Source: Enterobacter chengduensis (lineage in GTDB: Bacteria; Pseudomonadota; Gammaproteobacteria; Enterobacterales; Enterobacteriaceae). Taken from it: 64,000 nucleotides of DNA. The stretch is taken from NCBI RefSeq assembly GCF_001984825.2, contig NZ_CP043318.1, forward strand, positions 2,542,001-2,606,000. Direction: 5' to 3'. This document shows, piece by piece, positions 1-64,000 of this stretch. Numbering within the stretch: position 1 is the stretch's first letter; every line of letters begins with the position of its first letter. A program made the position numbers and the translations under genes. Under the pieces are notes generated by a model. The model was not told the origin of the DNA. It worked only from the letters and a program-made list of their open reading frames with translations, and ran no database searches.

Positions 1-857
1 GGAAGGTTGCCGACTATATTCCGGCCCTTGCCTCGGTGAGCGGGAACAAGCTGGGAATTGCTATCTGTACCATCGACGGACAGCGGTTCCAGGCAGGCGA
101 TGCCACTGAACGTTTTTCCATTCAGTCCATTTCGAAAGTGCTGAGCCTGGTTGCGGCGATGCGCCAGTATGAAGAGGAAGAGATCTGGCAGCGCGTGGGC
201 AAAGATCCGTCCGGCCAGCCGTTTAACTCCCTGCTTCAGCTCGAAATTGAACAGGGTAAACCGCGAAACCCCTTTATTAACGCCGGGGCGCTGGTGGTGT
301 GCGATATGCTGCAAAGCCGCCTCAGCGCGCCGCGCCAGCGCATGCTTGAGATCGTTCGCCAGCTCTCGGGCGTGGACGATATAGCCTACGACCCGGTTGT
401 TGCCCGCTCGGAGTTTGAACACTCCGCCCGTAACGCGGCCATCGCGTGGCTGATGAAATCCTTCGGCAATTTCCATAACGACGTGGCGACGGTGCTGCAA
501 AACTACTTCCACTACTGCGCGCTGAAAATGAGCTGCGTTGAGCTGGCCCAGACGTTCCTGTTCCTGGCACACCAGGGGCACGCGCCGCATCTCGATCAGG
601 AGGTCGTTTCTCCGCTGCAGGCGCGCCAGGTAAACGCCCTGATGGCGACCAGCGGGATGTATCAAAACGCCGGTGAGTTTGCCTGGCGGGTTGGGCTTCC
701 GGCTAAATCCGGCGTTGGCGGCGGAGTGGTGGCGATCGTGCCCCATGAAATGGCGATAGCCGTGTGGAGCCCGGAGCTGGATGAAACGGGAAATTCGCTT
801 GCAGGCGTGGCGGTTCTGGAGAAACTGACCCAGCGTCTGGGACGTTCGGTATACTGA
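1..857 (+). CDS. glsB: Glutaminase 2 (5' end outside window)
   Basis: Hydrolyses L-glutamine to glutamate and ammonia in the cytoplasm. The reading frame is open from base 3 (Lys-Val-Ala-Asp-Tyr-Ile-Pro), so the GTG at base 36 is an internal codon and about 24 N-terminal residues lie before the window. What remains looks nearly identical to E. coli GlsB (YneH), including the serine-beta-lactamase-like S-x-x-K in FSIQSISK and the late segment [11 protein letters not shown]. The stop codon overlaps the next start by one base, so yneG is probably co-transcribed and translationally coupled, as in E. coli. Confidence 0.95.
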
Positions 858-1213
858 TGTCCGATCTGGATCCTCTTTTTTCCCGCCTGGCGGGATCGAC
901 ATTTCGCTCGCGCTTTCGCTTAGGCGAGAAGGAACGACGGTACTGCTGGGACAAAGGTCCCGAAACCATTGACCAGCACGCCGCTGATTTTATTGAAAAG
1001 CGGCTTGCGCCCGCTCACCCCGTAAACGACGGCAAGCAGACGCCGATGCGAGGTCACCCGGTATTTATCGCCCAGCATGCCACCGCCACCTGCTGTCGGG
1101 GCTGTCTGGAAAAATGGCATAATATTCCGCAGGGCGTCACGCTCACCGCGCAGCAACGGTATTATATCGTCAGCGTTATTCATCACTGGCTGGTACTGCA
1201 AATGAACGCCTAA
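857..1213 (+). CDS. yneG: DUF4186 protein YneG
   Basis: A small cytoplasmic protein of 118 residues, about the length of E. coli YneG, and in the same position after glsB. Function is not known. Visible features are a central segment rich in His and Cys (HPVFIAQHATATCCRGCLEKWH), which could bind a metal; this is my inference. The ATG overlaps the glsB stop by one base (TGATG), which points to coupled translation. Confidence 0.85.
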   Translation: MSDLDPLFSRLAGSTFRSRFRLGEKERRYCWDKGPETIDQHAADFIEKRLAPAHPVNDGKQTPMRGHPVFIAQHATATCCRGCLEKWHNIPQGVTLTAQQRYYIVSVIHHWLVLQMNA

Positions 1214-1326
1214 ATTTGACGAGTTATGCTCCCGTTATATTTGTGTTATAGATGCATCCCAAGTGAGCCCCGATCATGCTGACGACCGCAATTATTGCCA
1301 TAAGCCATCACATGGAATGATATTTG

Positions 1327-2766
1327 ATGCGATCTGCCCTTACCGCTTTCAGGCCGTTCCAGCCCGACACGCCGCTGCGAAATGCCGCGACGATCTTTAT
1401 TCTCACCACCTTATTTTATTTTGTGGGTGCGGAATTGCGTCTCGTGGAGGCCTTGTCGCTGTTCTGGCCGCTAAATGGCGTAATGGCAGGGATCTTTGCC
1501 CGCTATGTTTACCTGAATCGCCTGCATTACTACGCGGTATCCTACGTCGCCATGCTGCTGTACGACGCGGTGACGACGAGCTGGGGTATCGCCTCCGTGA
1601 CGATCAACCTGTCGAACATGGTCTTCATCGTCGTTGTGGCCGTGCTGATTCAGCGTGACAGGCGGTTGATGAAGAAAACCCCCGATCCGCTTAACGCATT
1701 GCGCCTGTTTAACTACTGCCTGATTGCCGCGCTGCTGTGCGCCTTGCTCGGCGCGCTGGGCTCGGTCGGGATTGACCGTAACACCTTCTGGCCGCTGTTT
1801 GCCGACTGGTTCAGCGAACAGTTCTCAACCGGCGTGCTGGTAGTGCCCTGTATGCTCACGTTGCGTATGCCCGGGGACGCGCTCAGGTTACGTCTGGAGA
1901 GACTGCTGCCGGTGATTGCGCTGATCGTCTCGGTGGCCGCGTCGGTGGCGATCGGCGGCGCGGGCAGCCTCTGTTTTCCGCTACCGGCGCTTATCTGGTG
2001 TGCGGTTCGCTACCCATTGCCCGCGACCTGTCTGCTGACGTTTATTACCGGCGCGACTGAAATCATTCTTGTCGCCAACGCGATTATTAATATTGCCGTG
2101 GCGACGCCCTTTACGACGCCAATGATGTTTTCAGTCCGGCTGGGCATTGCCACGATGGCGATCTGTCCGGTGATGGTATCCGTCAGCATGGCAGCCATTA
2201 ATTCCCTCATCCGCCAGGTTTCACTGAGGGCGGATTATGACTTTCTCACGCACGTCTATTCGCGTTCCGGGCTCTATGAGGCGTTAAAACAGGAAGAGAC
2301 GTACCGGCATTCCCGTTTTCTGACCGTCATGCTGCTGGATATTGATTACTTTAAAAGCATTAACGATAACTACGGCCACGAGTGCGGCGACCGCGTGCTG
2401 GCGTCGTTTGCCCGTCAGGTTCAGCAGGTTGTTGGCGAAGACGGTATGGTCGCGAGGATGGGCGGTGAAGAGTTCGCGGTGGTGGTGAACTCTGGCGATG
2501 CGCAGCGCGGATTTGAACTGGCCGAACGTATCCGCGCGACCGTTGCCAGCCATCCGTTTACCTGGCGGAATCAGACGCTCTCTCTGACGGTCAGTATTGG
2601 CCTCGGAAGCGGGAAGGCCGAGGCCTGGCAGTTGACCGAGGTCTTCAACAAGCTCATGGCCGAAGCGGACGATCATCTCTATCGTTCCAAAAAAGCGGGG
2701 CGAAACCGTACCAGCGCCCGGGTGTCGGACGAGCACATTGCCGCGCCATCCGGAAATGAATCTTAG
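1327..2766 (+). CDS. dgcF: Membrane diguanylate cyclase, DgcF-like
   Basis: Predicted to make cyclic di-GMP from two GTP. The first ~285 residues are hydrophobic with several membrane segments of the MASE1-like sensor type. A GGDEF domain follows (~310-470) with an intact active-site GGEEF at residue 379. The inhibitory I-site RxxD five residues before it is absent (GEDG there), so product inhibition at that site is unlikely. I chose ATG 1327 over the TTG just before it. Its place between yneG and uxaB matches E. coli dgcF (yneF), so I use that name, though orthology was not tested. It may be transcribed alone, since a ~110 bp gap separates it from yneG. Confidence 0.8.
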   Translation: MRSALTAFRPFQPDTPLRNAATIFILTTLFYFVGAELRLVEALSLFWPLNGVMAGIFARYVYLNRLHYYAVSYVAMLLYDAVTTSWGIASVTINLSNMVFIVVVAVLIQRDRRLMKKTPDPLNALRLFNYCLIAALLCALLGALGSVGIDRNTFWPLFADWFSEQFSTGVLVVPCMLTLRMPGDALRLRLERLLPVIALIVSVAASVAIGGAGSLCFPLPALIWCAVRYPLPATCLLTFITGATEIILVANAIINIAVATPFTTPMMFSVRLGIATMAICPVMVSVSMAAINSLIRQVSLRADYDFLTHVYSRSGLYEALKQEETYRHSRFLTVMLLDIDYFKSINDNYGHECGDRVLASFARQVQQVVGEDGMVARMGGEEFAVVVNSGDAQRGFELAERIRATVASHPFTWRNQTLSLTVSIGLGSGKAEAWQLTEVFNKLMAEADDHLYRSKKAGRNRTSARVSDEHIAAPSGNES

Positions 2767-2828
2767 CTGCGTTAATCGTCATAAGGCATTGACGTGAATA
2801 GTAAGCGGCTTAACAGGATGTGGGGACA

Positions 2829-2856
2829 CTGACAATGTCTCTGTTTAAGCTACGCT
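2829..2856 (+). promoter_or_regulatory. Candidate sigma-S-type promoter before the GAF-GGDEF gene
   Basis: CTGACA, a 16 bp spacer, then TACGCT. The extended -10 GCTACGCTT fits the RpoS-preferred pattern KCTAYRCTT. It lies 30 bp upstream of the GAF-GGDEF start. This is inferred from sequence alone. Confidence 0.4.
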
Positions 2857-2885
2857 TTTAGTAAGGCTTTACGTCAGGAGACATT

Positions 2886-3851
2886 ATGAAAGCACCTGCA
2901 ACCCCTGAAAATGAAACAGACAGACTCAACTCGCTTCGTGAATCAGGCCTGCTTGAGATCGACAGTTCCCCGGCGTTTGACCGCTTAACGCGCCTGGCAA
3001 AACGCTTCTTCCAGGTACCGCTGGCGATGGTCAATCTCATTGATGAGCACTCGCTCATCGTTAAGTCGGCTGATGGGCAGGCACCCGGTTCCGTTCCGCG
3101 TAATATCTCATTTTGTGGCCATACGATCCTCGCCGAAACGCCGCTGGTGGTGGGGGATATGCTTCAGGACGATCGTTTTGCGGATAATCCGCTGGTGGCC
3201 GGTGAGCCTCGGGTGCGTTTTTACGCGGGGTTCCCGCTGCGCCTGCGTGACGGTGCAAGCGTCGGCTCGCTCTGCCTGATTGACTATGCCCCCAGGGAGT
3301 TTTCGGCAGCCGATCTCGCCGTTCTTGGCGATCTTGGCGCGCTTGCTGAGGATGAGTTTGCCGCCATCAGCGCGGCGACAACGGATGAATTAACCGGCTT
3401 ATTCAACCGCCGGGGCTTTAATCAACTGGTTCGGTTCACGCTTTCGGTCGCCCGACGCCGGGCCGAGCCGCTGACGCTCGGCTGGCTGGATTTGGATCGC
3501 TTCAAGGAGATCAACGATCGCTACGGGCATGAAGAGGGGGATAAGGCGCTGAAGGCCATGGCGCAGCTGATGCGCACCTCTTTCCGTGAAGCGGATCTGC
3601 TGGTGCGTTTTGGCGGGGACGAGTTCGCCGTGCTGTTTGCCGATACGGATGAACAGGGCGCCTGGATTGCCATGCAGTATCTCGCCGAACAGGTCGAAAA
3701 CTATAACGCGCGCAGGCTGCATCCCTGGTCGCTTTTATTTTCGTGGGGGCTAAGCGAATTCGATCATAACGGCAACGACCTGCAGCAGTGGTTGAAGGAT
3801 GCGGATGAAAAGATGTACGCCATGAAGCAGCAGCGACAGCGCGCCCGGTGA
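2886..3851 (+). CDS. GAF-GGDEF diguanylate cyclase
   Basis: A soluble 321-residue cyclic di-GMP synthase. An N-terminal GAF domain (~20-155) contains the usual SFCGHTI and GFPLRLRDG segments and probably senses a small ligand or redox state. The C-terminal GGDEF domain (~160-320) has GGDEF at 243-247 and an allosteric inhibition site READ at 234-237, exactly five residues upstream. It should therefore be catalytically active and product-inhibited, unlike its membrane neighbour. A good ribosome site (AGGAG, 7 bp spacing) supports ATG 2886. It stands as a single gene behind a stress-type promoter candidate. The gene is not part of the E. coli version of this locus. Confidence 0.88.
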   Translation: MKAPATPENETDRLNSLRESGLLEIDSSPAFDRLTRLAKRFFQVPLAMVNLIDEHSLIVKSADGQAPGSVPRNISFCGHTILAETPLVVGDMLQDDRFADNPLVAGEPRVRFYAGFPLRLRDGASVGSLCLIDYAPREFSAADLAVLGDLGALAEDEFAAISAATTDELTGLFNRRGFNQLVRFTLSVARRRAEPLTLGWLDLDRFKEINDRYGHEEGDKALKAMAQLMRTSFREADLLVRFGGDEFAVLFADTDEQGAWIAMQYLAEQVENYNARRLHPWSLLFSWGLSEFDHNGNDLQQWLKDADEKMYAMKQQRQRAR

Positions 3852-3933
3852 CATAACGAAAGCCTATGTCCGAACCGCTTGCGTTAATATTTTGTTAAAT
3901 ACATAGTGAGCGTATTCAACGTAAGGAAAAACA

Positions 3934-4461
3934 ATGAATACCTCACTGCAAGTCAAAATCCTCACCGGGGAAACAATCCTTGCGCACCTGGACGCGCTGG
4001 CCGGGATCCTCGAAAACTGCGTAAACGGCGGGGCATCCGTCAGCTTTATGCTCCCTTATAGCCTCGATAAGGCCCGTATTTTCTGGCGCGGCATTGCTCA
4101 AAGCGCAGCGCGAGGCGAGCGTCTCGTGCTTGCCTGTTTTGACGATCGGGACGGCGTCATCGGAACGGTGCAGCTGATCACGGACCAGCCGGAAAACCAG
4201 CCGCACAGGGCCGATGTGGCAAAGCTTTTGGTTCACAAGAAAGCGCGTCGGAAAGGGGCCGCGATGGCACTGATGGAAGCGCTGGAGGCTGAGGCCAGGG
4301 CTAGAGAGATTTCCGTTCTGGTGCTCGATACCGCTACAGGCAGCGGCGCTGAGACGTTCTATCAGCGAGCCGGCTGGCAAAAGGTGGGTGAGATCCCTCG
4401 CTATGCCCTGATGCCGGACGGCGCCATGACGGCCACGTCACTCTTTTATAAGTTCTTATAA
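3934..4461 (+). CDS. GNAT N-acetyltransferase, tabtoxin-resistance-like
   Basis: A 175-residue single-domain GNAT that should transfer acetyl from acetyl-CoA to an amine. The acetyl-CoA loop is seen as KARRKGAAMALMEAL, followed by a strand and the LVLDT...AETFYQRAGW motif typical of the C-terminal half. The overall pattern recalls tabtoxin-resistance and L-amino-acid acetyltransferases. The substrate is not predictable. It is an insertion relative to E. coli, between the GGDEF genes and uxaB. The ribosome site is AAGGAAAA, 6-8 bp before ATG. Confidence 0.8.
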   Translation: MNTSLQVKILTGETILAHLDALAGILENCVNGGASVSFMLPYSLDKARIFWRGIAQSAARGERLVLACFDDRDGVIGTVQLITDQPENQPHRADVAKLLVHKKARRKGAAMALMEALEAEARAREISVLVLDTATGSGAETFYQRAGWQKVGEIPRYALMPDGAMTATSLFYKFL

Positions 4462-4519
4462 TTATTTTGCACAACTACGCGGCGGATTGATCAAAACAGG
4501 GTTTCTGGTCGTTAAGTTT

Positions 4520-4546
4520 TGATAAGTTATCGTACCAATCTTATCA
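4520..4546. promoter_or_regulatory. Candidate ExuR/UxuR operator upstream of uxaB
   Basis: A 7 bp inverted repeat, TGATAAG ... CTTATCA with 13 bp between the arms, surrounds GTTATCGTACCAAT. That core resembles the ExuR/UxuR consensus ATTGGTATACCAAT, with one half-site well conserved. E. coli uxaB is repressed by ExuR, so a control site is expected here. Confidence 0.4.
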
Positions 4547-4579
4547 GGCTGTATGACTAATCATAAAAGGAACCCCCTT

Positions 4580-6031
4580 GTGAACACGCTCAACCGTCAT
4601 GATTTTCCCGGTGCTCAATACCCCGAACGCATCATTCAGTTTGGTGAAGGCAATTTCCTGCGCGCCTTCATCGACTGGCAAATCGACCTGCTCAACGAAC
4701 ATACCGACCTGAACGCTGGCGTGGTTGTCGTCCGTCCTATCAAGAGCGACTTTCCGCCGTCGCTAAGTACGCAGGACGGGTTGTACACGACGATTATTCG
4801 TGGCCTGAACGAGCAGGGTGAGGCGGTGAGTGACGCCCGCCTTATCCGCTCCGTGAACCGGGAAATCAGCGTTTATGACGACTATGACGCATTTCTGGCG
4901 CTGGCCCACAATCCGGATATGCGCTTTGTGTTCTCGAACACCACCGAAGCGGGCATCAGCTATCACGCGGGTGACAGATTCGACGATGCGCCAGCGGTGA
5001 GCTATCCGGCGAAGCTGACGCGACTGCTGTTTGAGCGCTTTAGCTACTTCAAGGGAGCGACAGACAAAGGCTGGATCATCATTCCGTGCGAACTGATTGA
5101 CTATAACGGCGAGGCCCTGCGCGAGCTGGTCTTACGCTATGCGCAGGAGTGGGCGTTACCCGCCGCTTTCATCCAGTGGCTTAATCAGGCAAACACGTTC
5201 TGCTCAACGCTGGTTGACCGTATCGTAACCGGTTACCCGCGCGACGAAGCGGCTACGCTGGAAGCCGAGCTGGGTTATCACGATGGGTTCCTGGACACGG
5301 CGGAACACTTCTATCTGTTCGTTATCCAGGGGCCAGCCTCTCTCGCTCAGGAACTTCGTCTCGATCGGTATCCGTTAAATGTGCTGATTGTCGACGACAT
5401 CAAGCCCTACAAGGCGCGCAAGGTCGCCATCCTGAACGGTGCTCACACGGCGCTGGTGCCGGTGGCTTTCCAGGCGGGTCTGGATACGGTGGGCGAGGCG
5501 ATGAACGATGCGGAGATTTGCGCGTTTGTCGAAAAAGCGATTTATCAGGAGATTATTCCGGTCCTCGATCTGCCGCGCGACGAGCTGGAATCTTTTGCCC
5601 GTGCGGTAACAGGGCGTTTTCGCAATCCCTACATCAGACACCAGCTGCTGTCCATTGCGCTCAACGGCATGACTAAATACCGTACCCGCCTCCTGCCACA
5701 GCTGCTGGCGGGGCAGGAGGCAACCGGACGCTTACCTGCGCGCCTGACCTTTGCCCTGGCGGCGCTCATCGCGTTTTATCGCGCGGAGCGTAACGGGGAG
5801 AGCTATCCGGTGCAGGATGATGCATTCTGGCTGGAACGTTATCAGCAGCTTTGGGCGCAGCACCGGGACCAGCAGTTGACCACGCGTGATCTGGTGCAGG
5901 CTGTACTGAGCGTGAGCGAGCACTGGGAACAGGATCTGACGCAGGTGGCCGGACTTGTCGACCAGGTCACGCTGGATCTCGATGCCATTCTGCTGAAGGG
6001 GATGCGCGCAGCGGTGAAACCGCTTTGCTAA
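4580..6031 (+). CDS. uxaB: Tagaturonate reductase (altronate oxidoreductase)
   Basis: Reduces D-tagaturonate to D-altronate with NADH, the second step of galacturonate breakdown after UxaC. The protein matches E. coli UxaB through its whole length, with the N-terminal nucleotide-binding stretch [13 protein letters not shown] and the mannitol-dehydrogenase-type C-terminal domain ([18 protein letters not shown]). I place the start at GTG 4580 because it gives the usual 483 residues and has AAAGGA 8 bp upstream; the ATG at 4553 would add nine residues not found in E. coli. A hairpin terminator follows directly, so it is a single-gene unit. Confidence 0.96.
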
Positions 6032-6038
6032 TGACTTT

Positions 6039-6062
6039 ACCCGGCTTCGGCCGGGTTTAAAT
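6039..6062 (+). terminator. Terminator of uxaB
   Basis: A 7 bp GC-rich stem ACCCGGC / GCCGGGT with a stable TTCG tetraloop, followed by a short T/A tail, begins 8 bp after the uxaB stop. Confidence 0.75.
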
Positions 6063-6231
6063 ACCCCTTATTTTAGTTACAACATACTATTTACCCTGTT
6101 TTTAAAAACAGATGCAGCACCGTGCGGTTATTGCCTAGCAGGTGAGAAAATTCAATGTTTCGTTAACATGCTTGCAACTGTGAGGGGGATCACGTTTAAT
6201 AGCCGAGCTCTTTCCTTTCCTGAAACTCACT

Positions 6232-7146
6232 ATGATTGTTCGTCCTAAACAGCACTGGCTCCAACTGATTTTTGTCTGGCACGGTTCGGTACTTCCTAAA
6301 ATCTATACCCGACTGTTGCTCAACTTCCTGCTCTCTATCGCCGTAATCCTGATGCTGCCCTGGTATACCTCGCTGGGCATCAAATTTACCGTGGCGCCAT
6401 TCAGCATTCTCGGCGTGGCGATTGCCATCTTTTTGGGTTTCAGGAACAACGCCTGCTATGCACGCTACGTTGAGGCTCGCCTGCTCTGGGGGCAGTTGAT
6501 GATAGCGGCCCGCTCGCTGTTTCGCGAGGTAAAAAACACCTTGCCCGACGATAAGCACCTTGGCGAATTCGTCCGTCTGCAAATTGCTTTTGCCAACTGC
6601 CTGCGCATGACCCTGCGCCGTGAGCTGACCGCCGGGCAGCTTTCTCGCTATCTTGCTGCGGATGATTTACGTAACGTAATGGCCGCCAGCTCACCGGCCA
6701 ACCGTATTTTGCTGATCATGGGTGAGTGGCTGGCCGTGCGGCGGCGTAATGGGCAGCTTTCGGACATCCTGTTCCATAGCCTGAACAACCGTCTGAACGA
6801 TATGTCCATCGTCCTTTCCGGATGCGAACGCATTGCGACAACGCCGGTGCCGTTTGCCTATACGCTGATTTTGCACCGCACGGTGTATCTGTTCTGCATC
6901 ATGCTGCCGTTCGCGCTGGTTGTGGACCTGCATTACATGACGCCGTTTGTCTCCGCGTTGATCTCCTATACCTTTATCTCGCTGGACACCCTGGCGGAAG
7001 AGCTGGAAGACCCGTTTGGCACGGAAGATAACGATCTGCCGCTGGACGCTATCTGCAACAATATGGAACGCGATCTGCTGCAGATGAACGACGAAGAGAG
7101 CATTCCGGAAAGGCTGATGCCGGATAAGCACTATCAGCTGACCTGA
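6232..7146 (+). CDS. yneE: Bestrophin-family channel YneE
   Basis: An inner-membrane protein of 304 residues, the usual length of E. coli YneE and of the Klebsiella bestrophin homologue whose pentameric channel structure is known. Visible bestrophin marks are the start IVRPKQHWLQLIFVWHGSVLPKI, the FRNNACYARYVEARLLWG segment after the first membrane helices, and the acidic C-terminal stretch LEDPFGTEDNDLPL. Ion selectivity cannot be read from sequence. Its 3' end overlaps the convergent GNAT gene by 13 bp. In E. coli it lies between tam and uxaB; here tam is 5.7 kb further on. Confidence 0.93.
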   Translation: MIVRPKQHWLQLIFVWHGSVLPKIYTRLLLNFLLSIAVILMLPWYTSLGIKFTVAPFSILGVAIAIFLGFRNNACYARYVEARLLWGQLMIAARSLFREVKNTLPDDKHLGEFVRLQIAFANCLRMTLRRELTAGQLSRYLAADDLRNVMAASSPANRILLIMGEWLAVRRRNGQLSDILFHSLNNRLNDMSIVLSGCERIATTPVPFAYTLILHRTVYLFCIMLPFALVVDLHYMTPFVSALISYTFISLDTLAEELEDPFGTEDNDLPLDAICNNMERDLLQMNDEESIPERLMPDKHYQLT

Positions 7147-7682
7147 CGGGCGTTCCACTCGTCGCGGGTGATCTCCCACAGTTCGGAATCCAGCATGCCG
7201 CTGACGTAGGCTTTCTTCTCCGTCCTGATGAGCCGCATGCCGCTGCTGTCTGAAATACGACGCGAGCGGCCGTTGGCGGCTGCCTTCGGCGCACGTAATA
7301 CGGGTTTATGTAGCGTATTGAACCAGTAATCCGTCGCCGCAATGCTGGCCTCGCGCATATATCCTTTGCCCTGGAACTCCGGCGCGAGCCAGAAACCACG
7401 GTTGTTGTCCTCGACGTCGTACAGGCAAATAATGCCCATCAGTTCATCCGGTACCTCGCGTCGTCGGATGCTCCAGAACCAGGCAATCCCTTTCGCCATA
7501 TCCGGTAGCGCCACGTTGTTAACATAGTTTTCCGCGCCGTTATCCGGGTAGGGCCAGGGCACGGAAGAGACCATATAACGCACGATCTCCCAGCGTGGAT
7601 ACAGCTTCTGTATCTGGATAGCATCTTCGGCAACCAGCGGTTTTAGCAGCAGGCGTTCTGTCGTCAACGTCGGAATTGTCAT
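7134..7682 (-). CDS. RimJ/RimL-type GNAT acetyltransferase
   Basis: A 182-residue GNAT of the Acetyltransf_3 class. It opens with TERLLLKPLVAEDA, typical of RimJ/RimL-like enzymes, and carries the acyl-CoA segment FWLAPEFQGKGYMREA. Family members acetylate protein N-termini, spermidine or small amines; nothing here picks one. AGGGAGA lies 7 bp before the ATG. Its end overlaps yneE, so the two convergent genes share their 3' ends without a terminator between them. Confidence 0.82.
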   Translation of the reverse strand: MTIPTLTTERLLLKPLVAEDAIQIQKLYPRWEIVRYMVSSVPWPYPDNGAENYVNNVALPDMAKGIAWFWSIRRREVPDELMGIICLYDVEDNNRGFWLAPEFQGKGYMREASIAATDYWFNTLHKPVLRAPKAAANGRSRRISDSSGMRLIRTEKKAYVSGMLDSELWEITRDEWNARQVS

Positions 7683-7711
7683 CCGCGGATCTCCCTGTTT
7701 AGGCGTTATCT

Positions 7712-7742
7712 TGCCGGGTGGCGCTGCGCTTACCCGGCCTAC
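7712..7742. repeat. REP element
   Basis: An imperfect palindrome TGCCGGGTGGCGCTGCG / CTTACCCGGCCTAC of the enterobacterial REP type, in the gap between two divergent GNAT genes. A related copy occurs at 34599-34629. Confidence 0.85.
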
Positions 7743-7816
7743 TGGGTGCTAAAATATCAATGAGTTTCATATTACACTGTTTCGAAATGGCGATTAATGT
7801 CTAATGTGAGGAACAC

Positions 7817-8257
7817 ATGGCAATTACGGTAAGACCGCTGCGTGAAGACGATTACCTCCAATGGCGACCGCTGTGGGACGGCTATACCCATTTTTATGAT
7901 TGCTACCTTGAGGAATCCGTCACCGCATCAACGTGGGAAAGGGCGCTCTCAGCGCAATCGTCGATGTTCTGCCGCGTGGTGGAGAAGGACGAAAAGGTCA
8001 TCGGTTTCGCCATGTGCGTTCTGCACGAAGGCACCTGGTCAACGGCCCCCATCTGCTACCTGGAAGATCTGTTTGTTGATGCTGCCGAACGCGGGGCGGG
8101 TGCCGGTAAGGCGCTCATCGACGCTTTGATTGAGGAGGGCAAGCGCGAAGGGTGGTCGAAACTGTACTGGGTCACCCGGGAGAACAATCCGGCGCGTAAA
8201 CTTTATGACAAATATGGTGAAGCCGACGATTACGTCCGCTATCGCCTCTCCCTTTAA
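7817..8257 (+). CDS. GNAT N-acetyltransferase
   Basis: A compact 146-residue GNAT domain. The acetyl-CoA binding loop is AERGAGAGKALIDALI, preceded by the acidic YLEDLFVD strand and followed by VTRENNPARKLYDKYG. This arrangement is shared with general small-molecule and polyamine acetyltransferases (HPA2-like). The substrate is unknown. It is transcribed away from the neighbouring RimJ-like GNAT, and the next gene begins about 145 bp later behind its own likely control region. Confidence 0.8.
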   Translation: MAITVRPLREDDYLQWRPLWDGYTHFYDCYLEESVTASTWERALSAQSSMFCRVVEKDEKVIGFAMCVLHEGTWSTAPICYLEDLFVDAAERGAGAGKALIDALIEEGKREGWSKLYWVTRENNPARKLYDKYGEADDYVRYRLSL

Positions 8258-8275
8258 GACCAAAACGCCTGCGTT

Positions 8276-8291
8276 TGTATCGTACTGTATC
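8276..8291 (+). promoter_or_regulatory. Direct repeat TGTATC-N4-TGTATC, candidate response-regulator box
   Basis: Two perfect TGTATC hexamers, 10 bp start to start, as expected for a dimer of an OmpR-class regulator on one face of DNA. It lies 112 bp upstream of the hydrolase start. A similar pair (TGTACG / TGTATC, also 10 bp apart) precedes dipZ, and the OmpR-type gene lies between the two. The assignment is inferred. Confidence 0.4.
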
Positions 8292-8402
8292 AGCGTTCCA
8301 CATACATACACAGGCTTGCAATAAACCCGCTTTCGCACATATTCGCAATACACTGCAGTGTTGTTATATCCCCGTGAATTGTACTCAACCGGAGATACCA
8401 AC

Positions 8403-9397
8403 ATGTTCAGCAAACTCGCTTACTCAACCCTCGCACTGACCGTTTCGCTTGGTACCGTGATGTCCTGTCAGGCCGACGTCACCGGTACCAGCTTCGCCGC
8501 GGCCTTCGATCGTCCACAGCAAATTAACGCTGGCGATCTGAACGTCGGTTATGTCGACATTGGCCCGAAAGACGGCCAGCCGGTTATTTTACTGCACGGC
8601 TGGCCCTACGATATTCACAGCTATGCCGACGTCGCGCCCGCGCTGGCGGCAAAAGGCTACCGGGTGATTGTGCCTTCTCTGCGCGGCTACGGCACCACAC
8701 GCTTTCTGTCAGCCAAAACGCCGCGCAACGGGCAGCCTTCGGCCATGGCAAAAGATGTTGTGAACCTGATGGATGCCCTGAATATCAAACAGGCGGTATT
8801 TGCAGGATATGACTGGGGGGCGCGTACGGCAGATATCGTTGCGGCCTTATGGCCAGAGCGCGTGAAGTCGCTCGTTTCGGTGAGTGGATACCTCATCAGC
8901 AGCCAGCAGATTGGCAAACAGCCGCTGCCGCCAAAAGCCAGCAGCAGTGGTGGTATCAGTTCTACTTTGCCACCGCGCGCGGTGCGCAAGGCTATGCTAA
9001 AAACACGCATGACTTTGCGCGATTGATCTGGTCGCAGGCCTCGCCTGACTGGAAATTCAGCGACGCAACCTTTAGCGCCAGCGCTAAATCGCTCGATAAC
9101 CCGGATCACGTCGCGGTGACGCTCAGCAACTATCGCTGGCGCTTAGGGCTGGAGAAAGGCGAGCGCAAATACGACGGCTACGAGAAAAAACTGGCCACGC
9201 TGCCGAACATCACCGTACCGACGATCACCATCGAAGGCGGAAACAACGGCGCGCCGCATCCGGCACCGCAGGCCTACGCGGGTAAATTTACCGGTAAGTA
9301 TGAACACCGCACCTTTGGGGCGACCGTAGGACACAATCCGCCGCAGGAAGATCCGCAGGAATTCGTCAAAGCGGTGGTCGACGCAGATAAACTCTGA
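8403..9397 (+). pseudogene. Exported alpha/beta hydrolase, epoxide-hydrolase-like, frameshifted
   Basis: Two overlapping frames together make one alpha/beta hydrolase of about 330 residues. The first (from ATG 8403) has a signal peptide ending near SCQA, the HGWP oxyanion segment, and the nucleophile elbow GYDWGA, in which Asp is the nucleophile as in epoxide hydrolases and haloalkane dehalogenases. The second supplies the cap and the C-terminal catalytic His in VGHNPPQED. The frame changes at about 8937-8945 (PLPPK then QQWWYQFYFATARG), consistent with loss of one base. Either the gene is broken or the base is a sequencing error; the rest shows no decay. It sits directly upstream of the two-component pair. 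Confidence 0.8.
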
Positions 9398-9441
9398 AAT
9401 GTGCTATTTTCAATACGTTACCCTTCGGTCTGGAGATTTCG

Positions 9442-10182
9442 GTGGAGCATATTGATCATATCCTTATCGTCGATGACGACCGGGATATCCGTGAACTGAT
9501 CGTCGATTATCTCGGCAAGTCTGGTTATCGCGCGACGGGGGCGGCCAACGGCAAAGAGATGCGCGTCGTGCTGGATAAACAGCATATCGACCTGGTGGTG
9601 CTGGACGTCATGATGCCCGGTGATGACGGTCTTACGCTATGTCGGCAGCTGCGCAGCGGCAAACATAAAGATCTGCCTATTCTGATGCTGACGGCGCGCA
9701 ATGAGGAGACGGACAGGATCCTGGGGCTGGAGATGGGAGCCGATGACTACGTGGTGAAGCCATTTGTTGCGCGCGAGCTGCTGGCGCGTATCAAAGCGAT
9801 TTTACGCCGTTTTCGTACAATGCCGCCCAATCTACAGGTGACCGAAGCAGGGCGGCTGGTGACGTTTGGTGAATGGCAACTCGATACCGTCGCCCGGCAC
9901 TTAATCGATCCGGAAGGGATGATTGTCGCGCTAAGCGGGGCGGAATATCGCCTGCTGCGCGTTTTCCTCGATCATCCTCAGCGGGTGCTGACCCGCGATC
10001 AGCTGCTCAACCTGACGCAGGGGCGCGACGCCGAGCTGTTTGAACGTTCTATCGACCTGCTGGTTAGCCGGGTTCGCCAGCGCCTGAATGAAGATGCCCG
10101 CACGCCCGCCTACATCAAAACCGTGCGCAGCGAAGGCTACGTTTTTACCATGGCGGTCACGATTAAAGAGGCTCACGAATGA
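9442..10182 (+). CDS. OmpR-family response regulator
   Basis: A 246-residue transcription factor. The receiver domain (1-~120) shows the acidic triad D11-D13, the phospho-acceptor D55 in VVLDVMMPG, and the conserved Lys in DYVVKPF. The C-terminal winged helix (~140-240) ends with AYIKTVRSEGYVF. It resembles OmpR in layout but is a distinct paralogue. The start is GTG with GGAG 8 bp upstream. The histidine kinase begins inside its stop (ATGA), so both are made together. Likely targets are the flanking hydrolase and dipZ genes, which carry similar direct repeats upstream. Confidence 0.9.
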   Translation: MEHIDHILIVDDDRDIRELIVDYLGKSGYRATGAANGKEMRVVLDKQHIDLVVLDVMMPGDDGLTLCRQLRSGKHKDLPILMLTARNEETDRILGLEMGADDYVVKPFVARELLARIKAILRRFRTMPPNLQVTEAGRLVTFGEWQLDTVARHLIDPEGMIVALSGAEYRLLRVFLDHPQRVLTRDQLLNLTQGRDAELFERSIDLLVSRVRQRLNEDARTPAYIKTVRSEGYVFTMAVTIKEAHE

Positions 10183-11477
10183 GGTTTTGGCCGCGTTCTC
10201 TGCTGGCCCGTTTGCTGATCGTCGTGCTGCCCGGCCTGCTGCTGGCTAACGCCCTGAGCCTGACGCTGGTCATGATTGAACGCATGCACAGCGCCCGCTC
10301 GGTGATGCTCGGTAATCTGGAAAACGACGTCGCAACCAGCGTCGCCATTTTAGACCGGCTACCGGCCAGCGAACGCGCCGCCTGGCTGCCGCGGCTGGAA
10401 CGGGGTAACTATCGTTATATTCTGGGCTCAGGTGAGCCCGGCCCGGCGCCGACGGATACGCGTTCGCAGGATGCTATCCGTACCTTAAAAGCGACGCTTG
10501 CGGCAGAGTATCCGCTCAGCTTCACCGCCGTTCCCGGCGCCGTTTCCCACATCCAGGCGCATCTTACGCTACGCGATGGCTCGCCGCTGACCATTGACCT
10601 CATCCCGCGCATGCCGCCGGTCGCCAGCTGGCTGCCCGTGGTGCTCATCCTGCAGCTGCTGCTGCTCGCGGCATGCGCCTGGTTTGCCGTGCGCCAGGTC
10701 GTGCGGCCTTTTTCACAGTTTACCCGTGCGGTTGACTCCCTCGAACCGGGAGCCACCACGCCAATGGCAGAGAAAGGGCCGCTGGAAGTTAAGCGGGCAG
10801 CCCATGCGTTCAACGCCATGCAGGCACGCATTCAGTCTTACCTTAAGGAGCGGGCGCAGATCCTGGCCTCCATTTCCCACGACCTCCAGACGCCAATTAC
10901 CCGCATGAAGCTGCGGGTCGAAATGACGGAACAGCCTGAACTGCGCGACAAGCTCCTGAACGACCTTGATAACATGTCGCGCCTGGTGCGGGAGGGCATT
11001 GCGTATGCCCGGTCATCAGAATCCCTGGAAGAGACGACCCTGAAGCTGGAGCTGAACGCATGGGTCAACAGCATCGCCAGCGATTATCAGGACATCGGTA
11101 AAAACGTGCAGTTTCAGGCAGGCGAAGTCCGCTTACCGATTGTTACCCGCCCGCAGGCCCTTCGCCGGGTGATGACCAACCTGCTGGATAACGCCCTGAA
11201 GTTCGGGGAGTATGCCGTCATTACCCTTGATGCGTCATCTGCCGCACAGGTGATTATTCACATTACGGACGGCGGACCGGGGATCCCCGAGGCCGAGCTT
11301 GAGGCGGTATTGCAGCCGTTTTATCGGGTTGAAACATCGCGCAACCGCGATACCGGCGGAACCGGCCTCGGCCTTGCCATTGCCGCGCAGCTCACCGCTC
11401 AGCTGGACGGGAAGCTCCACCTGGCGAACCGGGCCGGAGGCGGGCTTGACGTATCCATTACGCTACCGCGCCGCTAG
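10179..11477 (+). CDS. EnvZ-like sensor histidine kinase
   Basis: An inner-membrane sensor of 432 residues. A first membrane segment (~10-32) and a second (~152-172) enclose a periplasmic sensor of about 120 residues. HAMP (~173-225), HisKA with the phosphorylated His234 in SISHDLQTPI, and an HATPase domain follow (N box NLLDNALKFG, G1 DGGPGIPE, G2 GGTGLGLAIA). All catalytic motifs are intact. The signal is not known. Because the flanking genes encode an exported hydrolase and a thiol-redox protein, an envelope chemical or oxidative stress is a reasonable guess. It overlaps the regulator by 4 bp. Confidence 0.9.
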   Translation: MRFWPRSLLARLLIVVLPGLLLANALSLTLVMIERMHSARSVMLGNLENDVATSVAILDRLPASERAAWLPRLERGNYRYILGSGEPGPAPTDTRSQDAIRTLKATLAAEYPLSFTAVPGAVSHIQAHLTLRDGSPLTIDLIPRMPPVASWLPVVLILQLLLLAACAWFAVRQVVRPFSQFTRAVDSLEPGATTPMAEKGPLEVKRAAHAFNAMQARIQSYLKERAQILASISHDLQTPITRMKLRVEMTEQPELRDKLLNDLDNMSRLVREGIAYARSSESLEETTLKLELNAWVNSIASDYQDIGKNVQFQAGEVRLPIVTRPQALRRVMTNLLDNALKFGEYAVITLDASSAAQVIIHITDGGPGIPEAELEAVLQPFYRVETSRNRDTGGTGLGLAIAAQLTAQLDGKLHLANRAGGGLDVSITLPRR

Positions 11478-11482
11478 CGAAT

Positions 11483-11517
11483 TGTACGGTTTTGTATCTC
11501 CCGCCGAGGGGGATACA
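11483..11517 (+). promoter_or_regulatory. Repeat cluster upstream of dipZ-like gene
   Basis: TGTACG and TGTATC stand 10 bp apart (11483, 11493), like the pair at 8276/8286. The second also forms an inverted repeat, TGTATCTCCC ... GGGGGATACA (11493-11502 / 11508-11517). There is no T-run after it, so an operator seems likelier than a terminator for the kinase gene just upstream. Confidence 0.4.
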
Positions 11518-11616
11518 GGGCCAGACAAAATCCGCGTTTTTACACATATCCTGAATACATCCGCACGATGAAATAGCCTCACTGCAGCGTCGCAGGACTT
11601 CTATCGTGAGGTTTCT

Positions 11617-12807
11617 ATGTTTCTGGTAATCGCTTTTCTGGGCGGGATGATAAGCCTGCTCAGTCCATGTACGCTCCCGGTTATCCCGCTTCTGTTCGCC
11701 GGTTTTCAGGGGCAGCGACGCCATATTCTGGCCCTGCTTGCGGGGATGATCGTGATGTTCACCCTCGTGGCGATGGTTGTCACCGTCGCCAGCGCATGGA
11801 TCGCCGAGGCAACCCTCGTCGGACGCTGGGTCGCCCTCGTCATCCTGGGCGTGGCCGCGCTGGCGTTAATTTCTCCGTCATTCGCCCAGCGTATTGCAGG
11901 GCCAGCCGTCAGCGCGGGTAATATGCTCAACACCCGAAGCGGCAGAACGCGCGGTATGGCATCGGCTTTTCTGGCCGGGCTTGCGGTCGGGCTACTCTGG
12001 TCTCCCTGCGCCGGGCCCATTCTGGGGGCGATATTCAGCATTAATATTGCGGGGCATTCCGCCATTGCGACGGGCGCGCTGTTGGCGGCCTATGGCAGCG
12101 GTTGCGCGCTGATGCTGGGCCTGCTCGTTTCAGGAGGCCGCAGGCTGATGGCGCCGTTAAGAGCTAAATCGGCGCTGATGGCAAAGCTGCGGCAGGGGGC
12201 GGGCGTGGTGATGCTGGCAGCTGTAGTGCTCAACGCCACAGGGATGACGTCGCTCCTCAGAGGGGCAAACGGCATCGCGGAGCGTCTGGAGACAAGGCTT
12301 CTGACGCTGGTGAAACCGACCAACGTGCCGGTGAAGCTCCAGCCGGTCGTGATGACAAAGCCCAGCAGCCAGTTGCCCTCATTGAGCGGGGGAACCGGGT
12401 GGATAAACGGTGACCCTGTCACGTCTGAATCCCTGCGAGGGAAGGTGGTGCTGATTGATTTCTGGACCTGGGACTGTATTAACTGCCAGCACACGCTCCC
12501 GCATGTGCGAGATTGGGCCGCGAAGTACCAGCCGCAGGGGCTGGTCGTGATTGGGGTTCACACGCCGGAATATCCCTGGGAAAAACCGCTCGCCTCGGTG
12601 AAAAACGCGGTCAATAAATGGCAGCTGCCGTATCGGGTGGTGACGGATAACAACTACCAAATCTGGAACGCTTTCGGCAACCAGTACTGGCCAGCGCATT
12701 ACTATTTCGATGCCAAAGGCCAGCTGCGCTATACCGCATTTGGCGAAGGCGATTATGAGCAGCAGGAAAAGGTTATCCAGCAGCTGCTCAAAGAGGCCCG
12801 GTCTTAG
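11617..12807 (+). CDS. DipZ-like thiol-redox membrane protein (CcdA + thioredoxin-like)
   Basis: Predicted to carry electrons across the inner membrane to the periplasm. The first ~210 residues are a CcdA/DsbD-type domain with about six membrane segments and a conserved cysteine in each half (C18 in LLSPCTLP, C131 in LWSPCAGP). The C-terminal ~140 residues form a TlpA/AhpC-like thioredoxin domain with active site WDCINC (C287, C290). This order matches mycobacterial DipZ; DsbD has an extra N-terminal domain that is absent here. The periplasmic partner is unknown. Position after the two-component pair and the repeat cluster suggests it belongs to that regulon. Confidence 0.87.
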   Translation: MFLVIAFLGGMISLLSPCTLPVIPLLFAGFQGQRRHILALLAGMIVMFTLVAMVVTVASAWIAEATLVGRWVALVILGVAALALISPSFAQRIAGPAVSAGNMLNTRSGRTRGMASAFLAGLAVGLLWSPCAGPILGAIFSINIAGHSAIATGALLAAYGSGCALMLGLLVSGGRRLMAPLRAKSALMAKLRQGAGVVMLAAVVLNATGMTSLLRGANGIAERLETRLLTLVKPTNVPVKLQPVVMTKPSSQLPSLSGGTGWINGDPVTSESLRGKVVLIDFWTWDCINCQHTLPHVRDWAAKYQPQGLVVIGVHTPEYPWEKPLASVKNAVNKWQLPYRVVTDNNYQIWNAFGNQYWPAHYYFDAKGQLRYTAFGEGDYEQQEKVIQQLLKEARS

Positions 12808-12813
12808 CCCCGT

Positions 12814-13572
12814 TCAGGGCTGACGCTGAGCCACAATAAACAGCCGCGGGAAAGGTAGCAGTATCTGCCCGTTTTCCTGGAGCGGATACTGCTCTTCCAG
12901 GAGCTCATGGTAGCGTTTCAGGAAACGTTTCTGCTCGCTCTCATTCAGTTCCTGAAGCCACGGGCGCAAGCCGGTGGCGCTGACCCAGTCAATGATGGCC
13001 TGGTGGGAGCGCATTTTATGGAAATAGGTTGTCCGCCAGATATCCACCTCACAGCCCGCCTCCGACAAAATGTCGTAATAGGCGTGCACGCCCGGCAGAG
13101 GTTCCCGGCCGCGATCGGGGTAGTCTTGCTCAAGCGCCACTTCGCGCATCGCTACGTGAGTCGGCTCAAGCCAGTTGTCTGGCATCTGGATCGCCAATAC
13201 GCCATTCAGCGCCAGCAGAGAAACAAGGTGCGGCAGGAGATCGTAATGGTCTGGGATCCACTGTAGCGATGCGTTAGCGTAGATCAGATTCAGCGGCTGG
13301 CCAGGCTTGTACTGGCGGATATCGGCCTCAACAAAACGGCAATCGGGTAACGCGGTGCGCGCTTCCTCGAGCATTGCAGGGGAGTTATCGACCCCGGTAA
13401 TCTGTGCCGACGGCCAGCGGTGCTTCAACAACGCGGTGCTGTTTCCTGGCCCGCAGCCCAGATCGGCGATGTTTGAAACCTCATCCAGAGGAACTCTGGC
13501 GAGCAACTCAGCGGCAGGACGCGTTCTTTCCGCGCCGTATTGCAGGTAAAGAGAAGGATTCCAGTCGGCCAT
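12814..13572 (-). CDS. tam: Trans-aconitate 2-methyltransferase
   Basis: Methylates trans-aconitate with S-adenosylmethionine, detoxifying a by-product that inhibits aconitase. It is 252 residues, the same as E. coli Tam, and very similar throughout. The SAM-binding motif is [11 protein letters not shown] (~37-47), followed by GVDNSPAML and [14 protein letters not shown]-like GGAGA precedes the ATG. It converges on dipZ with a 6 bp gap. In E. coli tam adjoins yneE; here they are separated by an accessory block. Confidence 0.95.
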
Positions 13573-13655
13573 CTTCAGATCTCCGTTTTGCGTGTACCAG
13601 CAAGAATAGCACAGGCCGACACCCGCACTGAGGCAGGCGTCGGAACAGGAGCAGA

Positions 13656-14240
13656 TTACAGAATGCCTTTCAGCGCAACATGATAGAGGAGCATAATGGT
13701 CTTCCCGTCGACAATCCTGCCCGTTTCAATGCCGCGTAACGCTTCTTCAAGCGTCATTTCCAGCACGTCGATATCTTCTCCTTCAGCCTTGATCCCGCCA
13801 CCTGCGCCGGTTTTGTCTTTCGGCTGGTATTCGGCAAGATAGAAATAGAGTTTTTCCGTGACGGAACCCGGGCTCATATAGGCTTCAAAGATTTTCTGCA
13901 CGCCTGAAACCTGGTATCCCGTCTCTTCTTCCGCTTCTGCTTTTATGCGGCTTTCGGGATCCATGTTGTCCAGCAGCCCCGCGGCGGCTTCAATTAAGTC
14001 GTCCTCATGACCGTTAATAAAGACGGGGAAGCGGAACTGGCGAGTCAGGATCACCGTCTTTTTATCACGGTTGTAGAGCAGGATAGTCGCACCGTTCCCG
14101 CGGTCATAGACTTCCCGCTGCTGTCGCTGCCATTCGCCGTCACGTCGCTGCAGGTCAAAGGTGTATTTCTTAAGGACATACCAGTTATTTGACAGCACTT
14201 CACCGTTGATGATGCGCACATCTGCACGTTTTGATTGCAC
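13656..14240 (-). CDS. Nudix hydrolase, NudK-like (GDP-mannose pyrophosphatase family)
   Basis: A 194-residue Nudix enzyme closely resembling E. coli NudK, which cleaves GDP-mannose. Shared segments are [16 protein letters not shown] near residue 42 and the Nudix box beginning [10 protein letters not shown], with the metal-binding EAEEETGY. The first Glu of the classical box is Asp here. The start is GTG with AAGGAG 8 bp upstream. It is divergent from a DeoR-family regulator and shares its control region, so its substrate may be a sugar or nucleoside derivative linked to that regulator. It could be a NudK paralogue rather than the orthologue, because nudK lies elsewhere in E. coli. Confidence 0.85.
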
Positions 14241-14281
14241 GTTTGTCTCTCCTTACGTAGAGTAATCATAATAAACAGCAT

Positions 14282-14310
14282 TATCGTGCACAATCAAGAT
14301 AAAACATGCA
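14282..14310. promoter_or_regulatory. Candidate DeoR-family operator, divergent nudK-like / deoR region
   Basis: TATCGTGCA at 14282 and the weaker AAACATGCA at 14302 are 20 bp apart. The same nonamer, twice with identical 20 bp spacing, occurs before the DUF4406 gene at 15553-15581. Two helical turns suit a tetrameric DeoR-type repressor. The link to the neighbouring regulator is inferred. Confidence 0.5.
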
Positions 14311-14325
14311 ACATCAGGAATTAAG

Positions 14326-15087
14326 ATGCTCACCAGTCAGCGAAAACAATTGATCCTTGAAAAGCTCGGCGCCGAGGGCCAGGTCCAGTCTAAAGCGCTC
14401 AGCATTATCTTCGATGTCTCTGAAGACACCATTCGGCGCGACTTACGCGAACTGGCGGCAGAAGGGCGTTTGCAGCGCGTTCACGGCGGCGCGCTGCCGT
14501 CGTCTTCCGCTATTGTGCCTTTTGCGGAACGTCAGTCCGTCAAAATGGATGCCAAAAAAAAGGTGGCGCAGAAGGGCGCGCAGCTGATCTCTTCGGGTCA
14601 GGTGGTGATTGTTGACGGTGGAACGACCACCTCGGAGCTGATTACCTTCTTACCGCCCGATCTGCGTATCACCGTGGTGACGCACAGCCCGAGCATTGCC
14701 CTGGGGCTTGTCGATCATCCGTCTATAGAGGTGATTCTGATTGGCGGCCGGTTGTATAAACACTCGATTGTCGCCGTCGGCGCGGCGGCCATTGAAGGCA
14801 TCGAAAATATTCATGCGGATCTGTTCTTTATGGGCGTTACCGGGATCCATCCCGAAGCAGGGCTGACGACCGGCGATTTCGAAGAGGCGTGCATCAAACG
14901 TGCATTTTCCGGCAGAGCCGCCGAGACGGTCGTTCTGGCTTCGCCGGAAAAAATTAACACCGCGTCTTCGTTTGTGATTGGCGATGTATCCCTGGCGAAT
15001 ACCATTGTTGTCGAGGACGATACCGATCGTGACTGGGTGAACGCGCTATCGGAAAAAGGGGTATCGGTCGTGCTGGCTACGGCATGA
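14326..15087 (+). CDS. DeoR/GlpR-family transcriptional regulator
   Basis: A 253-residue repressor of the sugar-phosphate-responsive type. The N-terminal winged helix carries the family signature VSEDTIRRDLRELAAEGRLQRVHGGAL (~30-55). The C-terminal DeoRC domain (~75-230) is an isomerase-like fold with the phosphate-binding segment DGGTTTSELI and the late DLFFMGVTGI. Its effector is probably a phosphorylated sugar or nucleoside product. It is divergent from the Nudix gene and faces the DUF4406 gene. Repeats before both make autoregulation and local control likely. Confidence 0.88.
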   Translation: MLTSQRKQLILEKLGAEGQVQSKALSIIFDVSEDTIRRDLRELAAEGRLQRVHGGALPSSSAIVPFAERQSVKMDAKKKVAQKGAQLISSGQVVIVDGGTTTSELITFLPPDLRITVVTHSPSIALGLVDHPSIEVILIGGRLYKHSIVAVGAAAIEGIENIHADLFFMGVTGIHPEAGLTTGDFEEACIKRAFSGRAAETVVLASPEKINTASSFVIGDVSLANTIVVEDDTDRDWVNALSEKGVSVVLATA

Positions 15088-15118
15088 GCCAGCCAGATAA
15101 CTGACTGGCTCGGTTACG

Positions 15119-15481
15119 TTAAGCCTGAGGAATGCTCTCTAGCGTAGTATAGACCTTAAGGCCAAGTTTCCGGGCCACGTCAACGTCCATATCCGCCCCC
15201 TTAGACGCACCGGCAATACGATAAATCGCATCGCATTTGGTGATGAGCCGGTGAGCAACGTGGTAAAGCATTGATTCCGCGATCTCATCTCCCAACGATT
15301 TCGAGCCCGCGGCCGTCGCCAGCGGAAGGGCCAGCCACTCCCCAATCACCGGGACGTGACCTCTCTGGTAAATATCTAAGGCCGCGCGTTCAAGACGGGC
15401 AAGATTCTCATCAATACGAGCCTGATTGCCATCAGTGCCGCTTCGATAGGGCCCGGCAATTAAAATTAGCTGTTGTGTCAT
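15119..15481 (-). CDS. DUF4406 / nucleoside deoxyribosyltransferase-like protein
   Basis: A 120-residue Rossmann-like protein. The start LILIAGPYRSG and the late SKGADMDVDVARKLGLKVY are typical of DUF4406 and of nucleoside 2-deoxyribosyltransferase relatives, which act on N-glycosidic bonds of nucleosides or nucleotides. It is shorter than true deoxyribosyltransferases (~150-160 residues), so activity is uncertain. Two copies of the TATCGTGCA repeat lie 70-100 bp upstream, tying it to the adjacent DeoR regulator. With the Nudix enzyme it suggests a small nucleotide-salvage or clean-up unit. Confidence 0.75.
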   Translation of the reverse strand: MTQQLILIAGPYRSGTDGNQARIDENLARLERAALDIYQRGHVPVIGEWLALPLATAAGSKSLGDEIAESMLYHVAHRLITKCDAIYRIAGASKGADMDVDVARKLGLKVYTTLESIPQA

Positions 15482-15552
15482 AGATACCTCGTTACGTGTT
15501 TTTGCATGAGCTTGCAGGTTTGCTAGTGACTAAACGGAATGATAGCCGGCAA

Positions 15553-15581
15553 TATCGTGCACACACAAGAAGTATCGTGCA
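15553..15581. promoter_or_regulatory. Candidate DeoR-family operator upstream of DUF4406 gene
   Basis: Two perfect TATCGTGCA nonamers (15553-15561 and 15573-15581) spaced 20 bp start to start. The same word occurs in the nudK-like/deoR divergent region. The site lies in the 119 bp gap after the PACE gene and upstream of the DUF4406 gene. Confidence 0.55.
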
Positions 15582-15600
15582 TTAAGAAGATTGGTAATTG

Positions 15601-16044
15601 CTACATTACGGATCGTTTTCGTCCCACAAAGGTCCAACGCAGGTAGTCGTAAAGCCAGTTGTACAGCATCGTGTATGGCAGGAAAAAGAGCACAAGACCA
15701 ATCTCAACAAAAAATGCTTCTGTGATGCTTAAATCCAGCATAAACATAGCCACGGGGATCAGGGTGACGATAAGTCCTGTTTCAAAGCCAACCGCATGGA
15801 TAGCTCTCACGAGGAATGTACGTTGAAAGCGGTGTTTTTTCTGCAGGGAGTCAAAGAGTTTGTTGAAGAGAAAATTCCATGCGGTGGCGGTAAGTGCGGA
15901 GATCGCGGATAACGAGCCAGACTGGAGTACGGAAACGTTCATCAACCATGCCAGAGACAATGCGATGATAGTGTTGGCCGTTACTTCAAAAATGACGGCA
16001 TGGAAAATTCGTTCTCTATAACTTTTATCTAATTCAATTTCCAT
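15601..16044 (-). CDS. PACE-family multidrug/biocide efflux protein
   Basis: A 147-residue membrane protein with four transmembrane helices made of two bacterial transmembrane pair (BTP) units, the layout of Acinetobacter AceI, which exports chlorhexidine. Matching signatures are RIFHAVIFEVTAN in helix 1, with the conserved Glu20 that AceI needs for proton coupling, and RAIHAVGFETGLI in helix 3. Likely substrates are biocides or short-chain diamines; the real one is unknown. The ribosome site is weak. No regulator is directly adjacent, although a LysR gene lies further right. Confidence 0.88.
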   Translation of the reverse strand: MEIELDKSYRERIFHAVIFEVTANTIIALSLAWLMNVSVLQSGSLSAISALTATAWNFLFNKLFDSLQKKHRFQRTFLVRAIHAVGFETGLIVTLIPVAMFMLDLSITEAFFVEIGLVLFFLPYTMLYNWLYDYLRWTFVGRKRSVM

Positions 16045-16343
16045 AGGTTTACAGCGGGGGCGTGAAAAGGTTGAAGTATATCAGACGTCGTTAAACTGTG
16101 TTTAAACCTGCAGGTTGGCTTATGTGACTTGATGTGATGGCATCAAGGGGATTGCAACGCAAAATATAGCTTTTCAAGCCGCTCATTGACCAGGGTAATC
16201 ATGAATGCGAAAGCGTAGATTTCCTTTGAGATTATGTTGGTTCGCATAATGTATATTATGTTAAATTGCCTTCAATGATAAATATGTTCATAAGACCCTT
16301 CCACTAACTTGGATAAGCCATAGTGACGTATTTTTCCCTCCTT
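16045..16343. other. AT-rich intergenic stretch without a gene
   Basis: I see no coding sequence here. It holds an inverted repeat CATAAT-GTAT-ATTATG (16245-16260) and the word ATTATGTT at 16231 and 16255, which could be a remnant operator of the broken Bcr-like gene to its right or an operator for the PACE gene to its left. Confidence 0.4.
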
Positions 16344-18115
<1,772 letters not shown>

Positions 18116-19015
18116 TTACTGCCCCATAGCGGATATCAGAAAATCAATCAGGGCCTTCACTCTTTTCGTTTTACCCGCGTTTTTGGGGTAATAAAGATAC
18201 ACTGGCGGATAGGTTTTCCAGTAGCTCTCCATCACGGGAATAAAATGCTCCCTGTCGGGCTGTAACTGCCAGATGGGTTCAAACAAACGTCCAATTCCCA
18301 GCCCGTTACGGATCCCGTCAGCCATAACATCAATATCGTTGCTGATTAACTGACCGGGCATCTCAACCGTCAACTGCTCTCCGCGATCGTTCAGGATCAA
18401 CGGAAGGATGCGGTTGTTAGTGATGAAACGGTAGCCAATCAGCTTGTGTTGGCCTAGATCTGACGGCACCTCAGGCATTCCGTGCTCGCTGATATAAGCT
18501 GAGGATGCATATAACCCTTCACGAAAGGGTTTCATTAACGGTCGCGCCACTACCCCACCCTCAAGGATATCGCCAAAACGGATCCCAAGATCAAAACGCT
18601 CTTCGATAATATTCACGGTACCGTCGTAGACCGATATTTCCAACTGTATACCCGGATATTGCTGACAGAATTTCGCCATGGCAGGCTTAAGAATTAACAG
18701 ATAGGCAAAACGCGAGAGCGTGATCCGCACGATACCAGAGGGCTCCTGATTCTGGTCGCGAATGCTTTCAAGCGAATTTTCCAGCGACTCCACCGCCGCA
18801 GCGGTCTGTTCCAGCAGCAGCTGCCCGGTTTCCGTCAGCTCAATACGGCGCGTCGTACGCACAAAAAGCGGATGGCCAATATGCTCTTCCAACAGCTTTA
18901 GGGCATTACTTACTGAGGGCGGCGTAATTTCCAGTTTTCTTGCGGCTGCTGAAATATTGCCCTCACGTGCAATGCTCTGAAAGATGCGTATCTGGTTATA
19001 CAGGGCGTTATTCAT
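18116..19015 (-). CDS. LysR-family regulator of the redox cluster
   Basis: A LysR regulator of 299 residues. The HTH (GNISAAARKLEITPPSVSNALKLLEE) spans ~15-45, followed by the usual effector domain with DLGIRFGDILEG. I place the start at ATG 19015, which has AAGGA 7 bp upstream; the TTG at 19033 has no such site. It is divergent from the 19.1-23.6 kb gene set and is the obvious candidate to control it. The inducer is unknown, perhaps an aromatic or quinone-type compound given the enzymes encoded. Confidence 0.88.
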   Translation of the reverse strand: MNNALYNQIRIFQSIAREGNISAAARKLEITPPSVSNALKLLEEHIGHPLFVRTTRRIELTETGQLLLEQTAAAVESLENSLESIRDQNQEPSGIVRITLSRFAYLLILKPAMAKFCQQYPGIQLEISVYDGTVNIIEERFDLGIRFGDILEGGVVARPLMKPFREGLYASSAYISEHGMPEVPSDLGQHKLIGYRFITNNRILPLILNDRGEQLTVEMPGQLISNDIDVMADGIRNGLGIGRLFEPIWQLQPDREHFIPVMESYWKTYPPVYLYYPKNAGKTKRVKALIDFLISAMGQ

Positions 19016-19154
19016 AATGCATTCCTTGAGCAATCTCTGCCTGATTATTAAGTACAGCCTAATGATGCTTAAGTCAATCTCCCTCTAATCTTCCTGAAAT
19101 GCGCCTCTTATACTTTACTCTCTTTCTACACCGACCTGAGATCAGGAGACAAAG

Positions 19155-19463
19155 ATGCGTATTTTATGTCTGGATATCCCCGCTCCTGGAGCATCGCTGG
19201 AAAGCTATGCTCCGCACCTTAACGCTGAAGCGCTGCACGCCTGGGGATTGTATAAATCCGGCTTCATCCGCGACATCTACTTCCGTCAGGACAGACCTGG
19301 CGTCGCTATTTTTCTTGAATGTGACTCTGTCGATGAGGCGATGAACGTCATGGCCGAATTCCCGCTGGCAAAAGCAGGCTTACTAAGCTTCGAGTGCATT
19401 CCGCTTGGCTCATTTATTAACTGGGAAAATCTCTTTGCCGCTGAATTTAAAAATAAAGAGTGA
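19155..19463 (+). CDS. Small conserved protein, probable ferredoxin-like alpha/beta barrel
   Basis: A 102-residue cytoplasmic protein I do not recognise with certainty. The pattern of alternating strands and helices, with a central FLECDSVDEAMNVMAEFPLAKAGLL, resembles YCII- and muconolactone-isomerase-like dimeric barrels, where such a stretch forms helix 2 and strand 4. It is the first gene of the set divergent from the LysR regulator. Nine bases separate it from the DJ-1-like gene, so they are probably one operon. Confidence 0.65.
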   Translation: MRILCLDIPAPGASLESYAPHLNAEALHAWGLYKSGFIRDIYFRQDRPGVAIFLECDSVDEAMNVMAEFPLAKAGLLSFECIPLGSFINWENLFAAEFKNKE

Positions 19464-19471
19464 GGCCCGAT

Positions 19472-20161
19472 ATGAAACCTGCAGATAAACCCGTGCTTTG
19501 TGTCGTTTCCAGCCACCCGATTAAAGGCGCATCCGGCGTACCGACCGGTTTTTTCCTGGCAGAGCTGACGCATCCGCTGAAAGTGCTGGAAGATGCCGGA
19601 CTAAAAACGACGATAGCCAGCATTCGCGGGGGACAGCCTCCGGTGGATGGATTTGACCTCAGTGACCCTGGCAACGCCTGGTACTGGAACGAAACCGATT
19701 TTCAGCAGCGTCTGGCAACCACGCCTGCCTTATCGGGGTTGAACGGTGCCGATTATAGCGCCGTTTTCTTTGCGGGCGGGCATGGCACCATGTGGGATTT
19801 CCGTGACAGCCAGGATGCCCAGCGTATTATCCGCGAAGTGTATGAAAGCAATGGGATTGTCTCAGCCGTCTGCCACGGGCCGGCGGCACTGGTAGACGCC
19901 AGGCTCAGCAGCGGCGAATACCTGGTGAAAGGCAAAAACGTGGCGGCCTTTACCAACAAGGAAGAAGAAGAAGTACAAACGACGAACGTTGTTCCTTACC
20001 TTCTGGAAACAGCACTCCGCGAGCATGGCGCACTTCATCATGAAGCACCAAACTGGTCTGAAAACGTGGTTACCGACGGTCGCCTGATCACGGGGCAAAA
20101 TCCCGCTTCAGCGCAAGGTGTCGGTGTAGCGCTGTTAAATGCCCTTCGCCAGACAGCTTAA
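19472..20161 (+). CDS. DJ-1/PfpI-superfamily protein, Hsp31-like glyoxalase III type
   Basis: A 229-residue member of the class I glutamine-amidotransferase-like fold. The nucleophile elbow is AVCHGPAAL with Cys134-His135, and a conserved Glu31 in GFFLAEL completes the triad seen in Hsp31-type enzymes, which convert methylglyoxal to lactate without glutathione. Whether this protein acts as glyoxalase, deglycase or chaperone cannot be decided. I use ATG 19472 (GAGG upstream) rather than the GTG at 19460, which overlaps the previous gene. It is the second gene of the LysR-divergent set. Confidence 0.85.
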   Translation: MKPADKPVLCVVSSHPIKGASGVPTGFFLAELTHPLKVLEDAGLKTTIASIRGGQPPVDGFDLSDPGNAWYWNETDFQQRLATTPALSGLNGADYSAVFFAGGHGTMWDFRDSQDAQRIIREVYESNGIVSAVCHGPAALVDARLSSGEYLVKGKNVAAFTNKEEEEVQTTNVVPYLLETALREHGALHHEAPNWSENVVTDGRLITGQNPASAQGVGVALLNALRQTA

Positions 20162-20245
20162 GCCATTCATTTCTCTTTCACCGCTACTCACCCTCTTTGG
20201 CCGGTTTACGTCAGCAACATTCCGGCCTTTTTTCAGGAGCTGAAT

Positions 20246-21217
20246 ATGAAAAACCTTCCTCCCGTCGCGCTCGGCACCTGGTCCTGGGGCACAGGCTTTG
20301 CCGGTGGCGACACTGTATTCGGTAATCATCTTTCTGATACTCAGATGGCAGAGGTGTTCACCACGGCCATGAGTAAGGGCCTCAATCTCTGGGATACCGC
20401 AGCTGTCTACGGCATGGGAAGTTCCGAGGCAGCGCTGGGAGCATTAGCCCGTCAGTGTGTTCGCGAGGACATGATTTTATCCACCAAATTCACACCGCAG
20501 ATTGCGGACGAACAGTCAGCACAGCCTGTCAGCGATATGCTTGAGGCCAGCCTTGGACGTCTGGGCGTGGACGCGATTGATCTCTACTGGATCCACAATC
20601 CTTTGGACGTCGAGAAATGGACGCCAGGACTGATCCCACTTTTGCAAAGCGGCAAGGTCAAACGCGTCGGTGTGTCCAACCACAATCTGGCACAAATCAG
20701 ACGCGCCAACGAGATCCTTAACGCTTCCGGTTATTCCATCAGTGCAGTACAGAATCATTACAGTCTGCTCTATCGCGCTTCTGAAGAGGCCGGGATCCTT
20801 GAGTATTGCCGAGAAAATAACATCACGTTCTTTGCTTACATGGTCCTTGAGCAAGGCGCGCTCAGTGGTCGTTATGATTCAAATCATCCCATGCCTGCCG
20901 GAAGTGGCCGGGCCGAAAGTTATAACGCCGTACTGCCGCAGATAGAGAGATTAACCGCCGCCATGAAAAAAATGGGGGCCGATAGGAATGCCAGCGTTGC
21001 GCAGATAGCCATCGCATGGGCTATTGCGAAAGGTACCCTTCCACTCATCGGTGTGACTAAAGTCCAACACGTTCTGGACGCCGCCAGCGCTTCAGATATC
21101 CAGTTACGCGATGAGGAAATCAGCCTGCTGGAACAACTCGCTGCAGAGACCAGAGTGGATACACGAGGCGCATGGGAAAAACCGATGGTGAAAACCCCGT
21201 CCTTGTATGAAGGCTAA
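20246..21217 (+). CDS. Aldo/keto reductase
   Basis: An NADPH-dependent reductase of 323 residues. The catalytic tetrad is visible: D50 and Y55 in LWDTAAVYG, K81 in LSTKFTP and H117 in YWIHNP. The C-terminal part IGVTKVQHVLDAA is the usual cofactor-phosphate-binding region. Substrate is unknown; carbonyl products of aromatic or lipid breakdown are possible. CAGGAG precedes the ATG. The 84 bp gap from the DJ-1-like gene carries no obvious terminator. Confidence 0.88.
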   Translation: MKNLPPVALGTWSWGTGFAGGDTVFGNHLSDTQMAEVFTTAMSKGLNLWDTAAVYGMGSSEAALGALARQCVREDMILSTKFTPQIADEQSAQPVSDMLEASLGRLGVDAIDLYWIHNPLDVEKWTPGLIPLLQSGKVKRVGVSNHNLAQIRRANEILNASGYSISAVQNHYSLLYRASEEAGILEYCRENNITFFAYMVLEQGALSGRYDSNHPMPAGSGRAESYNAVLPQIERLTAAMKKMGADRNASVAQIAIAWAIAKGTLPLIGVTKVQHVLDAASASDIQLRDEEISLLEQLAAETRVDTRGAWEKPMVKTPSLYEG

Positions 21218-21221
21218 GAAT

Positions 21222-21386
21222 ATGAAAATCATTTGCCTCGAAGAAGATTATCTCGACAGCGAGTTAGGGCGAGCGTGTATGCCCGTTGCGCTTGAGCAGG
21301 CGCCTTTCCTTGGTGACTGGGGGAAAACCGTCGCTGATGGTCATCATCCGGACCGAAGCCGGCCGCATGATGACCGAGCACAATAA
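21222..21386 (+). pseudogene. N-terminal remnant of an amidohydrolase-family enzyme
   Basis: A 54-codon frame, MKIICLEEDYLDSELGRA..., continues with APFLGDWGKTVADG and stops after PHDDRAQ. This looks like the start of an ACMSD / dihydroxybenzoate-decarboxylase-type amidohydrolase (about 300+ residues), of which nothing more is present before the next gene. I infer an internal deletion. Family recognition is from a short segment, so it is tentative. Confidence 0.45.
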
Positions 21387-21505
21387 GTTCGGCCGACCAT
21401 TATTAGTTTTTGTCTAAAAGTGAATGAGCCTTTACTGCTCTAAAAAAAATAATGGTGTCACTCTATACTGGGTTAAATATTCACCAAGACATTTAACCTA
21501 TTGAA

Positions 21506-22072
21506 ATGAAAAATATCCTTGTTATTTCAGGTCATCCTGAGCTGAACCGTTCCGTCGCCAACGCCACTATCCTCGATGAAGTGGCGAGCGCCCTTCCCGA
21601 TGCTGAAATTCGTCGTCTGGACTGGCTCTATCCGGACGGCAAATTCAACATCGCCGCGGAGCAGGAAAGCCTGCTCAGGGCCGATGTGATTGTCTGGCAG
21701 TTCCCTTTTTCCTGGTATGGGCTGCCCGGGTTAATGAAACAATGGCTGGACGAGGTCTTTGTCCACGGCTTCGCGCATGGCTCAACGGCGAAACTGGGCG
21801 GTAAAAAGCTGATCCTCTCCTTCACTACAGGGGCGCCGCAGGCGCTCTATACCGCTGACGGTTTCTTTGGCCATCCCATTGAAGCGTATCTTATTCCGTT
21901 CGAGACCACGGCAAGGCTGTGCAATCTCGAACTACTGGCGCCGGTTTATACCTGCGGTATCAGCTACGCCGACCGGGATGCCGACAAAATCGCGCAGCAA
22001 AAAGCGCTTGCCCGGGAACATGCTTCAAGGCTTGTCGATGTGCTCAACATCGTTTGTAAAGGATCCTCGTGA
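21506..22072 (+). CDS. NAD(P)H:quinone oxidoreductase-like flavoprotein (Flavodoxin_2)
   Basis: A 188-residue FMN/FAD-binding reductase of the KefG/KefF/NQO family. The flavin-phosphate loop is SGHPELNRSVAN, and the family motif WQFPFSWYGLPGLMKQWLDEV follows at ~65-85. It should reduce quinones with two electrons. The next gene starts inside its stop codon region (4 bp overlap), so it is co-expressed with the exported ABM protein, consistent with handling of reactive aromatic compounds. The ribosome site is weak. Confidence 0.87.
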   Translation: MKNILVISGHPELNRSVANATILDEVASALPDAEIRRLDWLYPDGKFNIAAEQESLLRADVIVWQFPFSWYGLPGLMKQWLDEVFVHGFAHGSTAKLGGKKLILSFTTGAPQALYTADGFFGHPIEAYLIPFETTARLCNLELLAPVYTCGISYADRDADKIAQQKALAREHASRLVDVLNIVCKGSS

Positions 22073-22794
22073 AAAAGACTCTTATGCTTTTAATTTGCAT
22101 GCTAATCAGCAGCCCTGTCTTTGCAACAAAACTGGACGCGCCGGATAAGGTAGTAATGAATATCTTTGCGCTCGGCGTCAGGCCCGATCGGAACAACGAC
22201 TTTGCAGACGTGGCCAGGCAGACGATTTCCGCTTCGGTTGATCATGAAGCAGGTACGCTGGCGATGTATGCCCTGCACCGCAGCGACAATCCACGTCAGG
22301 CATTCATGGTCGAATTCTATGAAAATGAGAGTGCTTATCGCAAACATCTCAATGCCGCCCCATACAAAGCATTCGCTGCTCGTGCACCTGACATTATTGA
22401 CAGGAAAAATAAAATCGCCCTGGAGCCACAGTTTCTGGGCGATAAACACATTATACCGAATGAGCGAACCATCAATAATCTGGTGATCGTCGAGGTAAAG
22501 CCTGAATTTCAGAGCGAATTTAAAAACATCGTCCTTCCTGAAATGGCCGAGTCGCTCAAAGTAGAGAAAGGCGTGTTAGCCATGTATGCCGGTACAGATT
22601 CAGAGACGCCAAACCGCTGGTATTTCTATGAGATTTACGCCAGTGAGGAGGATTATCAACTGCACCGACAAACGCCGCACTTCCTGGATTACCTCAGGCA
22701 AACGGCGCATATGAGCGCCAGGAAGGACGCTATCCCGGTAAAACCGGTATTTCTTCGTAACAAAGGCGGAATCAAACAGGATCCGCAACGTTGA
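22069..22794 (+). CDS. Exported protein with two ABM-type monooxygenase domains
   Basis: A 241-residue protein with a clear signal peptide (MKKTLMLLICMLISSPVFA, cut before TKL) followed by two tandem antibiotic-biosynthesis-monooxygenase (ABM/YgiN-like) domains, about 28-125 and 140-230. Each shows the expected ...GTLAMYALHRSD / GVLAMYAGTDSE strand and the helix ENESAYRKHL / ASEEDYQLHR. Such domains oxidise quinols and polyketide-like rings, but usually in the cytoplasm; export is unusual. It overlaps the quinone-reductase gene by 4 bp and is 15 bp from the CMD gene, so the three form an operon. Confidence 0.8.
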   Translation: MKKTLMLLICMLISSPVFATKLDAPDKVVMNIFALGVRPDRNNDFADVARQTISASVDHEAGTLAMYALHRSDNPRQAFMVEFYENESAYRKHLNAAPYKAFAARAPDIIDRKNKIALEPQFLGDKHIIPNERTINNLVIVEVKPEFQSEFKNIVLPEMAESLKVEKGVLAMYAGTDSETPNRWYFYEIYASEEDYQLHRQTPHFLDYLRQTAHMSARKDAIPVKPVFLRNKGGIKQDPQR

Positions 22795-22809
22795 CCAGTA
22801 AGGACTAAC

Positions 22810-23613
22810 ATGAAAAGCGTACTTGCAGCGGCGGCCATGTCGCTTGTTATTTCTGATTTTGCCAATGCTGAGGAAACAAGAGGTAAAGCTATGATGAAAA
22901 TTGAACCTTCAGCGATCTCGGAAGCTGATATTCGTGCCGTCTCACCGGCTCTCGCACGCTTTGGTCGCGAAGCTATTACTGAAGATCTGTGGACACGAGA
23001 CGCCCTCTCGCCCAGGGATCGTAGTGTGGTAACCGTCGCCATGCTGGTAGCCCGCAACCAGCCTGCCGAGCTTAAGCACTATATTGACGTCGCTCTCGAT
23101 AGCGGCGTGACGCCAGCGGAATTATCAGAAATCATTACCCATCTGGCGTTCTACTCAGGTTGGCCAAATGCAATGTCAGCCGTCGGCGTGACAAAAGCGG
23201 TTTTTGAATCTCGCGGCGTCACGGCAGATGCACTTCCTGAAGCTTCTCCGGACCTGCTTCCCCTCAATCAGGAAGCAGAAAAGCAGCGTTCAGAGACGGT
23301 GGAAAAAAACGTGGGCCCAATATCTCCAGGCCTGGTTAAATTCACTGCCGATCCACTCTTCCTGGATCTCTGGCAAAGACCCGCGCTGAAACCCCGCGAC
23401 AGAAGCCTGATTACGGTCAGCGCGTTAATCGCATCCGGACAGAGCGCGCAGATTGGCTATCACCTTAACAGAGCGATGGATAATGGACTTTCTGCTGAGG
23501 AGGCTGGTGAAATCGTTACCCAGGCTGCGTTCTACGCTGGCTGGCCAAATGCATTTACCGCTGCCCCGGTTGTCGGAGAGGTGCTAAACAATCGATCATT
23601 GAGTAAAAGGTAA
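22810..23613 (+). CDS. Exported protein with two carboxymuconolactone-decarboxylase-like domains
   Basis: A 267-residue protein with a signal peptide ending ANA-EET (~residue 20) and two CMD domains (~35-130 and ~155-260). Both repeats share LSPRDRSVVTVAML / LKPRDRSLITVSAL and ITHLAFYSGWPNA / VTQAAFYAGWPNA. The AhpD-type CxxC pair is absent, so peroxidase activity is unlikely; a decarboxylase-like or ring-opening role fits better. It is the last gene of the LysR-divergent set and ends before a strong terminator. Periplasmic location matches its ABM neighbour. Confidence 0.83.
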   Translation: MKSVLAAAAMSLVISDFANAEETRGKAMMKIEPSAISEADIRAVSPALARFGREAITEDLWTRDALSPRDRSVVTVAMLVARNQPAELKHYIDVALDSGVTPAELSEIITHLAFYSGWPNAMSAVGVTKAVFESRGVTADALPEASPDLLPLNQEAEKQRSETVEKNVGPISPGLVKFTADPLFLDLWQRPALKPRDRSLITVSALIASGQSAQIGYHLNRAMDNGLSAEEAGEIVTQAAFYAGWPNAFTAAPVVGEVLNNRSLSKR

Positions 23614-23663
23614 TATAACTGAACACTAAAACCTGAGGTTCCGATGTTGCATGGCTTTCTTGT

Positions 23664-23693
23664 AAAAAAACCGCCGCGACCGGCGGTTTTTTT
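23664..23693. terminator. Bidirectional terminator between the CMD gene and cusA
   Basis: A 7 bp stem ACCGCCG-CGAC-CGGCGGT with an A-run on the left and a seven-T run on the right. It can end transcription of both convergent operons. Confidence 0.88.
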
Positions 23694-26600
23694 ATGCCTT
23701 CCTATGCCTGCGCAACCAGATTAACTTATACGCCGCAGGAATAATAAACAGCGACAACAGCGGCGCGGTGATCATCCCGCCGATCATCGGCGCCGCTATC
23801 CGGCTCATGACTTCTGACCCGGCCCCCGTCCCCCAGAGAATGGGCAGCAGCCCCGCGATGATCACCGCAACGGTCATCGCCTTTGGCCGCACGCGAAGCA
23901 CGGCACCATGATAAAGAGCATCATCAAGCCCCTGCTCGGTGAACGTTTCCCGATGGGACAGCGCAGGATGCGCTTCAATGGCATGACGTAAATACATCAG
24001 CATCACCACGCCAAACTCCGCCGCGACCCCGGCCAGCGCGATAAAGCCCGTGCCGGTTGCCACAGACATATGGAAGCCCTGCCAGTAGAGGAACCATATC
24101 CCGCCCACCAGGGCGAAAGGCAGGCTCATCAGGATCAGCAACGCTTCATCCACGCGCCGGAACGCCAGGTACAGCAGAATAAAGATGATCATCACCGTCA
24201 TCGGCACCATCAGCTTCAGCTTCTTGTTTGCGTGCTCGAGCAGTTCAAACTGTCCGGAGAATAACACGCTGGTACCTGGCCGCAGCTTCACGCGCTGACC
24301 GATGGCCGTCTTGATGTCACTCACCACCGATACCATATCCCTGCCCCGCGCATCGATGTAAATCCAGCTGGCGGGCCGGGCATTCTCCGTTTTCAGCATC
24401 GTGGGGCCGGAAACAACCTTAATATCAGCCACATCCCCCAGCGTGATCTGCTGCTTCATCGGCGTCAGGAGCGGCATCTGCTTCAACGCGCTCGGGCTGT
24501 TCCGGTAGTCCTGCGGATAGCGAATATTAATCGGATATCGGGCGACGCCTTCCACCGTTTCGCCCACCGTCGCCCCGCCGATAGCCGAGGAGACGAACAG
24601 CTGCACGTCGCCCACCGTCATCCCGTAGCGGGACGCTTTTTCCCGGTTGATATCCACATCAATATAGCGCCCGCCCTCCAGGCGTTCAGCCAGGGCCGAC
24701 ACCACGCCCGGCACCGTTTTGGCGATCGCTTCAATGCTCTGCGCCGTCGCGTCGATATCAGCCAGAACGGTACCGGACACCTTGATGCCGATGGGGCTTT
24801 TTATCCCTGTTGACAGCATATCAATGCGGTTGCGGATGGGCGGAACCCAGAGATTTGCCAGGCCGGGCAAACGAACGGTTTTATCCAGCTCGTCAATAAT
24901 CTTGTCAATCGTCATGCCGGGCCGCCACTGGTCCGCGGGTTTAAGCTGAATGGTGGTTTCCACCATTTCGAGCGGCGCGGGATCCGTTGCCGTTTCGGCC
25001 CTACCGGTCTTGCCGAAAACAGACGCCACCTCCGGCACGGTTTTGATGAGCTTGTCCGTCGTCTGCAGGATCGCCGCCGCTTCTGCCGGAGAGACGCCGG
25101 GAAGCGTGGACGGCATATACAGCAGATCGCCTTCGTTGATCTTCGGCAGAAACTCGCCGCCCACCCGGTTCAGGGGCCAGATCACCGTGAAGATGGATAA
25201 GGCCGCAATCAGCAGGGTTGTTTTTGGCCAGTGGAGCACCCGAAGCAGAAGCGGATGATAGGCGTTAATCAGCCATCGGTTCAGCGGGTTACTGTTCTCT
25301 GCGGGGATTTTCCCGCGGATCCAGAAGCCCATCAGGATCGGGATCACGACGATGGCCAGCGCGGCCGCGCCCGCCATCGCGTACGTTTTGGTGAAGGCCA
25401 GCGGACCAAACAGCCGCCCCTCCTGCCCCTCGAGGGTAAAGATGGGAATGAAGGATAAGGTGATGATCAGCAGGCTGATAAACAGCGCCGGGCCAACCTC
25501 GACAGAGGCATTGGTGATCACCTTCCAGCGGGTGGCGTTATCAATCTGCTCTCCCGGATGCTGGTGATCCCACTCCTCCAGCCGCTTGTGCGCGTTTTCA
25601 ATCATGACGATGGCGGCATCCACCATCGCGCCGACGGCAATGGCAATGCCTCCCAGCGACATAATGTTGGCATTTAGCCCCTGGAAATGCATGACGATAA
25701 AGGCAATACACAGGCCAAGCGGCAGAGAGATAATCGCCACCAGCGCGGAGCGGACGTGCCAGAGGAACAGCGCGCAGACGATGGCCACCACGATAAACTC
25801 TTCGAGAAGCTTGCCGCTCAGGTTATCAATGGCCCGGTCGATCAGCTGGCTGCGATCGTAGGTGGTGACAATCTCGACGCCTTCCGGCAGGCTGGCCTTC
25901 AGCGTCTCCAGCTTATCCTTCACCGCTGAAATGACCTCGCGCGCGTTTTTGCCCGAACGCAGGATCACCACGCCGCCCGCCACTTCACCCTGCCCGTTCA
26001 GCTCGGCAATACCGCGCCGCATTTCCGGCCCCGTTTGCACGCGCGCAACATCGCGCAGGTAAATCGGAACCCCGTTCACGCCGGTTTTCAGCACGATATT
26101 ATTGAAATCTTCTATCGTCTGCAGATAGCCGCTGGCGCGGACCATATACTCCGCTTCCGCCATTTCAACGGACGATCCCCCTGCTTCCTGATTAGACGCC
26201 TCAAGCGCCTGCTTAACCTCCGGTAGGGTAATGCCATACTGGGCCAATTTTAACGGTTCGATCTGAATTTGATACTGCTTCACCACGCCGCCAACCGAGG
26301 CTACCTCAGCCACGTTTGGAATCGTTTTCAGCTCAAATTTCAGGAACCAGTCCTGCAACGAGCGCAGCTCGGCGAGATCGTGCTTTCCGCTGCGATCCAC
26401 CAGCGCATACTCAAATATCCAGCCCACGCCGGTCGCGTCAGGACCGATTTCGGAACTCACGCCGGCAGGCAGTTTGCCCTGAACCTGATTCAGGTACTCC
26501 AGCACGCGCGAACGGGCCCAGTACAGATCGGTGCCATCTTCAAAAATGACGTACACGTACGAATCACCAAACTGCGAAAAACCGCGCACGGTCTTTGCGC

Positions 26601-26832
26601 CGGGAACCGAGAGCATGGTGGTGGTCAGCGGATAGGTCACCTGGTTTTCAACAATCTGCGGGGCCTGTCCCGGATAGCGGGTTTTGATAATCACCTGAAC
26701 GTCAGAGAGATCGGGTAAGGCATCGACCGGGGTGTTGATGATGGTCCATGCCCCCCAGACGCTGAGGAACAGCGCCCCCATCATGACCAGAAAACGGTTG
26801 GCCACTGACCGTCGGATAATCCATTCAATCAT
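23692..26832 (-). CDS. cusA: Cu(I)/Ag(I) efflux RND permease
   Basis: The inner-membrane pump of the Cus system, which moves Cu(I) and Ag(I) out through CusC. It matches E. coli CusA over 1046 residues, with twelve membrane segments in two RND halves. Methionines in the substrate-site segments [12 protein letters not shown] and [11 protein letters not shown] are kept, as needed for the methionine relay. I start at ATG 26832, as in E. coli (MIEWII); an extension to 26925 would run into cusB, and the first of the two ATGs is too close to AAGGAG. It is the last gene of cusCFBA. Confidence 0.97.
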
Positions 26833-26842
26833 CATCGTCTCC

Positions 26843-28093
26843 TTAATGGCCAGCATGCGCGTCGTGAGCGGTTTCAGCCTGACGCATGCGCTCCAGCGCG
26901 CCGGTGATATTGGCCTCCGAGTCAATCAGGAACAGACCGCTGACCACCACCGACTCCCCCTCTTTCAGGCCAGAACCGATGCCTGACTGCTGCTGAGATT
27001 CATGCAGTACGTGTATTTTTTTCGGCACAAAGCGCCCCTCTGCGTCAACGGTAATGACGCGCTGCTCCCTGCCGGTATCGATAACGGCCTGGGACGGGAT
27101 CAGCAGCATCTCCTGACTTTGGGTATTCAGCTGCAGGTACGCATTCATGCCCGGTTTCAGCAGCTCATCTTTGTTAGAGACCTGCAGGCGAACCTGCAGC
27201 GTACGGGTGGCAGGATCCACGCTTGGCAGAAGATTCCATTTTTCCACCGGGAAGGTTTTATCCGGATAAGCGGGTATGGAAACGGAAAACTGCGAGGTAT
27301 CTTTCAGCAGATAAGCAATGGACTCAGGCACTGCCGCGCCGATCCAGACCGGATCCATCCCCTGTATTTGCGCTACCACCTTATCTTTCGAAATGTTCAT
27401 GCCGGTACGCAGGTCAAATGCCGTAATCACCCCGTCGATCGGCGCCCTGATGGTAAACCGGGTCTGAATGGTGCGGGTCGCACGCAGCCTCTGAACATCC
27501 TCCTCCGGCATCCCGGCCAGCCGAAGCCGTTCCAGAACGCCTTTTATTTGCGTTGGCGTTCCGCCGGTGCCGGATAGCAGCAGATACTCGCTCTGGGCCT
27601 CAACCCAGTCAGGAAGGGTAATATCAATCAGCGGCGCGCCTTTCTTTACCTTATCGCCAATCGTCAGCGGGTAAACTTTCTCCACGAACCCGTCCGCGCG
27701 CGCCTGCACAATGACAAACTGATAGTCGTTGTAGCTGACGTTGGCTGGGATCGTCTGGCTATAATTCAGCGTTCCGCGCGTCACCTTTTGCGTTTTTAAT
27801 CCCAGGTTCTGAACCTGCGTGGGGTCAATGCGTATTCCGACACCGCTTTTTTCATCATTTTCATCCGCATATTTCGGCACCAGGTCCATATCCATAAACG
27901 GCGATTTACCCGGCTTATCGAATTTAACGTCCGGCTTCATCGGGTCATACCAGAAAAGTACCTTTCTTTCTGGTGCGCTATTTTCCGTTTTTACAGATGA
28001 ATGAAAAACCTGCCATGCCGTCACCGATATCAGCCCTCCCGCAATAAGGCTGCTGACTATCATGGCAGCGTATTTTATTTTTAAAGATGCCAT
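26843..28093 (-). CDS. cusB: Cu(I)/Ag(I) efflux periplasmic adaptor
   Basis: The membrane-fusion protein linking CusA to CusC, 416 residues (E. coli 407). A membrane anchor or signal segment lies near residues 10-28. The metal-binding methionines are kept in FWYDPM and [11 protein letters not shown]. Lipoyl, alpha-hairpin and beta-barrel domains follow in the usual order. The C-terminus ends in a His-rich AHDAHAGH tail that may add metal-binding capacity. Ten bases separate it from cusA. Confidence 0.96.
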
Positions 28094-28104
28094 GCTGCTT
28101 CTCG

Positions 28105-28446
28105 CTATTTAATGCTCTTCAGTAAAGAGATATTGCCCTGCTGGACAAACGAAAAATCAACGTGGCTACCGACCTTCAGGGCAGAAATACTCTCGTCAGC
28201 CTGAAGAAAGGTGAAACGCATCGTCATCGCGGGCCAGCCCACCGCCGGGATAGCGTCATGGGCAATAGTGACTTTTTTATTCGTGAGATCAATATCCTTG
28301 ATAATGCCAGTCCCCTTTATGATCTGCTCTGAGGTTCCTTCACTGGCAACATTCATTCCTGCGTGCTGATGTACTTCGGCCTGAAGGCTGGCGGAAAACA
28401 TTACGGCGATCGCGCCGAGGGCAAGGGTTTTAAGTGAATTACGCAT
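28105..28446 (-). CDS. cusF: Periplasmic Cu/Ag-binding chaperone
   Basis: A 113-residue periplasmic chaperone that delivers Cu(I)/Ag(I) to CusB. It has a signal peptide ending LQA-EVH and a small OB-fold with the full metal site: His in IAHDA, Trp in GWPAM and two Met in AMTMRFTF, as in E. coli CusF, where Trp makes a cation-pi contact with the metal. I use ATG 28446 (AGGAA 7 bp upstream) instead of an upstream start that would spoil the signal peptide. It lies between cusB and cusC. Confidence 0.95.
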   Translation of the reverse strand: MRNSLKTLALGAIAVMFSASLQAEVHQHAGMNVASEGTSEQIIKGTGIIKDIDLTNKKVTIAHDAIPAVGWPAMTMRFTFLQADESISALKVGSHVDFSFVQQGNISLLKSIK

Positions 28447-28474
28447 GTTTACTTTCCTGTTTAATGAAATGAAT

Positions 28475-29860
28475 TTATTCGACCCAACCGCCGCCCAGCG
28501 CGGTGAAGAGAGTAATTTCATTCACCTGACGGGCATAAATAAGGTCGAGAAGAGTTTGCTGCGTGGAGAACAGAGAACGTTCTGCATCAAGGACTTCGAT
28601 ATAGCTCACTGCACCGCTGGAATATAACCCTCTGGCACGTTGCAGGGTAATATTCAGCGAATTAAGATACCGCTGCTGGGCATTAATTTGTTGGTTAATG
28701 CTCTCCCGCAGCGCGAGCGCGTCAGCAACCTGTTTAAAGGCGGACTGAATTTTTTGTTCGTAATTCACAACCGACTGCTGCTGGCGAATTTCAGCCAGCT
28801 TCAGGTTGGCTTTATTCCTGCCTGCATTAAAAATGGGGATATCAATTTTAGGGATAAAATTCCACATCCCACTGCCCGTCGTGAAAAGGCTGGACAGTTC
28901 CGTGCTGCCCGTTGAAAGCCCGCTGGTCAGGGAAATGGACGGGAAAAAGGCGGCGCGCGCCGCGCCGATATTCGCGTCGGCCGCTTTGAGCTGATACTCC
29001 GCTTCCATAATATCCGGACGCTGCAGCAGTATCGCGGAGGAAAGATGGGGAGGTAGTTTTACCGGCACAACATCGCTGGCGTTCATGCCGCCGTCACCCG
29101 GCAGCGCGCGATACGTCCCCAGCAGCATCTGTAGCGCATTATTGGCCTGCGCCAGCTCCCCCTCTCGTTTGGCAATTTCTGCCTGCGTGCTTTCGATCTG
29201 CCCCTGGGCCTGTTCCAGCGCCAGAACGTTCGTACTGCCCGTCACCAGCTGCTGCTCAACGAACGCATAAGATTGCTGGTAATTTGTCAGCGTATCCCGC
29301 GCGATACGCAGCTGTTTATACGCCAGCTGCTGGTTGAAATAGCTCTGCGACACGTTAGAGACGAGCAAAATATGCACCGCCCGGCGGGCTTCCTCGCTGG
29401 CAAAATAGTTTTGTCTGTCGGCCTCACTCATGTTCTTCAGCTTGCCGAAGAAATCGAGTTCATAGCTCAGCGCAAGACCCGCGTCGTACTCCTGCTCGGT
29501 GGGTTTGTCATTTTTCAGCCCTCCGCCGTAGGTGATACCCGCGGACGCGTTCAGCTGAGGATAACGATCCGCATCCGTTACGTTGAGCTGCGCCCGGGCT
29601 TCTTCAACCTTCAGGGCGGCCATTTTGATATCGCGGTTATTTTTCAGGGCTTCCGTAATCAACCCGGCTACCTGAGGGTCGACGAAAAAGTTGCGCCAGC
29701 CGGTGTCCTGATACCCGGCCAGCGCGGGGCTCAGGCCGTTGCGCGAGAGCGAAAACTGCTGGGGCACCGGCGGCGCCGGGCGCGGGTACTCAGGGGCCAG
29801 CGAGATGCAGCCAGCGAGGATAAACACCGTACCGATGCTGAGTCGTTTTAACGGAAACAT
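28475..29860 (-). CDS. cusC: Cus outer-membrane channel lipoprotein
   Basis: The TolC-like outer-membrane exit duct of the CusCBA pump, 461 residues (E. coli 457). The lipobox FILAGC gives a lipidated Cys18. Two outer-membrane-efflux repeats (roughly 60-255 and 265-455) follow with the expected helical hairpins. It is the first gene of cusCFBA, with the CusR box about 75 bp upstream. Confidence 0.96.
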   Translation of the reverse strand: MFPLKRLSIGTVFILAGCISLAPEYPRPAPPVPQQFSLSRNGLSPALAGYQDTGWRNFFVDPQVAGLITEALKNNRDIKMAALKVEEARAQLNVTDADRYPQLNASAGITYGGGLKNDKPTEQEYDAGLALSYELDFFGKLKNMSEADRQNYFASEEARRAVHILLVSNVSQSYFNQQLAYKQLRIARDTLTNYQQSYAFVEQQLVTGSTNVLALEQAQGQIESTQAEIAKREGELAQANNALQMLLGTYRALPGDGGMNASDVVPVKLPPHLSSAILLQRPDIMEAEYQLKAADANIGAARAAFFPSISLTSGLSTGSTELSSLFTTGSGMWNFIPKIDIPIFNAGRNKANLKLAEIRQQQSVVNYEQKIQSAFKQVADALALRESINQQINAQQRYLNSLNITLQRARGLYSSGAVSYIEVLDAERSLFSTQQTLLDLIYARQVNEITLFTALGGGWVE

Positions 29861-29934
29861 AATGGTTCAGATAGAGTCCAGATTATTTTTAGGGCTACTC
29901 TACTGAACGCATCCTGTTTGACGGGTGACAGGAT

Positions 29935-29952
29935 AATGACAATGTTGTCATT
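29935..29952. promoter_or_regulatory. CusR box in the cusC-cusR divergent region
   Basis: A perfect 8 bp inverted repeat AATGACAA-TG-TTGTCATT, matching the known E. coli CusR box AAAATGACAANNTTGTCATTTT. It lies between the divergent operons and should serve both. Confidence 0.93.
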
Positions 29953-30021
29953 TATGGCGTAAGTCATTGTTAACGGCCTCAGGCTCACTAGAATGTCGTC
30001 AGCAGCCAGTAGGGGAAAAAG

Positions 30022-30705
30022 ATGAAAATACTGATCGTTGAAGACGAAATGAAAACCGGGGAGTACCTCAGCAAGGGGCTGACCGAGGCGGGGTTTGTGG
30101 TGGACCACGCTGACAACGGCCTGAACGGCTACCATCTCGCCATGACGGCGGAATACGATCTGCTGATCCTCGATATCATGCTGCCCGACGTGAACGGCTG
30201 GGATATTGTCCGCATGCTCCGCTCCGCCGGAAAAGGAATGCCCATCCTGCTGCTCACGGCGCTCGGTACGATTGAACACCGGGTTAAGGGGCTTGAGCTG
30301 GGCGCAGATGACTATCTGATCAAGCCTTTCGCCTTTGCTGAGCTGCTCGCCCGGGTGAGGACGCTGCTGCGACGCGGAAATACGGTGATCGCGGAAAGCC
30401 AGCTTCAGGTGGCGGACCTGACGGTTGACCTCGTGTCGAGAAAGGTCAGCCGGGCCGGGAATCGCATCCTGTTAACCAGCAAAGAGTTCAGCCTGCTGGA
30501 GTTTTTTATGCGCCATCAGGGGGAAGTGCTTCCCCGCTCCCTGATTGCCTCCCAGGTGTGGGACATGAACTTTGACAGCGACACGAACGCGATTGACGTG
30601 GCGGTAAAGCGGCTGCGGGCAAAAATCGATAACGATTTTGAATCGAAGCTGATCCAGACGGTGCGCGGCGTAGGCTATATGCTGGAGGTACCGGATGCGC
30701 GTTAA
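30022..30705 (+). CDS. cusR: Copper/silver response regulator
   Basis: OmpR-class regulator of 227 residues that activates cusCFBA when copper or silver rises in the periplasm. The receiver has the acidic pair in [11 protein letters not shown], the phospho-acceptor Asp in [10 protein letters not shown] and Lys in YLIKPF. The winged helix ends with [10 protein letters not shown]. It is divergent from cusC across a perfect CusR box. AGGGGAAA precedes the ATG. The kinase gene starts 11 bp before its stop. Confidence 0.95.
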
Positions 30706-32149
30706 GCCCCTCCGACGCCCTTTCTCTCTTGCGCTGCGGCTGACCTTTTTTATCAGCCTCTCGACGATACTGGCCTTTTTCGCCTTTACCTGGTTTATGC
30801 TCCATTCTGTTGAAAAGCACTTCGCCGAGCAGGATATCAGCGACCTCCAGCAAATCAGCACCGCGATGCACCGCATTCTGCAGTCTCCGGCCGATCCCGA
30901 CCAAAAGAAAATCAGCAAGATTAAAGAGTCGATCGCCAGCTACCGCAACGTGGCCGTCCTGCTCCTGGATCCGCAGGGAAATACCCTGTTCAGCTCGGCA
31001 CAGGGGGCAGCACTGCGCCCTGCACTCAATACAGCGGATTTCGACACACACCGTCGCGCACGGGACGTCTTTCTCTGGACGGTTGAAGACCCCGGCACGC
31101 CCATGCACGCCGGGTCCGGCATGAACATGGAAACGTACCGGATCGTCGCCTCTGCTGGCGCGGCGACGCTGCAGGGCAAAACCCAGGACTACGTGATGCT
31201 GATCGGGCTCTCCATTAATTTTCATCTCCACTATCTTCAGGCGCTGAAAAAAAACCTTCTGGCGATTGCCGCGGTTATCAGCCTGCTGATTATTCTTGTC
31301 ATCCGCATCGCGGTGCGCCAGGGACATTTGCCCCTGCGTAACGTCAGCAACGCCATTCAAAATATCACCTCAGAGAATCTGGACGCGCGGCTGGAGCCGT
31401 CCCGCGTGCCCGTTGAGCTGGAACAGCTGGTCATCTCCTTCAACCAGATGATCGAAAAGATTGAAGATGTCTTTACCCGTCAGGCGAATTTTTCCGCCGA
31501 TATCGCCCATGAAATCAGAACGCCCATCACCAACCTGGTAACGCAAACGGAAATCGCGCTGAGCCAGCACCGCTCGCAGAAAGAGCTGGAAGATGTGCTG
31601 TACTCCAGTCTGGAAGAGTACAACCGAATGACCCGCATGGTCAGCGACATGCTTTTTCTGGCGCAGGCGGATAACAATCAGCTGATCCCCGACCGGGTAA
31701 TGTTTGACTTGAGTGCCGAGGTGATGAAAGTCTTCGATTTCTTCGAAGCCTGGGCGGAAGAACGCAATATCATGCTGAAATTCAACGGGAAGCCCTGCCT
31801 GATAGAAGGCGATCCGCAGATGTTCAGAAGAGCAATAAGCAATCTGTTATCCAATGCCCTGCGCTATACGCCGGGAGGTAAAACGGTCACGGTCTCCATC
31901 AGAACGCGGAATAACGACGTAGAGCTGGTGACGGAAAACCCCGGCACGCCGATCCCGAAGGAGCATTTGCCAAAGCTGTTTGACCGTTTCTATCGCGTCG
32001 ATCCGTCCAGGCAGCGCAAAGGCGAAGGCAGCGGGATCGGGCTTGCCATCGTGAAGTCCATCGTCACCGCGCATCACGGAAAAGTCCGCGTGGAATCGGA
32101 TGCGGTATCCACTCGCTTCATCCTCTGCGTACCGGGAAAAACGACCTGA
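30695..32149 (+). CDS. cusS: Copper/silver sensor histidine kinase
   Basis: Inner-membrane kinase, 484 residues, paired with CusR. Two membrane segments (~15-37 and ~185-207) border the periplasmic metal sensor, which is more divergent from E. coli CusS than the rest. HAMP, HisKA ([14 protein letters not shown] with the phospho-His) and HATPase ([23 protein letters not shown]) are intact. The family also includes plasmid SilS, but the chromosomal-type gene order favours CusS. It converges on a LysR gene with a 4 bp gap. Confidence 0.93.
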
Positions 32150-32153
32150 TCGC

Positions 32154-33059
32154 TTAGCGCACAGAGCGGCACACCTCCAGAACCGTCTCCCTGAGCCACC
32201 GGTGCGCCGGGTCCTTCTCCATGCGCGGATGCCACATCTGTGACACCGTGATGGCTCGGGCTTTAAACGGCAGCTCAAAAACGTGCACGCGCTCGTTCAT
32301 CGGCTGATTAAGCAAGTACAACGCGGGCACCATGGCAATCAGGTCGGAGGCCAGCGCCACGGATAGCGCCGTCGGAAAGCCGGGCACTACGCTGGCGATC
32401 TGGCGCGTCACCCCGCGCTCCGCCAGCGCCTCATCGGCAAACCCGTGTAATGAGCCGTCCGGCGAGGCCACCACGTGGCCCCACGCGACATAATCGTCAA
32501 GCGTGACGTCAGGCTGTAATGACAGCGGATGCCCCTTGCGCACCGCGCCAACAAACCGATCCTGGAAAAGCCGCTGCAGCCGTATCTCTGGCCCCATATT
32601 GCTCTGCACGCCAATCTCCAGGTCGACAAGCCCCTCCCGCAAATAGCGCGACGTTTTTTCCGGTTTTGGCGCGAAGCGGATGCATACCCCGGGCGCAGCG
32701 CTCGCCACCGCCGCGATGAGCAGCGGCCCAAAGGCCACCACAAAACCGTCGTTGGCACGGATGGTAAACAGCCGTTCGAGGCCTTCCACCTTCAGCGCGT
32801 CGGTAGAGGGCTGCAGCACCGCCCTTGCCTCGTGTACGGCGCTTCTGGCGCGGTCCCGGGTCGCTTCGGCCCAGGGCGTCAGCACCATATGACGCCCTGC
32901 ACGCACCAGGATAGGGTCGCCGGTCACCTCCCGCAGCCGGCTCAGGGTGCGGCTCATGGCGGAAGCGCTGAGATTCAAACGACGCGCCGCGCCCGCGACG
33001 CTGGCTTCCGCCAGCAAAACGTCGAGCGCAGCCAGCAGGTTAAAATCAGGATCGGACAT
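32154..33059 (-). CDS. LysR-family regulator
   Basis: A 301-residue LysR protein of the NodD/SyrM-like subgroup: it starts DFNLLAALDVLLAEASVAGAARRLNLS and has HTH residues SASAMSRTLSRLRE. The effector domain spans ~95-295. It is divergent from the MFS exporter with a 117 bp shared region, and so probably controls it. The inducer is unknown. GGAGA precedes the ATG. Confidence 0.88.
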   Translation of the reverse strand: MSDPDFNLLAALDVLLAEASVAGAARRLNLSASAMSRTLSRLREVTGDPILVRAGRHMVLTPWAEATRDRARSAVHEARAVLQPSTDALKVEGLERLFTIRANDGFVVAFGPLLIAAVASAAPGVCIRFAPKPEKTSRYLREGLVDLEIGVQSNMGPEIRLQRLFQDRFVGAVRKGHPLSLQPDVTLDDYVAWGHVVASPDGSLHGFADEALAERGVTRQIASVVPGFPTALSVALASDLIAMVPALYLLNQPMNERVHVFELPFKARAITVSQMWHPRMEKDPAHRWLRETVLEVCRSVR

Positions 33060-33176
33060 GATAAATCTCCAGATGTGGCGTTACGCGCAACGATAAAGTG
33101 CAAATGCTGCGTCTTCCGCCCTGTATAGCGCATGATTATAGTCTCGTCATCACTATTCTTATCCGGAGTAACGACG

Positions 33177-34589
33177 ATGACGATCTTCTCGAACCAGCCC
33201 GGCGATGAGGGTTTACCCGGGCATGAACGCGCCCGGGTCCTGGCCGCCGTCATGACCACCACGCTGATGGGCGTCTTTGACGGCACCATGATCAACATCG
33301 CGCTCCCCTCCATGGCAAGGGCGATGCAGGTTCCCGCGAACGTTGCGGTCTGGTTCGCCAACGGTTATCTGCTGTCTGCGGCCATGACGCTCGCCATCTT
33401 TGCCGCGCTGGCGGCGCGCGTGGGCTATCGCCCGGTGTTTCTGGCGGGGCTAGCCACCTTTACGCTCACCTCGCTCGGCTGCGCGCTGGCAACAGCGCCG
33501 GAAATGTTAATCGGCATGCGTATTCTGCAGGGCATCGGCGGCGCGGCCACCCTGAGCATCGCCCCGGCAATCCTGCGTTCCGTTTTTCCGGGCCGACTGC
33601 TTGGCCGCATTCTGGGGCTGCACGCCCTGCTTATCGCCTCCAGCACGGCGATTGCCCCGGTGCTGGGCGGGACGATACTGGACGCGCTGAGCTGGCAGTG
33701 GCTGTTCGCCATTAACCTTATTCCGGGCAGCATCGCCCTGCTGCTGGCATGGCGCGCGTTGCCCCGGCGCTCCGCCATTGACCGTTCCCCGTTTGATGCG
33801 CCGGGCGCCGTGTTCTCCGCCGCGCTGTTAGGTTCGGCGATTATGCTGGCCGACAGCCTTCAGCGGGTGACGCAAGGCATCAACCTGGCGGCCACAGGCT
33901 GGGGGCTGCTCACGCTGGTCAGCGCCCTCGCCTTTATCTTGCGCATTCGGCGCGCGCAACATCCCATACTGCCGCCCGTCATGTTTAAAAACGGACGCTT
34001 CACCCTCGCCGCGCTGACCTCGCTGGCGTCGTTTGTGAGCCAGGGCATCACCTTTGTCGCGCTGCCGTTTCTGTTTCAGAGCGTGTATGGCTACAGCCCG
34101 GCGGTGTCGGCGCTGCTGTTCACCCCGTGGCCGATTGGCATCGTGCTGATCGCGCCGCACGCGGGGCGCTGGGCGGATAAAATCTCCGCGCCGCTGATCT
34201 CGACAATCGGGCTAATGATATTTGTCGGCGGGCTGGTCCTGCTGGCGACGCTGCCGGACAATCCTTCCGCATGGAATATCTGCCTGCGCAGCCTGGTGTG
34301 CGGGATGGGGTTTGGGTGCTTCCAGAGCCCCAATAATCGGGAAATGCTCGCTAACGTGGCGCGGGAATATGCCAGCTACGCCTCCGGCGTGTTGTCGATT
34401 GTGAGGACGTTTGGCCAGTGTCTCGGCGCCGCTACGGTGGGGGTTCTGCTTGCGATGACCGGAGCAGACCATGACCGGGCCGTGCATCTGGCGCTGTGGA
34501 TTGCGGTGATGGCCTCAACGGGATCGGTATTGTTTAGCCTGAGCAGGCTGCGCCCGGCGGCGCTGCGCTTGCACGGGCCTACACGATAA
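33177..34589 (+). CDS. MFS exporter, DHA2 (EmrB/QacA-like) family
   Basis: A 470-residue inner-membrane drug/H+ antiporter. The family motif near the first helices reads VFDGTMINIALPSMARAM, and MRILQGIGGAA with LGLHALLIASSTAIAPVLGG give the helix 4-5 pattern (motif C). Its length and hydrophobic profile fit the 14-helix DHA2 group. Substrate is unknown. I start at ATG 33177 (GGAG 8 bp upstream), since the upstream in-frame ATG has no ribosome site. It is probably controlled by the divergent LysR gene. Confidence 0.88.
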   Translation: MTIFSNQPGDEGLPGHERARVLAAVMTTTLMGVFDGTMINIALPSMARAMQVPANVAVWFANGYLLSAAMTLAIFAALAARVGYRPVFLAGLATFTLTSLGCALATAPEMLIGMRILQGIGGAATLSIAPAILRSVFPGRLLGRILGLHALLIASSTAIAPVLGGTILDALSWQWLFAINLIPGSIALLLAWRALPRRSAIDRSPFDAPGAVFSAALLGSAIMLADSLQRVTQGINLAATGWGLLTLVSALAFILRIRRAQHPILPPVMFKNGRFTLAALTSLASFVSQGITFVALPFLFQSVYGYSPAVSALLFTPWPIGIVLIAPHAGRWADKISAPLISTIGLMIFVGGLVLLATLPDNPSAWNICLRSLVCGMGFGCFQSPNNREMLANVAREYASYASGVLSIVRTFGQCLGAATVGVLLAMTGADHDRAVHLALWIAVMASTGSVLFSLSRLRPAALRLHGPTR

Positions 34590-34598
34590 TTTCACCAT

Positions 34599-34629
34599 GT
34601 AGGCCGGATAAGCGCAGCGCCATCCGGCA
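34599..34629. repeat. REP element
   Basis: GTAGGCCGGATAAGCGC / GCGCCATCCGGCA, an imperfect palindrome of the enterobacterial REP type between the convergent MFS and DUF2891 genes. It can also act as an mRNA-stabilising or terminating hairpin. Confidence 0.88.
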
Positions 34630-34648
34630 AGAAAGGCGACTCGTTCGT

Positions 34649-35644
34649 TTACTCCAGCGCCAGCAGCGCAAAGCTCGCCAGCCAGTGCCCGCCGCTGTAG
34701 TGGCTGCCGACCACGTGCTCGACGCTCGCCGCCAGATGCTTCGCCACCGCCTCGCGCAGCGCCTGCTGCGCCGGATGGTTTGCGGGAAGCGCGCGAGCAA
34801 TATGCTTCATGCACCACGCGCGGCTGAGGTTTAACCCGTCCAGGTGGGCAATTTTCGGGTCGGTACGATCGCTCACTTCCGCCGGGTTCATCAGCGCGGC
34901 AACGGAACCGACATCCGGCAGGAACGCGTCAAACCAGGCCGGGAAGTCTTCGGACGCCTTGCTCATCAGCAGCGCTTCCGTCAGCGCGCCGGAAATATAC
35001 TCGTCTCCGCCGGGTTCATAGTGCGCCGGATAGCGCGTGTCGGCGAGATAAAAGCGATCCGCCGCCGTCAGTATCGCCTGCTCAAGCGCGTTATCTCCTG
35101 CAGCTCGGGCATAATCGATCGCCAGCGCGAGGGCAAACGCGGTGTTGTAGTGCGTCCCGACGCGGATCGGATAGGTGAGCTTGCCGAGATAATCCACCAG
35201 CCGGTTGCGAATGTCCTGAGTGAGCGGCTCGAGCGTCCGGGACCAGCCTGCGGCCTGCGGCAGCGACGACTGTTTCAGCTCCTGGGCCAGCGCCAGCAGC
35301 CAGCCGTAGCCGTACGGCCGCTCAAACGAGGCGCGGAACGGCGCGGTAAAATAGGCCAGCTCCTTCGCTACGTTCTCTGCCGTCAGGTGCTCGTCGAAAA
35401 GCGCGACGATCGCGTCCCGACACGGCAGATCCGGGTACAGGCGCACGCAGCGCAGCAGCAGCCAGTAGCCGTGCACCGCCGAGTGCCAGTCAAAGCAGCC
35501 GTAGAAAATCGGGTGCAATTCGCGAGGCGGCAGCACGTCACCATCATCATTCAGCAGGTGCATGATGTGGTTCGGGTATTCCTGGCGCAGATAGGTTAAA
35601 GGCATGCGGGCAAACGCGTCGGCCTGATGTTGCGTTAATTCCAT
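34649..35644 (-). CDS. DUF2891 protein
   Basis: A 331-residue cytoplasmic protein of the DUF2891 family; no signal peptide or membrane segment. Helix-rich with conserved HPIFYGCFDWHSAVHGYW near residue 45, GYGWLLALAQEL, and RVGTHYNTAFAL; the repeated His/aromatic pattern suggests an (alpha/alpha)-toroid enzyme, which is my inference. AAGGAG lies upstream of the ATG. It is 10 bp downstream of the DUF979 gene, so it belongs to the DUF969-DUF979 operon and may act on the transported compound. Confidence 0.85.
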   Translation of the reverse strand: MELTQHQADAFARMPLTYLRQEYPNHIMHLLNDDGDVLPPRELHPIFYGCFDWHSAVHGYWLLLRCVRLYPDLPCRDAIVALFDEHLTAENVAKELAYFTAPFRASFERPYGYGWLLALAQELKQSSLPQAAGWSRTLEPLTQDIRNRLVDYLGKLTYPIRVGTHYNTAFALALAIDYARAAGDNALEQAILTAADRFYLADTRYPAHYEPGGDEYISGALTEALLMSKASEDFPAWFDAFLPDVGSVAALMNPAEVSDRTDPKIAHLDGLNLSRAWCMKHIARALPANHPAQQALREAVAKHLAASVEHVVGSHYSGGHWLASFALLALE

Positions 35645-35653
35645 AACAGCTCC

Positions 35654-36640
35654 TTAGCGAAACACGAGGAAATACATTAAGAACACGTTCACCACCAGCA
35701 GGGTTAACGCGGTCGGGATCTGGATCTTGATCACCTGATATTTGTCCTTCAGCTCCAGCAGCGCGGCGGGAACGATGTTGAAGTTCGCGGCCATCGGCGT
35801 CATCAGCGTGCCGCAGTAGCCTGCGTACATGCCAATCGCCAGCAGCGGCGCAGGGTTGCCGTGATGCACGTTGATCAGAAACGGCAACGCGATCCCCGCG
35901 CTCAGCACCGGGAAGGCCGCAAAGGCGTTACCCATGATCATGGTAAACAGCGCCATCCCCACGCAGTAAATCACCACCAGCATGAAGCGGCTATCCGGGT
36001 TCACGAACAGGCTCACCACCTTTTGCACCGAATCACCGGTGTTGGCCGCCACGAACACCCCGCCCAGCATGGCCAGCATCTGCGGCAGGATCACCGCCCA
36101 GCCGATGGTGTCCACAAGACGGCGAGACTGGCGAACCGCGTGCAGCGGCGTGCCCTTCGTCAGCCACCAGCCGGTGAGGATCGCCGCGACGCAGGCCACG
36201 CACAGCGCCGCAAGGGTAAGCTGTTTCTGGTCAAGAAGATAAACGCCGCCAATCGACACGCCCTTCAGGAACAGCGTCCCGATAACCGTCACCACGGGGA
36301 TCATCAGCGCGGGCAAAAACAGCCAGTTTTTCAGCCGGTTCGACGAGGCAACGCGCTCCTCGTCCGATGCCATTTTATCATGCCCTTTCCCAACCAGGCC
36401 AAACCCCGCCAGCAGCGCGATGGCGATCACGCCGCCGCCAATAATCCGGTACGCCAGCGATTTCCCCAGCTCCTGAACCATCAGGTCGCCAAACAGGAAG
36501 ATTCCGCCAAACAAGAACCAGAACAGCGCCGTGGTAAAACGTTTAGGATTGGCGCGATCGCGCAGGGTCATCACAACCAGCAGCATCACGATAAAGCCAA
36601 TCAGGTAGTACACGCGGTTAATGGTGATAAGGGTCATCAT
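35654..36640 (-). CDS. DUF979 permease subunit
   Basis: An inner-membrane protein of about 328 residues with roughly nine hydrophobic segments. It always pairs with DUF969 proteins in my knowledge, and together they look like a two-gene permease related to anion/carboxylate transporters. In some bacteria such pairs lie beside 5-oxoproline genes; no oxoprolinase is present here. The start ATG 36640 (or the next codon) overlaps the DUF969 stop as ATGATGA and has AGGAGG upstream, showing tight coupling. Confidence 0.85.
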   Translation of the reverse strand: MMTLITINRVYYLIGFIVMLLVVMTLRDRANPKRFTTALFWFLFGGIFLFGDLMVQELGKSLAYRIIGGGVIAIALLAGFGLVGKGHDKMASDEERVASSNRLKNWLFLPALMIPVVTVIGTLFLKGVSIGGVYLLDQKQLTLAALCVACVAAILTGWWLTKGTPLHAVRQSRRLVDTIGWAVILPQMLAMLGGVFVAANTGDSVQKVVSLFVNPDSRFMLVVIYCVGMALFTMIMGNAFAAFPVLSAGIALPFLINVHHGNPAPLLAIGMYAGYCGTLMTPMAANFNIVPAALLELKDKYQVIKIQIPTALTLLVVNVFLMYFLVFR

Positions 36641-37359
36641 TGCGCGGCCTCCTGCGTACCCTGCTCCGCGCGCCAGGTCATCACGTCGCGACGGATGCTG
36701 GCATCCAGGCGCAGCAGGCGAGCCATATGAATAATCAATGCCGCAATGGCGGTTGGAATGGCCCACAGGCCAATATGCAGCGGTTCGATGCCCGGAATAC
36801 CGTTCTCTTTCAGGAACGCGTCAATCAGCAGCACCGCGCCAAAGGCAATAAAGATATCTTCCCCAAAGAAGACCGCGATGTTGTCACACGCGGCGGCATG
36901 GGCTTTGATTTTGTCGCGAATGTGCTGCGGCAGCTCGCCGTATTCGTTCAGCGCTGCCCCTTCGGCCATCGGCGCCAGCAGCGGGCGCACCGTCTGGGCA
37001 TGACCGCCCAGCGACATCAGCCCCAGCGCGGCGGTACCTTCACGGGCAACGAAATAGAGCATCAGAATACGCGCCGAGGTGGCGCTGGCGATCTTCGCCA
37101 CCCAGGCTTGGGCGCGCTCTTTAAGCCCGTAATATTCCAGCAGGCCAATCACCGGCAGGATCAGGATGAAGGTGGCCAGCGATCGGCTGTTCACGAACTT
37201 TTCACCGAAGGTCTCCAGCAGCATCCCGAAATCCATACCGACCAGCAGACCCGTCGCTAGCCCAGCCACCACGACCACCAGCAGCGGGTTGAAGCGCAGT
37301 GCAAAACCAATAACCACGATCGGAATCCCGATCAGCGGCAGCAGCGTAGTACGGTCCAT
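36637..37359 (-). CDS. DUF969 permease subunit
   Basis: A 240-residue inner-membrane protein with about six hydrophobic segments (LIGIPIVVIGFALRF at the start, LATFILILPVIGLLEYYGL at ~60). It is the first gene of the DUF969-DUF979-DUF2891 operon, overlapping DUF979 by 4 bp. Transported substrate is unknown. A MarR-like regulator is divergent, and the 199 bp region between them is AT-rich and likely holds its operator. Confidence 0.85.
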   Translation of the reverse strand: MDRTTLLPLIGIPIVVIGFALRFNPLLVVVVAGLATGLLVGMDFGMLLETFGEKFVNSRSLATFILILPVIGLLEYYGLKERAQAWVAKIASATSARILMLYFVAREGTAALGLMSLGGHAQTVRPLLAPMAEGAALNEYGELPQHIRDKIKAHAAACDNIAVFFGEDIFIAFGAVLLIDAFLKENGIPGIEPLHIGLWAIPTAIAALIIHMARLLRLDASIRRDVMTWRAEQGTQEAAQ

Positions 37360-37558
37360 AACGTTTACCCTATCGAAAGTGAGCGTTGCGCGCCGACGGC
37401 TATTTTTTTAATTTGCGGCGAGCGATGTTGTGTTTTTCGGCAGGCTTCACAAAACCTGCGCTAAAAAGCTATATCTGAACCTCAAAAACATGTAAACAAA
37501 TTATCAATAAAATGTTCTTATTTTATCGATGAGTTTACATTTCTGGCTAAGGAACGTT

Positions 37559-38104
37559 ATGACCTCAGAAAAGAGTGCTTCACCCGATCGCGACGATATC
37601 AACGACGGTCGGATCGTCTCCTCCCGCCATCTGGTGTCGGAGCGCTGCGCGGAGCTGTCAGAGCTGGAGTACGCGCTGATCATGACCAGCAACGCGTTCA
37701 ACAAATGGATGGTGCGCTGCATGACGGCTGCCGGCGAGCCCGATATGGGCGCCTTTGACGTTTCGCTGCTGCATCACGTGAACCACCGCGACCGCAAGAA
37801 AAAGCTGGCCGATATCTGCTTCGTCCTCAACGTGGAAGATACCCACGTGGTGACCTATGCCCTGAAAAAGCTGGTCAAAGCAGGCTACGTGACGAGCGAG
37901 AAAGCGGGAAAAGAGCTCTTTTTCTCCACCACCGAGGAAGGGAAAGCGCTGTGCATGAAATACCGTGACGTGCGGGAGGCGTGCCTGATCGCGATCCACG
38001 CGGAGAGCGGCATTGCCGGGAAGTCGATTGGCGAGACCGCGCAGCTGTTACGCACGATCTCCTCGTTGTATGACACCGCCGCCCGGGCGGCGGCGTCACT
38101 CTAG
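37559..38104 (+). CDS. MarR-like winged-helix regulator
   Basis: A 181-residue regulator. The winged helix (~60-140) reads FDVSLLHHVNHRDRKKKLADICFVLNVEDTHVVTYALKKLVKAGYV, the HTH_27/MarR pattern, with a helical extension at each end for dimerisation. ATG 37559 has AAGGA upstream, so I use it over the earlier ATG. It is divergent from the DUF969-DUF979-DUF2891 operon and probably controls it. The last codons contain a 13 bp GC palindrome (38073-38098) with no T-run; its stop is 2 bp from that of glgX. Confidence 0.8.
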   Translation: MTSEKSASPDRDDINDGRIVSSRHLVSERCAELSELEYALIMTSNAFNKWMVRCMTAAGEPDMGAFDVSLLHHVNHRDRKKKLADICFVLNVEDTHVVTYALKKLVKAGYVTSEKAGKELFFSTTEEGKALCMKYRDVREACLIAIHAESGIAGKSIGETAQLLRTISSLYDTAARAAASL

Positions 38105-38106
38105 GG

Positions 38107-40182
38107 TTAAGGACGTCTGAACAGGGAGATGCTGCGTCCGGCCAGCTCGTACTCAACGGTTTCGGTGATTGCTGTTCCTGCGACAGCGTCATCCGCCGTA
38201 GAGAGCTCCAGCACCCATCCCCCTTCACCAAACTGCGGGATCTGGAACGGCACGGTGCCTTCAAACGGGTTGAACAGCATCAGCACGTCGTGCCAGATGC
38301 CCTCCTCCTGCCGGAGATCCGGCCTGCTGATGGAGACCCCGAGCGTTGAGCCTTCATCCCACTGCTCCGCCTTCTGCGGGCCGCCTCCGGCATTGAACCA
38401 GCGGATCTCCAGCCCGTCGCGCCAGCTCTCACGGCGCAGCAGCGGCTGCTGCGCGCGAAGCGCAATCAGCCGTCGGGTAAAGTCGCGCAGCGCGGCGTCG
38501 TTTTCGGACAGCCCCTTCCAGTCGATCCACGAGATCTCACTGTCCTGACAGTAGCCGTTGTTGTTGCCCTTCTGCGTGCGGCCAAACTCGTCCCCCGCCA
38601 GCAGCATCGGCGTGCCGTGGGAGAACAGCAGCGTGGTCAGGAAATTGCGCTTTTGCCGTTCGCGGGTAGCAATAATATCCGGGTTTTCCGTCGGCCCCTC
38701 CTCGCCGTAGTTGTACGAACGGTTATCGTTGTGCCCGTCGTTATTGTCCTCGCCGTTGTCGGCGTTATGCTTCTCGTTGTACGACACCAGGTCATTCAGC
38801 GTAAAGCCGTCGTGAGCGGTGATGAAGTTGACGCTGGCCCACGGGCGACGCCCGCGCAGATCGTACAGATCGCCAGAGCCGAGCAGCCGCGCGGCAAAGT
38901 CCGTGGAGACGTTATCGCCCTTCCAGTATTCGCGAACGGTATCTCGATATTTGTCGTTCCATTCCCCCCAGCCCGGCGGGAAACCGCCGACCTGATACCC
39001 GCCGGGACCAATATCCCAGGGTTCACCGATCAGCTTCAGCCGGGACAGGACCGGATCCTGAGTCACGGCGTCGAAGAAACCGCCGCGCGGGTCAAACCCT
39101 TCCGGCTCGCGGCCCAGAATGGTCCCGAGATCAAAACGAAAACCATCTATGTGCATGGATTCCGCCCAGTAGCGCAGGGAGTCCATCACCATCTGCAGCA
39201 CGCGCGGGTGCGAGGTATTCACCGTGTTGCCCGTCCCGGTGTCGTTGATGTAATACCGGTGCTGGTCGGGCAGCGTGCGGTAGTAGCTGTAGTTATCGAT
39301 CCCCTTAAACGAGAGCGTGGGGCCAAGCTCGTTCCCCTCCGCCGTGTGGTTATACACCACGTCCAGAATCACCTCGATGCCCGCATCATGGTAGGCGCGC
39401 ACCATGTCGCGAAAGCCCTGGATCCCCGCCGGGCCGCAGTAGCGCGACGCCGGAGCAAAAAACCCGAGGGTGTTATAGCCCCAAAAGTTATTCAGGCCGC
39501 GGTCGAGCAGGTGCTGGTCGTCCGGAAACCAGTGCACCGGCAGCAGCTCCACCGAGGTGATGCCCAGGCTTTTGATGTAGTCGACCGAGGCTTTGTGCCC
39601 CATCCCTTCAAACGTCCCCCGCAGCTCGGGCGGAATGGCCGGGTTCATCTGTGTAAACCCTTTTACGTGGCTCTCATAAACAACGGTATGCGGCCAGGGC
39701 ACGTTCGGTCGGCTGCCGTCCTGCCAGTCAAAGGCGTTCGGGTCGATGACCCTGCATTTCGGCGTGAACGGCGCGCTGTCCCGCGTATCAAAGCTCAAAT
39801 CTAATTCATCGTGCCCCAGCTCATAGCCAAAATGGGCGTCGTTCCAGTCAATATCGCCCACCAGTTCCCGGGCGTAGGGATCGATAAGCAGCTTATGCGG
39901 GTTGAAGCGGTGACCGTTCTCCGGGTCGTAAGGGCCGTGGACGCGATAGCCGTAAAGCGCACCGGGCTTCAGATCGGGTACGTAGCCGTGCCAGACCTCG
40001 TGGGTATATTCCGGAAGCGTCAGCCGGGCGATTTCCGTTTTCCCGGACGGGTCAAACAGACAGAGCTCCACCCGCTCGGCGTGGGCGGAGAACAGCGCGA
40101 AGTTGACCCCCTTCCCGTCATAATTAGCCCCCAGCTGCTGGCCATCACCGGCCCGAATTTCAAACGTAGTATCCTTTGCCAT
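38107..40182 (-). CDS. glgX: Glycogen debranching enzyme (GlgX/TreX type)
   Basis: Cleaves alpha-1,6 branches of glycogen or maltodextrin. 691 residues: an N-terminal CBM48 (~10-120), a GH13 barrel with the nucleophile Asp in DGFRFDLG, acid/base Glu in LIGEPWDIG and the third Asp in TAHDGFTLND, and a C-terminal beta domain. In enterobacteria glgX normally sits in the glgBXCAP operon; this copy is third in treZ-treY-glgX, where it should supply linear chains to TreY. It starts 15 bp after treY, with GGAG before the ATG. It could equally be called treX. Confidence 0.93.
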   Translation of the reverse strand: MAKDTTFEIRAGDGQQLGANYDGKGVNFALFSAHAERVELCLFDPSGKTEIARLTLPEYTHEVWHGYVPDLKPGALYGYRVHGPYDPENGHRFNPHKLLIDPYARELVGDIDWNDAHFGYELGHDELDLSFDTRDSAPFTPKCRVIDPNAFDWQDGSRPNVPWPHTVVYESHVKGFTQMNPAIPPELRGTFEGMGHKASVDYIKSLGITSVELLPVHWFPDDQHLLDRGLNNFWGYNTLGFFAPASRYCGPAGIQGFRDMVRAYHDAGIEVILDVVYNHTAEGNELGPTLSFKGIDNYSYYRTLPDQHRYYINDTGTGNTVNTSHPRVLQMVMDSLRYWAESMHIDGFRFDLGTILGREPEGFDPRGGFFDAVTQDPVLSRLKLIGEPWDIGPGGYQVGGFPPGWGEWNDKYRDTVREYWKGDNVSTDFAARLLGSGDLYDLRGRRPWASVNFITAHDGFTLNDLVSYNEKHNADNGEDNNDGHNDNRSYNYGEEGPTENPDIIATRERQKRNFLTTLLFSHGTPMLLAGDEFGRTQKGNNNGYCQDSEISWIDWKGLSENDAALRDFTRRLIALRAQQPLLRRESWRDGLEIRWFNAGGGPQKAEQWDEGSTLGVSISRPDLRQEEGIWHDVLMLFNPFEGTVPFQIPQFGEGGWVLELSTADDAVAGTAITETVEYELAGRSISLFRRP

Positions 40183-40197
40183 TGTCGTTCTCCACGA

Positions 40198-42666
40198 TTA
40201 TTCGCAGGTAAGCAGAACCAGTACAGATCCCTTTTCTGACGTTAAATCCAGCGTCTTTTGCAGCATGCGGCTTTCGCCGCTGAACAGATCCCGATAGCGT
40301 TTTCCGGCCAGTTCGTCGGGTAACGCGACCGTGGTATTGACCCACAGCTGATGATTGTCGGTAACGTCAAAAACCAGACGCGGCACGGCAACGATCAGCG
40401 CCTCGTCGTCCTTAACGCGCGCATAGACAATCAGATTCTCCTCGCGATCGCCGGTGACCTTAAGCGGCAGCCAGTCGCCGTAGCGGAACAGCGCGTCGTA
40501 GTGCGGCCGAAGCCGCAGGAGCGTGGCGGTAACGAACTGTTTAACGCTTCCGTCTCGCCAGCAGGCCGGGCTGTCAAACACCCCGGCATCCGCCGCGCTG
40601 AGGTTTTGTACCAGCACGTCGAAGTCCGGCTCGCGTCGGTTGTCCGGGTCGACCAGGCTGAAGTTAAGCGCCTCGCTGCCTTGGTAGATATCCGGCACGC
40701 CGGGGGCCGTCAGCTTGATCGTCGTCTGGCTCAGGCTGTTCATCAGCCCGGCGCGAATGAAGGGCTGCATCGCCTCGCTGAAGTCGTGCAGGAACAGGCT
40801 ATTGTCGGGCGAAAGCAGGTGCCGCGCGTAGCTCAGCACCACGCTCTCATAGCTCTCGTTGCTGTCGATCCAGTCGGTGCGCTGTTTCGCCTCGCGCAGG
40901 GCTTTTTCGAGAAAGCCGATAAAACGCTCGGCAAGCGATTTCAGCCCGTCGGCGTCGTCCGGCGACAGCGTGGCGGGCCAGACGCCCGCCAGCGCCTGAT
41001 AGATCATCCAGGTATCGGCGGCGTTCGGCGCGGTACCGTCATTGAGAAAACGCACCTGGGTCTGGTTCATCTGCCGCCAGCGGGCAAGATTTTCGCCCCA
41101 CCGTTCCGGGGCTTCCGTCAGGGCGTAGAGGCGCGCCCGGGCGTCTTCCCCGCGCTTGGTATCGTGCGTGGAGGTGCCCAGCAGCGCATCGGGCTGACGG
41201 GCCAGACGAATGCGCATCTCCTGATGAAAGCGGGATAATGAAAACGCGCGCGGGGTCGGGTCGGCGCCCACTTCATTGAGCGCCAGCTCGAGGTTGTGGC
41301 GAAAGAACAGCGTGTCTTCAACGGACTTCGCCATCAGCGGCCCGGTCAGCTGCTGGAAGCGGGTTCTGAACAGCGCGGCGGACTCGCGGCACGCTTCCGG
41401 CAGGTCGCCGGTAAGAATGCGCACGATCAGGCTCAGCGCCGCTTCGGAGGTCTCCACGCCGGCGACCACGCGGTTAAGCAGCGCCACGTCCGGCGGGGTT
41501 AATCCCTCCCGGGTGCCGTAGGTGCGGTACACCGGAAAGGCGATAAGCAGCTCGCGCAGCGCGTGGCGGATATCGTCGCGCGGCAGCGCAACCTCATTGC
41601 GGCGGGCCAGATCGTCGGCAAGGTTCAGCAGCGTGGTGAACTCGCCTTCAAAGTTGCGATCGACCATCAGGCCTTTGGCATCGCGCAGTTCGGCGAGGCG
41701 ATCGACCGTGACGCCCAGCGTCTCGTCGTGGACGGCCTCCAGGCGCGGCAGGTTCGCGTCGTCGACCAGCACTTCCGCAAGCGAGGCGATAAACTCGTAG
41801 CCGGTGGTCCCGGAAATCGGCCACCCGGCGGGGAGCTGTTCCCCTTTGGCGAGGATCTTCTCAACCGTAATGTAGCAGTCGGGTCCGGCGGCCTGCCGCA
41901 GGCGCTGCAGATAACCCAGCGGATCCGCCAGGCCGTCTACATGGTCGATGCGCAGGCCGTCCACCGCGCCCGCGTGGACCAGCTCAAGGATCAGCCGGTG
42001 CGTATCGTCAAAAACCGCGTCATCTTCTACCCGAACGCCGACCAGCCCGGTGATCTCAAAGAAACGCCGCCACGAGAGCTGTTTCGGCGCCTCCCGCCAG
42101 GACATCAGCCGCCAGCTTTGCGCCTCGTGCAGCTCGGCAATGCTTTTATCCTCGCTGTACGTCCCGGGGTTGAGCGGATACTCGGCATCATAGTAAACCA
42201 GCGCGGTCTTTTTCGTGACAGTGTCACGTTTTAGCGTAATGGCTCCCTTCTCCAGCTCCGCCTCAAAGGTGTCGCCGAGGAACGGCAGCGTCAGCGGGCG
42301 CGACCCGTCGATGTCGAAATAGCGAAAATAGCGGCTCTGCTGTCCGTACTCAATTACGTCCCGCCACCAGGGGTTTTCCAGCGAGGTGGACATATGGTTC
42401 GGGACGATGTCCAGAATGAGCCCCATACCGGCCTGCTTAAGCGCCGTGGCCATGCGGTCGAAACCCTCTCGTCCGCCGATAGCGGGGTCGATTTCATTCG
42501 GGTTGGTCACGTCATAGCCGTGAGTGGAACCCGCCGTGGCGGTAAACACGGGCGACGCGTAGAGATGACTGATACCGAGATCCTTCAGATACGGCACCAG
42601 CGCCGCAGCGCGGTCAAAGGTCATGCCGTTACGGAACTGAATACGGTACGTGGCGGAAGGGATCAT
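40198..42666 (-). CDS. treY: Maltooligosyltrehalose synthase
   Basis: Converts the reducing-end glucose bond of maltodextrins from alpha-1,4 to alpha,alpha-1,1, the first step of the TreYZ trehalose route. The 822-residue GH13 protein begins with the family pattern IPSATYRIQFRNGMTFDRAA. The nucleophile Asp lies in VDGLRIDHVDGLADP and the acid/base Glu in YITVEKIL. The C-terminal lid reads MNSLSQTTIKLTAPGVPDIYQG. It overlaps treZ by 4 bp. Its product goes to TreZ. Confidence 0.95.
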   Translation of the reverse strand: MIPSATYRIQFRNGMTFDRAAALVPYLKDLGISHLYASPVFTATAGSTHGYDVTNPNEIDPAIGGREGFDRMATALKQAGMGLILDIVPNHMSTSLENPWWRDVIEYGQQSRYFRYFDIDGSRPLTLPFLGDTFEAELEKGAITLKRDTVTKKTALVYYDAEYPLNPGTYSEDKSIAELHEAQSWRLMSWREAPKQLSWRRFFEITGLVGVRVEDDAVFDDTHRLILELVHAGAVDGLRIDHVDGLADPLGYLQRLRQAAGPDCYITVEKILAKGEQLPAGWPISGTTGYEFIASLAEVLVDDANLPRLEAVHDETLGVTVDRLAELRDAKGLMVDRNFEGEFTTLLNLADDLARRNEVALPRDDIRHALRELLIAFPVYRTYGTREGLTPPDVALLNRVVAGVETSEAALSLIVRILTGDLPEACRESAALFRTRFQQLTGPLMAKSVEDTLFFRHNLELALNEVGADPTPRAFSLSRFHQEMRIRLARQPDALLGTSTHDTKRGEDARARLYALTEAPERWGENLARWRQMNQTQVRFLNDGTAPNAADTWMIYQALAGVWPATLSPDDADGLKSLAERFIGFLEKALREAKQRTDWIDSNESYESVVLSYARHLLSPDNSLFLHDFSEAMQPFIRAGLMNSLSQTTIKLTAPGVPDIYQGSEALNFSLVDPDNRREPDFDVLVQNLSAADAGVFDSPACWRDGSVKQFVTATLLRLRPHYDALFRYGDWLPLKVTGDREENLIVYARVKDDEALIVAVPRLVFDVTDNHQLWVNTTVALPDELAGKRYRDLFSGESRMLQKTLDLTSEKGSVLVLLTCE

Positions 42667-44450
42667 AACGATGCTTCTCCATCAGCAAAGCGAACGACAA
42701 TACCGTTCGGAGGTAAAACGTCAGTGACCTCATGCGAGGCGAAACGCGTCTCCCCCGGAAGAGCGGGCAGCGCGACGGGCTTGATGCCGATATTGAGCGC
42801 CAGAGAGAGCGTCCCCGACGGGAAGCGCCAGCTCACCGCCACCATGCCGGGCGCGGTCTGGATCACCTTGCCCTCCACGTGGCCGCCAGGATGGAGAAGC
42901 GGCACGATATAGCGATGGCGCAGGGTCAGCAGGTGGCGCGTGAAGCGCAGCCACGTTTTTCCCTCGTCGGTGGCAATTTTATTCCAGTCAATCTTTGAGC
43001 GGATAAACGTGTTCACGTCGTTCGGATCCGGGACGGTTTCATCGTGTCCGGCGTGGCCGGTAAACTCCTTCGCGCGCCCTTCCCGCACCGCCCTGGCCAG
43101 ATCGCCGTGAAAGTCGGTGAAGAACAGAAACGGGTGCGTTTCACCGTACTCCTCGCCCATAAACAGCAGCGGGATATGGGGGGAAAGCAGCAGCGCGGCC
43201 AGCAGCACCCGCGTCCTGTCGGCACCCGCGAGGGTGATAAGCCGCTCGCCCTGGGCGCGATTGCCGGTCTGATCGTGGTTTTGGATAAAATCGACGAAGA
43301 ACTGGGGCGGCTGCGTGCGGCACGCCACCCCGCGGGATTCGCCGGTTTGCAAAGAGACCTCACCCTGGTAGACAAACCCTTCCGCCAGCGCCCGGGCGAA
43401 CTTTTTCTCCGGCTCGAAGGCAAAATCCTGGTAGTAAGCGTGCGTCTCGCCGGTGGCGAACACGTGCGCGGCGTTGTGAAAGTCATCGTTCCACTCGCCC
43501 GTAAACAGCGGCGCGTTGCCATGCGCATCGCGCGGATGCAGAAAAATCACGTTGCGGCTGTCTTCCGTGGTCAGGTGAACGTGTCGGTGAGGAATAGCCT
43601 CGCGGATGCGGGTGGCAATCTCTTCGAGAATATGCGTCTCCGAGCCGTCTTTAATCTGGTCGATGGCATCAAAGCGCAGGCCGTCCAGGCGGTATTCCGT
43701 CAGCCAGTAGAGCGGCGCGTCGGTGATGTACTGCCTCACCGGCTCGCGCTCGTAGGCAATGCCGTTGCCCCACGGCGTCATCCGCTCCGCGTCGAAAAAC
43801 GCGGGCGACAGCAGCGGCAGATAGTTTCCTTCCGGCCCAAAGTGGTTGAGCACGATATCCAGCACCACGGAAAGCCCCAGCCCGTGCGCGGCGTCGATAA
43901 ACGCGTGGAAATCCTCCGGCGTGCCGTAGGCAGCGTGCGGAGCATACAGCAGCACGCCGTCGTAGCCCCAGCCGCGGGAACCGCCAAACTGGGAGACGGG
44001 CATGACCTCGATCTGGGTAATGCCCAGTTCTGCCAGATAAGGCAGTTTTTCTATGGCCGCCCGGAAGGTGCCCTCCGGAGTAAAGGTGCCGATATGCAGC
44101 TCGTAAATGACCGTCTCTTCCCAGGGGCGCCCCGCCCAGTCCCGGTTGACCGGCGGGTAACGGCGGGGATCGATCACGATAGAGGGGCCGTTAACGTCCC
44201 CCTTTTGCGCGCGCGATGCCGGGTCGGGTATCGCCATGCCGTCCTTCAGGACCAGCTGATACTCTGTGCCGTGCGTAACGCCGGATACGTCTGCCTGAAA
44301 CCAGCCGTTGCCCGCTGCCGTCATCGGCACGTCGGCGCTGTCCATACGTAGCGTAAGTTCTTCCTGTCCTTCTGCCCAGACGCGAAAACGTACAACGTCA
44401 TCGGAAATAAACTCAGCACCCCACCGCTTTTGAAATGTCCTGAATTCCAT
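42663..44450 (-). CDS. treZ: Maltooligosyltrehalose trehalohydrolase
   Basis: Releases trehalose from maltooligosyltrehalose. 595 residues with an N-terminal CBM48-like domain (~1-95) and a GH13 barrel: EEVMP-like QIEVMPVSQFGGSRGWGYDG, nucleophile Asp in LDGLRFDAIDQIKD, and acid/base Glu in HLTTEDSRN. It is the first gene of treZYX. GAGGA precedes the ATG. Upstream, on this strand, CTAAGCTT (44501-44494) resembles an RpoS-type -10 element with one mismatch, which would suit an osmoprotectant operon; weak evidence. Confidence 0.95.
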   Translation of the reverse strand: MEFRTFQKRWGAEFISDDVVRFRVWAEGQEELTLRMDSADVPMTAAGNGWFQADVSGVTHGTEYQLVLKDGMAIPDPASRAQKGDVNGPSIVIDPRRYPPVNRDWAGRPWEETVIYELHIGTFTPEGTFRAAIEKLPYLAELGITQIEVMPVSQFGGSRGWGYDGVLLYAPHAAYGTPEDFHAFIDAAHGLGLSVVLDIVLNHFGPEGNYLPLLSPAFFDAERMTPWGNGIAYEREPVRQYITDAPLYWLTEYRLDGLRFDAIDQIKDGSETHILEEIATRIREAIPHRHVHLTTEDSRNVIFLHPRDAHGNAPLFTGEWNDDFHNAAHVFATGETHAYYQDFAFEPEKKFARALAEGFVYQGEVSLQTGESRGVACRTQPPQFFVDFIQNHDQTGNRAQGERLITLAGADRTRVLLAALLLSPHIPLLFMGEEYGETHPFLFFTDFHGDLARAVREGRAKEFTGHAGHDETVPDPNDVNTFIRSKIDWNKIATDEGKTWLRFTRHLLTLRHRYIVPLLHPGGHVEGKVIQTAPGMVAVSWRFPSGTLSLALNIGIKPVALPALPGETRFASHEVTDVLPPNGIVVRFADGEASL

Positions 44451-44582
44451 TCATTGTCCTCGAATGACCCACGTTTTACGCGGAACGAAGTACAAGCTTA
44501 GTTCAGGATTAAAAGTGTGTTAGCCCGGCGAACTTAACCGCTTCGTCTATTCTTTATGAAATAACTCACTACAGGGAAATAT

Positions 44583-45110
44583 ATGCAGATTCGAAAAGGA
44601 TTAAATACCGACCTCGCACGTCTTGAATGCTGTGACTTTTCTTTCACCGTTAACCACATTGCGCGAGAGCCCTTTATCCACTGTGATTTGCATATCGAAT
44701 CCGTCGCCGAACCCTGGATAAAAATCTACGAGCTTGACATTCAAACCCTTGAAAATCACTGCGTTAATCCGGACGCCATATTTCTTGTCGCCGAAACGGA
44801 TGACGGTGAAATAGCGGGATTTATTACCGCCTCGATCGGCTGGAATAAATTTATCTCGGTCGATTATATTGCCGTGGAGCGCACGAAGCGCAGAACCGGC
44901 GCCGCGCAAAAACTGATGGCCGCCGCGCACGTGTGGGCCAGAAGCGTAAACGCGCCGGGACTGCGGCTGGAAACCCAAAATGTGAACGTCCCGGCCTGTC
45001 TGTTTTACCGTCGCTACGGTTTCACCCTGGGCGGCTACGACCGTTATCTGTACAACGCCCTGCCGGAAAAAGACGAAGTCGCCCTGTTCTGGTATTACAT
45101 GCTGGTGTAG
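44583..45110 (+). CDS. Streptothricin-acetyltransferase-like GNAT
   Basis: A 175-residue GNAT. The C-terminal segment LRLETQNVNVPACLFYRRYGFTLGG is nearly the signature of Sat/SatA streptothricin acetyltransferases, and the final ALFWYYMLV also fits. The acetyl-CoA loop is ERTKRRTGAAQKLM. The family acetylates the beta-lysine amine of streptothricin; whether this chromosomal homologue does so or serves a housekeeping role is open. It is a single gene, divergent from treZ, with no mobile-element marks beside it. Confidence 0.8.
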   Translation: MQIRKGLNTDLARLECCDFSFTVNHIAREPFIHCDLHIESVAEPWIKIYELDIQTLENHCVNPDAIFLVAETDDGEIAGFITASIGWNKFISVDYIAVERTKRRTGAAQKLMAAAHVWARSVNAPGLRLETQNVNVPACLFYRRYGFTLGGYDRYLYNALPEKDEVALFWYYMLV

Positions 45111-45187
45111 CGACGCGGCCTTCATATTTCTGTCACTGAACTTCATTACGCTTTCGGGATTTTAACCACGGTGTTGAGGAAAGAAGT

Positions 45188-45946
45188 GTGAATTCAATGG
45201 CTAAGGCATTACTGCTGGCATTACCGGTTTTGAGTGCAGCGGCAGCGGCGACGGCCGCCGAGAGCGGCCTGTGTGAACCTAAAGCGTACGAAATGGCGCT
45301 GCGCTATCAGCAGAAATCGGCGGAAATCATGGCGCTTCAGCTGCAGACGTATCGGTTTGCCACCGAGCGTTTCAACGAGAAGTTAAAGGATCTGAAAACG
45401 CCTGAAAATTACGCCGTCGTGATGGACCTGGATGAGACGGTGCTGGATAACACCCCGCTGCTGGTGCGCGACGTGGAGCAGTGTCACGACTATACCAAAT
45501 GGGATACCTGGAGCGACTGGGAAAAACAGGGAAAACCCGGCCTCATCCCGGGCGCGAAGGCGTTTCTTGACCATGTGAATCAAAGCAAGGTCCGGATCTA
45601 CTATGTCTCGGATCGTATGCAGGAGAATAAAGCCGACACGCTGAAGACGCTAAACGCCCTCGGCCTGCCGCAGGTATCCGACGAGAGCGTGCTGCTGGAT
45701 ACGGTCAGCAAGGAAGAGCGTCGTCAGAGTATTCTCAAAAAGCAGCAGATCGTGATGCTATTTGGCGACAGCCTGCCGGATTTCGCCGTGCAGTTTAAAA
45801 ACAAAAAGCCGAGCGAGCAGCAGCGCGAGCTGGTTGAAGCCAGCGCGGAACACTTCGGCAACGACTGGATTGTGCTGCCTAACGCCGCGTATGGTGCCTG
45901 GTCTAAAGCCACGCTGGACGGCTGGAACGCACCGCTGAAAAAATAA
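45188..45946 (+). CDS. Class C acid phosphatase / lipoprotein e(P4)-like HAD phosphatase
   Basis: A periplasmic phosphomonoesterase of the DDDD/HAD group. The signal peptide runs to about residue 24 (ATAA-ESG). The HAD nucleophile motif is VMDLDETVLDN (Asp80 and Asp82), and the conserved Asp pair appears late in LFGDSLPDF. Relatives (Haemophilus e(P4)) release nucleosides from nucleotides such as NMN. Unlike e(P4) no lipobox Cys is present, so it should be soluble. The GTG start is preceded by GAGGAAAG; the ATG three codons on is too far from it. A terminator follows. Confidence 0.88.
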   Translation: MNSMAKALLLALPVLSAAAAATAAESGLCEPKAYEMALRYQQKSAEIMALQLQTYRFATERFNEKLKDLKTPENYAVVMDLDETVLDNTPLLVRDVEQCHDYTKWDTWSDWEKQGKPGLIPGAKAFLDHVNQSKVRIYYVSDRMQENKADTLKTLNALGLPQVSDESVLLDTVSKEERRQSILKKQQIVMLFGDSLPDFAVQFKNKKPSEQQRELVEASAEHFGNDWIVLPNAAYGAWSKATLDGWNAPLKK

Positions 45947-45956
45947 CGCCTTACGG

Positions 45957-45989
45957 GCCGGGCCAGGCTTCACCGCCGCCCGGCTTTTT
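45957..45989 (+). terminator. Terminator of the acid phosphatase gene
   Basis: Stem GCCGGGC / GCCCGGC with a 14-base loop and TTTTT tail, 10 bp after the stop codon. Confidence 0.82.
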
Positions 45990-46194
45990 CACATCGTCAT
46001 TGTTTCCTGACCTGCCGGTATTACAAGACTTTCTGATGCAGTTCATGATCTGCCTTTTTTACCCGGTAATTACTCAACGGGAGCAAAATGAAACATTTTA
46101 CAAAACGAGCGGGATGCTGAAGTTAAAGGTGAAAAAAGGATCTCAATAAGATCCTTTGAATTTATCAGGCTGCACCACACTAAGTGGTTAAATA

Positions 46195-46803
46195 TCAATT
46201 AATCGAACATCCTTGATTGTCCTCAAAAACTTTAGAAAATTGGGCATTTTTCAGAGTGTAGTAGGTCGTTTTACATGGATTAGTTATCGGGATACCATTT
46301 TCATCATGCTCAATTTTTTGTGGGATCGCTTGACCGGTTAATATCATTAGAAAACTCCCCTTCTTTGTATCGATCCTGAAATCTTCACCAACAGGGGTAC
46401 CATTATCAGCAACTTGCTGATAAACATTAGTTCCAGCAACTGCAGGAAGTTGTGAAACAACCTTTCCTGATAACTTATCTATAATCCAACCACACACACC
46501 ACCTTGATGATCGAGGCATTCATTTCCGCTGCTCTTATCATCAGTGTATATGCGATAATGCCCTCCGAAATTCACTGGTTCTTTTAATTCACTACTAGTT
46601 CTTTTCTTCCAGTGACTGGAGTATTTCGCTTGTTCACTAGAAAGATCTAACCTAGTGGCAAATGGGCCTTTGTTTATATCAGCCGGATAATCTTTAAATT
46701 CAGGTGTGCCTTTAACATGTAGCTCAACTGCATGAACATAGGGGAGCATAAGACATGAAACGCCACTAAGTAAGTAGGAGAAGATTCTGCTAGCTCGCGC
46801 CAT
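46195..46803 (-). CDS. Periplasmic protein, candidate immunity partner of the adjacent effector
   Basis: A 202-residue exported protein: signal peptide 1-25 (VHA-VEL), then a small domain with four cysteines (96, 104, 177, 199) able to form two disulfides and a NFGGHYRIYTDD ... GGVCGWIIDKLSGKV pattern. I do not know a named family. The gene is clearly AT-rich compared with its surroundings and overlaps the effector gene's 3' end by 14 bp on the same strand, the standard arrangement for a toxin and its immunity protein. Periplasmic location suits protection against a cell-wall hydrolase. Function is inferred from context. Confidence 0.65.
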   Translation of the reverse strand: MARASRIFSYLLSGVSCLMLPYVHAVELHVKGTPEFKDYPADINKGPFATRLDLSSEQAKYSSHWKKRTSSELKEPVNFGGHYRIYTDDKSSGNECLDHQGGVCGWIIDKLSGKVVSQLPAVAGTNVYQQVADNGTPVGEDFRIDTKKGSFLMILTGQAIPQKIEHDENGIPITNPCKTTYYTLKNAQFSKVFEDNQGCSIN

Positions 46804-49024
46804 TTTTCGACTCTCTCAATATATTAACCATTTGATTAGGTGACAGATGTGCATGATTAAGACCATCGCCAGAGTAATAAGAAACACCTTCTTCTTGTGC
46901 AATCCGCCCTTTACTAATAGTGTTCCCCTTGCGAACTCCACCGGAAGCAAACTCTTTAGCCCAGTCATATATTGCGTCTTCAACTCTCCCATTACCTTCC
47001 AGATAGGTAATAATCGCAGGCCGTTTAACCTTAATAAGGTATTCCTCAAAAATCCAATCCTGAGTGGCCTCGTCATATAAGGAATTAACATCAAGATTGA
47101 GCGCTCTTACCGCATCTATTAAAGTTCCCGGTATGATTTGAAAACGACCAGTAGCAAACATAATATTCGTATGCAATTGACTTTCCATAACTTGTTTAAT
47201 AGTCATAGATGTTAGGTTTGTATGATATTTTGCTACTGTTCGTTTAGGGTTCTGGTGAATTTGGTTGTACGCCGTGTAGTCATTTTTTGACTCAACGCTC
47301 CCCAGCAACTCAGCAAACGGACTGTGCGCCCATCCTTGTTTCTTTGTTTCACGCAGTGCATCCAGAAACACCAGTGGATGCATATGCCACTGATTTTCCT
47401 CCATGCCCGGCACTCGCTGCATCCAGCACAGGTCACCCAAAAATCTCTCACTGTATGCGTACCATTCCGGTTCCTCCTTCTTTTTCTGCGGCGTAAAGAA
47501 CGCTTTCCATACCGGTGACTCCGATGAGTAGCACCACTCACAAGGATGCTTCACGCACAGACGGTACAGGTGATCGCGCATTGCCGGATTCTGCACCGCC
47601 CGCCTGTACTGTTCCGGGTAATACCAGTCCTGTTTGGGATTATCGATCTTGTTCAGCAGCTGCCGGTAGTTGAAGGCAACAAGTTGATGACCGTACTTCC
47701 CGTCGTTGTCCGCCACGCTGAAAAAACGCTCAAAAATCGTCTTCACCAGCCCTTTCGGCTGCGTCTTCCCGTCGAGATGGTCAAAGCTCACCGGGCTGTC
47801 TTCTGTCGTCTCAAAACCCCGACCAACAAGGTCATACCGGGACAGCAGCTGCACATCCGACTCCGCCAGCAGCCCGCGCGACGCCCCGTCCGGCCAGTAG
47901 CGTTTTCCTTCTTTGTCCGTCACCGCCAGACCGGACAGCGCCATCACCGCTTCGGTCTGCGTGGTTATCAGGCCCTTCTGTATGTCCCCGATGTTGAATT
48001 GCAGGTACACCGGTATGTCCTTCGGATAACGGGCAAAGGCGGGCGTGTCGCGCCCCACGCCCTCCGGGTTACTCAGGAAACGCGGCAGGTCGTCCGTCGT
48101 CAGACATTCGATATGCACCTGATAGCGTTTTTCATGCCCGTCCTCCGTGGGCACCTGAAAATACCCCAGATGGCCCACCGGGTCCCCGGCCTTTATCAGG
48201 TAAGGGGTTGGGCACACCACCGTATCAAATTTCACGGTTTCGCGTGAAGGCGGCAGGAACGGGGACCACCACGCCGGGCGGGTGGCGCTGTCGCGGGCCG
48301 GAACCAGATTCCCCCTGTCACACACCGTCCACACCCTGTCACCGGCTTTCAGGCTCATGTTGCCCGTGACCGGCTCTTCCAGCGTGACGTGCGCATACTG
48401 CCGCCCGTTGGCCCCGGTCATTGTGTCGGTGCTGACCGCTTTATCCCATGTCACCCGCGTGCCGGACGGCAGCTCCACCGCCACCCACTGCCGGGATGTG
48501 TCCACATACGCATTCAGGTGCTGGCCTTCTGCCACTTTGAACGCCGTGCTGTCCGGCTCCGGGTAGGCCAGCCAGGGCGCAAGGTGCATATAGAGGGTGT
48601 AAAAGGTCAGCCCGCTCTCTGCCGTTTTCCCCGGCTGAACACGGTGTCGGACCAGCAAAAAGGAGCCTGAGTAGCGTAAATCCCCCCAGTACCACGGCAC
48701 GCTGAGGTAATCCCGGTTAATCCGGTACGCCACCACCTCGCCGTCTGCCATGCACCGCACGGCCTGCTCCCCCTTAAACGGCACCGGAAAATCCACCGCC
48801 TCATTCATCGCCTGACCGCTGAGGGCACACCACGGTGTGGTGGTGTCACTGATGTGAATACCGCCGTGCCACATGCCATTGCGACCGATAAGCCAGTGTC
48901 CTGCAGCCTCGCCCTCCAGATGCGCCAGCATTTCTTCGAGATTACTGAACTCCCCGCCCCGGTTATTTTTTGGCACCGGCCAGCGGATGGCCGGGAGATT
49001 CGGGCTGGTTTTCGGTAGTGACAT
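46790..49024 (-). CDS. Putative peptidoglycan-hydrolase effector (M23-like N-part, lysozyme/transglycosylase-like C-domain)
   Basis: A 744-residue protein with no signal peptide. The N-terminal ~310 residues look like a changed LytM/M23 fold: WHGGIHISD (H53; H57 where M23 has Asp), DGEVVAYR, TLYMHLAP (H147) and QVHIE (H304), the counterpart of HLHFE. The C-terminal ~169 residues (from 576) resemble phage-type lysozyme/transglycosylase domains: ESKNDYTAYN with a likely catalytic Glu578, then TSMTIKQVMESQ and FATGRFQIIPGTL. GC content falls at the start of this domain (~47300), as in modular toxins. No secretion genes lie nearby; delivery by a type VI system is my inference. Confidence 0.7.
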   Translation of the reverse strand: MSLPKTSPNLPAIRWPVPKNNRGGEFSNLEEMLAHLEGEAAGHWLIGRNGMWHGGIHISDTTTPWCALSGQAMNEAVDFPVPFKGEQAVRCMADGEVVAYRINRDYLSVPWYWGDLRYSGSFLLVRHRVQPGKTAESGLTFYTLYMHLAPWLAYPEPDSTAFKVAEGQHLNAYVDTSRQWVAVELPSGTRVTWDKAVSTDTMTGANGRQYAHVTLEEPVTGNMSLKAGDRVWTVCDRGNLVPARDSATRPAWWSPFLPPSRETVKFDTVVCPTPYLIKAGDPVGHLGYFQVPTEDGHEKRYQVHIECLTTDDLPRFLSNPEGVGRDTPAFARYPKDIPVYLQFNIGDIQKGLITTQTEAVMALSGLAVTDKEGKRYWPDGASRGLLAESDVQLLSRYDLVGRGFETTEDSPVSFDHLDGKTQPKGLVKTIFERFFSVADNDGKYGHQLVAFNYRQLLNKIDNPKQDWYYPEQYRRAVQNPAMRDHLYRLCVKHPCEWCYSSESPVWKAFFTPQKKKEEPEWYAYSERFLGDLCWMQRVPGMEENQWHMHPLVFLDALRETKKQGWAHSPFAELLGSVESKNDYTAYNQIHQNPKRTVAKYHTNLTSMTIKQVMESQLHTNIMFATGRFQIIPGTLIDAVRALNLDVNSLYDEATQDWIFEEYLIKVKRPAIITYLEGNGRVEDAIYDWAKEFASGGVRKGNTISKGRIAQEEGVSYYSGDGLNHAHLSPNQMVNILRESKNGAS

Positions 49025-49285
49025 ACAAAATCCCTTTAATTAATATGGTCAAATGCCAAGCCATCATACACCTGACTTTCCTTAACCAAAACTTCTCGTT
49101 TCTGATTGTCTGCACAGCAAATATATGCGGTATAGCTAGGGGGAGATTAGGCGCCGCTTCACCTTGACATGCCAGTAATAATATCTTCCATTTCTCATTC
49201 ACAGCTCTTACAGGTCCTATCATTTCTGGGCAGGTTTTTATACTTTTACGGAACAGTAAGATGAGCACGTTCAAAGGAGACTCGT

Positions 49286-50272
49286 ATGCTTACCGTAAAA
49301 AAACTTGCTCTGTCCACGCTGGTTTCCAGCTCACTGCTTTTTTACCCCGCGCTGCAGGCATCGGCTGAAACGCCGCAGCACGTCGTGAAACAACCGGCGG
49401 GCGGATACCGCGTTCAGGTCGGTGACGTCATGGTCACCTCGTTTACGGACGGGACCGTCGCGCAGGACCTGCACAAGCTGCTGCGCCGGACAACGCCGCA
49501 AAACATCGATGCGCTGCTCGCGAAGAATTTCCAGACCAACCCGGCCGAGGTCTCGATCAACGCCTTTCTGATTGCGATACCCGGACACAACATTCTGGTG
49601 GATACCGGTTCAGGCCAGCTCTTCGGTCCTGATGCGGGCGGACGCCTGGTTGAAAGCCTCGCCACGCAGGGGATTAAGCCCGAGGACATTACTGAAGTCC
49701 TGCTGACCCACGCCCACTCCGATCACGCGGGCGGTCTGGTGAAAGACGGCAAGGTGGTGTTCAGCAACGCGCGCGTATTCGTTGGCAAACCCGACGTCGA
49801 CTTTTTCTTTAACGACGACAATCAAAAGAAAACCGGCTACGGCAAGAACTACTTTGACGTCGCGCAGAAGACCTTAAAGCCCTATCTGGACGCCGGCAAA
49901 GTGGTGCCGTTTAGCGGCACGGCTGAGATCCTCCCGGGGCTGACCGGCACGGTTCATCCCGGCCATACGCCGGGTTCAGCCTTCTACACGCTCACAAGCA
50001 AGGGCGAGAAGCTCACTTTCGTTGGCGACATCATTCACGCCGCGGCGGTCCAGTTCCCGCAGCCAGGCGTGACCATCACCTACGATGAAGATCAGAACAA
50101 AGCGGCAGGCGTGCGTGAAAAGGCGTTTGCGGACTTTGTGAAAAACAGAGACCTGATTGCCGCGCCCCATCTGCCGTTCCCGGGTATCGGCTATGTCACC
50201 AAAGGCGAAAACGGCGGCTACGCGTGGGTCCCCGTCACCTATACCAACCGGGACGCCAGCAGCGCGAAATAA
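49286..50272 (+). CDS. Exported metallo-beta-lactamase-fold hydrolase
   Basis: A 328-residue periplasmic MBL-fold protein. The signal peptide ends near ASA-ETP (27). The zinc site motif is THAHSDH (H142, H144, D146, H147), with further ligands in VHPGHTPGS and FVGDIIH, so two metal ions are likely. The layout resembles the general MBL hydrolases of the quorum-quenching / organophosphate type rather than true beta-lactamases. Substrate is unknown. AAAGGAG precedes the ATG. It is a single gene that converges on the LysR gene with 13 bp between. Confidence 0.86.
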   Translation: MLTVKKLALSTLVSSSLLFYPALQASAETPQHVVKQPAGGYRVQVGDVMVTSFTDGTVAQDLHKLLRRTTPQNIDALLAKNFQTNPAEVSINAFLIAIPGHNILVDTGSGQLFGPDAGGRLVESLATQGIKPEDITEVLLTHAHSDHAGGLVKDGKVVFSNARVFVGKPDVDFFFNDDNQKKTGYGKNYFDVAQKTLKPYLDAGKVVPFSGTAEILPGLTGTVHPGHTPGSAFYTLTSKGEKLTFVGDIIHAAAVQFPQPGVTITYDEDQNKAAGVREKAFADFVKNRDLIAAPHLPFPGIGYVTKGENGGYAWVPVTYTNRDASSAK

Positions 50273-50285
50273 GCGGATGGCGCAG

Positions 50286-51179
50286 TCAGGCGCGATCGAG
50301 GGTAGTCAGAAATTTTTTAAGCACTTCTGAGCGAATAATCCGGTGGCAAATCAGCGTCAGCTCGCTTTCCCGAAGCCGGTCGAGGATGTCCACGTAAACG
50401 ACATTCTCGACGCTCACCGCCTTTGCCGAGGCGGGCAGCAGCGCCAGGCCAAACCCTGCCGACACCAGGCTTATCACCGTGGGCACGTCGGTCGCATTCT
50501 GCACCACGTCAGGCTGAAATCCCGCCCCGCTGCAGGCGTCGTAGAAATACTGCTCCAGCCCCATGCCTTCCGGATCGCGCAGGGAGATCCATTTTTCATC
50601 TTTCACCGACGACAGCGTCAGCGCGGCGGACCCGGCCAGAGGGTGCTGACGATACAGCGCCAGCACCGTTTTCTCGCGGGTGAACGGGCGGCTTTGCAGA
50701 TCCTCCGGCAGCGACGGCAGCGGCGGCAGCGGCGCGCGGATGATGGCCACGTCCAGCTGGTTGCTCTGCACGGCGGCGTAGAGCGTCTGCACGTTTCCGG
50801 TCATCAGCGACATGGTAATGGCCGGCCAGCGCGTATGCATCTGGCGCAATACGGCGGGCAACTTCCCGTCGAACATCGCGCTCGATACGCACCCCAGGTT
50901 TAACACCCCCTGCTCGCCCCTTGCCGTTTGCCTGGCGTCCAGCACCGCCTGCTCGGTTAACGAGATGGCGAGCCTGGCTTTCACCAGAAACGCTTCACCC
51001 GCGGGCGTCAGGGTCAGACGGCGGTTGGCCCGGCTGAAAAGCGTGACGCCTAAACGTTCTTCCAGGGCCTTTACCTGCTGGCTCAGCGCCGGTTGCGCCA
51101 TGTTCAGGCGCTCGGCGGCCCGGTGCATGTGGAGCTCTTCGGCCACGACGATGAAGTGGCGCATCTGACGAAACTGCAC
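50286..51179 (-). CDS. LysR-family regulator of the aroY-like gene
   Basis: A 297-residue LysR protein. The HTH reads LHMHRAAERLNMAQPALSQQVKALEERLGVTLF, a form common in CatR/BenM-type regulators of aromatic breakdown. I place the start at GTG 51179 because GGGAGG lies just upstream; longer starts enter the control region. It is divergent from the AroY-like decarboxylase across a 111 bp region with inverted repeats and is probably its regulator, responding to a hydroxybenzoate. Confidence 0.87.
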   Translation of the reverse strand: MQFRQMRHFIVVAEELHMHRAAERLNMAQPALSQQVKALEERLGVTLFSRANRRLTLTPAGEAFLVKARLAISLTEQAVLDARQTARGEQGVLNLGCVSSAMFDGKLPAVLRQMHTRWPAITMSLMTGNVQTLYAAVQSNQLDVAIIRAPLPPLPSLPEDLQSRPFTREKTVLALYRQHPLAGSAALTLSSVKDEKWISLRDPEGMGLEQYFYDACSGAGFQPDVVQNATDVPTVISLVSAGFGLALLPASAKAVSVENVVYVDILDRLRESELTLICHRIIRSEVLKKFLTTLDRA

Positions 51180-51194
51180 GCGACGCCTCCCTTT

Positions 51195-51239
51195 TGATAT
51201 GAATTTACTTATCAATTTAGCAGTAATGATGCAATTGAT
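51195..51239. promoter_or_regulatory. Candidate LysR operators between regulator and decarboxylase genes
   Basis: TGATA-N10-TATCA (51195-51214), a dyad of the LysR T-N11-A kind, overlaps ATCAATT-N15-AATTGAT (51211-51239). Both lie in the divergent region. Two adjacent sites fit the usual recognition and activation sites of LysR regulators. Confidence 0.45.
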
Positions 51240-51290
51240 GCTATCGGTCTTTGCCATAAAAATGGAGGCATTCAACCGTGGGAGGAAAAT

Positions 51291-52781
51291 ATGGAACATA
51301 AGATTAACGATCTCCGCAGCGCCATCGCCTTACTGCAGCGTCACGAAGGGCAATATATTGAAACCCATCATCCGGTCGATCCTAATGCAGAGCTGGCGGG
51401 GGTTTACCGCCACATCGGCGCGGGCGGCACGGTCAAACGCCCGACCCGCATCGGCCCGGCCATGATGTTCAACAGCGTGAAGGGCTATCCGGACTCGCGC
51501 ATTCTGGTGGGCATGCACGCCAGCCGCGAGCGCGCGGCGCTCCTGTTAGGCTGCGAGCCCTCTGAACTGGCAAAACACGTCGGCCAGGCGGTGAAAAAGC
51601 CGGTAGCGCCGGTGGTGGTTCCGGCCTCGCAGGCGCCCTGCCAGGAGCAGGTCTTCTACGCTGACGATCCTGACTTCGACCTGCGCAAGCTGCTTCCGGC
51701 ACCGACCAACACGCCGATTGATGCAGGCCCGTTCTTCTGCCTGGGGCTGGTGCTGGCAAGCGACCCGGAGGACAGCTCGCTGACGGACGTCACCATACAC
51801 CGCCTCTGCGTTCAGGAGCGCGACGAGCTTTCCATGTTCCTTGCCGCCGGTCGCCATATCGAAGTCTTCCGCAAAAAAGCGGAAGCGGCCGGAAAACCGC
51901 TGCCGGTGACGATCAACATGGGGCTCGATCCCGCCATCTATATCGGCGCGTGCTTCGAGGCCCCCACTACGCCGTTTGGCTACAACGAGCTGGGCGTCGC
52001 CGGGGCGTTGCGCCAGCAGCCGGTCGAGCTGGTACAGGGCGTGGCGGTTAAAGAGAAAGCGATCGCGCGCGCGGAAATCATTATCGAAGGTGAACTGCTC
52101 CCTAGCGTGCGCGTAAGAGAAGATCAGCACACCAATACCGGCCACGCGATGCCGGAGTTCCCGGGCTACTGCGGCGAGGCGAACCCGTCTCTGCCGGTGA
52201 TCAAAGTGAAAGCCGTGACCATGCGACACCGCGCGATCCTGCAAACGCTGGTGGGACCGGGAGAAGAACATACCACCCTGGCCGGCTTGCCGACCGAGGC
52301 CAGCATCCGCAACGCCGTTGAAGAGGCGATCCCGGGCTTCCTGCAAAACGTCTACGCCCATACCGCGGGCGGCGGCAAGTTTCTCGGGATATTGCAGGTG
52401 AAAAAGCGCCAGCCGTCAGACGAAGGACGTCAGGGCCAGGCGGCGCTGATTGCCTTAGCCACCTATTCGGAGCTGAAGAACATCATTCTTGTCGACGAAG
52501 ACGTGGATATTTTCGACAGCGACGACATCCTGTGGGCGATGACCACCCGCATGCAGGGCGATGTCAGCATCACCAATATTCCGGGGATCCGCGGCCACCA
52601 GCTCGATCCGTCCCAGTCGCCGGACTATAGCAACTCGATTCGCGGCAACGGCATCTCCTGCAAGACCATATTCGACTGCACGGTGCCGTGGGCGCTGAAG
52701 GACCGCTTCGAGCGCGCCCCGTTTATGGAGGTGGACCCGACACCGTGGGCGCCGGAGCTGTTTGCCGACAACACAAAATAA
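51291..52781 (+). CDS. aroY: UbiD-family (hydroxy)benzoate decarboxylase, AroY-like
   Basis: A 496-residue prenyl-FMN-dependent decarboxylase. It resembles the Klebsiella protocatechuate decarboxylase AroY nearly throughout, e.g. GVYRHIGAGGTVKRPTRIG, LPAPTNTPIDAGPFFCLG and HAMPEFPGYCGEANPSL, so the expected reaction is protocatechuate (or 4-hydroxybenzoate) to catechol (or phenol) plus CO2. AroY works with small B and D subunits and needs a UbiX-type flavin prenyltransferase; none is encoded nearby, so UbiX must come from elsewhere. GGAGG precedes the ATG. It is divergent from a LysR regulator. Confidence 0.88.
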   Translation: MEHKINDLRSAIALLQRHEGQYIETHHPVDPNAELAGVYRHIGAGGTVKRPTRIGPAMMFNSVKGYPDSRILVGMHASRERAALLLGCEPSELAKHVGQAVKKPVAPVVVPASQAPCQEQVFYADDPDFDLRKLLPAPTNTPIDAGPFFCLGLVLASDPEDSSLTDVTIHRLCVQERDELSMFLAAGRHIEVFRKKAEAAGKPLPVTINMGLDPAIYIGACFEAPTTPFGYNELGVAGALRQQPVELVQGVAVKEKAIARAEIIIEGELLPSVRVREDQHTNTGHAMPEFPGYCGEANPSLPVIKVKAVTMRHRAILQTLVGPGEEHTTLAGLPTEASIRNAVEEAIPGFLQNVYAHTAGGGKFLGILQVKKRQPSDEGRQGQAALIALATYSELKNIILVDEDVDIFDSDDILWAMTTRMQGDVSITNIPGIRGHQLDPSQSPDYSNSIRGNGISCKTIFDCTVPWALKDRFERAPFMEVDPTPWAPELFADNTK

Positions 52782-52820
52782 AATCACGCGCGTATGGCCT
52801 GCGGGTCATACGCTGATTTT
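52780..52820. terminator. Bidirectional terminator between aroY-like and RsbW-like genes
   Basis: Arms AAAATCA...GCGTATG and CATACGC-TGATTTT pair across a 10-base loop with a small bulge, with A-run and T-run at the ends. It overlaps both stop codons. Confidence 0.65.
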
Positions 52821-53231
52821 CTTCTCAAGCGTGGCAATATTTTCCCCCGCCACGCGTTCCACGGTGAAACGATCGAGGCTCAGCAAAATGAGCATCAGCC
52901 CCCTGCCGCTCTCCAGCAGCGGCGACATTTCGCAGAAACGCTCTCGCCTCGCGGCCTCAAGCCGCTCCAGCGGGAAGGCGTCACCCGCGTCGGTAAAAAT
53001 AACGCAGGCATCGTTGCCGCGAATGTCGAAACGTACGCTAAAGAGGCGCGAGCTATCCTCGTGCAGCGCGTAGCGGATGATATTCGTCGCCGTTTCACAG
53101 ACGGCGAGATCGAAGGCGAAACGCCACTCGTCGTCTACGGCAAGCGCGCCCAGCCGCTCTCCCAGCCAGGTGGCAAGCGGCGTCAGGGAATCGATCGCCG
53201 CCGGAAATTCAGCACGATCCAGCCTCGGCAT
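52806..53231 (-). CDS. RsbW-like serine kinase / anti-sigma-type ATPase
   Basis: A 141-residue GHKL ATPase of the RsbW/SpoIIAB kind. The N box is CETATNIIRYAL (E46, N50), G1 is FTDAGDAFP (D81) and G2 is ESGRGLMLI. It should phosphorylate the STAS protein encoded just before it and bind an unknown target in the other state. No sigma factor lies nearby, so its target may be an enzyme or regulator, as in the Vibrio Syp and Shewanella Crs systems. Last gene of the leftward operon, starting right after the STAS stop. Confidence 0.85.
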   Translation of the reverse strand: MPRLDRAEFPAAIDSLTPLATWLGERLGALAVDDEWRFAFDLAVCETATNIIRYALHEDSSRLFSVRFDIRGNDACVIFTDAGDAFPLERLEAARRERFCEMSPLLESGRGLMLILLSLDRFTVERVAGENIATLEKKISV

Positions 53232-53570
53232 CTACGGCCCCAGCTGCGCGAGCGCGCTGCTTTTATCCGGATAGATGCGGAAGATGCGATCCATTCGGGT
53301 CAGGGTGAACATATTCATGATCCCCGGGTTCAGGGCGCACAGCGCCATTTCGCCTTTGCCGTTCATCAGCTTAAACAACGATACCAGCATACCCAGCCCG
53401 CTACTGTCGATGAAATCCACTTTGCTAAAGTCGACGATTAAGGCTTTACGATCGCTGCCAATCTCTTCAGCGACAGAGGCCTTAAACGCGGCGGCAACAG
53501 AGGCGTCCAGCCGCCGGATCGCGGGCGTAAGAATGTTGACGTGCGGTAGCCTTTCAGTATTAACAATCAT
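53232..53570 (-). CDS. STAS-domain anti-anti-sigma-type switch protein (RsbV-like)
   Basis: A 112-residue single STAS domain. The phosphorylation loop is VDFIDSSGLGML with Ser56/Ser57, the usual target of the partner kinase. In family logic, phosphorylated STAS is idle, and dephosphorylation by the REC-PP2C protein lets it bind the kinase or an effector. Its gene overlaps the phosphatase gene by 11 bp and abuts the kinase gene, so the three are one switch module. Confidence 0.9.
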   Translation of the reverse strand: MIVNTERLPHVNILTPAIRRLDASVAAAFKASVAEEIGSDRKALIVDFSKVDFIDSSGLGMLVSLFKLMNGKGEMALCALNPGIMNMFTLTRMDRIFRIYPDKSSALAQLGP

Positions 53571-54774
53571 TTTGTTCTCCCTGACGCTCGATCACTAACA
53601 GTGAAACGTCATCGGTTAAGGCGGTCAGTTCATCACGATTCGCGTTGCGCCAGCCGGTCAGGTGATTACCGAACCGCGGCAAAAGTTCATCAAGCGGCAG
53701 CCGGGCATGTTGCTGAAGCCAGCGTTCAAGACGCTGCGGGCCAAACTGCTCCCCCCCGACGTTCTCGCACTCCGTGATACCGTCGCTGAATAAGCATAAG
53801 CGATCCCCTGGATTGAGGGTAAACGTGACGTCGTCCCAGCTCAGGTCCGGGATCAGCCCGACCGGCGGTCCGCCATCGCCCACCGAGGTGACGGCACGCG
53901 CCGCATTCACAATAAGGGGGGTAGGATGCCCGGCCTGGCACAACACTCCCTGACCGCTGTCTGGATCGATCACCCCGTAGATGATGGTGAAATAGCTGGT
54001 AATGTCGCTCTCTTCGCTGCAGAAGCGGCTGTTCAGTATTCTGACGACCTCGGCAGGCGACTGAATCCCCCCCTCTTCGGTAAACAAAAAACGATCCACC
54101 ACTCTGCCGTGCAGGAACTGACGCGCCACCGCCAGGGACATCATCGCCGCCCCCACGCCGTGGCCGGACACATCCACGCAGTAAAAGCCCAGATGCGAGT
54201 CAAGAGCAAAAATATTGAAAACATCACCCGCGACCCACGCTGAGGGTAAAAAAAGCCAGTCGGAAAAATAGTCGCCGAAGCGTAAGCGGTGTGAGGGCAG
54301 CACCGAGTGCTGAACGCGCGCCGCCAGCTCAAGATCCTTTTCAATCTGGCGTAACGCTTCACTCAGACGCTTGTTGTGCGCCGCAAGGGTCGCCTCCAGC
54401 GTCAGAATGCGTACCCCGGCGTGCAGTCGCGCCCGCAGCTCGTCCTGCTCGACGGGCTTATTTAAAAATTCATCGGCTCCGGCTTCAAACCCCCGCGCCA
54501 AATCGCCCGAATTCTCACGCGCCGTCAGCAGAATGACGTACACGTAGTGACCCCATTCCCGACTACGGATCGCCTTGCAGAGGGCAAGGCCGTCCATTTC
54601 AGGCATTTCCCAGTCGCTGATTACCATGCTGACGGGCTGGCTGGACAATATCTCCAGCGCGGCGACGCCATTTTCCGCTTCGCTCACGGTGTAGCCCCAC
54701 TGGATAAGCATTCGAGAGAGTAAGCGACGATAAATCAAAGAATCTTCAACGATTAATACGTGCAGCGCCGACAT
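53560..54774 (-). CDS. Response-regulator PP2C phosphatase (RsbU-like)
   Basis: A 404-residue protein: receiver domain (1-~120) with phospho-acceptor D54 in MVISDWEMPEMDG and Lys in FLNKPV, a coiled linker (~125-160), then a SpoIIE/PP2C domain (~165-400) with metal-binding AGDVFNI, CVDVSGHGVGAA and LCLFSDGITE. It should dephosphorylate the STAS protein when its receiver is phosphorylated. No dedicated histidine kinase is visible; one may lie beyond the window or be shared. It overlaps the STAS gene and is 9 bp from the barrel gene. Confidence 0.9.
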   Translation of the reverse strand: MSALHVLIVEDSLIYRRLLSRMLIQWGYTVSEAENGVAALEILSSQPVSMVISDWEMPEMDGLALCKAIRSREWGHYVYVILLTARENSGDLARGFEAGADEFLNKPVEQDELRARLHAGVRILTLEATLAAHNKRLSEALRQIEKDLELAARVQHSVLPSHRLRFGDYFSDWLFLPSAWVAGDVFNIFALDSHLGFYCVDVSGHGVGAAMMSLAVARQFLHGRVVDRFLFTEEGGIQSPAEVVRILNSRFCSEESDITSYFTIIYGVIDPDSGQGVLCQAGHPTPLIVNAARAVTSVGDGGPPVGLIPDLSWDDVTFTLNPGDRLCLFSDGITECENVGGEQFGPQRLERWLQQHARLPLDELLPRFGNHLTGWRNANRDELTALTDDVSLLVIERQGEQNDC

Positions 54775-54783
54775 GTATCCCTC

Positions 54784-55668
54784 CTAGATGGGTAAGAACC
54801 AGATGAGGCTCACGGTCCCTTCCCTGAATTTTGCATTCCCGTTGCCATGACCCGGATAGCGCGTCCCCGCATAGTTCGCATACTGGATGGAGAACGATCC
54901 CGGCGTGTAGCCCGCGTAGCCAAAGCTGTAGCTGTAATCGCCGTTCCAGGGCTGCTGCTGGCTGCTGTCCGGGAACCAGAACGCCGTTGCGCGAACGAAG
55001 AAATGTTGTTTGAAGGTATAGCCGCAGCCGCCGAGCATAACGTTTTTATTTTTGCGGATGTCATCGCTGCTGAGATCGTAGTAGCGCGGAACCCAGCTGT
55101 ATCCGACCTGGCAAATGATGGAATCCCCTTTATTAATCAGGAGCGTGTTTTCAACCGGCTTGGGCAAGGAAAACTTATAGGCCAGCGTGAACGCGCCCTG
55201 TTCGAAGTAGGTGTGTCTCCGACTGCCCGACGTCCAGAAGTGGTTTTCGCCGTAGTTGCCGTAAACCAGGCTCACCGTATTGGCATGCCAGTCGTCATAG
55301 CCGAAACTGTAGCGAAAGTCCGCGGTGTAGCGGTTGGTATCTCTGATCGGCAAGCGAGAGGTTATGTTGGCAAACCAGAAGCTGTAGGGGGAATACTGCA
55401 GGCTAAGATTGAGCGTCTGGTTGAGCGTGTTCTTCTGCGCGGCGCCGTCCGAGCTGTTAGGCACGCTCACCAGCTGCTCTTTCAGCCCTGAACTAAAGCT
55501 CAGGGCACCAGAAAATTGCTTTTCATTCCCCGAGAACAGCCGCCCCCAGCGGCTGGTAAAGACCCCCGCCTGAACCGGTTCGCCGTTCCGATCGCGCAGC
55601 GTGTCTGCCGCATCCGCCGCGGGTATCGCGGCGAGCAGGACGCCCGCCAGAAGCCATTTTTCGCGCAT
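54784..55668 (-). CDS. Outer-membrane beta-barrel protein of the glycan locus
   Basis: A ~294-residue exported protein, signal peptide ending ADA-ADT. Repeated amphipathic strands rich in Tyr, Phe and Trp (NLSLQYSPYSFWFANIT, GSFSIQYANYAG) and a terminal VSLIWFLPI are typical of an outer-membrane barrel. I do not recognise the family; the phospholipase A1 active-site pattern is absent. I use ATG 55668 with AAGGA 8 bp upstream; the ATG at 55677 is too close to it. Between the OpgC-like and switch genes it could export or modify the glycan. Confidence 0.7.
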   Translation of the reverse strand: MREKWLLAGVLLAAIPAADAADTLRDRNGEPVQAGVFTSRWGRLFSGNEKQFSGALSFSSGLKEQLVSVPNSSDGAAQKNTLNQTLNLSLQYSPYSFWFANITSRLPIRDTNRYTADFRYSFGYDDWHANTVSLVYGNYGENHFWTSGSRRHTYFEQGAFTLAYKFSLPKPVENTLLINKGDSIICQVGYSWVPRYYDLSSDDIRKNKNVMLGGCGYTFKQHFFVRATAFWFPDSSQQQPWNGDYSYSFGYAGYTPGSFSIQYANYAGTRYPGHGNGNAKFREGTVSLIWFLPI

Positions 55669-55679
55669 AGCCGCCATCC

Positions 55680-56897
55680 TTAGTTAGGTATCCAGCGTGC
55701 GGCAACGTTGTATCTTGCCATCAGCCACAACATGCCCAGCGCCGCCGCATGCACTAACGTATTTTCTATCCAGGCATGACGCCATAAGTCGAAGGTGATG
55801 AACTGGCTCACCAGCAGCACCACGTACACATGCAGAATAAAGGTATAAAGCGAGTGCTGGCCTAGCGGGATCAGAAACCAGCCCAGCAGACGATTGAGCG
55901 GCACCCAGCAATACGTCAGCACCAGATAGACGGTGACCATCAGAGCGATATCGTTCAGCACCCGCACCGGGCCCAGCTCATTTTTTGCCGCCCAGGTGTG
56001 ATAAAACGCATTGAAGCTGTCAGGCGAAATGACGTGAAGCAGCAGCGCGGGCGGCATAAACGGGTTGGTATGGTTCTGGGCAACAAACGCCAGACCGAGC
56101 GCCACCATCACCAGCACAGCTACCACGGCTTTTCCTGGCGGAGTGCGGGCGAAAGAGATCAGTTCGGCTTTATACCAGCCGCTGGCCATGCCCAGCACGA
56201 AGATGAACTGCCATGCCAGCAGCGGAAAGGCGAATTCGAACTCCGACGGCGTGAGCCGCACCGGCCACTGCTGCCACAGGCCGTACGCCAGCAGCGACAG
56301 CCCCAGAAGCCACCAGACTTTACCCTTCTGCAGCATCCCCAAAAACAGGGGGCTGAATAACAGCAAAAAGATATACAGCCCCAGAATTTGCGTCTGATGC
56401 GGGCCAATCTGCAAATAGAGAATAATGTTGAACCAGGTCTCCTTTATTTGCGGCGTAACCGGATAAAGCGACCAGCTTTCACCCGAAAAGCGATCGGTAA
56501 AGTGCGTGACCTCGAAAAGATTAATATGCGGCACATAGCTAAGTAAAATAAATGACACTATGACAATGATATTTACGCGATATATTTTCCAGGCTCTGCG
56601 ATATAGTCCCCAGGAGACCGTGAGCAATACCGCTTTTTGCAGGCGCGCGCGATTCAGCATGCCCAGCATAAAACCGGAAAGTATGACAAAACCCTCTGCA
56701 CCGGTTGTTAACCCAAAACGCTCCCAGGAGAATATATTAAATATTGACATCACCTCGGTATGCGCCACCACCATCATGACGAGGGCAATGCCGCGCATAA
56801 AGTCGATTCTCAGGTCCCGAGCGCCTGCAACGGAGTAACGCCATGGTATTGATTTAACTTCATCTTCTTGCGCTATCGACGGCGCAACATGGCTCAT
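55680..56897 (-). CDS. OpgC-like membrane acyltransferase
   Basis: A 405-residue inner-membrane protein with about ten hydrophobic segments. The opening RDLRIDFMRGIALVMMVVAHTE and TGAEGFVILSGFMLG fit OpgC_C proteins; E. coli OpgC adds succinyl groups to osmoregulated periplasmic glucans. It probably decorates the glycan made by the divergent GT2. True opgC lies near opgGH in E. coli, so this is likely a paralogue. It is the first gene of the leftward operon, with AAGGACA before the ATG. Confidence 0.87.
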   Translation of the reverse strand: MSHVAPSIAQEDEVKSIPWRYSVAGARDLRIDFMRGIALVMMVVAHTEVMSIFNIFSWERFGLTTGAEGFVILSGFMLGMLNRARLQKAVLLTVSWGLYRRAWKIYRVNIIVIVSFILLSYVPHINLFEVTHFTDRFSGESWSLYPVTPQIKETWFNIILYLQIGPHQTQILGLYIFLLLFSPLFLGMLQKGKVWWLLGLSLLAYGLWQQWPVRLTPSEFEFAFPLLAWQFIFVLGMASGWYKAELISFARTPPGKAVVAVLVMVALGLAFVAQNHTNPFMPPALLLHVISPDSFNAFYHTWAAKNELGPVRVLNDIALMVTVYLVLTYCWVPLNRLLGWFLIPLGQHSLYTFILHVYVVLLVSQFITFDLWRHAWIENTLVHAAALGMLWLMARYNVAARWIPN

Positions 56898-57050
56898 AGG
56901 ATGTCCTTTACCTTGAAAAAGAAAACGACGTTATAAATAAAGTAGATAGCCTAAAGGAATAGTATCCGCAATTTATCGCAGGCAGAAGAAAACAATTAAG
57001 TTGAATTTAAAATTAATTAACTCCTACTAAATAATAGCAATAAACGTCGC

Positions 57051-57078
57051 TGGACACTTTTATTCGGCGTTCTACACT
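57051..57078 (+). promoter_or_regulatory. Candidate sigma-S-type promoter of the GT2-DUF3131 operon
   Basis: TGGACA, 16 bp spacer, TACACT, with extended -10 TCTACACTTA that matches the RpoS pattern KCTAYRCTTAA closely. It lies 100 bp upstream of the GT2 start in the divergent region. Inferred from sequence. Confidence 0.45.
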
Positions 57079-57177
57079 TACCTTAAATCTTGTTTAGTCG
57101 CTAAATTTTACTTTCGGGCCACTGCCTGCGCCGCAGAATGGGTCTGCATTTTTCACGGAATCAGGAACGCCGGAACT

Positions 57178-58995
57178 ATGGATTTTTATTTTTCCCGTTT
57201 TGAACAACGTCGACCTCCGGAACCGTTAAAAACACCGCGCTGGGTCATGATGACCTGGCAGGTGCTGGCGGTCGCGGCGCTTATTCTGGGCGCAAATTAT
57301 ATTTACTGGCGCTGGACCGCTTCCCTGAATACCGACGCGCTATGGTATGCCATACCGCTGGTCCTCGCCGAAACCCTGGCCTGGATAGGCACCGTGCTGT
57401 TTACCATCAACTTGTGGAAAGAACAGGATCCTCCCCAGAGCCCGCCGCCTGGCGAGATTAACGAATGCCTGGCACCTGACGAGGCCGTAGAGCCCCGTCC
57501 CGTTAAGGTGGATCTGTTCATTGCCACCTATTCGGAAGACACCGAGCTGGTCAGGCTGTCCATTCGCGACGCCCTGAAGATGGAATACCCGTTCCCGATT
57601 GACTATCGCATCCACGTGCTTGACGACGGCCGCCGCCCGGAGATGAAAGCCGTCTGTGAAGAGGAAGGCGTTAACTATATCAGCCGTCAGACCAACATCG
57701 GCTTTAAGGCCGGCAACCTGCGCAACGGCCTTGAGCAAACCGACGGCGATTTTATTGTGATCTGCGACGCCGATACCCGCGTATTTCCCACCCTGCTCAG
57801 CCATACGCTGGGCTATTTTCGCGATCCGGATGTCGCCTGGGTGCAGACGCCGCAGTGGTTCTTCGACCTTCCGGAAGGGGAAAATCTGTCGCGCTGGGGG
57901 CAGCGAAAAGTCGGAAAAGTGGGCTACGGTCTGGGCTGGCTGATTCAGAAATTTGTCGGACCGGTCACCGTTGGCCGCGACCCGTTTTTTAACGATCCGC
58001 GCATGTTCTATGACGTCATCCTGCGGCGGCGCAACTGGGCGAACGCGGCATTCTGCTGCGGCGCGGCGTCCATCCACCGTCGCGAGGCGGTCATGCAGGC
58101 CGCGCTCCGCAGCTACGTCTGGTCCGTCGAAGAGGAGATCCATCGCCATACCCGCGACATCCGCGATGACGAAACGCGCGAAGCGCTGCAGGAGGCGATG
58201 CGCCCGCACGTGGCGTTTGACACCGAGCTCACCCCCTACAAATTCCACGTCTCCGAAGATATCTACACCTCGGTGCTGCTGCACGGTGACGCCGCCCGGC
58301 GCTGGCGCTCGGTCATGCATCCGCGCGTTGAGTCGAAGATGCTCTCGCCGCAGGATATGCTGACCTGGATGATCCAGCGCTTTAAATACGCCGCCGGCTC
58401 GCTGGATATTTTGTTCCATGACAATATTTTCAGCCGTCGCCGCTTCAGGCTTTCGCTTCCCCAGACGCTGATGTATGCCACCACCTTCTGGTCCTATATG
58501 GCCTGCGTGTGGAACACGGTATTTTTGATCTCGCCCATTATCTATCTGTTCACCGGCATTCCGCCGGTCTCCGCCTGGTCGACGCCGTTCTATCTCCATT
58601 TTCTGCCGTTTTTTATCGTCTCGGAACTGGCCTTTATGTTCGGGACCTGGGGGATTTCGGCCTGGGACGGCAGAGCCTCTTACCTCTCCTTCTTTTCCAT
58701 GAACCTGCGCGCGCTCGATACGGTGCTGCGGGGCGAGCAGATCAAATTTCACGTCACGCCAAAAGAGCGGCAGACGGGCCGTTTTCTCTACCTGGTGAAG
58801 CCGCAGATTGCCATCGTGGTGCTCACCCTCGCAGGGCTTATCTGGGGAGGGATTCAGGTAGCGCGCGGTCAGGTGGACGATCCTTCCGGCTACGTCATCA
58901 ATATTTTCTGGGGTGGGGTGAACATCGCCGCCATGCTTCCCCTGATTTTTGCGGCCATGTGGACGCCCGCTGAAGAGGACGAGGTCACCCCATGA
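57178..58995 (+). CDS. Cellulose-synthase-like family 2 glycosyltransferase
   Basis: A 605-residue processive-type GT2 in the inner membrane. Two membrane segments lie near 25-45 and 55-80, then the catalytic domain: HVLDDGRRPEMK (D149, D150), CDADT (DxD, 197-199), VQTPQWFFD, the base-region SED (359-361), and QRFKY at 400-404 where BcsA has QxxRW. Further membrane segments follow to the end. The C-terminal PilZ domain of BcsA is missing, so direct c-di-GMP control is unlikely. Sugar and linkage are unknown. It starts the rightward operon and overlaps the first DUF3131 gene by 4 bp. Confidence 0.9.
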   Translation: MDFYFSRFEQRRPPEPLKTPRWVMMTWQVLAVAALILGANYIYWRWTASLNTDALWYAIPLVLAETLAWIGTVLFTINLWKEQDPPQSPPPGEINECLAPDEAVEPRPVKVDLFIATYSEDTELVRLSIRDALKMEYPFPIDYRIHVLDDGRRPEMKAVCEEEGVNYISRQTNIGFKAGNLRNGLEQTDGDFIVICDADTRVFPTLLSHTLGYFRDPDVAWVQTPQWFFDLPEGENLSRWGQRKVGKVGYGLGWLIQKFVGPVTVGRDPFFNDPRMFYDVILRRRNWANAAFCCGAASIHRREAVMQAALRSYVWSVEEEIHRHTRDIRDDETREALQEAMRPHVAFDTELTPYKFHVSEDIYTSVLLHGDAARRWRSVMHPRVESKMLSPQDMLTWMIQRFKYAAGSLDILFHDNIFSRRRFRLSLPQTLMYATTFWSYMACVWNTVFLISPIIYLFTGIPPVSAWSTPFYLHFLPFFIVSELAFMFGTWGISAWDGRASYLSFFSMNLRALDTVLRGEQIKFHVTPKERQTGRFLYLVKPQIAIVVLTLAGLIWGGIQVARGQVDDPSGYVINIFWGGVNIAAMLPLIFAAMWTPAEEDEVTP

Positions 58996-60311
58996 GGATA
59001 CGTGATGCCCTGCTGCCCGCGCGCAGTTACCTCACCATTTTGCTCGGGTTTCTGCTCGGCTTTGCCGTGGTGGTCTGGGTTGAAAAACAGATGCCCACCC
59101 GCGTGGAAAGCAGCGGCGGCATCGCGCTCAGTAAAGACTTCCCGCCGCTGCCCGCGAAGCGCGCGCTGACCTATGACGAAGCCATCTGGGCGCGGGTCGC
59201 CTGGCAATACTATGTAAATAATACCCAGCCGAACGGCCTGGCGAACGCCAGCGACGGCGAGCCCTGGCTGAGCCTCTGGAGCGTGGGGAGCTACCTGTTT
59301 GCGACCGCTGCCGCAGAGCAGCTCAACATTATTTCCGCCGATGAGTTCGACGAGAGGATCGGCACCGCCCTGTTCACGCTCGGGCAACTGCCGCTCAACG
59401 AGCAGGGCCTTCCCGCCGCGTATTACCATGCGGATACCCTGAAGATCCTCGGGAAACCCGACGCCTCGGCAATCGGGCTGAGCCGCCTGCTGACGGCGCT
59501 TCAGACCCTGCTATGGCGCTATCCTCAGCACGCGGCGGCTATCCACGATCTGATTAGCCTCTGGAACACCGGCGCGCTGATAGAAAATAACGACCAAAGC
59601 CAGGCGGCCGTGCCGCTCCACCACTGGGCGCTGACCGCTGACGAACAGCGGGACAGCTTTGGCTACCGCCTCTACGCCAGCCATACGCTGCGCCTGATTG
59701 ACAGCGCGGCGGGCCTTGCGGTCACCAATCCGCCGGAAGGGCAAAAGATGATCGATCTGGACGGCGTGATGGTGCCCGATGAAGGGCTACGCACGCCCTG
59801 GGGCAAGCAAACCTCCCTCATCAGTCTCCCCTATCTGTTAACCGGCCTTGAGCTGGGCTTTGATGCGCAGAGCGCTGAAATTGCATGGCGAATTATGCAG
59901 ATCCAGCAGCGGCGCCATAGCCTGCGTACCCCAAAACCGCCGATCAGCACGGATTATGCCGAACCGGCCCCGGATTACGTTACCGATCTGCCGAACAGGC
60001 AGCCGGTTCAGTCACGCGCCCTGCGCGACGAGGTGCCGGAGAAGGTGGCGATAGCCTCAACCCGCACCGCGTTTGCCTGGTATGCCCTGTTCCGCAATAG
60101 CTGGAGCGAAGCGCTGCGCCAGCAGGTTCTGGCCCTTCAGGTGCCGGGTAAAGGCTGGCAGCGCGGGTTAAATCTTAACAACAGCGTCAACGCCGTCGTG
60201 GACGCCGATACCAATGCCATCGTGCTGGAAAGTTTGTCTTACATCGCGCACGGTCAGATGCTTTGTCTGGCCTGCCTCTACACTTCCCCCTCAGCAGGAG
60301 CAACGCCATGA
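58992..60311 (+). CDS. DUF3131 protein 1, membrane-anchored
   Basis: 439 residues: one N-terminal membrane anchor (~12-33) followed by a periplasmic DUF3131 domain. The family pattern AWQYYVNNTQPNGLANASDG...LWSVGSYL is at ~75-110. Helix-rich with regularly spaced motifs, it probably folds as an (alpha/alpha)6 toroid like GH144/GH189 glucan enzymes; that is inference. The first and most divergent of three tandem paralogues. It overlaps its neighbours by 4 bp on each side (ATGA), so expression is tightly coupled to the GT2. Confidence 0.85.
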   Translation: MRIRDALLPARSYLTILLGFLLGFAVVVWVEKQMPTRVESSGGIALSKDFPPLPAKRALTYDEAIWARVAWQYYVNNTQPNGLANASDGEPWLSLWSVGSYLFATAAAEQLNIISADEFDERIGTALFTLGQLPLNEQGLPAAYYHADTLKILGKPDASAIGLSRLLTALQTLLWRYPQHAAAIHDLISLWNTGALIENNDQSQAAVPLHHWALTADEQRDSFGYRLYASHTLRLIDSAAGLAVTNPPEGQKMIDLDGVMVPDEGLRTPWGKQTSLISLPYLLTGLELGFDAQSAEIAWRIMQIQQRRHSLRTPKPPISTDYAEPAPDYVTDLPNRQPVQSRALRDEVPEKVAIASTRTAFAWYALFRNSWSEALRQQVLALQVPGKGWQRGLNLNNSVNAVVDADTNAIVLESLSYIAHGQMLCLACLYTSPSAGATP

Positions 60312-61855
60312 AGCCACGATCCCCGATCCTTTTTCACCTGCTCACGGGACTAACGATCTGCTGGCTGGCACTCTCGACCGCGCGTGCGGACACAGAGCTT
60401 CCTGCATCGGGTTACTCCCCGCGCAGCGGCGAGCTGACGGCCCGAGAGATGACCATCGCGAAAAACGCCTGGCAGTATTTCGTCGCCAACTATCAGCCCA
60501 CGACGGGCCTGGTGAATGCGGTCAATAAATATCCCTCCACCACCATGTGGGACAGTGCCTCCTATCTGGCCGCCCTGACGGCGGCGCGCGAGCTGGGGAT
60601 CATTGATAAAGCGGAATTCGATCGCCGGATGCTGAAATTTCTCGCCACGTTAAACACCCTGGTACTGTTCCGCAACGAGCTGCCCAACAAGGCCTATAAC
60701 ACCATCAGCGGCCAGAAGGTGGACTACACCAACAAGCCCGGCGAAATTGGCTTCTCGGCGCTGGACATCGGGAGGATGCTGGTCTGGCTGAAAATCATCA
60801 AAGAGCGCTATCCGGAGTATGGCAACAGCGTGGATAACGTGGTGCTCGGCTGGGATTTCAGCCATGCGATCGACCCCTGCGGCACGCTCTACGGGGCCTA
60901 TCTGGAGAACGGCCAGCCGAAGTATGTTCAAGAAGGCCGTCTGGGCTATGAAGAGTATGGCGCGGCGGGCTACCAGCTGTGGGGGTTTAATACCTGTAAG
61001 GCCAGCCGCCCGCAGCCTTACGAGCTGGCCGAGATCTACTGCGTGCTGGTCCCGTACGATTCGCGCGACCCACGCGACACCTCTCAGCATAACTACGTGG
61101 TGACGGAATCTTACCTGCTCTACGGGCTGGAGTTCGGCTTTGATAAGCCGACCGACCGGGACAACGCCCCGCGCGACTACTCCCTGACGTGGATGAAAAA
61201 CTTTGCCGACCGCGTTTATCAGGCGCAGGAGAACCGCTATACCATTACCGGTGTTCTCACCGCGCGCTCCGAGCACCAGCTCGATAAAGCCCCGTACTTC
61301 GTCTATGACACCGTCTTCAGCGACGGATACAACTGGAACACCATTACCGATAAGGGCCAGTTTGTTCCTAACGCTGCCGCGATATCGCTGAAGGCGGCGC
61401 TGGGCATGTGGGTGCTGTGGAACTCCCCTTATACCGACCGCCTGCTGAACACCATTGAGAATGCTAACGAAGAGGGAAAAGGCTACTACGAAGGGCTGTA
61501 TGAAAACGGTGACGGCCCGATCAAAGAGTTCACGGCGAACAATAACGGCATCATGCTGGAGGCCCTGCTGTTCAAAAAAGAGGGAAAACTGCTGGCCTTC
61601 AACACCGACAACCCGAAGAGCAAGGATTTTGCCCCGTCTTTGTGGGATCAAAAGCTGCTCGATCAGTTTGAAGAGAACAACGCCCAGCGCAACCGCCCGT
61701 TCCTGAGCAGCACGCCGTCGGTAAAAAGCTGGTGCGACCGAACCGGCGTCACGCAGCGCACCCAACCCGCCTGTCAGGCCTGTCAGTGCGCGTCATGCAG
61801 CGCGGACGAGCCCGTTAAACTGCCTCCGGTGACCGCGCAATGCTTAAAACCATAG
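60308..61855 (+). CDS. DUF3131 protein 2, periplasmic with Cys-rich tail
   Basis: 515 residues with a cleavable signal peptide (ARA-DTE near residue 28). The DUF3131 domain covers ~50-470 with AWQYFVANYQPTTGLVNAVNKYP...MWDSASYL and the acidic centre YDTVFSDGYNWN. The last ~45 residues form a separate cysteine-rich tail ending CQACQCASC and a final Cys, which could bind metal or form disulfides; its paralogues lack it. I use ATG 60308, which overlaps the previous stop. It is the largest of the three paralogues. Confidence 0.85.
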   Translation: MKPRSPILFHLLTGLTICWLALSTARADTELPASGYSPRSGELTAREMTIAKNAWQYFVANYQPTTGLVNAVNKYPSTTMWDSASYLAALTAARELGIIDKAEFDRRMLKFLATLNTLVLFRNELPNKAYNTISGQKVDYTNKPGEIGFSALDIGRMLVWLKIIKERYPEYGNSVDNVVLGWDFSHAIDPCGTLYGAYLENGQPKYVQEGRLGYEEYGAAGYQLWGFNTCKASRPQPYELAEIYCVLVPYDSRDPRDTSQHNYVVTESYLLYGLEFGFDKPTDRDNAPRDYSLTWMKNFADRVYQAQENRYTITGVLTARSEHQLDKAPYFVYDTVFSDGYNWNTITDKGQFVPNAAAISLKAALGMWVLWNSPYTDRLLNTIENANEEGKGYYEGLYENGDGPIKEFTANNNGIMLEALLFKKEGKLLAFNTDNPKSKDFAPSLWDQKLLDQFEENNAQRNRPFLSSTPSVKSWCDRTGVTQRTQPACQACQCASCSADEPVKLPPVTAQCLKP

Positions 61856-63234
61856 CCAGAGGGCTCGCGGGATTACTCCTCGCAGGCGCGATCGTCTTTG
61901 CTCTGTTTGGCCATCAGGGTGCGGGCTGGCGCTGGCTCATCAACGGCGGCTGGCATTCCAGCGCGCGTATCTCAGCCCTGACGCCGGAAGAGCAGGCGTG
62001 GGCGGCAACCGCCTGGCGCTATTTCGCCAATAATACCCAGCCGCAAACCGGGCTGGTCAACGGAAGCGACAAACAGCCCCGCGTCACGCTCTGGCAAATG
62101 GGCGATACGCTTATCGCCCTGCTGGCGGCAAAAGAGCTGGGGCTGATTGATGACGCCGAGTATGACGCTCGCTTAACCCGTATCATGGGCACCCTTAACC
62201 GCCTGATGCTGACCGATGCCCGCACGCCGGGCCGACTCTATTCCAGCCAGACGGCGACGCCCGTCGACTTTAGCGGTAAGCCCATCAAAAATGGTTGGTC
62301 CGCGCGCGACATGGCGCGCCTGATGCTCGCCCTGCGCCTCACCGCGGAGCGGGAGCCGCAGTACAGCGAATATCTGGATAAGATCGTCCTGCGCTGGAAT
62401 TTCTGCCCGGTCATCGACAGCGAGGGCGAACTGTGGTCATCGTCCCTGCAAAACGGCCAGCCGGTCGTCCGGGAAGAGCTGCGCCTGGGCGAGAGCGAAT
62501 ATGCCGCGACGGCGTTCCAGCTGTGGGGATTTTCTCCCGATAAGGCCTTCACGCCCCCGGCGCGCCACGTCATCATCGCCCAGCGACGTCTGGCCGTGGA
62601 CGCGCGGGATCCGCGCACCACGTGGCAGCCCTCTTTGATTACCACCCTTCCCTATATGCTGCCGGGCCTGGAGTTTGGCTGGGAGCCCGACGGCGTGGGG
62701 GCCGACCTGCAAAAGCGGCTGCGCAAGCAGGCCGAAAACGTCTGGCTGAGCCAGAAGACCCGCTGGGAGACCGATAAAATCCTGACGGCAAGGGCTGATT
62801 TCACGCTCTCACAGGCACCCTGGCATATTCAGGATGCCGTCTGGGGAAATGGCTATGCCTGGAACGCGGTCGGCGACGATGGCCGGGACTACACCCGTTT
62901 CTCGCAGGTATCGACCAGGGCGGTTTTTGCCCTCTGGGCGCTATGGGACACCCCGTACACCGACGTGCTGATGTCGGTGACAAAGCATCTTAACGACCCG
63001 CAGAAAGGCTGGTACGAAGGCCGCCTTGAAGCCACGGGCGATACCAACGCTGCGTTAACCCTGTCCACCAACGCCACGGTTCTGGAAGCTCTTTTCTTTA
63101 AACACAACGCCGGGCCTCTGTTTGACGTCCGTCGCGCGAAGAAAGAGAGCTACTTTTCACGCCGCCTGGCAGAGGAATACACGCCCATCGGGCACTGTCT
63201 GCCGGGCGAAAGCACCATAAGGAGGAGGCCGTGA
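61840..63234 (+). CDS. DUF3131 protein 3, membrane-anchored
   Basis: 464 residues with an N-terminal membrane segment (~8-25) and a DUF3131 domain (~45-440) that follows protein 2 closely: AWRYFANNTQPQTGLVNGSDKQP...LWQMGDTL, GWSARDMARLMLALRL, and IQDAVWGNGYAWN. The acid pair SDG of protein 2 is WGNG here, so the two may differ in activity. It starts 16 bp inside the end of gene 2 and its stop overlaps the globin-like start by 4 bp. Confidence 0.85.
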   Translation: MLKTIARGLAGLLLAGAIVFALFGHQGAGWRWLINGGWHSSARISALTPEEQAWAATAWRYFANNTQPQTGLVNGSDKQPRVTLWQMGDTLIALLAAKELGLIDDAEYDARLTRIMGTLNRLMLTDARTPGRLYSSQTATPVDFSGKPIKNGWSARDMARLMLALRLTAEREPQYSEYLDKIVLRWNFCPVIDSEGELWSSSLQNGQPVVREELRLGESEYAATAFQLWGFSPDKAFTPPARHVIIAQRRLAVDARDPRTTWQPSLITTLPYMLPGLEFGWEPDGVGADLQKRLRKQAENVWLSQKTRWETDKILTARADFTLSQAPWHIQDAVWGNGYAWNAVGDDGRDYTRFSQVSTRAVFALWALWDTPYTDVLMSVTKHLNDPQKGWYEGRLEATGDTNAALTLSTNATVLEALFFKHNAGPLFDVRRAKKESYFSRRLAEEYTPIGHCLPGESTIRRRP

Positions 63235-63656
63235 AGTTCTATCGCGATCTGTTTGAATCCAGCCTGAACCGCGTCTTTCCTGATAATGAAAAAACCGCGT
63301 TTTTTCAGACGTTCTATGACGCCTTCGTCCATATGTCGCCCGAAACTGAAGCGCATTTTTCTCGCCTGCCGGAGCGGGAAGGTCAGCAGACCCTGTTTAA
63401 AAGCTTCTTTGCCATGCTGGCGGTAGACGGCGCCCTGATCGTCCCTGATTTTCTTGAGCGCCTGGCGCGGGAGCAAAGCGATGACGGTCTTCATCTTCCC
63501 CCGCGCTTTTTTGCCCTGTGGCGAGAAGCCATGCTCAACGCGGTGAGCCTGCGCGATCCGCTCTGCGACGATGAGATCCTGACCGCTTGGGCGATGGCCA
63601 TCGCGCCCGGTCTGGAATACCTGCGCCGACAGGCAGAACTGCATTACCGCGCGTAG
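63231..63656 (+). CDS. Globin-fold sensor protein without proximal histidine
   Basis: A 141-residue all-helical protein with the globin-sensor pattern: F-rich helix A/B (FFQTFYDAFVHMSPE), FFAMLAVDGALI (helix E region) and LERLAREQSDDG...FFALWREAML, where globins have LAxxHxxxGV. The proximal His position is Gln82, so ordinary haem ligation is not expected; His88 is offset. This recalls the haem-free globin domain of RsbR stressosome proteins. It starts at GTG inside the preceding stop with GGAGGAGG upstream. It lies beside the PAS gene and opposite an RsbU/V/W-like switch, so a signalling role is likely. Confidence 0.65.
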   Translation: MKFYRDLFESSLNRVFPDNEKTAFFQTFYDAFVHMSPETEAHFSRLPEREGQQTLFKSFFAMLAVDGALIVPDFLERLAREQSDDGLHLPPRFFALWREAMLNAVSLRDPLCDDEILTAWAMAIAPGLEYLRRQAELHYRA

Positions 63657-63667
63657 GGAGAATCACG

Positions 63668-64000
63668 ATGAGCGCATTCACGTACGACCTTAACGCGCTG
63701 CCGGCCGCCGTCATGATTTATGACCGTGATGAACGCCTGCAGGCCTGGAATCACAACGTGGCCCTGTTCTATCCGGTCATCACCCCGTGGCTGAAGGAAG
63801 GGACGACCCTTGAAGCGCTGGCGGAGCGCTTTATCGATGCCGTTTACAACGTCGATCCCGGCCTGCGCCAGACGTTGCGCGAGTCGATTGTGCGCAACTG
63901 TCGGCAGGATAAACACTGCGAGGTGCGCCAGGCCGGACAGCGCCGCATCTTCGTTCAGCACCAGCGGCTTGCGGACGGCGGCATTGTCAGCCTCCACAGC
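63668..64000 (+). CDS. PAS-domain signalling protein (3' end outside window)
   Basis: The first 111 codons of a protein that continues past the window. ALPAAVMIYDRDERLQAWN and the later IFVQHQRLADGGIVSLHS form one PAS domain of the PAS_7 type, which is usually followed by a histidine kinase or GGDEF output domain. Either would fit: a kinase could feed the REC-PP2C protein, a cyclase could control glycan synthesis. AGGGAGA precedes the ATG; 11 bp separate it from the globin-like gene. Confidence 0.8.
   Translation, partial: MSAFTYDLNALPAAVMIYDRDERLQAWNHNVALFYPVITPWLKEGTTLEALAERFIDAVYNVDPGLRQTLRESIVRNCRQDKHCEVRQAGQRRIFVQHQRLADGGIVSLHS

Follow-up and report, generated by a model that had tools for sequence, protein, structure and literature searches.

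Gene content and organisation of the locus

The locus lies at positions 52806 to 64000 of the window, that is, of the whole 64,000-nucleotide stretch of Enterobacter chengduensis DNA that was analysed. Two divergent operons share an intergenic region of exactly 280 bp, and the following features were recognised:

52806..53231, minus strand: RsbW-like serine kinase (HATPase_c_2; PF13581, 6.8e-13), E/N and G-box positions kept over 73 sequences
53232..53570, minus strand: STAS protein of the anti-sigma-antagonist type (PF01740, 1.6e-16), DSS phosphosite motif kept over 73 sequences
53560..54774, minus strand: response regulator receiver fused to a PP2C/SpoIIE phosphatase (PF00072, 3.3e-28; PF07228, 1.9e-37), Asp motifs kept over 71 sequences
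54784..55677, minus strand: outer-membrane beta-barrel with 12 predicted strands in two similar halves, from a structure model
55680..56897, minus strand: OpgC-type membrane acyltransferase (Pfam PF10129, OpgC_C, 178.8 bits, 1.9e-52)
56898..57177, no strand: divergent intergenic region, 280 bp, from the ORF coordinates
57051..57080, plus strand: promoter-like element TGGACA-16-TACACT with TCTACACTTA at 57071-57080
57178..58995, plus strand: BcsA-related GT2 synthase without PilZ, motifs QRFKY, SED and FHVTPK
58992..60311, plus strand: DUF3131 protein D1 (PF11329, 2.1e-64), with an N-terminal hydrophobic segment; R replaces E215
60308..61855, plus strand: DUF3131 protein D2 (PF11329, 4.8e-129); E215 kept
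61840..63234, plus strand: DUF3131 protein D3 (PF11329, 6.9e-95); S replaces E215
63231..63656, plus strand: globin-fold protein, with Gln where PA3967 has its His
63668..64000, plus strand: N-terminal part of a PAS hybrid histidine kinase, truncated where the window ends; full length in the Enterobacter sichuanensis locus L033 (16490-19156)

The genes are tightly packed. The STAS and PP2C reading frames overlap by 11 bp, starts and stops overlap in ATGA for GT2/D1 and D1/D2 and in GTGA for D3/globin, and D2 and D3 overlap by 16 bp. This organisation agrees with the first-pass annotation, which had described the two operons and their shared region, three tightly overlapping DUF3131 proteins, an OpgC-like acyltransferase, a built-in partner switch (its families recovered here by Pfam), and an outer-membrane barrel and a globin-fold protein, both found again although neither has a Pfam match. 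What it had called a PAS protein corresponds to no more than the beginning of a hybrid kinase that in L033 is 888 aa long.

Relatives were collected by scanning GTDB genomes for the GT2 with six peptide patterns, which gave 352 relatives, of which the best 80 were fetched. Among these 80, the 66 loci counted below have 9 kb or more on either side of the GT2; fourteen loci with less than 9 kb on one side (6 of the 14 hold all three switch genes) and three plasmid loci were left out. Gene calling relied on ORF length, with no gene finder. The component profiles were built from the same loci with self-set thresholds, and their specificity is therefore judged from the controls.

The GT2 synthase

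The GT2 of the window (Pfam GT2, 4.5e-14) is 98% identical to that of E. vonholyi and 97% to that of E. sichuanensis L033. The solved structures closest to it are those of BcsA (4e-29), the synthase of bcs operons, with which it shares the FxVTxK loop and the character of a multi-span membrane protein. It differs from BcsA in scoring far under the TIGR03030 (CelA) cut-off (198 bits vs 699), in having no Pfam match to PilZ at E 0.1, and in its motifs. QR[FY]KY is present in all 81 aligned locus GT2s (that of the window and 80 others), and QxxRW stands at this position in 12/12 BcsA and 8/8 other GT2s; TED is likewise replaced by SED, with the FxVTPK loop retained. We take these motif positions to serve in acceptor contact and active-site gating in BcsA, and the change to QR[FY]KY suggests that the acceptor geometry may be different. 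In a tree made by a quick method from 67 of the 80 locus GT2s, with long branches among the outgroups, the locus GT2s form one clade (SH-aLRT 99), apart from the 12 BcsA and the 8 other GT2s. On the GT2 profile, the BcsA genes score 134-199 and all 80 locus GT2s at least 900.

Three other identifications were rejected. A plain cellulose (bcs) operon fails on the TIGR03030 cut-off, the QxxRW motif and PilZ alike. An opgGH operon was dismissed because the MdoH (OpgH) model gives the window GT2 16.9 bits against a cut-off of 884, and a phage gene because no relative was found among the viral contigs searched.

The DUF3131 proteins

At least one DUF3131 protein is encoded in 66/66 loci and at least two in 64/66. 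In 20 locus-bearing genomes, all copies except one (G008:C57) share a contig with the main cluster and are no more than about 20 kb away from it; the family was found in none of 14 control genomes. The model of D2 (pLDDT 85.7, pTM 0.86) matches the fold of GH189 and, more weakly, GH8 and BcsZ. By eye, E215 or E216 suits the order of elements, and an F is not evident. Since E215 is retained in 30/30 Enterobacterales D2 proteins and its model has the fold of a glycoside hydrolase, D2 is likely to be the catalytic member in Enterobacterales, and D1 and D3 are probably its non-catalytic partners there. For the DUF3131 family, the locus suggests a function that can be tested.

The acyltransferase, barrel, globin-fold protein, hybrid kinase and GH2 enzyme

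Membership of the acyltransferase in the OpgC family is clear from its score, which exceeds the PF10129 gathering cut-off of 21.4 bits. A profile search found OpgC in only 37 of the 66 loci, 29 being without it. The barrel, for which a Pfam scan of the window ORFs gave no match, was modelled with 12 strands (pLDDT 82, pTM 0.77); its half-repeat scores 74, compared with 67 for the best of 500 shuffles, and its fold neighbours are oligosaccharide porins and autotransporters, which it resembles alike. No export protein of the BcsB-like or TPR kind was recognised.

A profile of the globin-like protein finds PDB 1tu9 (PA3967) at 3.9e-16. The PA3967 His at the aligned position is presumably the haem ligand; in an alignment of ten sequences judged by eye, this position is Q in six (the window protein has Q), H in two and G in two. 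The full-length kinase of L033 has the architecture PAS-PAS-HisKA-HATPase-REC-REC-Hpt and shows no hydrophobic segment; a gene for a GH2 enzyme comes next. The locus GH2 is closest to beta-mannosidases.

The partner switch and its linkage to the synthase

The three minus-strand genes at 52806-54774 make up an RsbUVW-type module: a PP2C phosphatase, a STAS protein with its Ser and a HATPase kinase. The switch motifs are intact across the aligned locus sequences. The profile search found REC-PP2C, STAS and RsbW together in 62/66 loci. Among the gene clusters common to at least five loci, some of them Pfam-scanned and all drawn from the locus neighbourhoods, no sigma factor was noticed.

Other components are more variable, the barrel being found in 49 of the 66 loci, GH2 in 45, the hybrid kinase in 44 and the globin-like protein in 15. 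Four genes that are absent from the window occur in smaller numbers: an NTP transferase (20), GH9 (14), glycogen phosphorylase (8) and GH16 (7). No component exceeded its threshold in 20 arbitrary 20-kb slices, taken at hand-picked places in six locus genomes rather than drawn at random, nor in the 17-20 kb surrounding each of 12 BcsA genes, all of which pass the TIGR03030 cut-off; these BcsA loci have neither switch nor DUF3131 genes. Chance assembly of neighbours was rejected on these zero counts set against the conservation counts.

The four loci without the switch in the fetched 10 kb come from Serratia (L020, L024) and Edwardsiella (L026, L027). All four genomes keep a REC-PP2C at 50-57% identity. 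In both Serratia, the switch block and the barrel share the contig of the GT2, about 14 kb beyond it; the Edwardsiella block is about 830 kb from the GT2 (L026) or on another contig (L027). Since the four exceptions keep the switch elsewhere, the full switch is present in 66/66 genomes and linked in 64.

An independent sample consisted of 295 genomes from the GTDB order to which Enterobacter belongs. GT2 (E<=1e-80) was found in 10 of them, and DUF3131 (E<=0.001) in 12, namely strongly in the 10 GT2 genomes and as weak partial matches in two more, both in proteins with a glycoamylase domain of the GH144/Cgs type. REC-PP2C (E<=1e-35, six candidates scored per genome) was found in at least 21. 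Nine of the 10 GT2 genomes have it no more than about 6 kb from the GT2. In the tenth (G268), the locus is broken: the GT2 lacks its beginning and the left operon is absent. Free separation of the two operons in other genomes, which the first-pass annotation had named as grounds for abandoning its proposal, is thus not what was seen in either sample.

These data also bear on a different explanation, in which the switch serves another client, for instance a remote sigma factor or the breakdown of glycogen, and stands near the glycan genes by chance. In its favour, REC-PP2C, STAS and RsbW adjoin glycogen phosphorylase in each of the four Serratia and Edwardsiella genomes whose switch is not beside the GT2. 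Furthermore, at least 12 of the 295 genomes hold REC-PP2C relatives at 30-35% identity without a GT2, an identity no lower than that of several linked copies, which outside the closest genome are likewise only 32-36% identical. However, the switch is linked to the GT2 in 38/38 loci outside Enterobacterales and in all survey GT2 genomes except the truncated one, and glycogen phosphorylase can itself supply UDP-glucose. We therefore consider a separate client decidedly unlikely.

Pairwise distances of the GT2 correlate with those of STAS, RsbW and REC-PP2C (r 0.775, 0.744 and 0.705 from 53, 53 and 50 loci after dereplication; p<=0.001 in 999 permutations). Such a correlation is also expected from the shared descent of the organisms; it speaks against free mixing and not for physical contact. 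According to annotation, a Salmonella plasmid copy keeps the full gene order. A Pantoea agglomerans plasmid copy keeps the order with the globin absent, and a Pantoea stewartii plasmid copy has IS66 among the switch genes and no annotated opgC. No near match was found in 20,395 E. coli records. Relatives span several phyla (Pseudomonadota, Desulfobacterota-type and Ignavibacteria/Kapaibacteria-type, several from MAGs only), on which ground an island confined to Enterobacterales was rejected. The content of the locus, some twelve genes, is co-inherited over a long time and across widely differing bacteria.

The promoter-like element

The pattern TCTAYACTTA occurs once in the window (TCTACACTTA), with 0.02 occurrences expected. 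Its -10 box, CTAYACT, is found at -107 to -116 in 13/13 fetched Enterobacter-type loci (with L019 and L081 both from P. stewartii) and in 1/50 other loci, and is present in 5.6% of shuffles. The loci of Chimaeribacter, Siccibacter, Pantoea/Mixta/Erwinia, Yersinia, Budvicia and Serratia lack the box, and in Edwardsiella it stands at -54, in a different setting. The -35-like part varies among loci. We take the box to resemble a sigmaS -10. The stress-type control proposed in the first-pass annotation accordingly stands in part: stress-type transcription finds some support from this predicted box for the Enterobacter-type lineage alone.

Proposed function

This is a real, old, unnamed glucan-type locus of the synthase-dependent polysaccharide type, with a built-in partner switch, and its genes are firmly assigned to their families. 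We read it, with somewhat better than even confidence, as a single system that makes a beta-glucan from UDP-glucose under phosphorelay and partner-switch control, a product and a series of steps that we infer. By kinship with BcsA, the GT2 would polymerise the chain and extrude it across the inner membrane. The periplasmic DUF3131 proteins, whose fold is that of beta-1,2-glucanases and of the Cgs cyclization domain, may cut or transfer it. OpgC would add acyl groups of the succinyl type, GH2 would trim the ends, and the 12-strand barrel could provide passage through the outer membrane. As for regulation, the hybrid kinase is predicted to pass phosphate to REC-PP2C, which would dephosphorylate STAS, and the RsbW-like kinase would rephosphorylate it. 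Free STAS might then license the pathway, taking the part that PilZ and c-di-GMP play for BcsA; which way the switch acts, and on what target, is likewise putative. A BcsA-like synthase may thus have exchanged c-di-GMP control for partner switching.

The source of the donor is hinted at by distant loci, which also hold glycogen phosphorylase, GH9 and GH16, and in which the Thiothrix copy of the nucleotidyltransferase matches UTP-glucose-1-phosphate uridylyltransferase (497 bits). By analogy with these relatives, as the genes are absent from the window, a route from glycogen through glucose-1-phosphate and UDP-glucose to beta-glucan may be envisaged. Counting against the single-system reading are the conflicting linkage clues described next, the patchy occurrence of OpgC, the rarity of the extra pathway genes, the failure to recognise a BcsB-like or TPR export protein, the two-sided resemblance of the barrel, and the switch unlinked to the GT2 in the two Edwardsiella genomes.

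The clues to the linkage conflict: the DUF3131 fold points to beta-1,2, GH9 and GH16 to beta-1,4 or beta-1,3, and GH2 is beta-mannosidase-like. One alternative is a c-di-GMP-independent cellulose or mixed-linkage glucan (beta-1,4 or beta-1,3;1,4), with DUF3131 in the role of BcsZ. The BcsA structures closest to the GT2, the GH9 and GH16 neighbours in distant loci and the weaker matches of D2 to GH8 and BcsZ are consistent with it, and we nevertheless give it little credence. Another alternative is that the product is not an exopolysaccharide, as the closeness of DUF3131 to GH189 and beta-1,2-glucanases, the presence of OpgC and a barrel of oligosaccharide-porin size would allow; in addition, a published table places four Shewanella DUF3131 genes in a salt-shock module (PMC8371737). 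On the other side, the GT2 resembles BcsA and is neither OpgH nor fused as in Cgs, the GH9 cellulases and GH16 enzymes encoded near distant relatives misfit a beta-1,2 product, and OpgC is so often absent. We regard this alternative as unlikely.

The beta-glucan reading can also be carried further. The locus could represent a third route to beta-1,2-containing glucans, in which a BcsA-like synthase with an altered acceptor motif (QR[FY]KY) passes its chain to stand-alone DUF3131 enzymes that size or cyclise it, and STAS, released through a phosphorelay, acts directly as the gate of the synthase complex, a role that c-di-GMP has in cellulose synthase; DUF3131 would then form a new family of glycoside hydrolases or transglycosylases next to GH189. 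Taken jointly, these proposals are speculative and rather doubtful.

Comparison with known systems

Cyclic glucan synthase (Cgs) unites GT and GH94 domains in a single giant protein, whereas a BcsA-like GT2 and separate DUF3131 proteins are found here; sequence alignment with Cgs is confined to the N-terminal third. Brucella BMEI1837 is, we assume, cgs. It appears as a table entry in a paper that mentions DUF3131. The osmoregulated periplasmic glucan system (OpgG/OpgH/OpgC) has an OpgC-family acyltransferase in common with the locus, but the GT2 is not OpgH and there is no OpgG-type gene among the ten complete genes of the window.

The open-access journal literature searched contained no name or functional study of the locus and no mention of PF11329. 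The first-pass annotation had called the locus undescribed-looking, which holds in that literature as to name and function, but apparently not as to gene content: 'block 3b' of K. pneumoniae NTUH-K2044 (PMC12974863), going by its description, seems to have the same content, with no name or function given there. The BgsA/BgsB mixed-linkage glucan synthase (PMC9495663) is by description also a bacterial synthase of a linear beta-glucan, but is activated by c-di-GMP according to the title of the paper.

The closest regulatory parallel is Syp, an 18-gene locus in Vibrio fischeri. According to its description (PMC4517449), a response-regulator phosphatase (SypE) and a STAS protein with a conserved Ser (SypA) stand beside a polysaccharide locus there as well, but SypE combines kinase and phosphatase in one protein, and here PP2C and the RsbW-like kinase are separate. 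The locus thus offers, beside SypA, a compact second system for what STAS switches in polysaccharide control.

Glycogen and trehalose genes

In all four genomes in which the switch genes (REC-PP2C, STAS and RsbW-like) lie apart from the BcsA-related GT2 synthase, namely two Serratia and two Edwardsiella, they are adjoined by a glycogen phosphorylase gene, at the following positions in the fetched stretches:
L159 10033-12474
L160 3429-5867
L164 8700-11144
L165 12071-14512

In the Enterobacter chengduensis window, an operon for trehalose synthesis from glycogen-type glucans shares with the locus the theme of glycogen and osmotic stress:
38107-44450, GlgX-TreY-TreZ operon, all three products exceeding their NCBIfam cut-offs

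This operon lies about 8 kb from the locus.

Signs of locus decay, hosts and neighbouring genes

Signs of decay are visible in six of the relatives' stretches (L081, L019, L016, L018, L025 and L163, the last from surveyed genome G268). In Pantoea stewartii (L081 1746-9000; L019), an IS66 element lies between switch genes and the OpgC gene is split. In others of these stretches the PP2C or GT2 gene is split, and in G268 the left operon is missing.

The locus is also present in Sphaerotilus, Thiothrix and Leucothrix, filamentous and partly sheath-forming genera (L030, L031, L060, L064, L067, L068, L078), and at a guess it might be linked to their sheath.

Besides the trehalose operon, the window holds the following features to the left of the locus:
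23692-29860, heavy-metal efflux genes of the CusA/CusB/OEP type
46790-49024, 744-aa protein, no Pfam match at 1e-5, in a low-G+C stretch (45% G+C at 46001-48000)
49286-52781, left border of the locus, encoding a metallo-beta-lactamase-fold protein, a LysR-type regulator (assigned by eye) and a UbiD-family decarboxylase

Among the relatives, a DUF4301 protein is encoded close to the switch genes in seven loci (L039, L042, L043, L048, L051, L056, L057).
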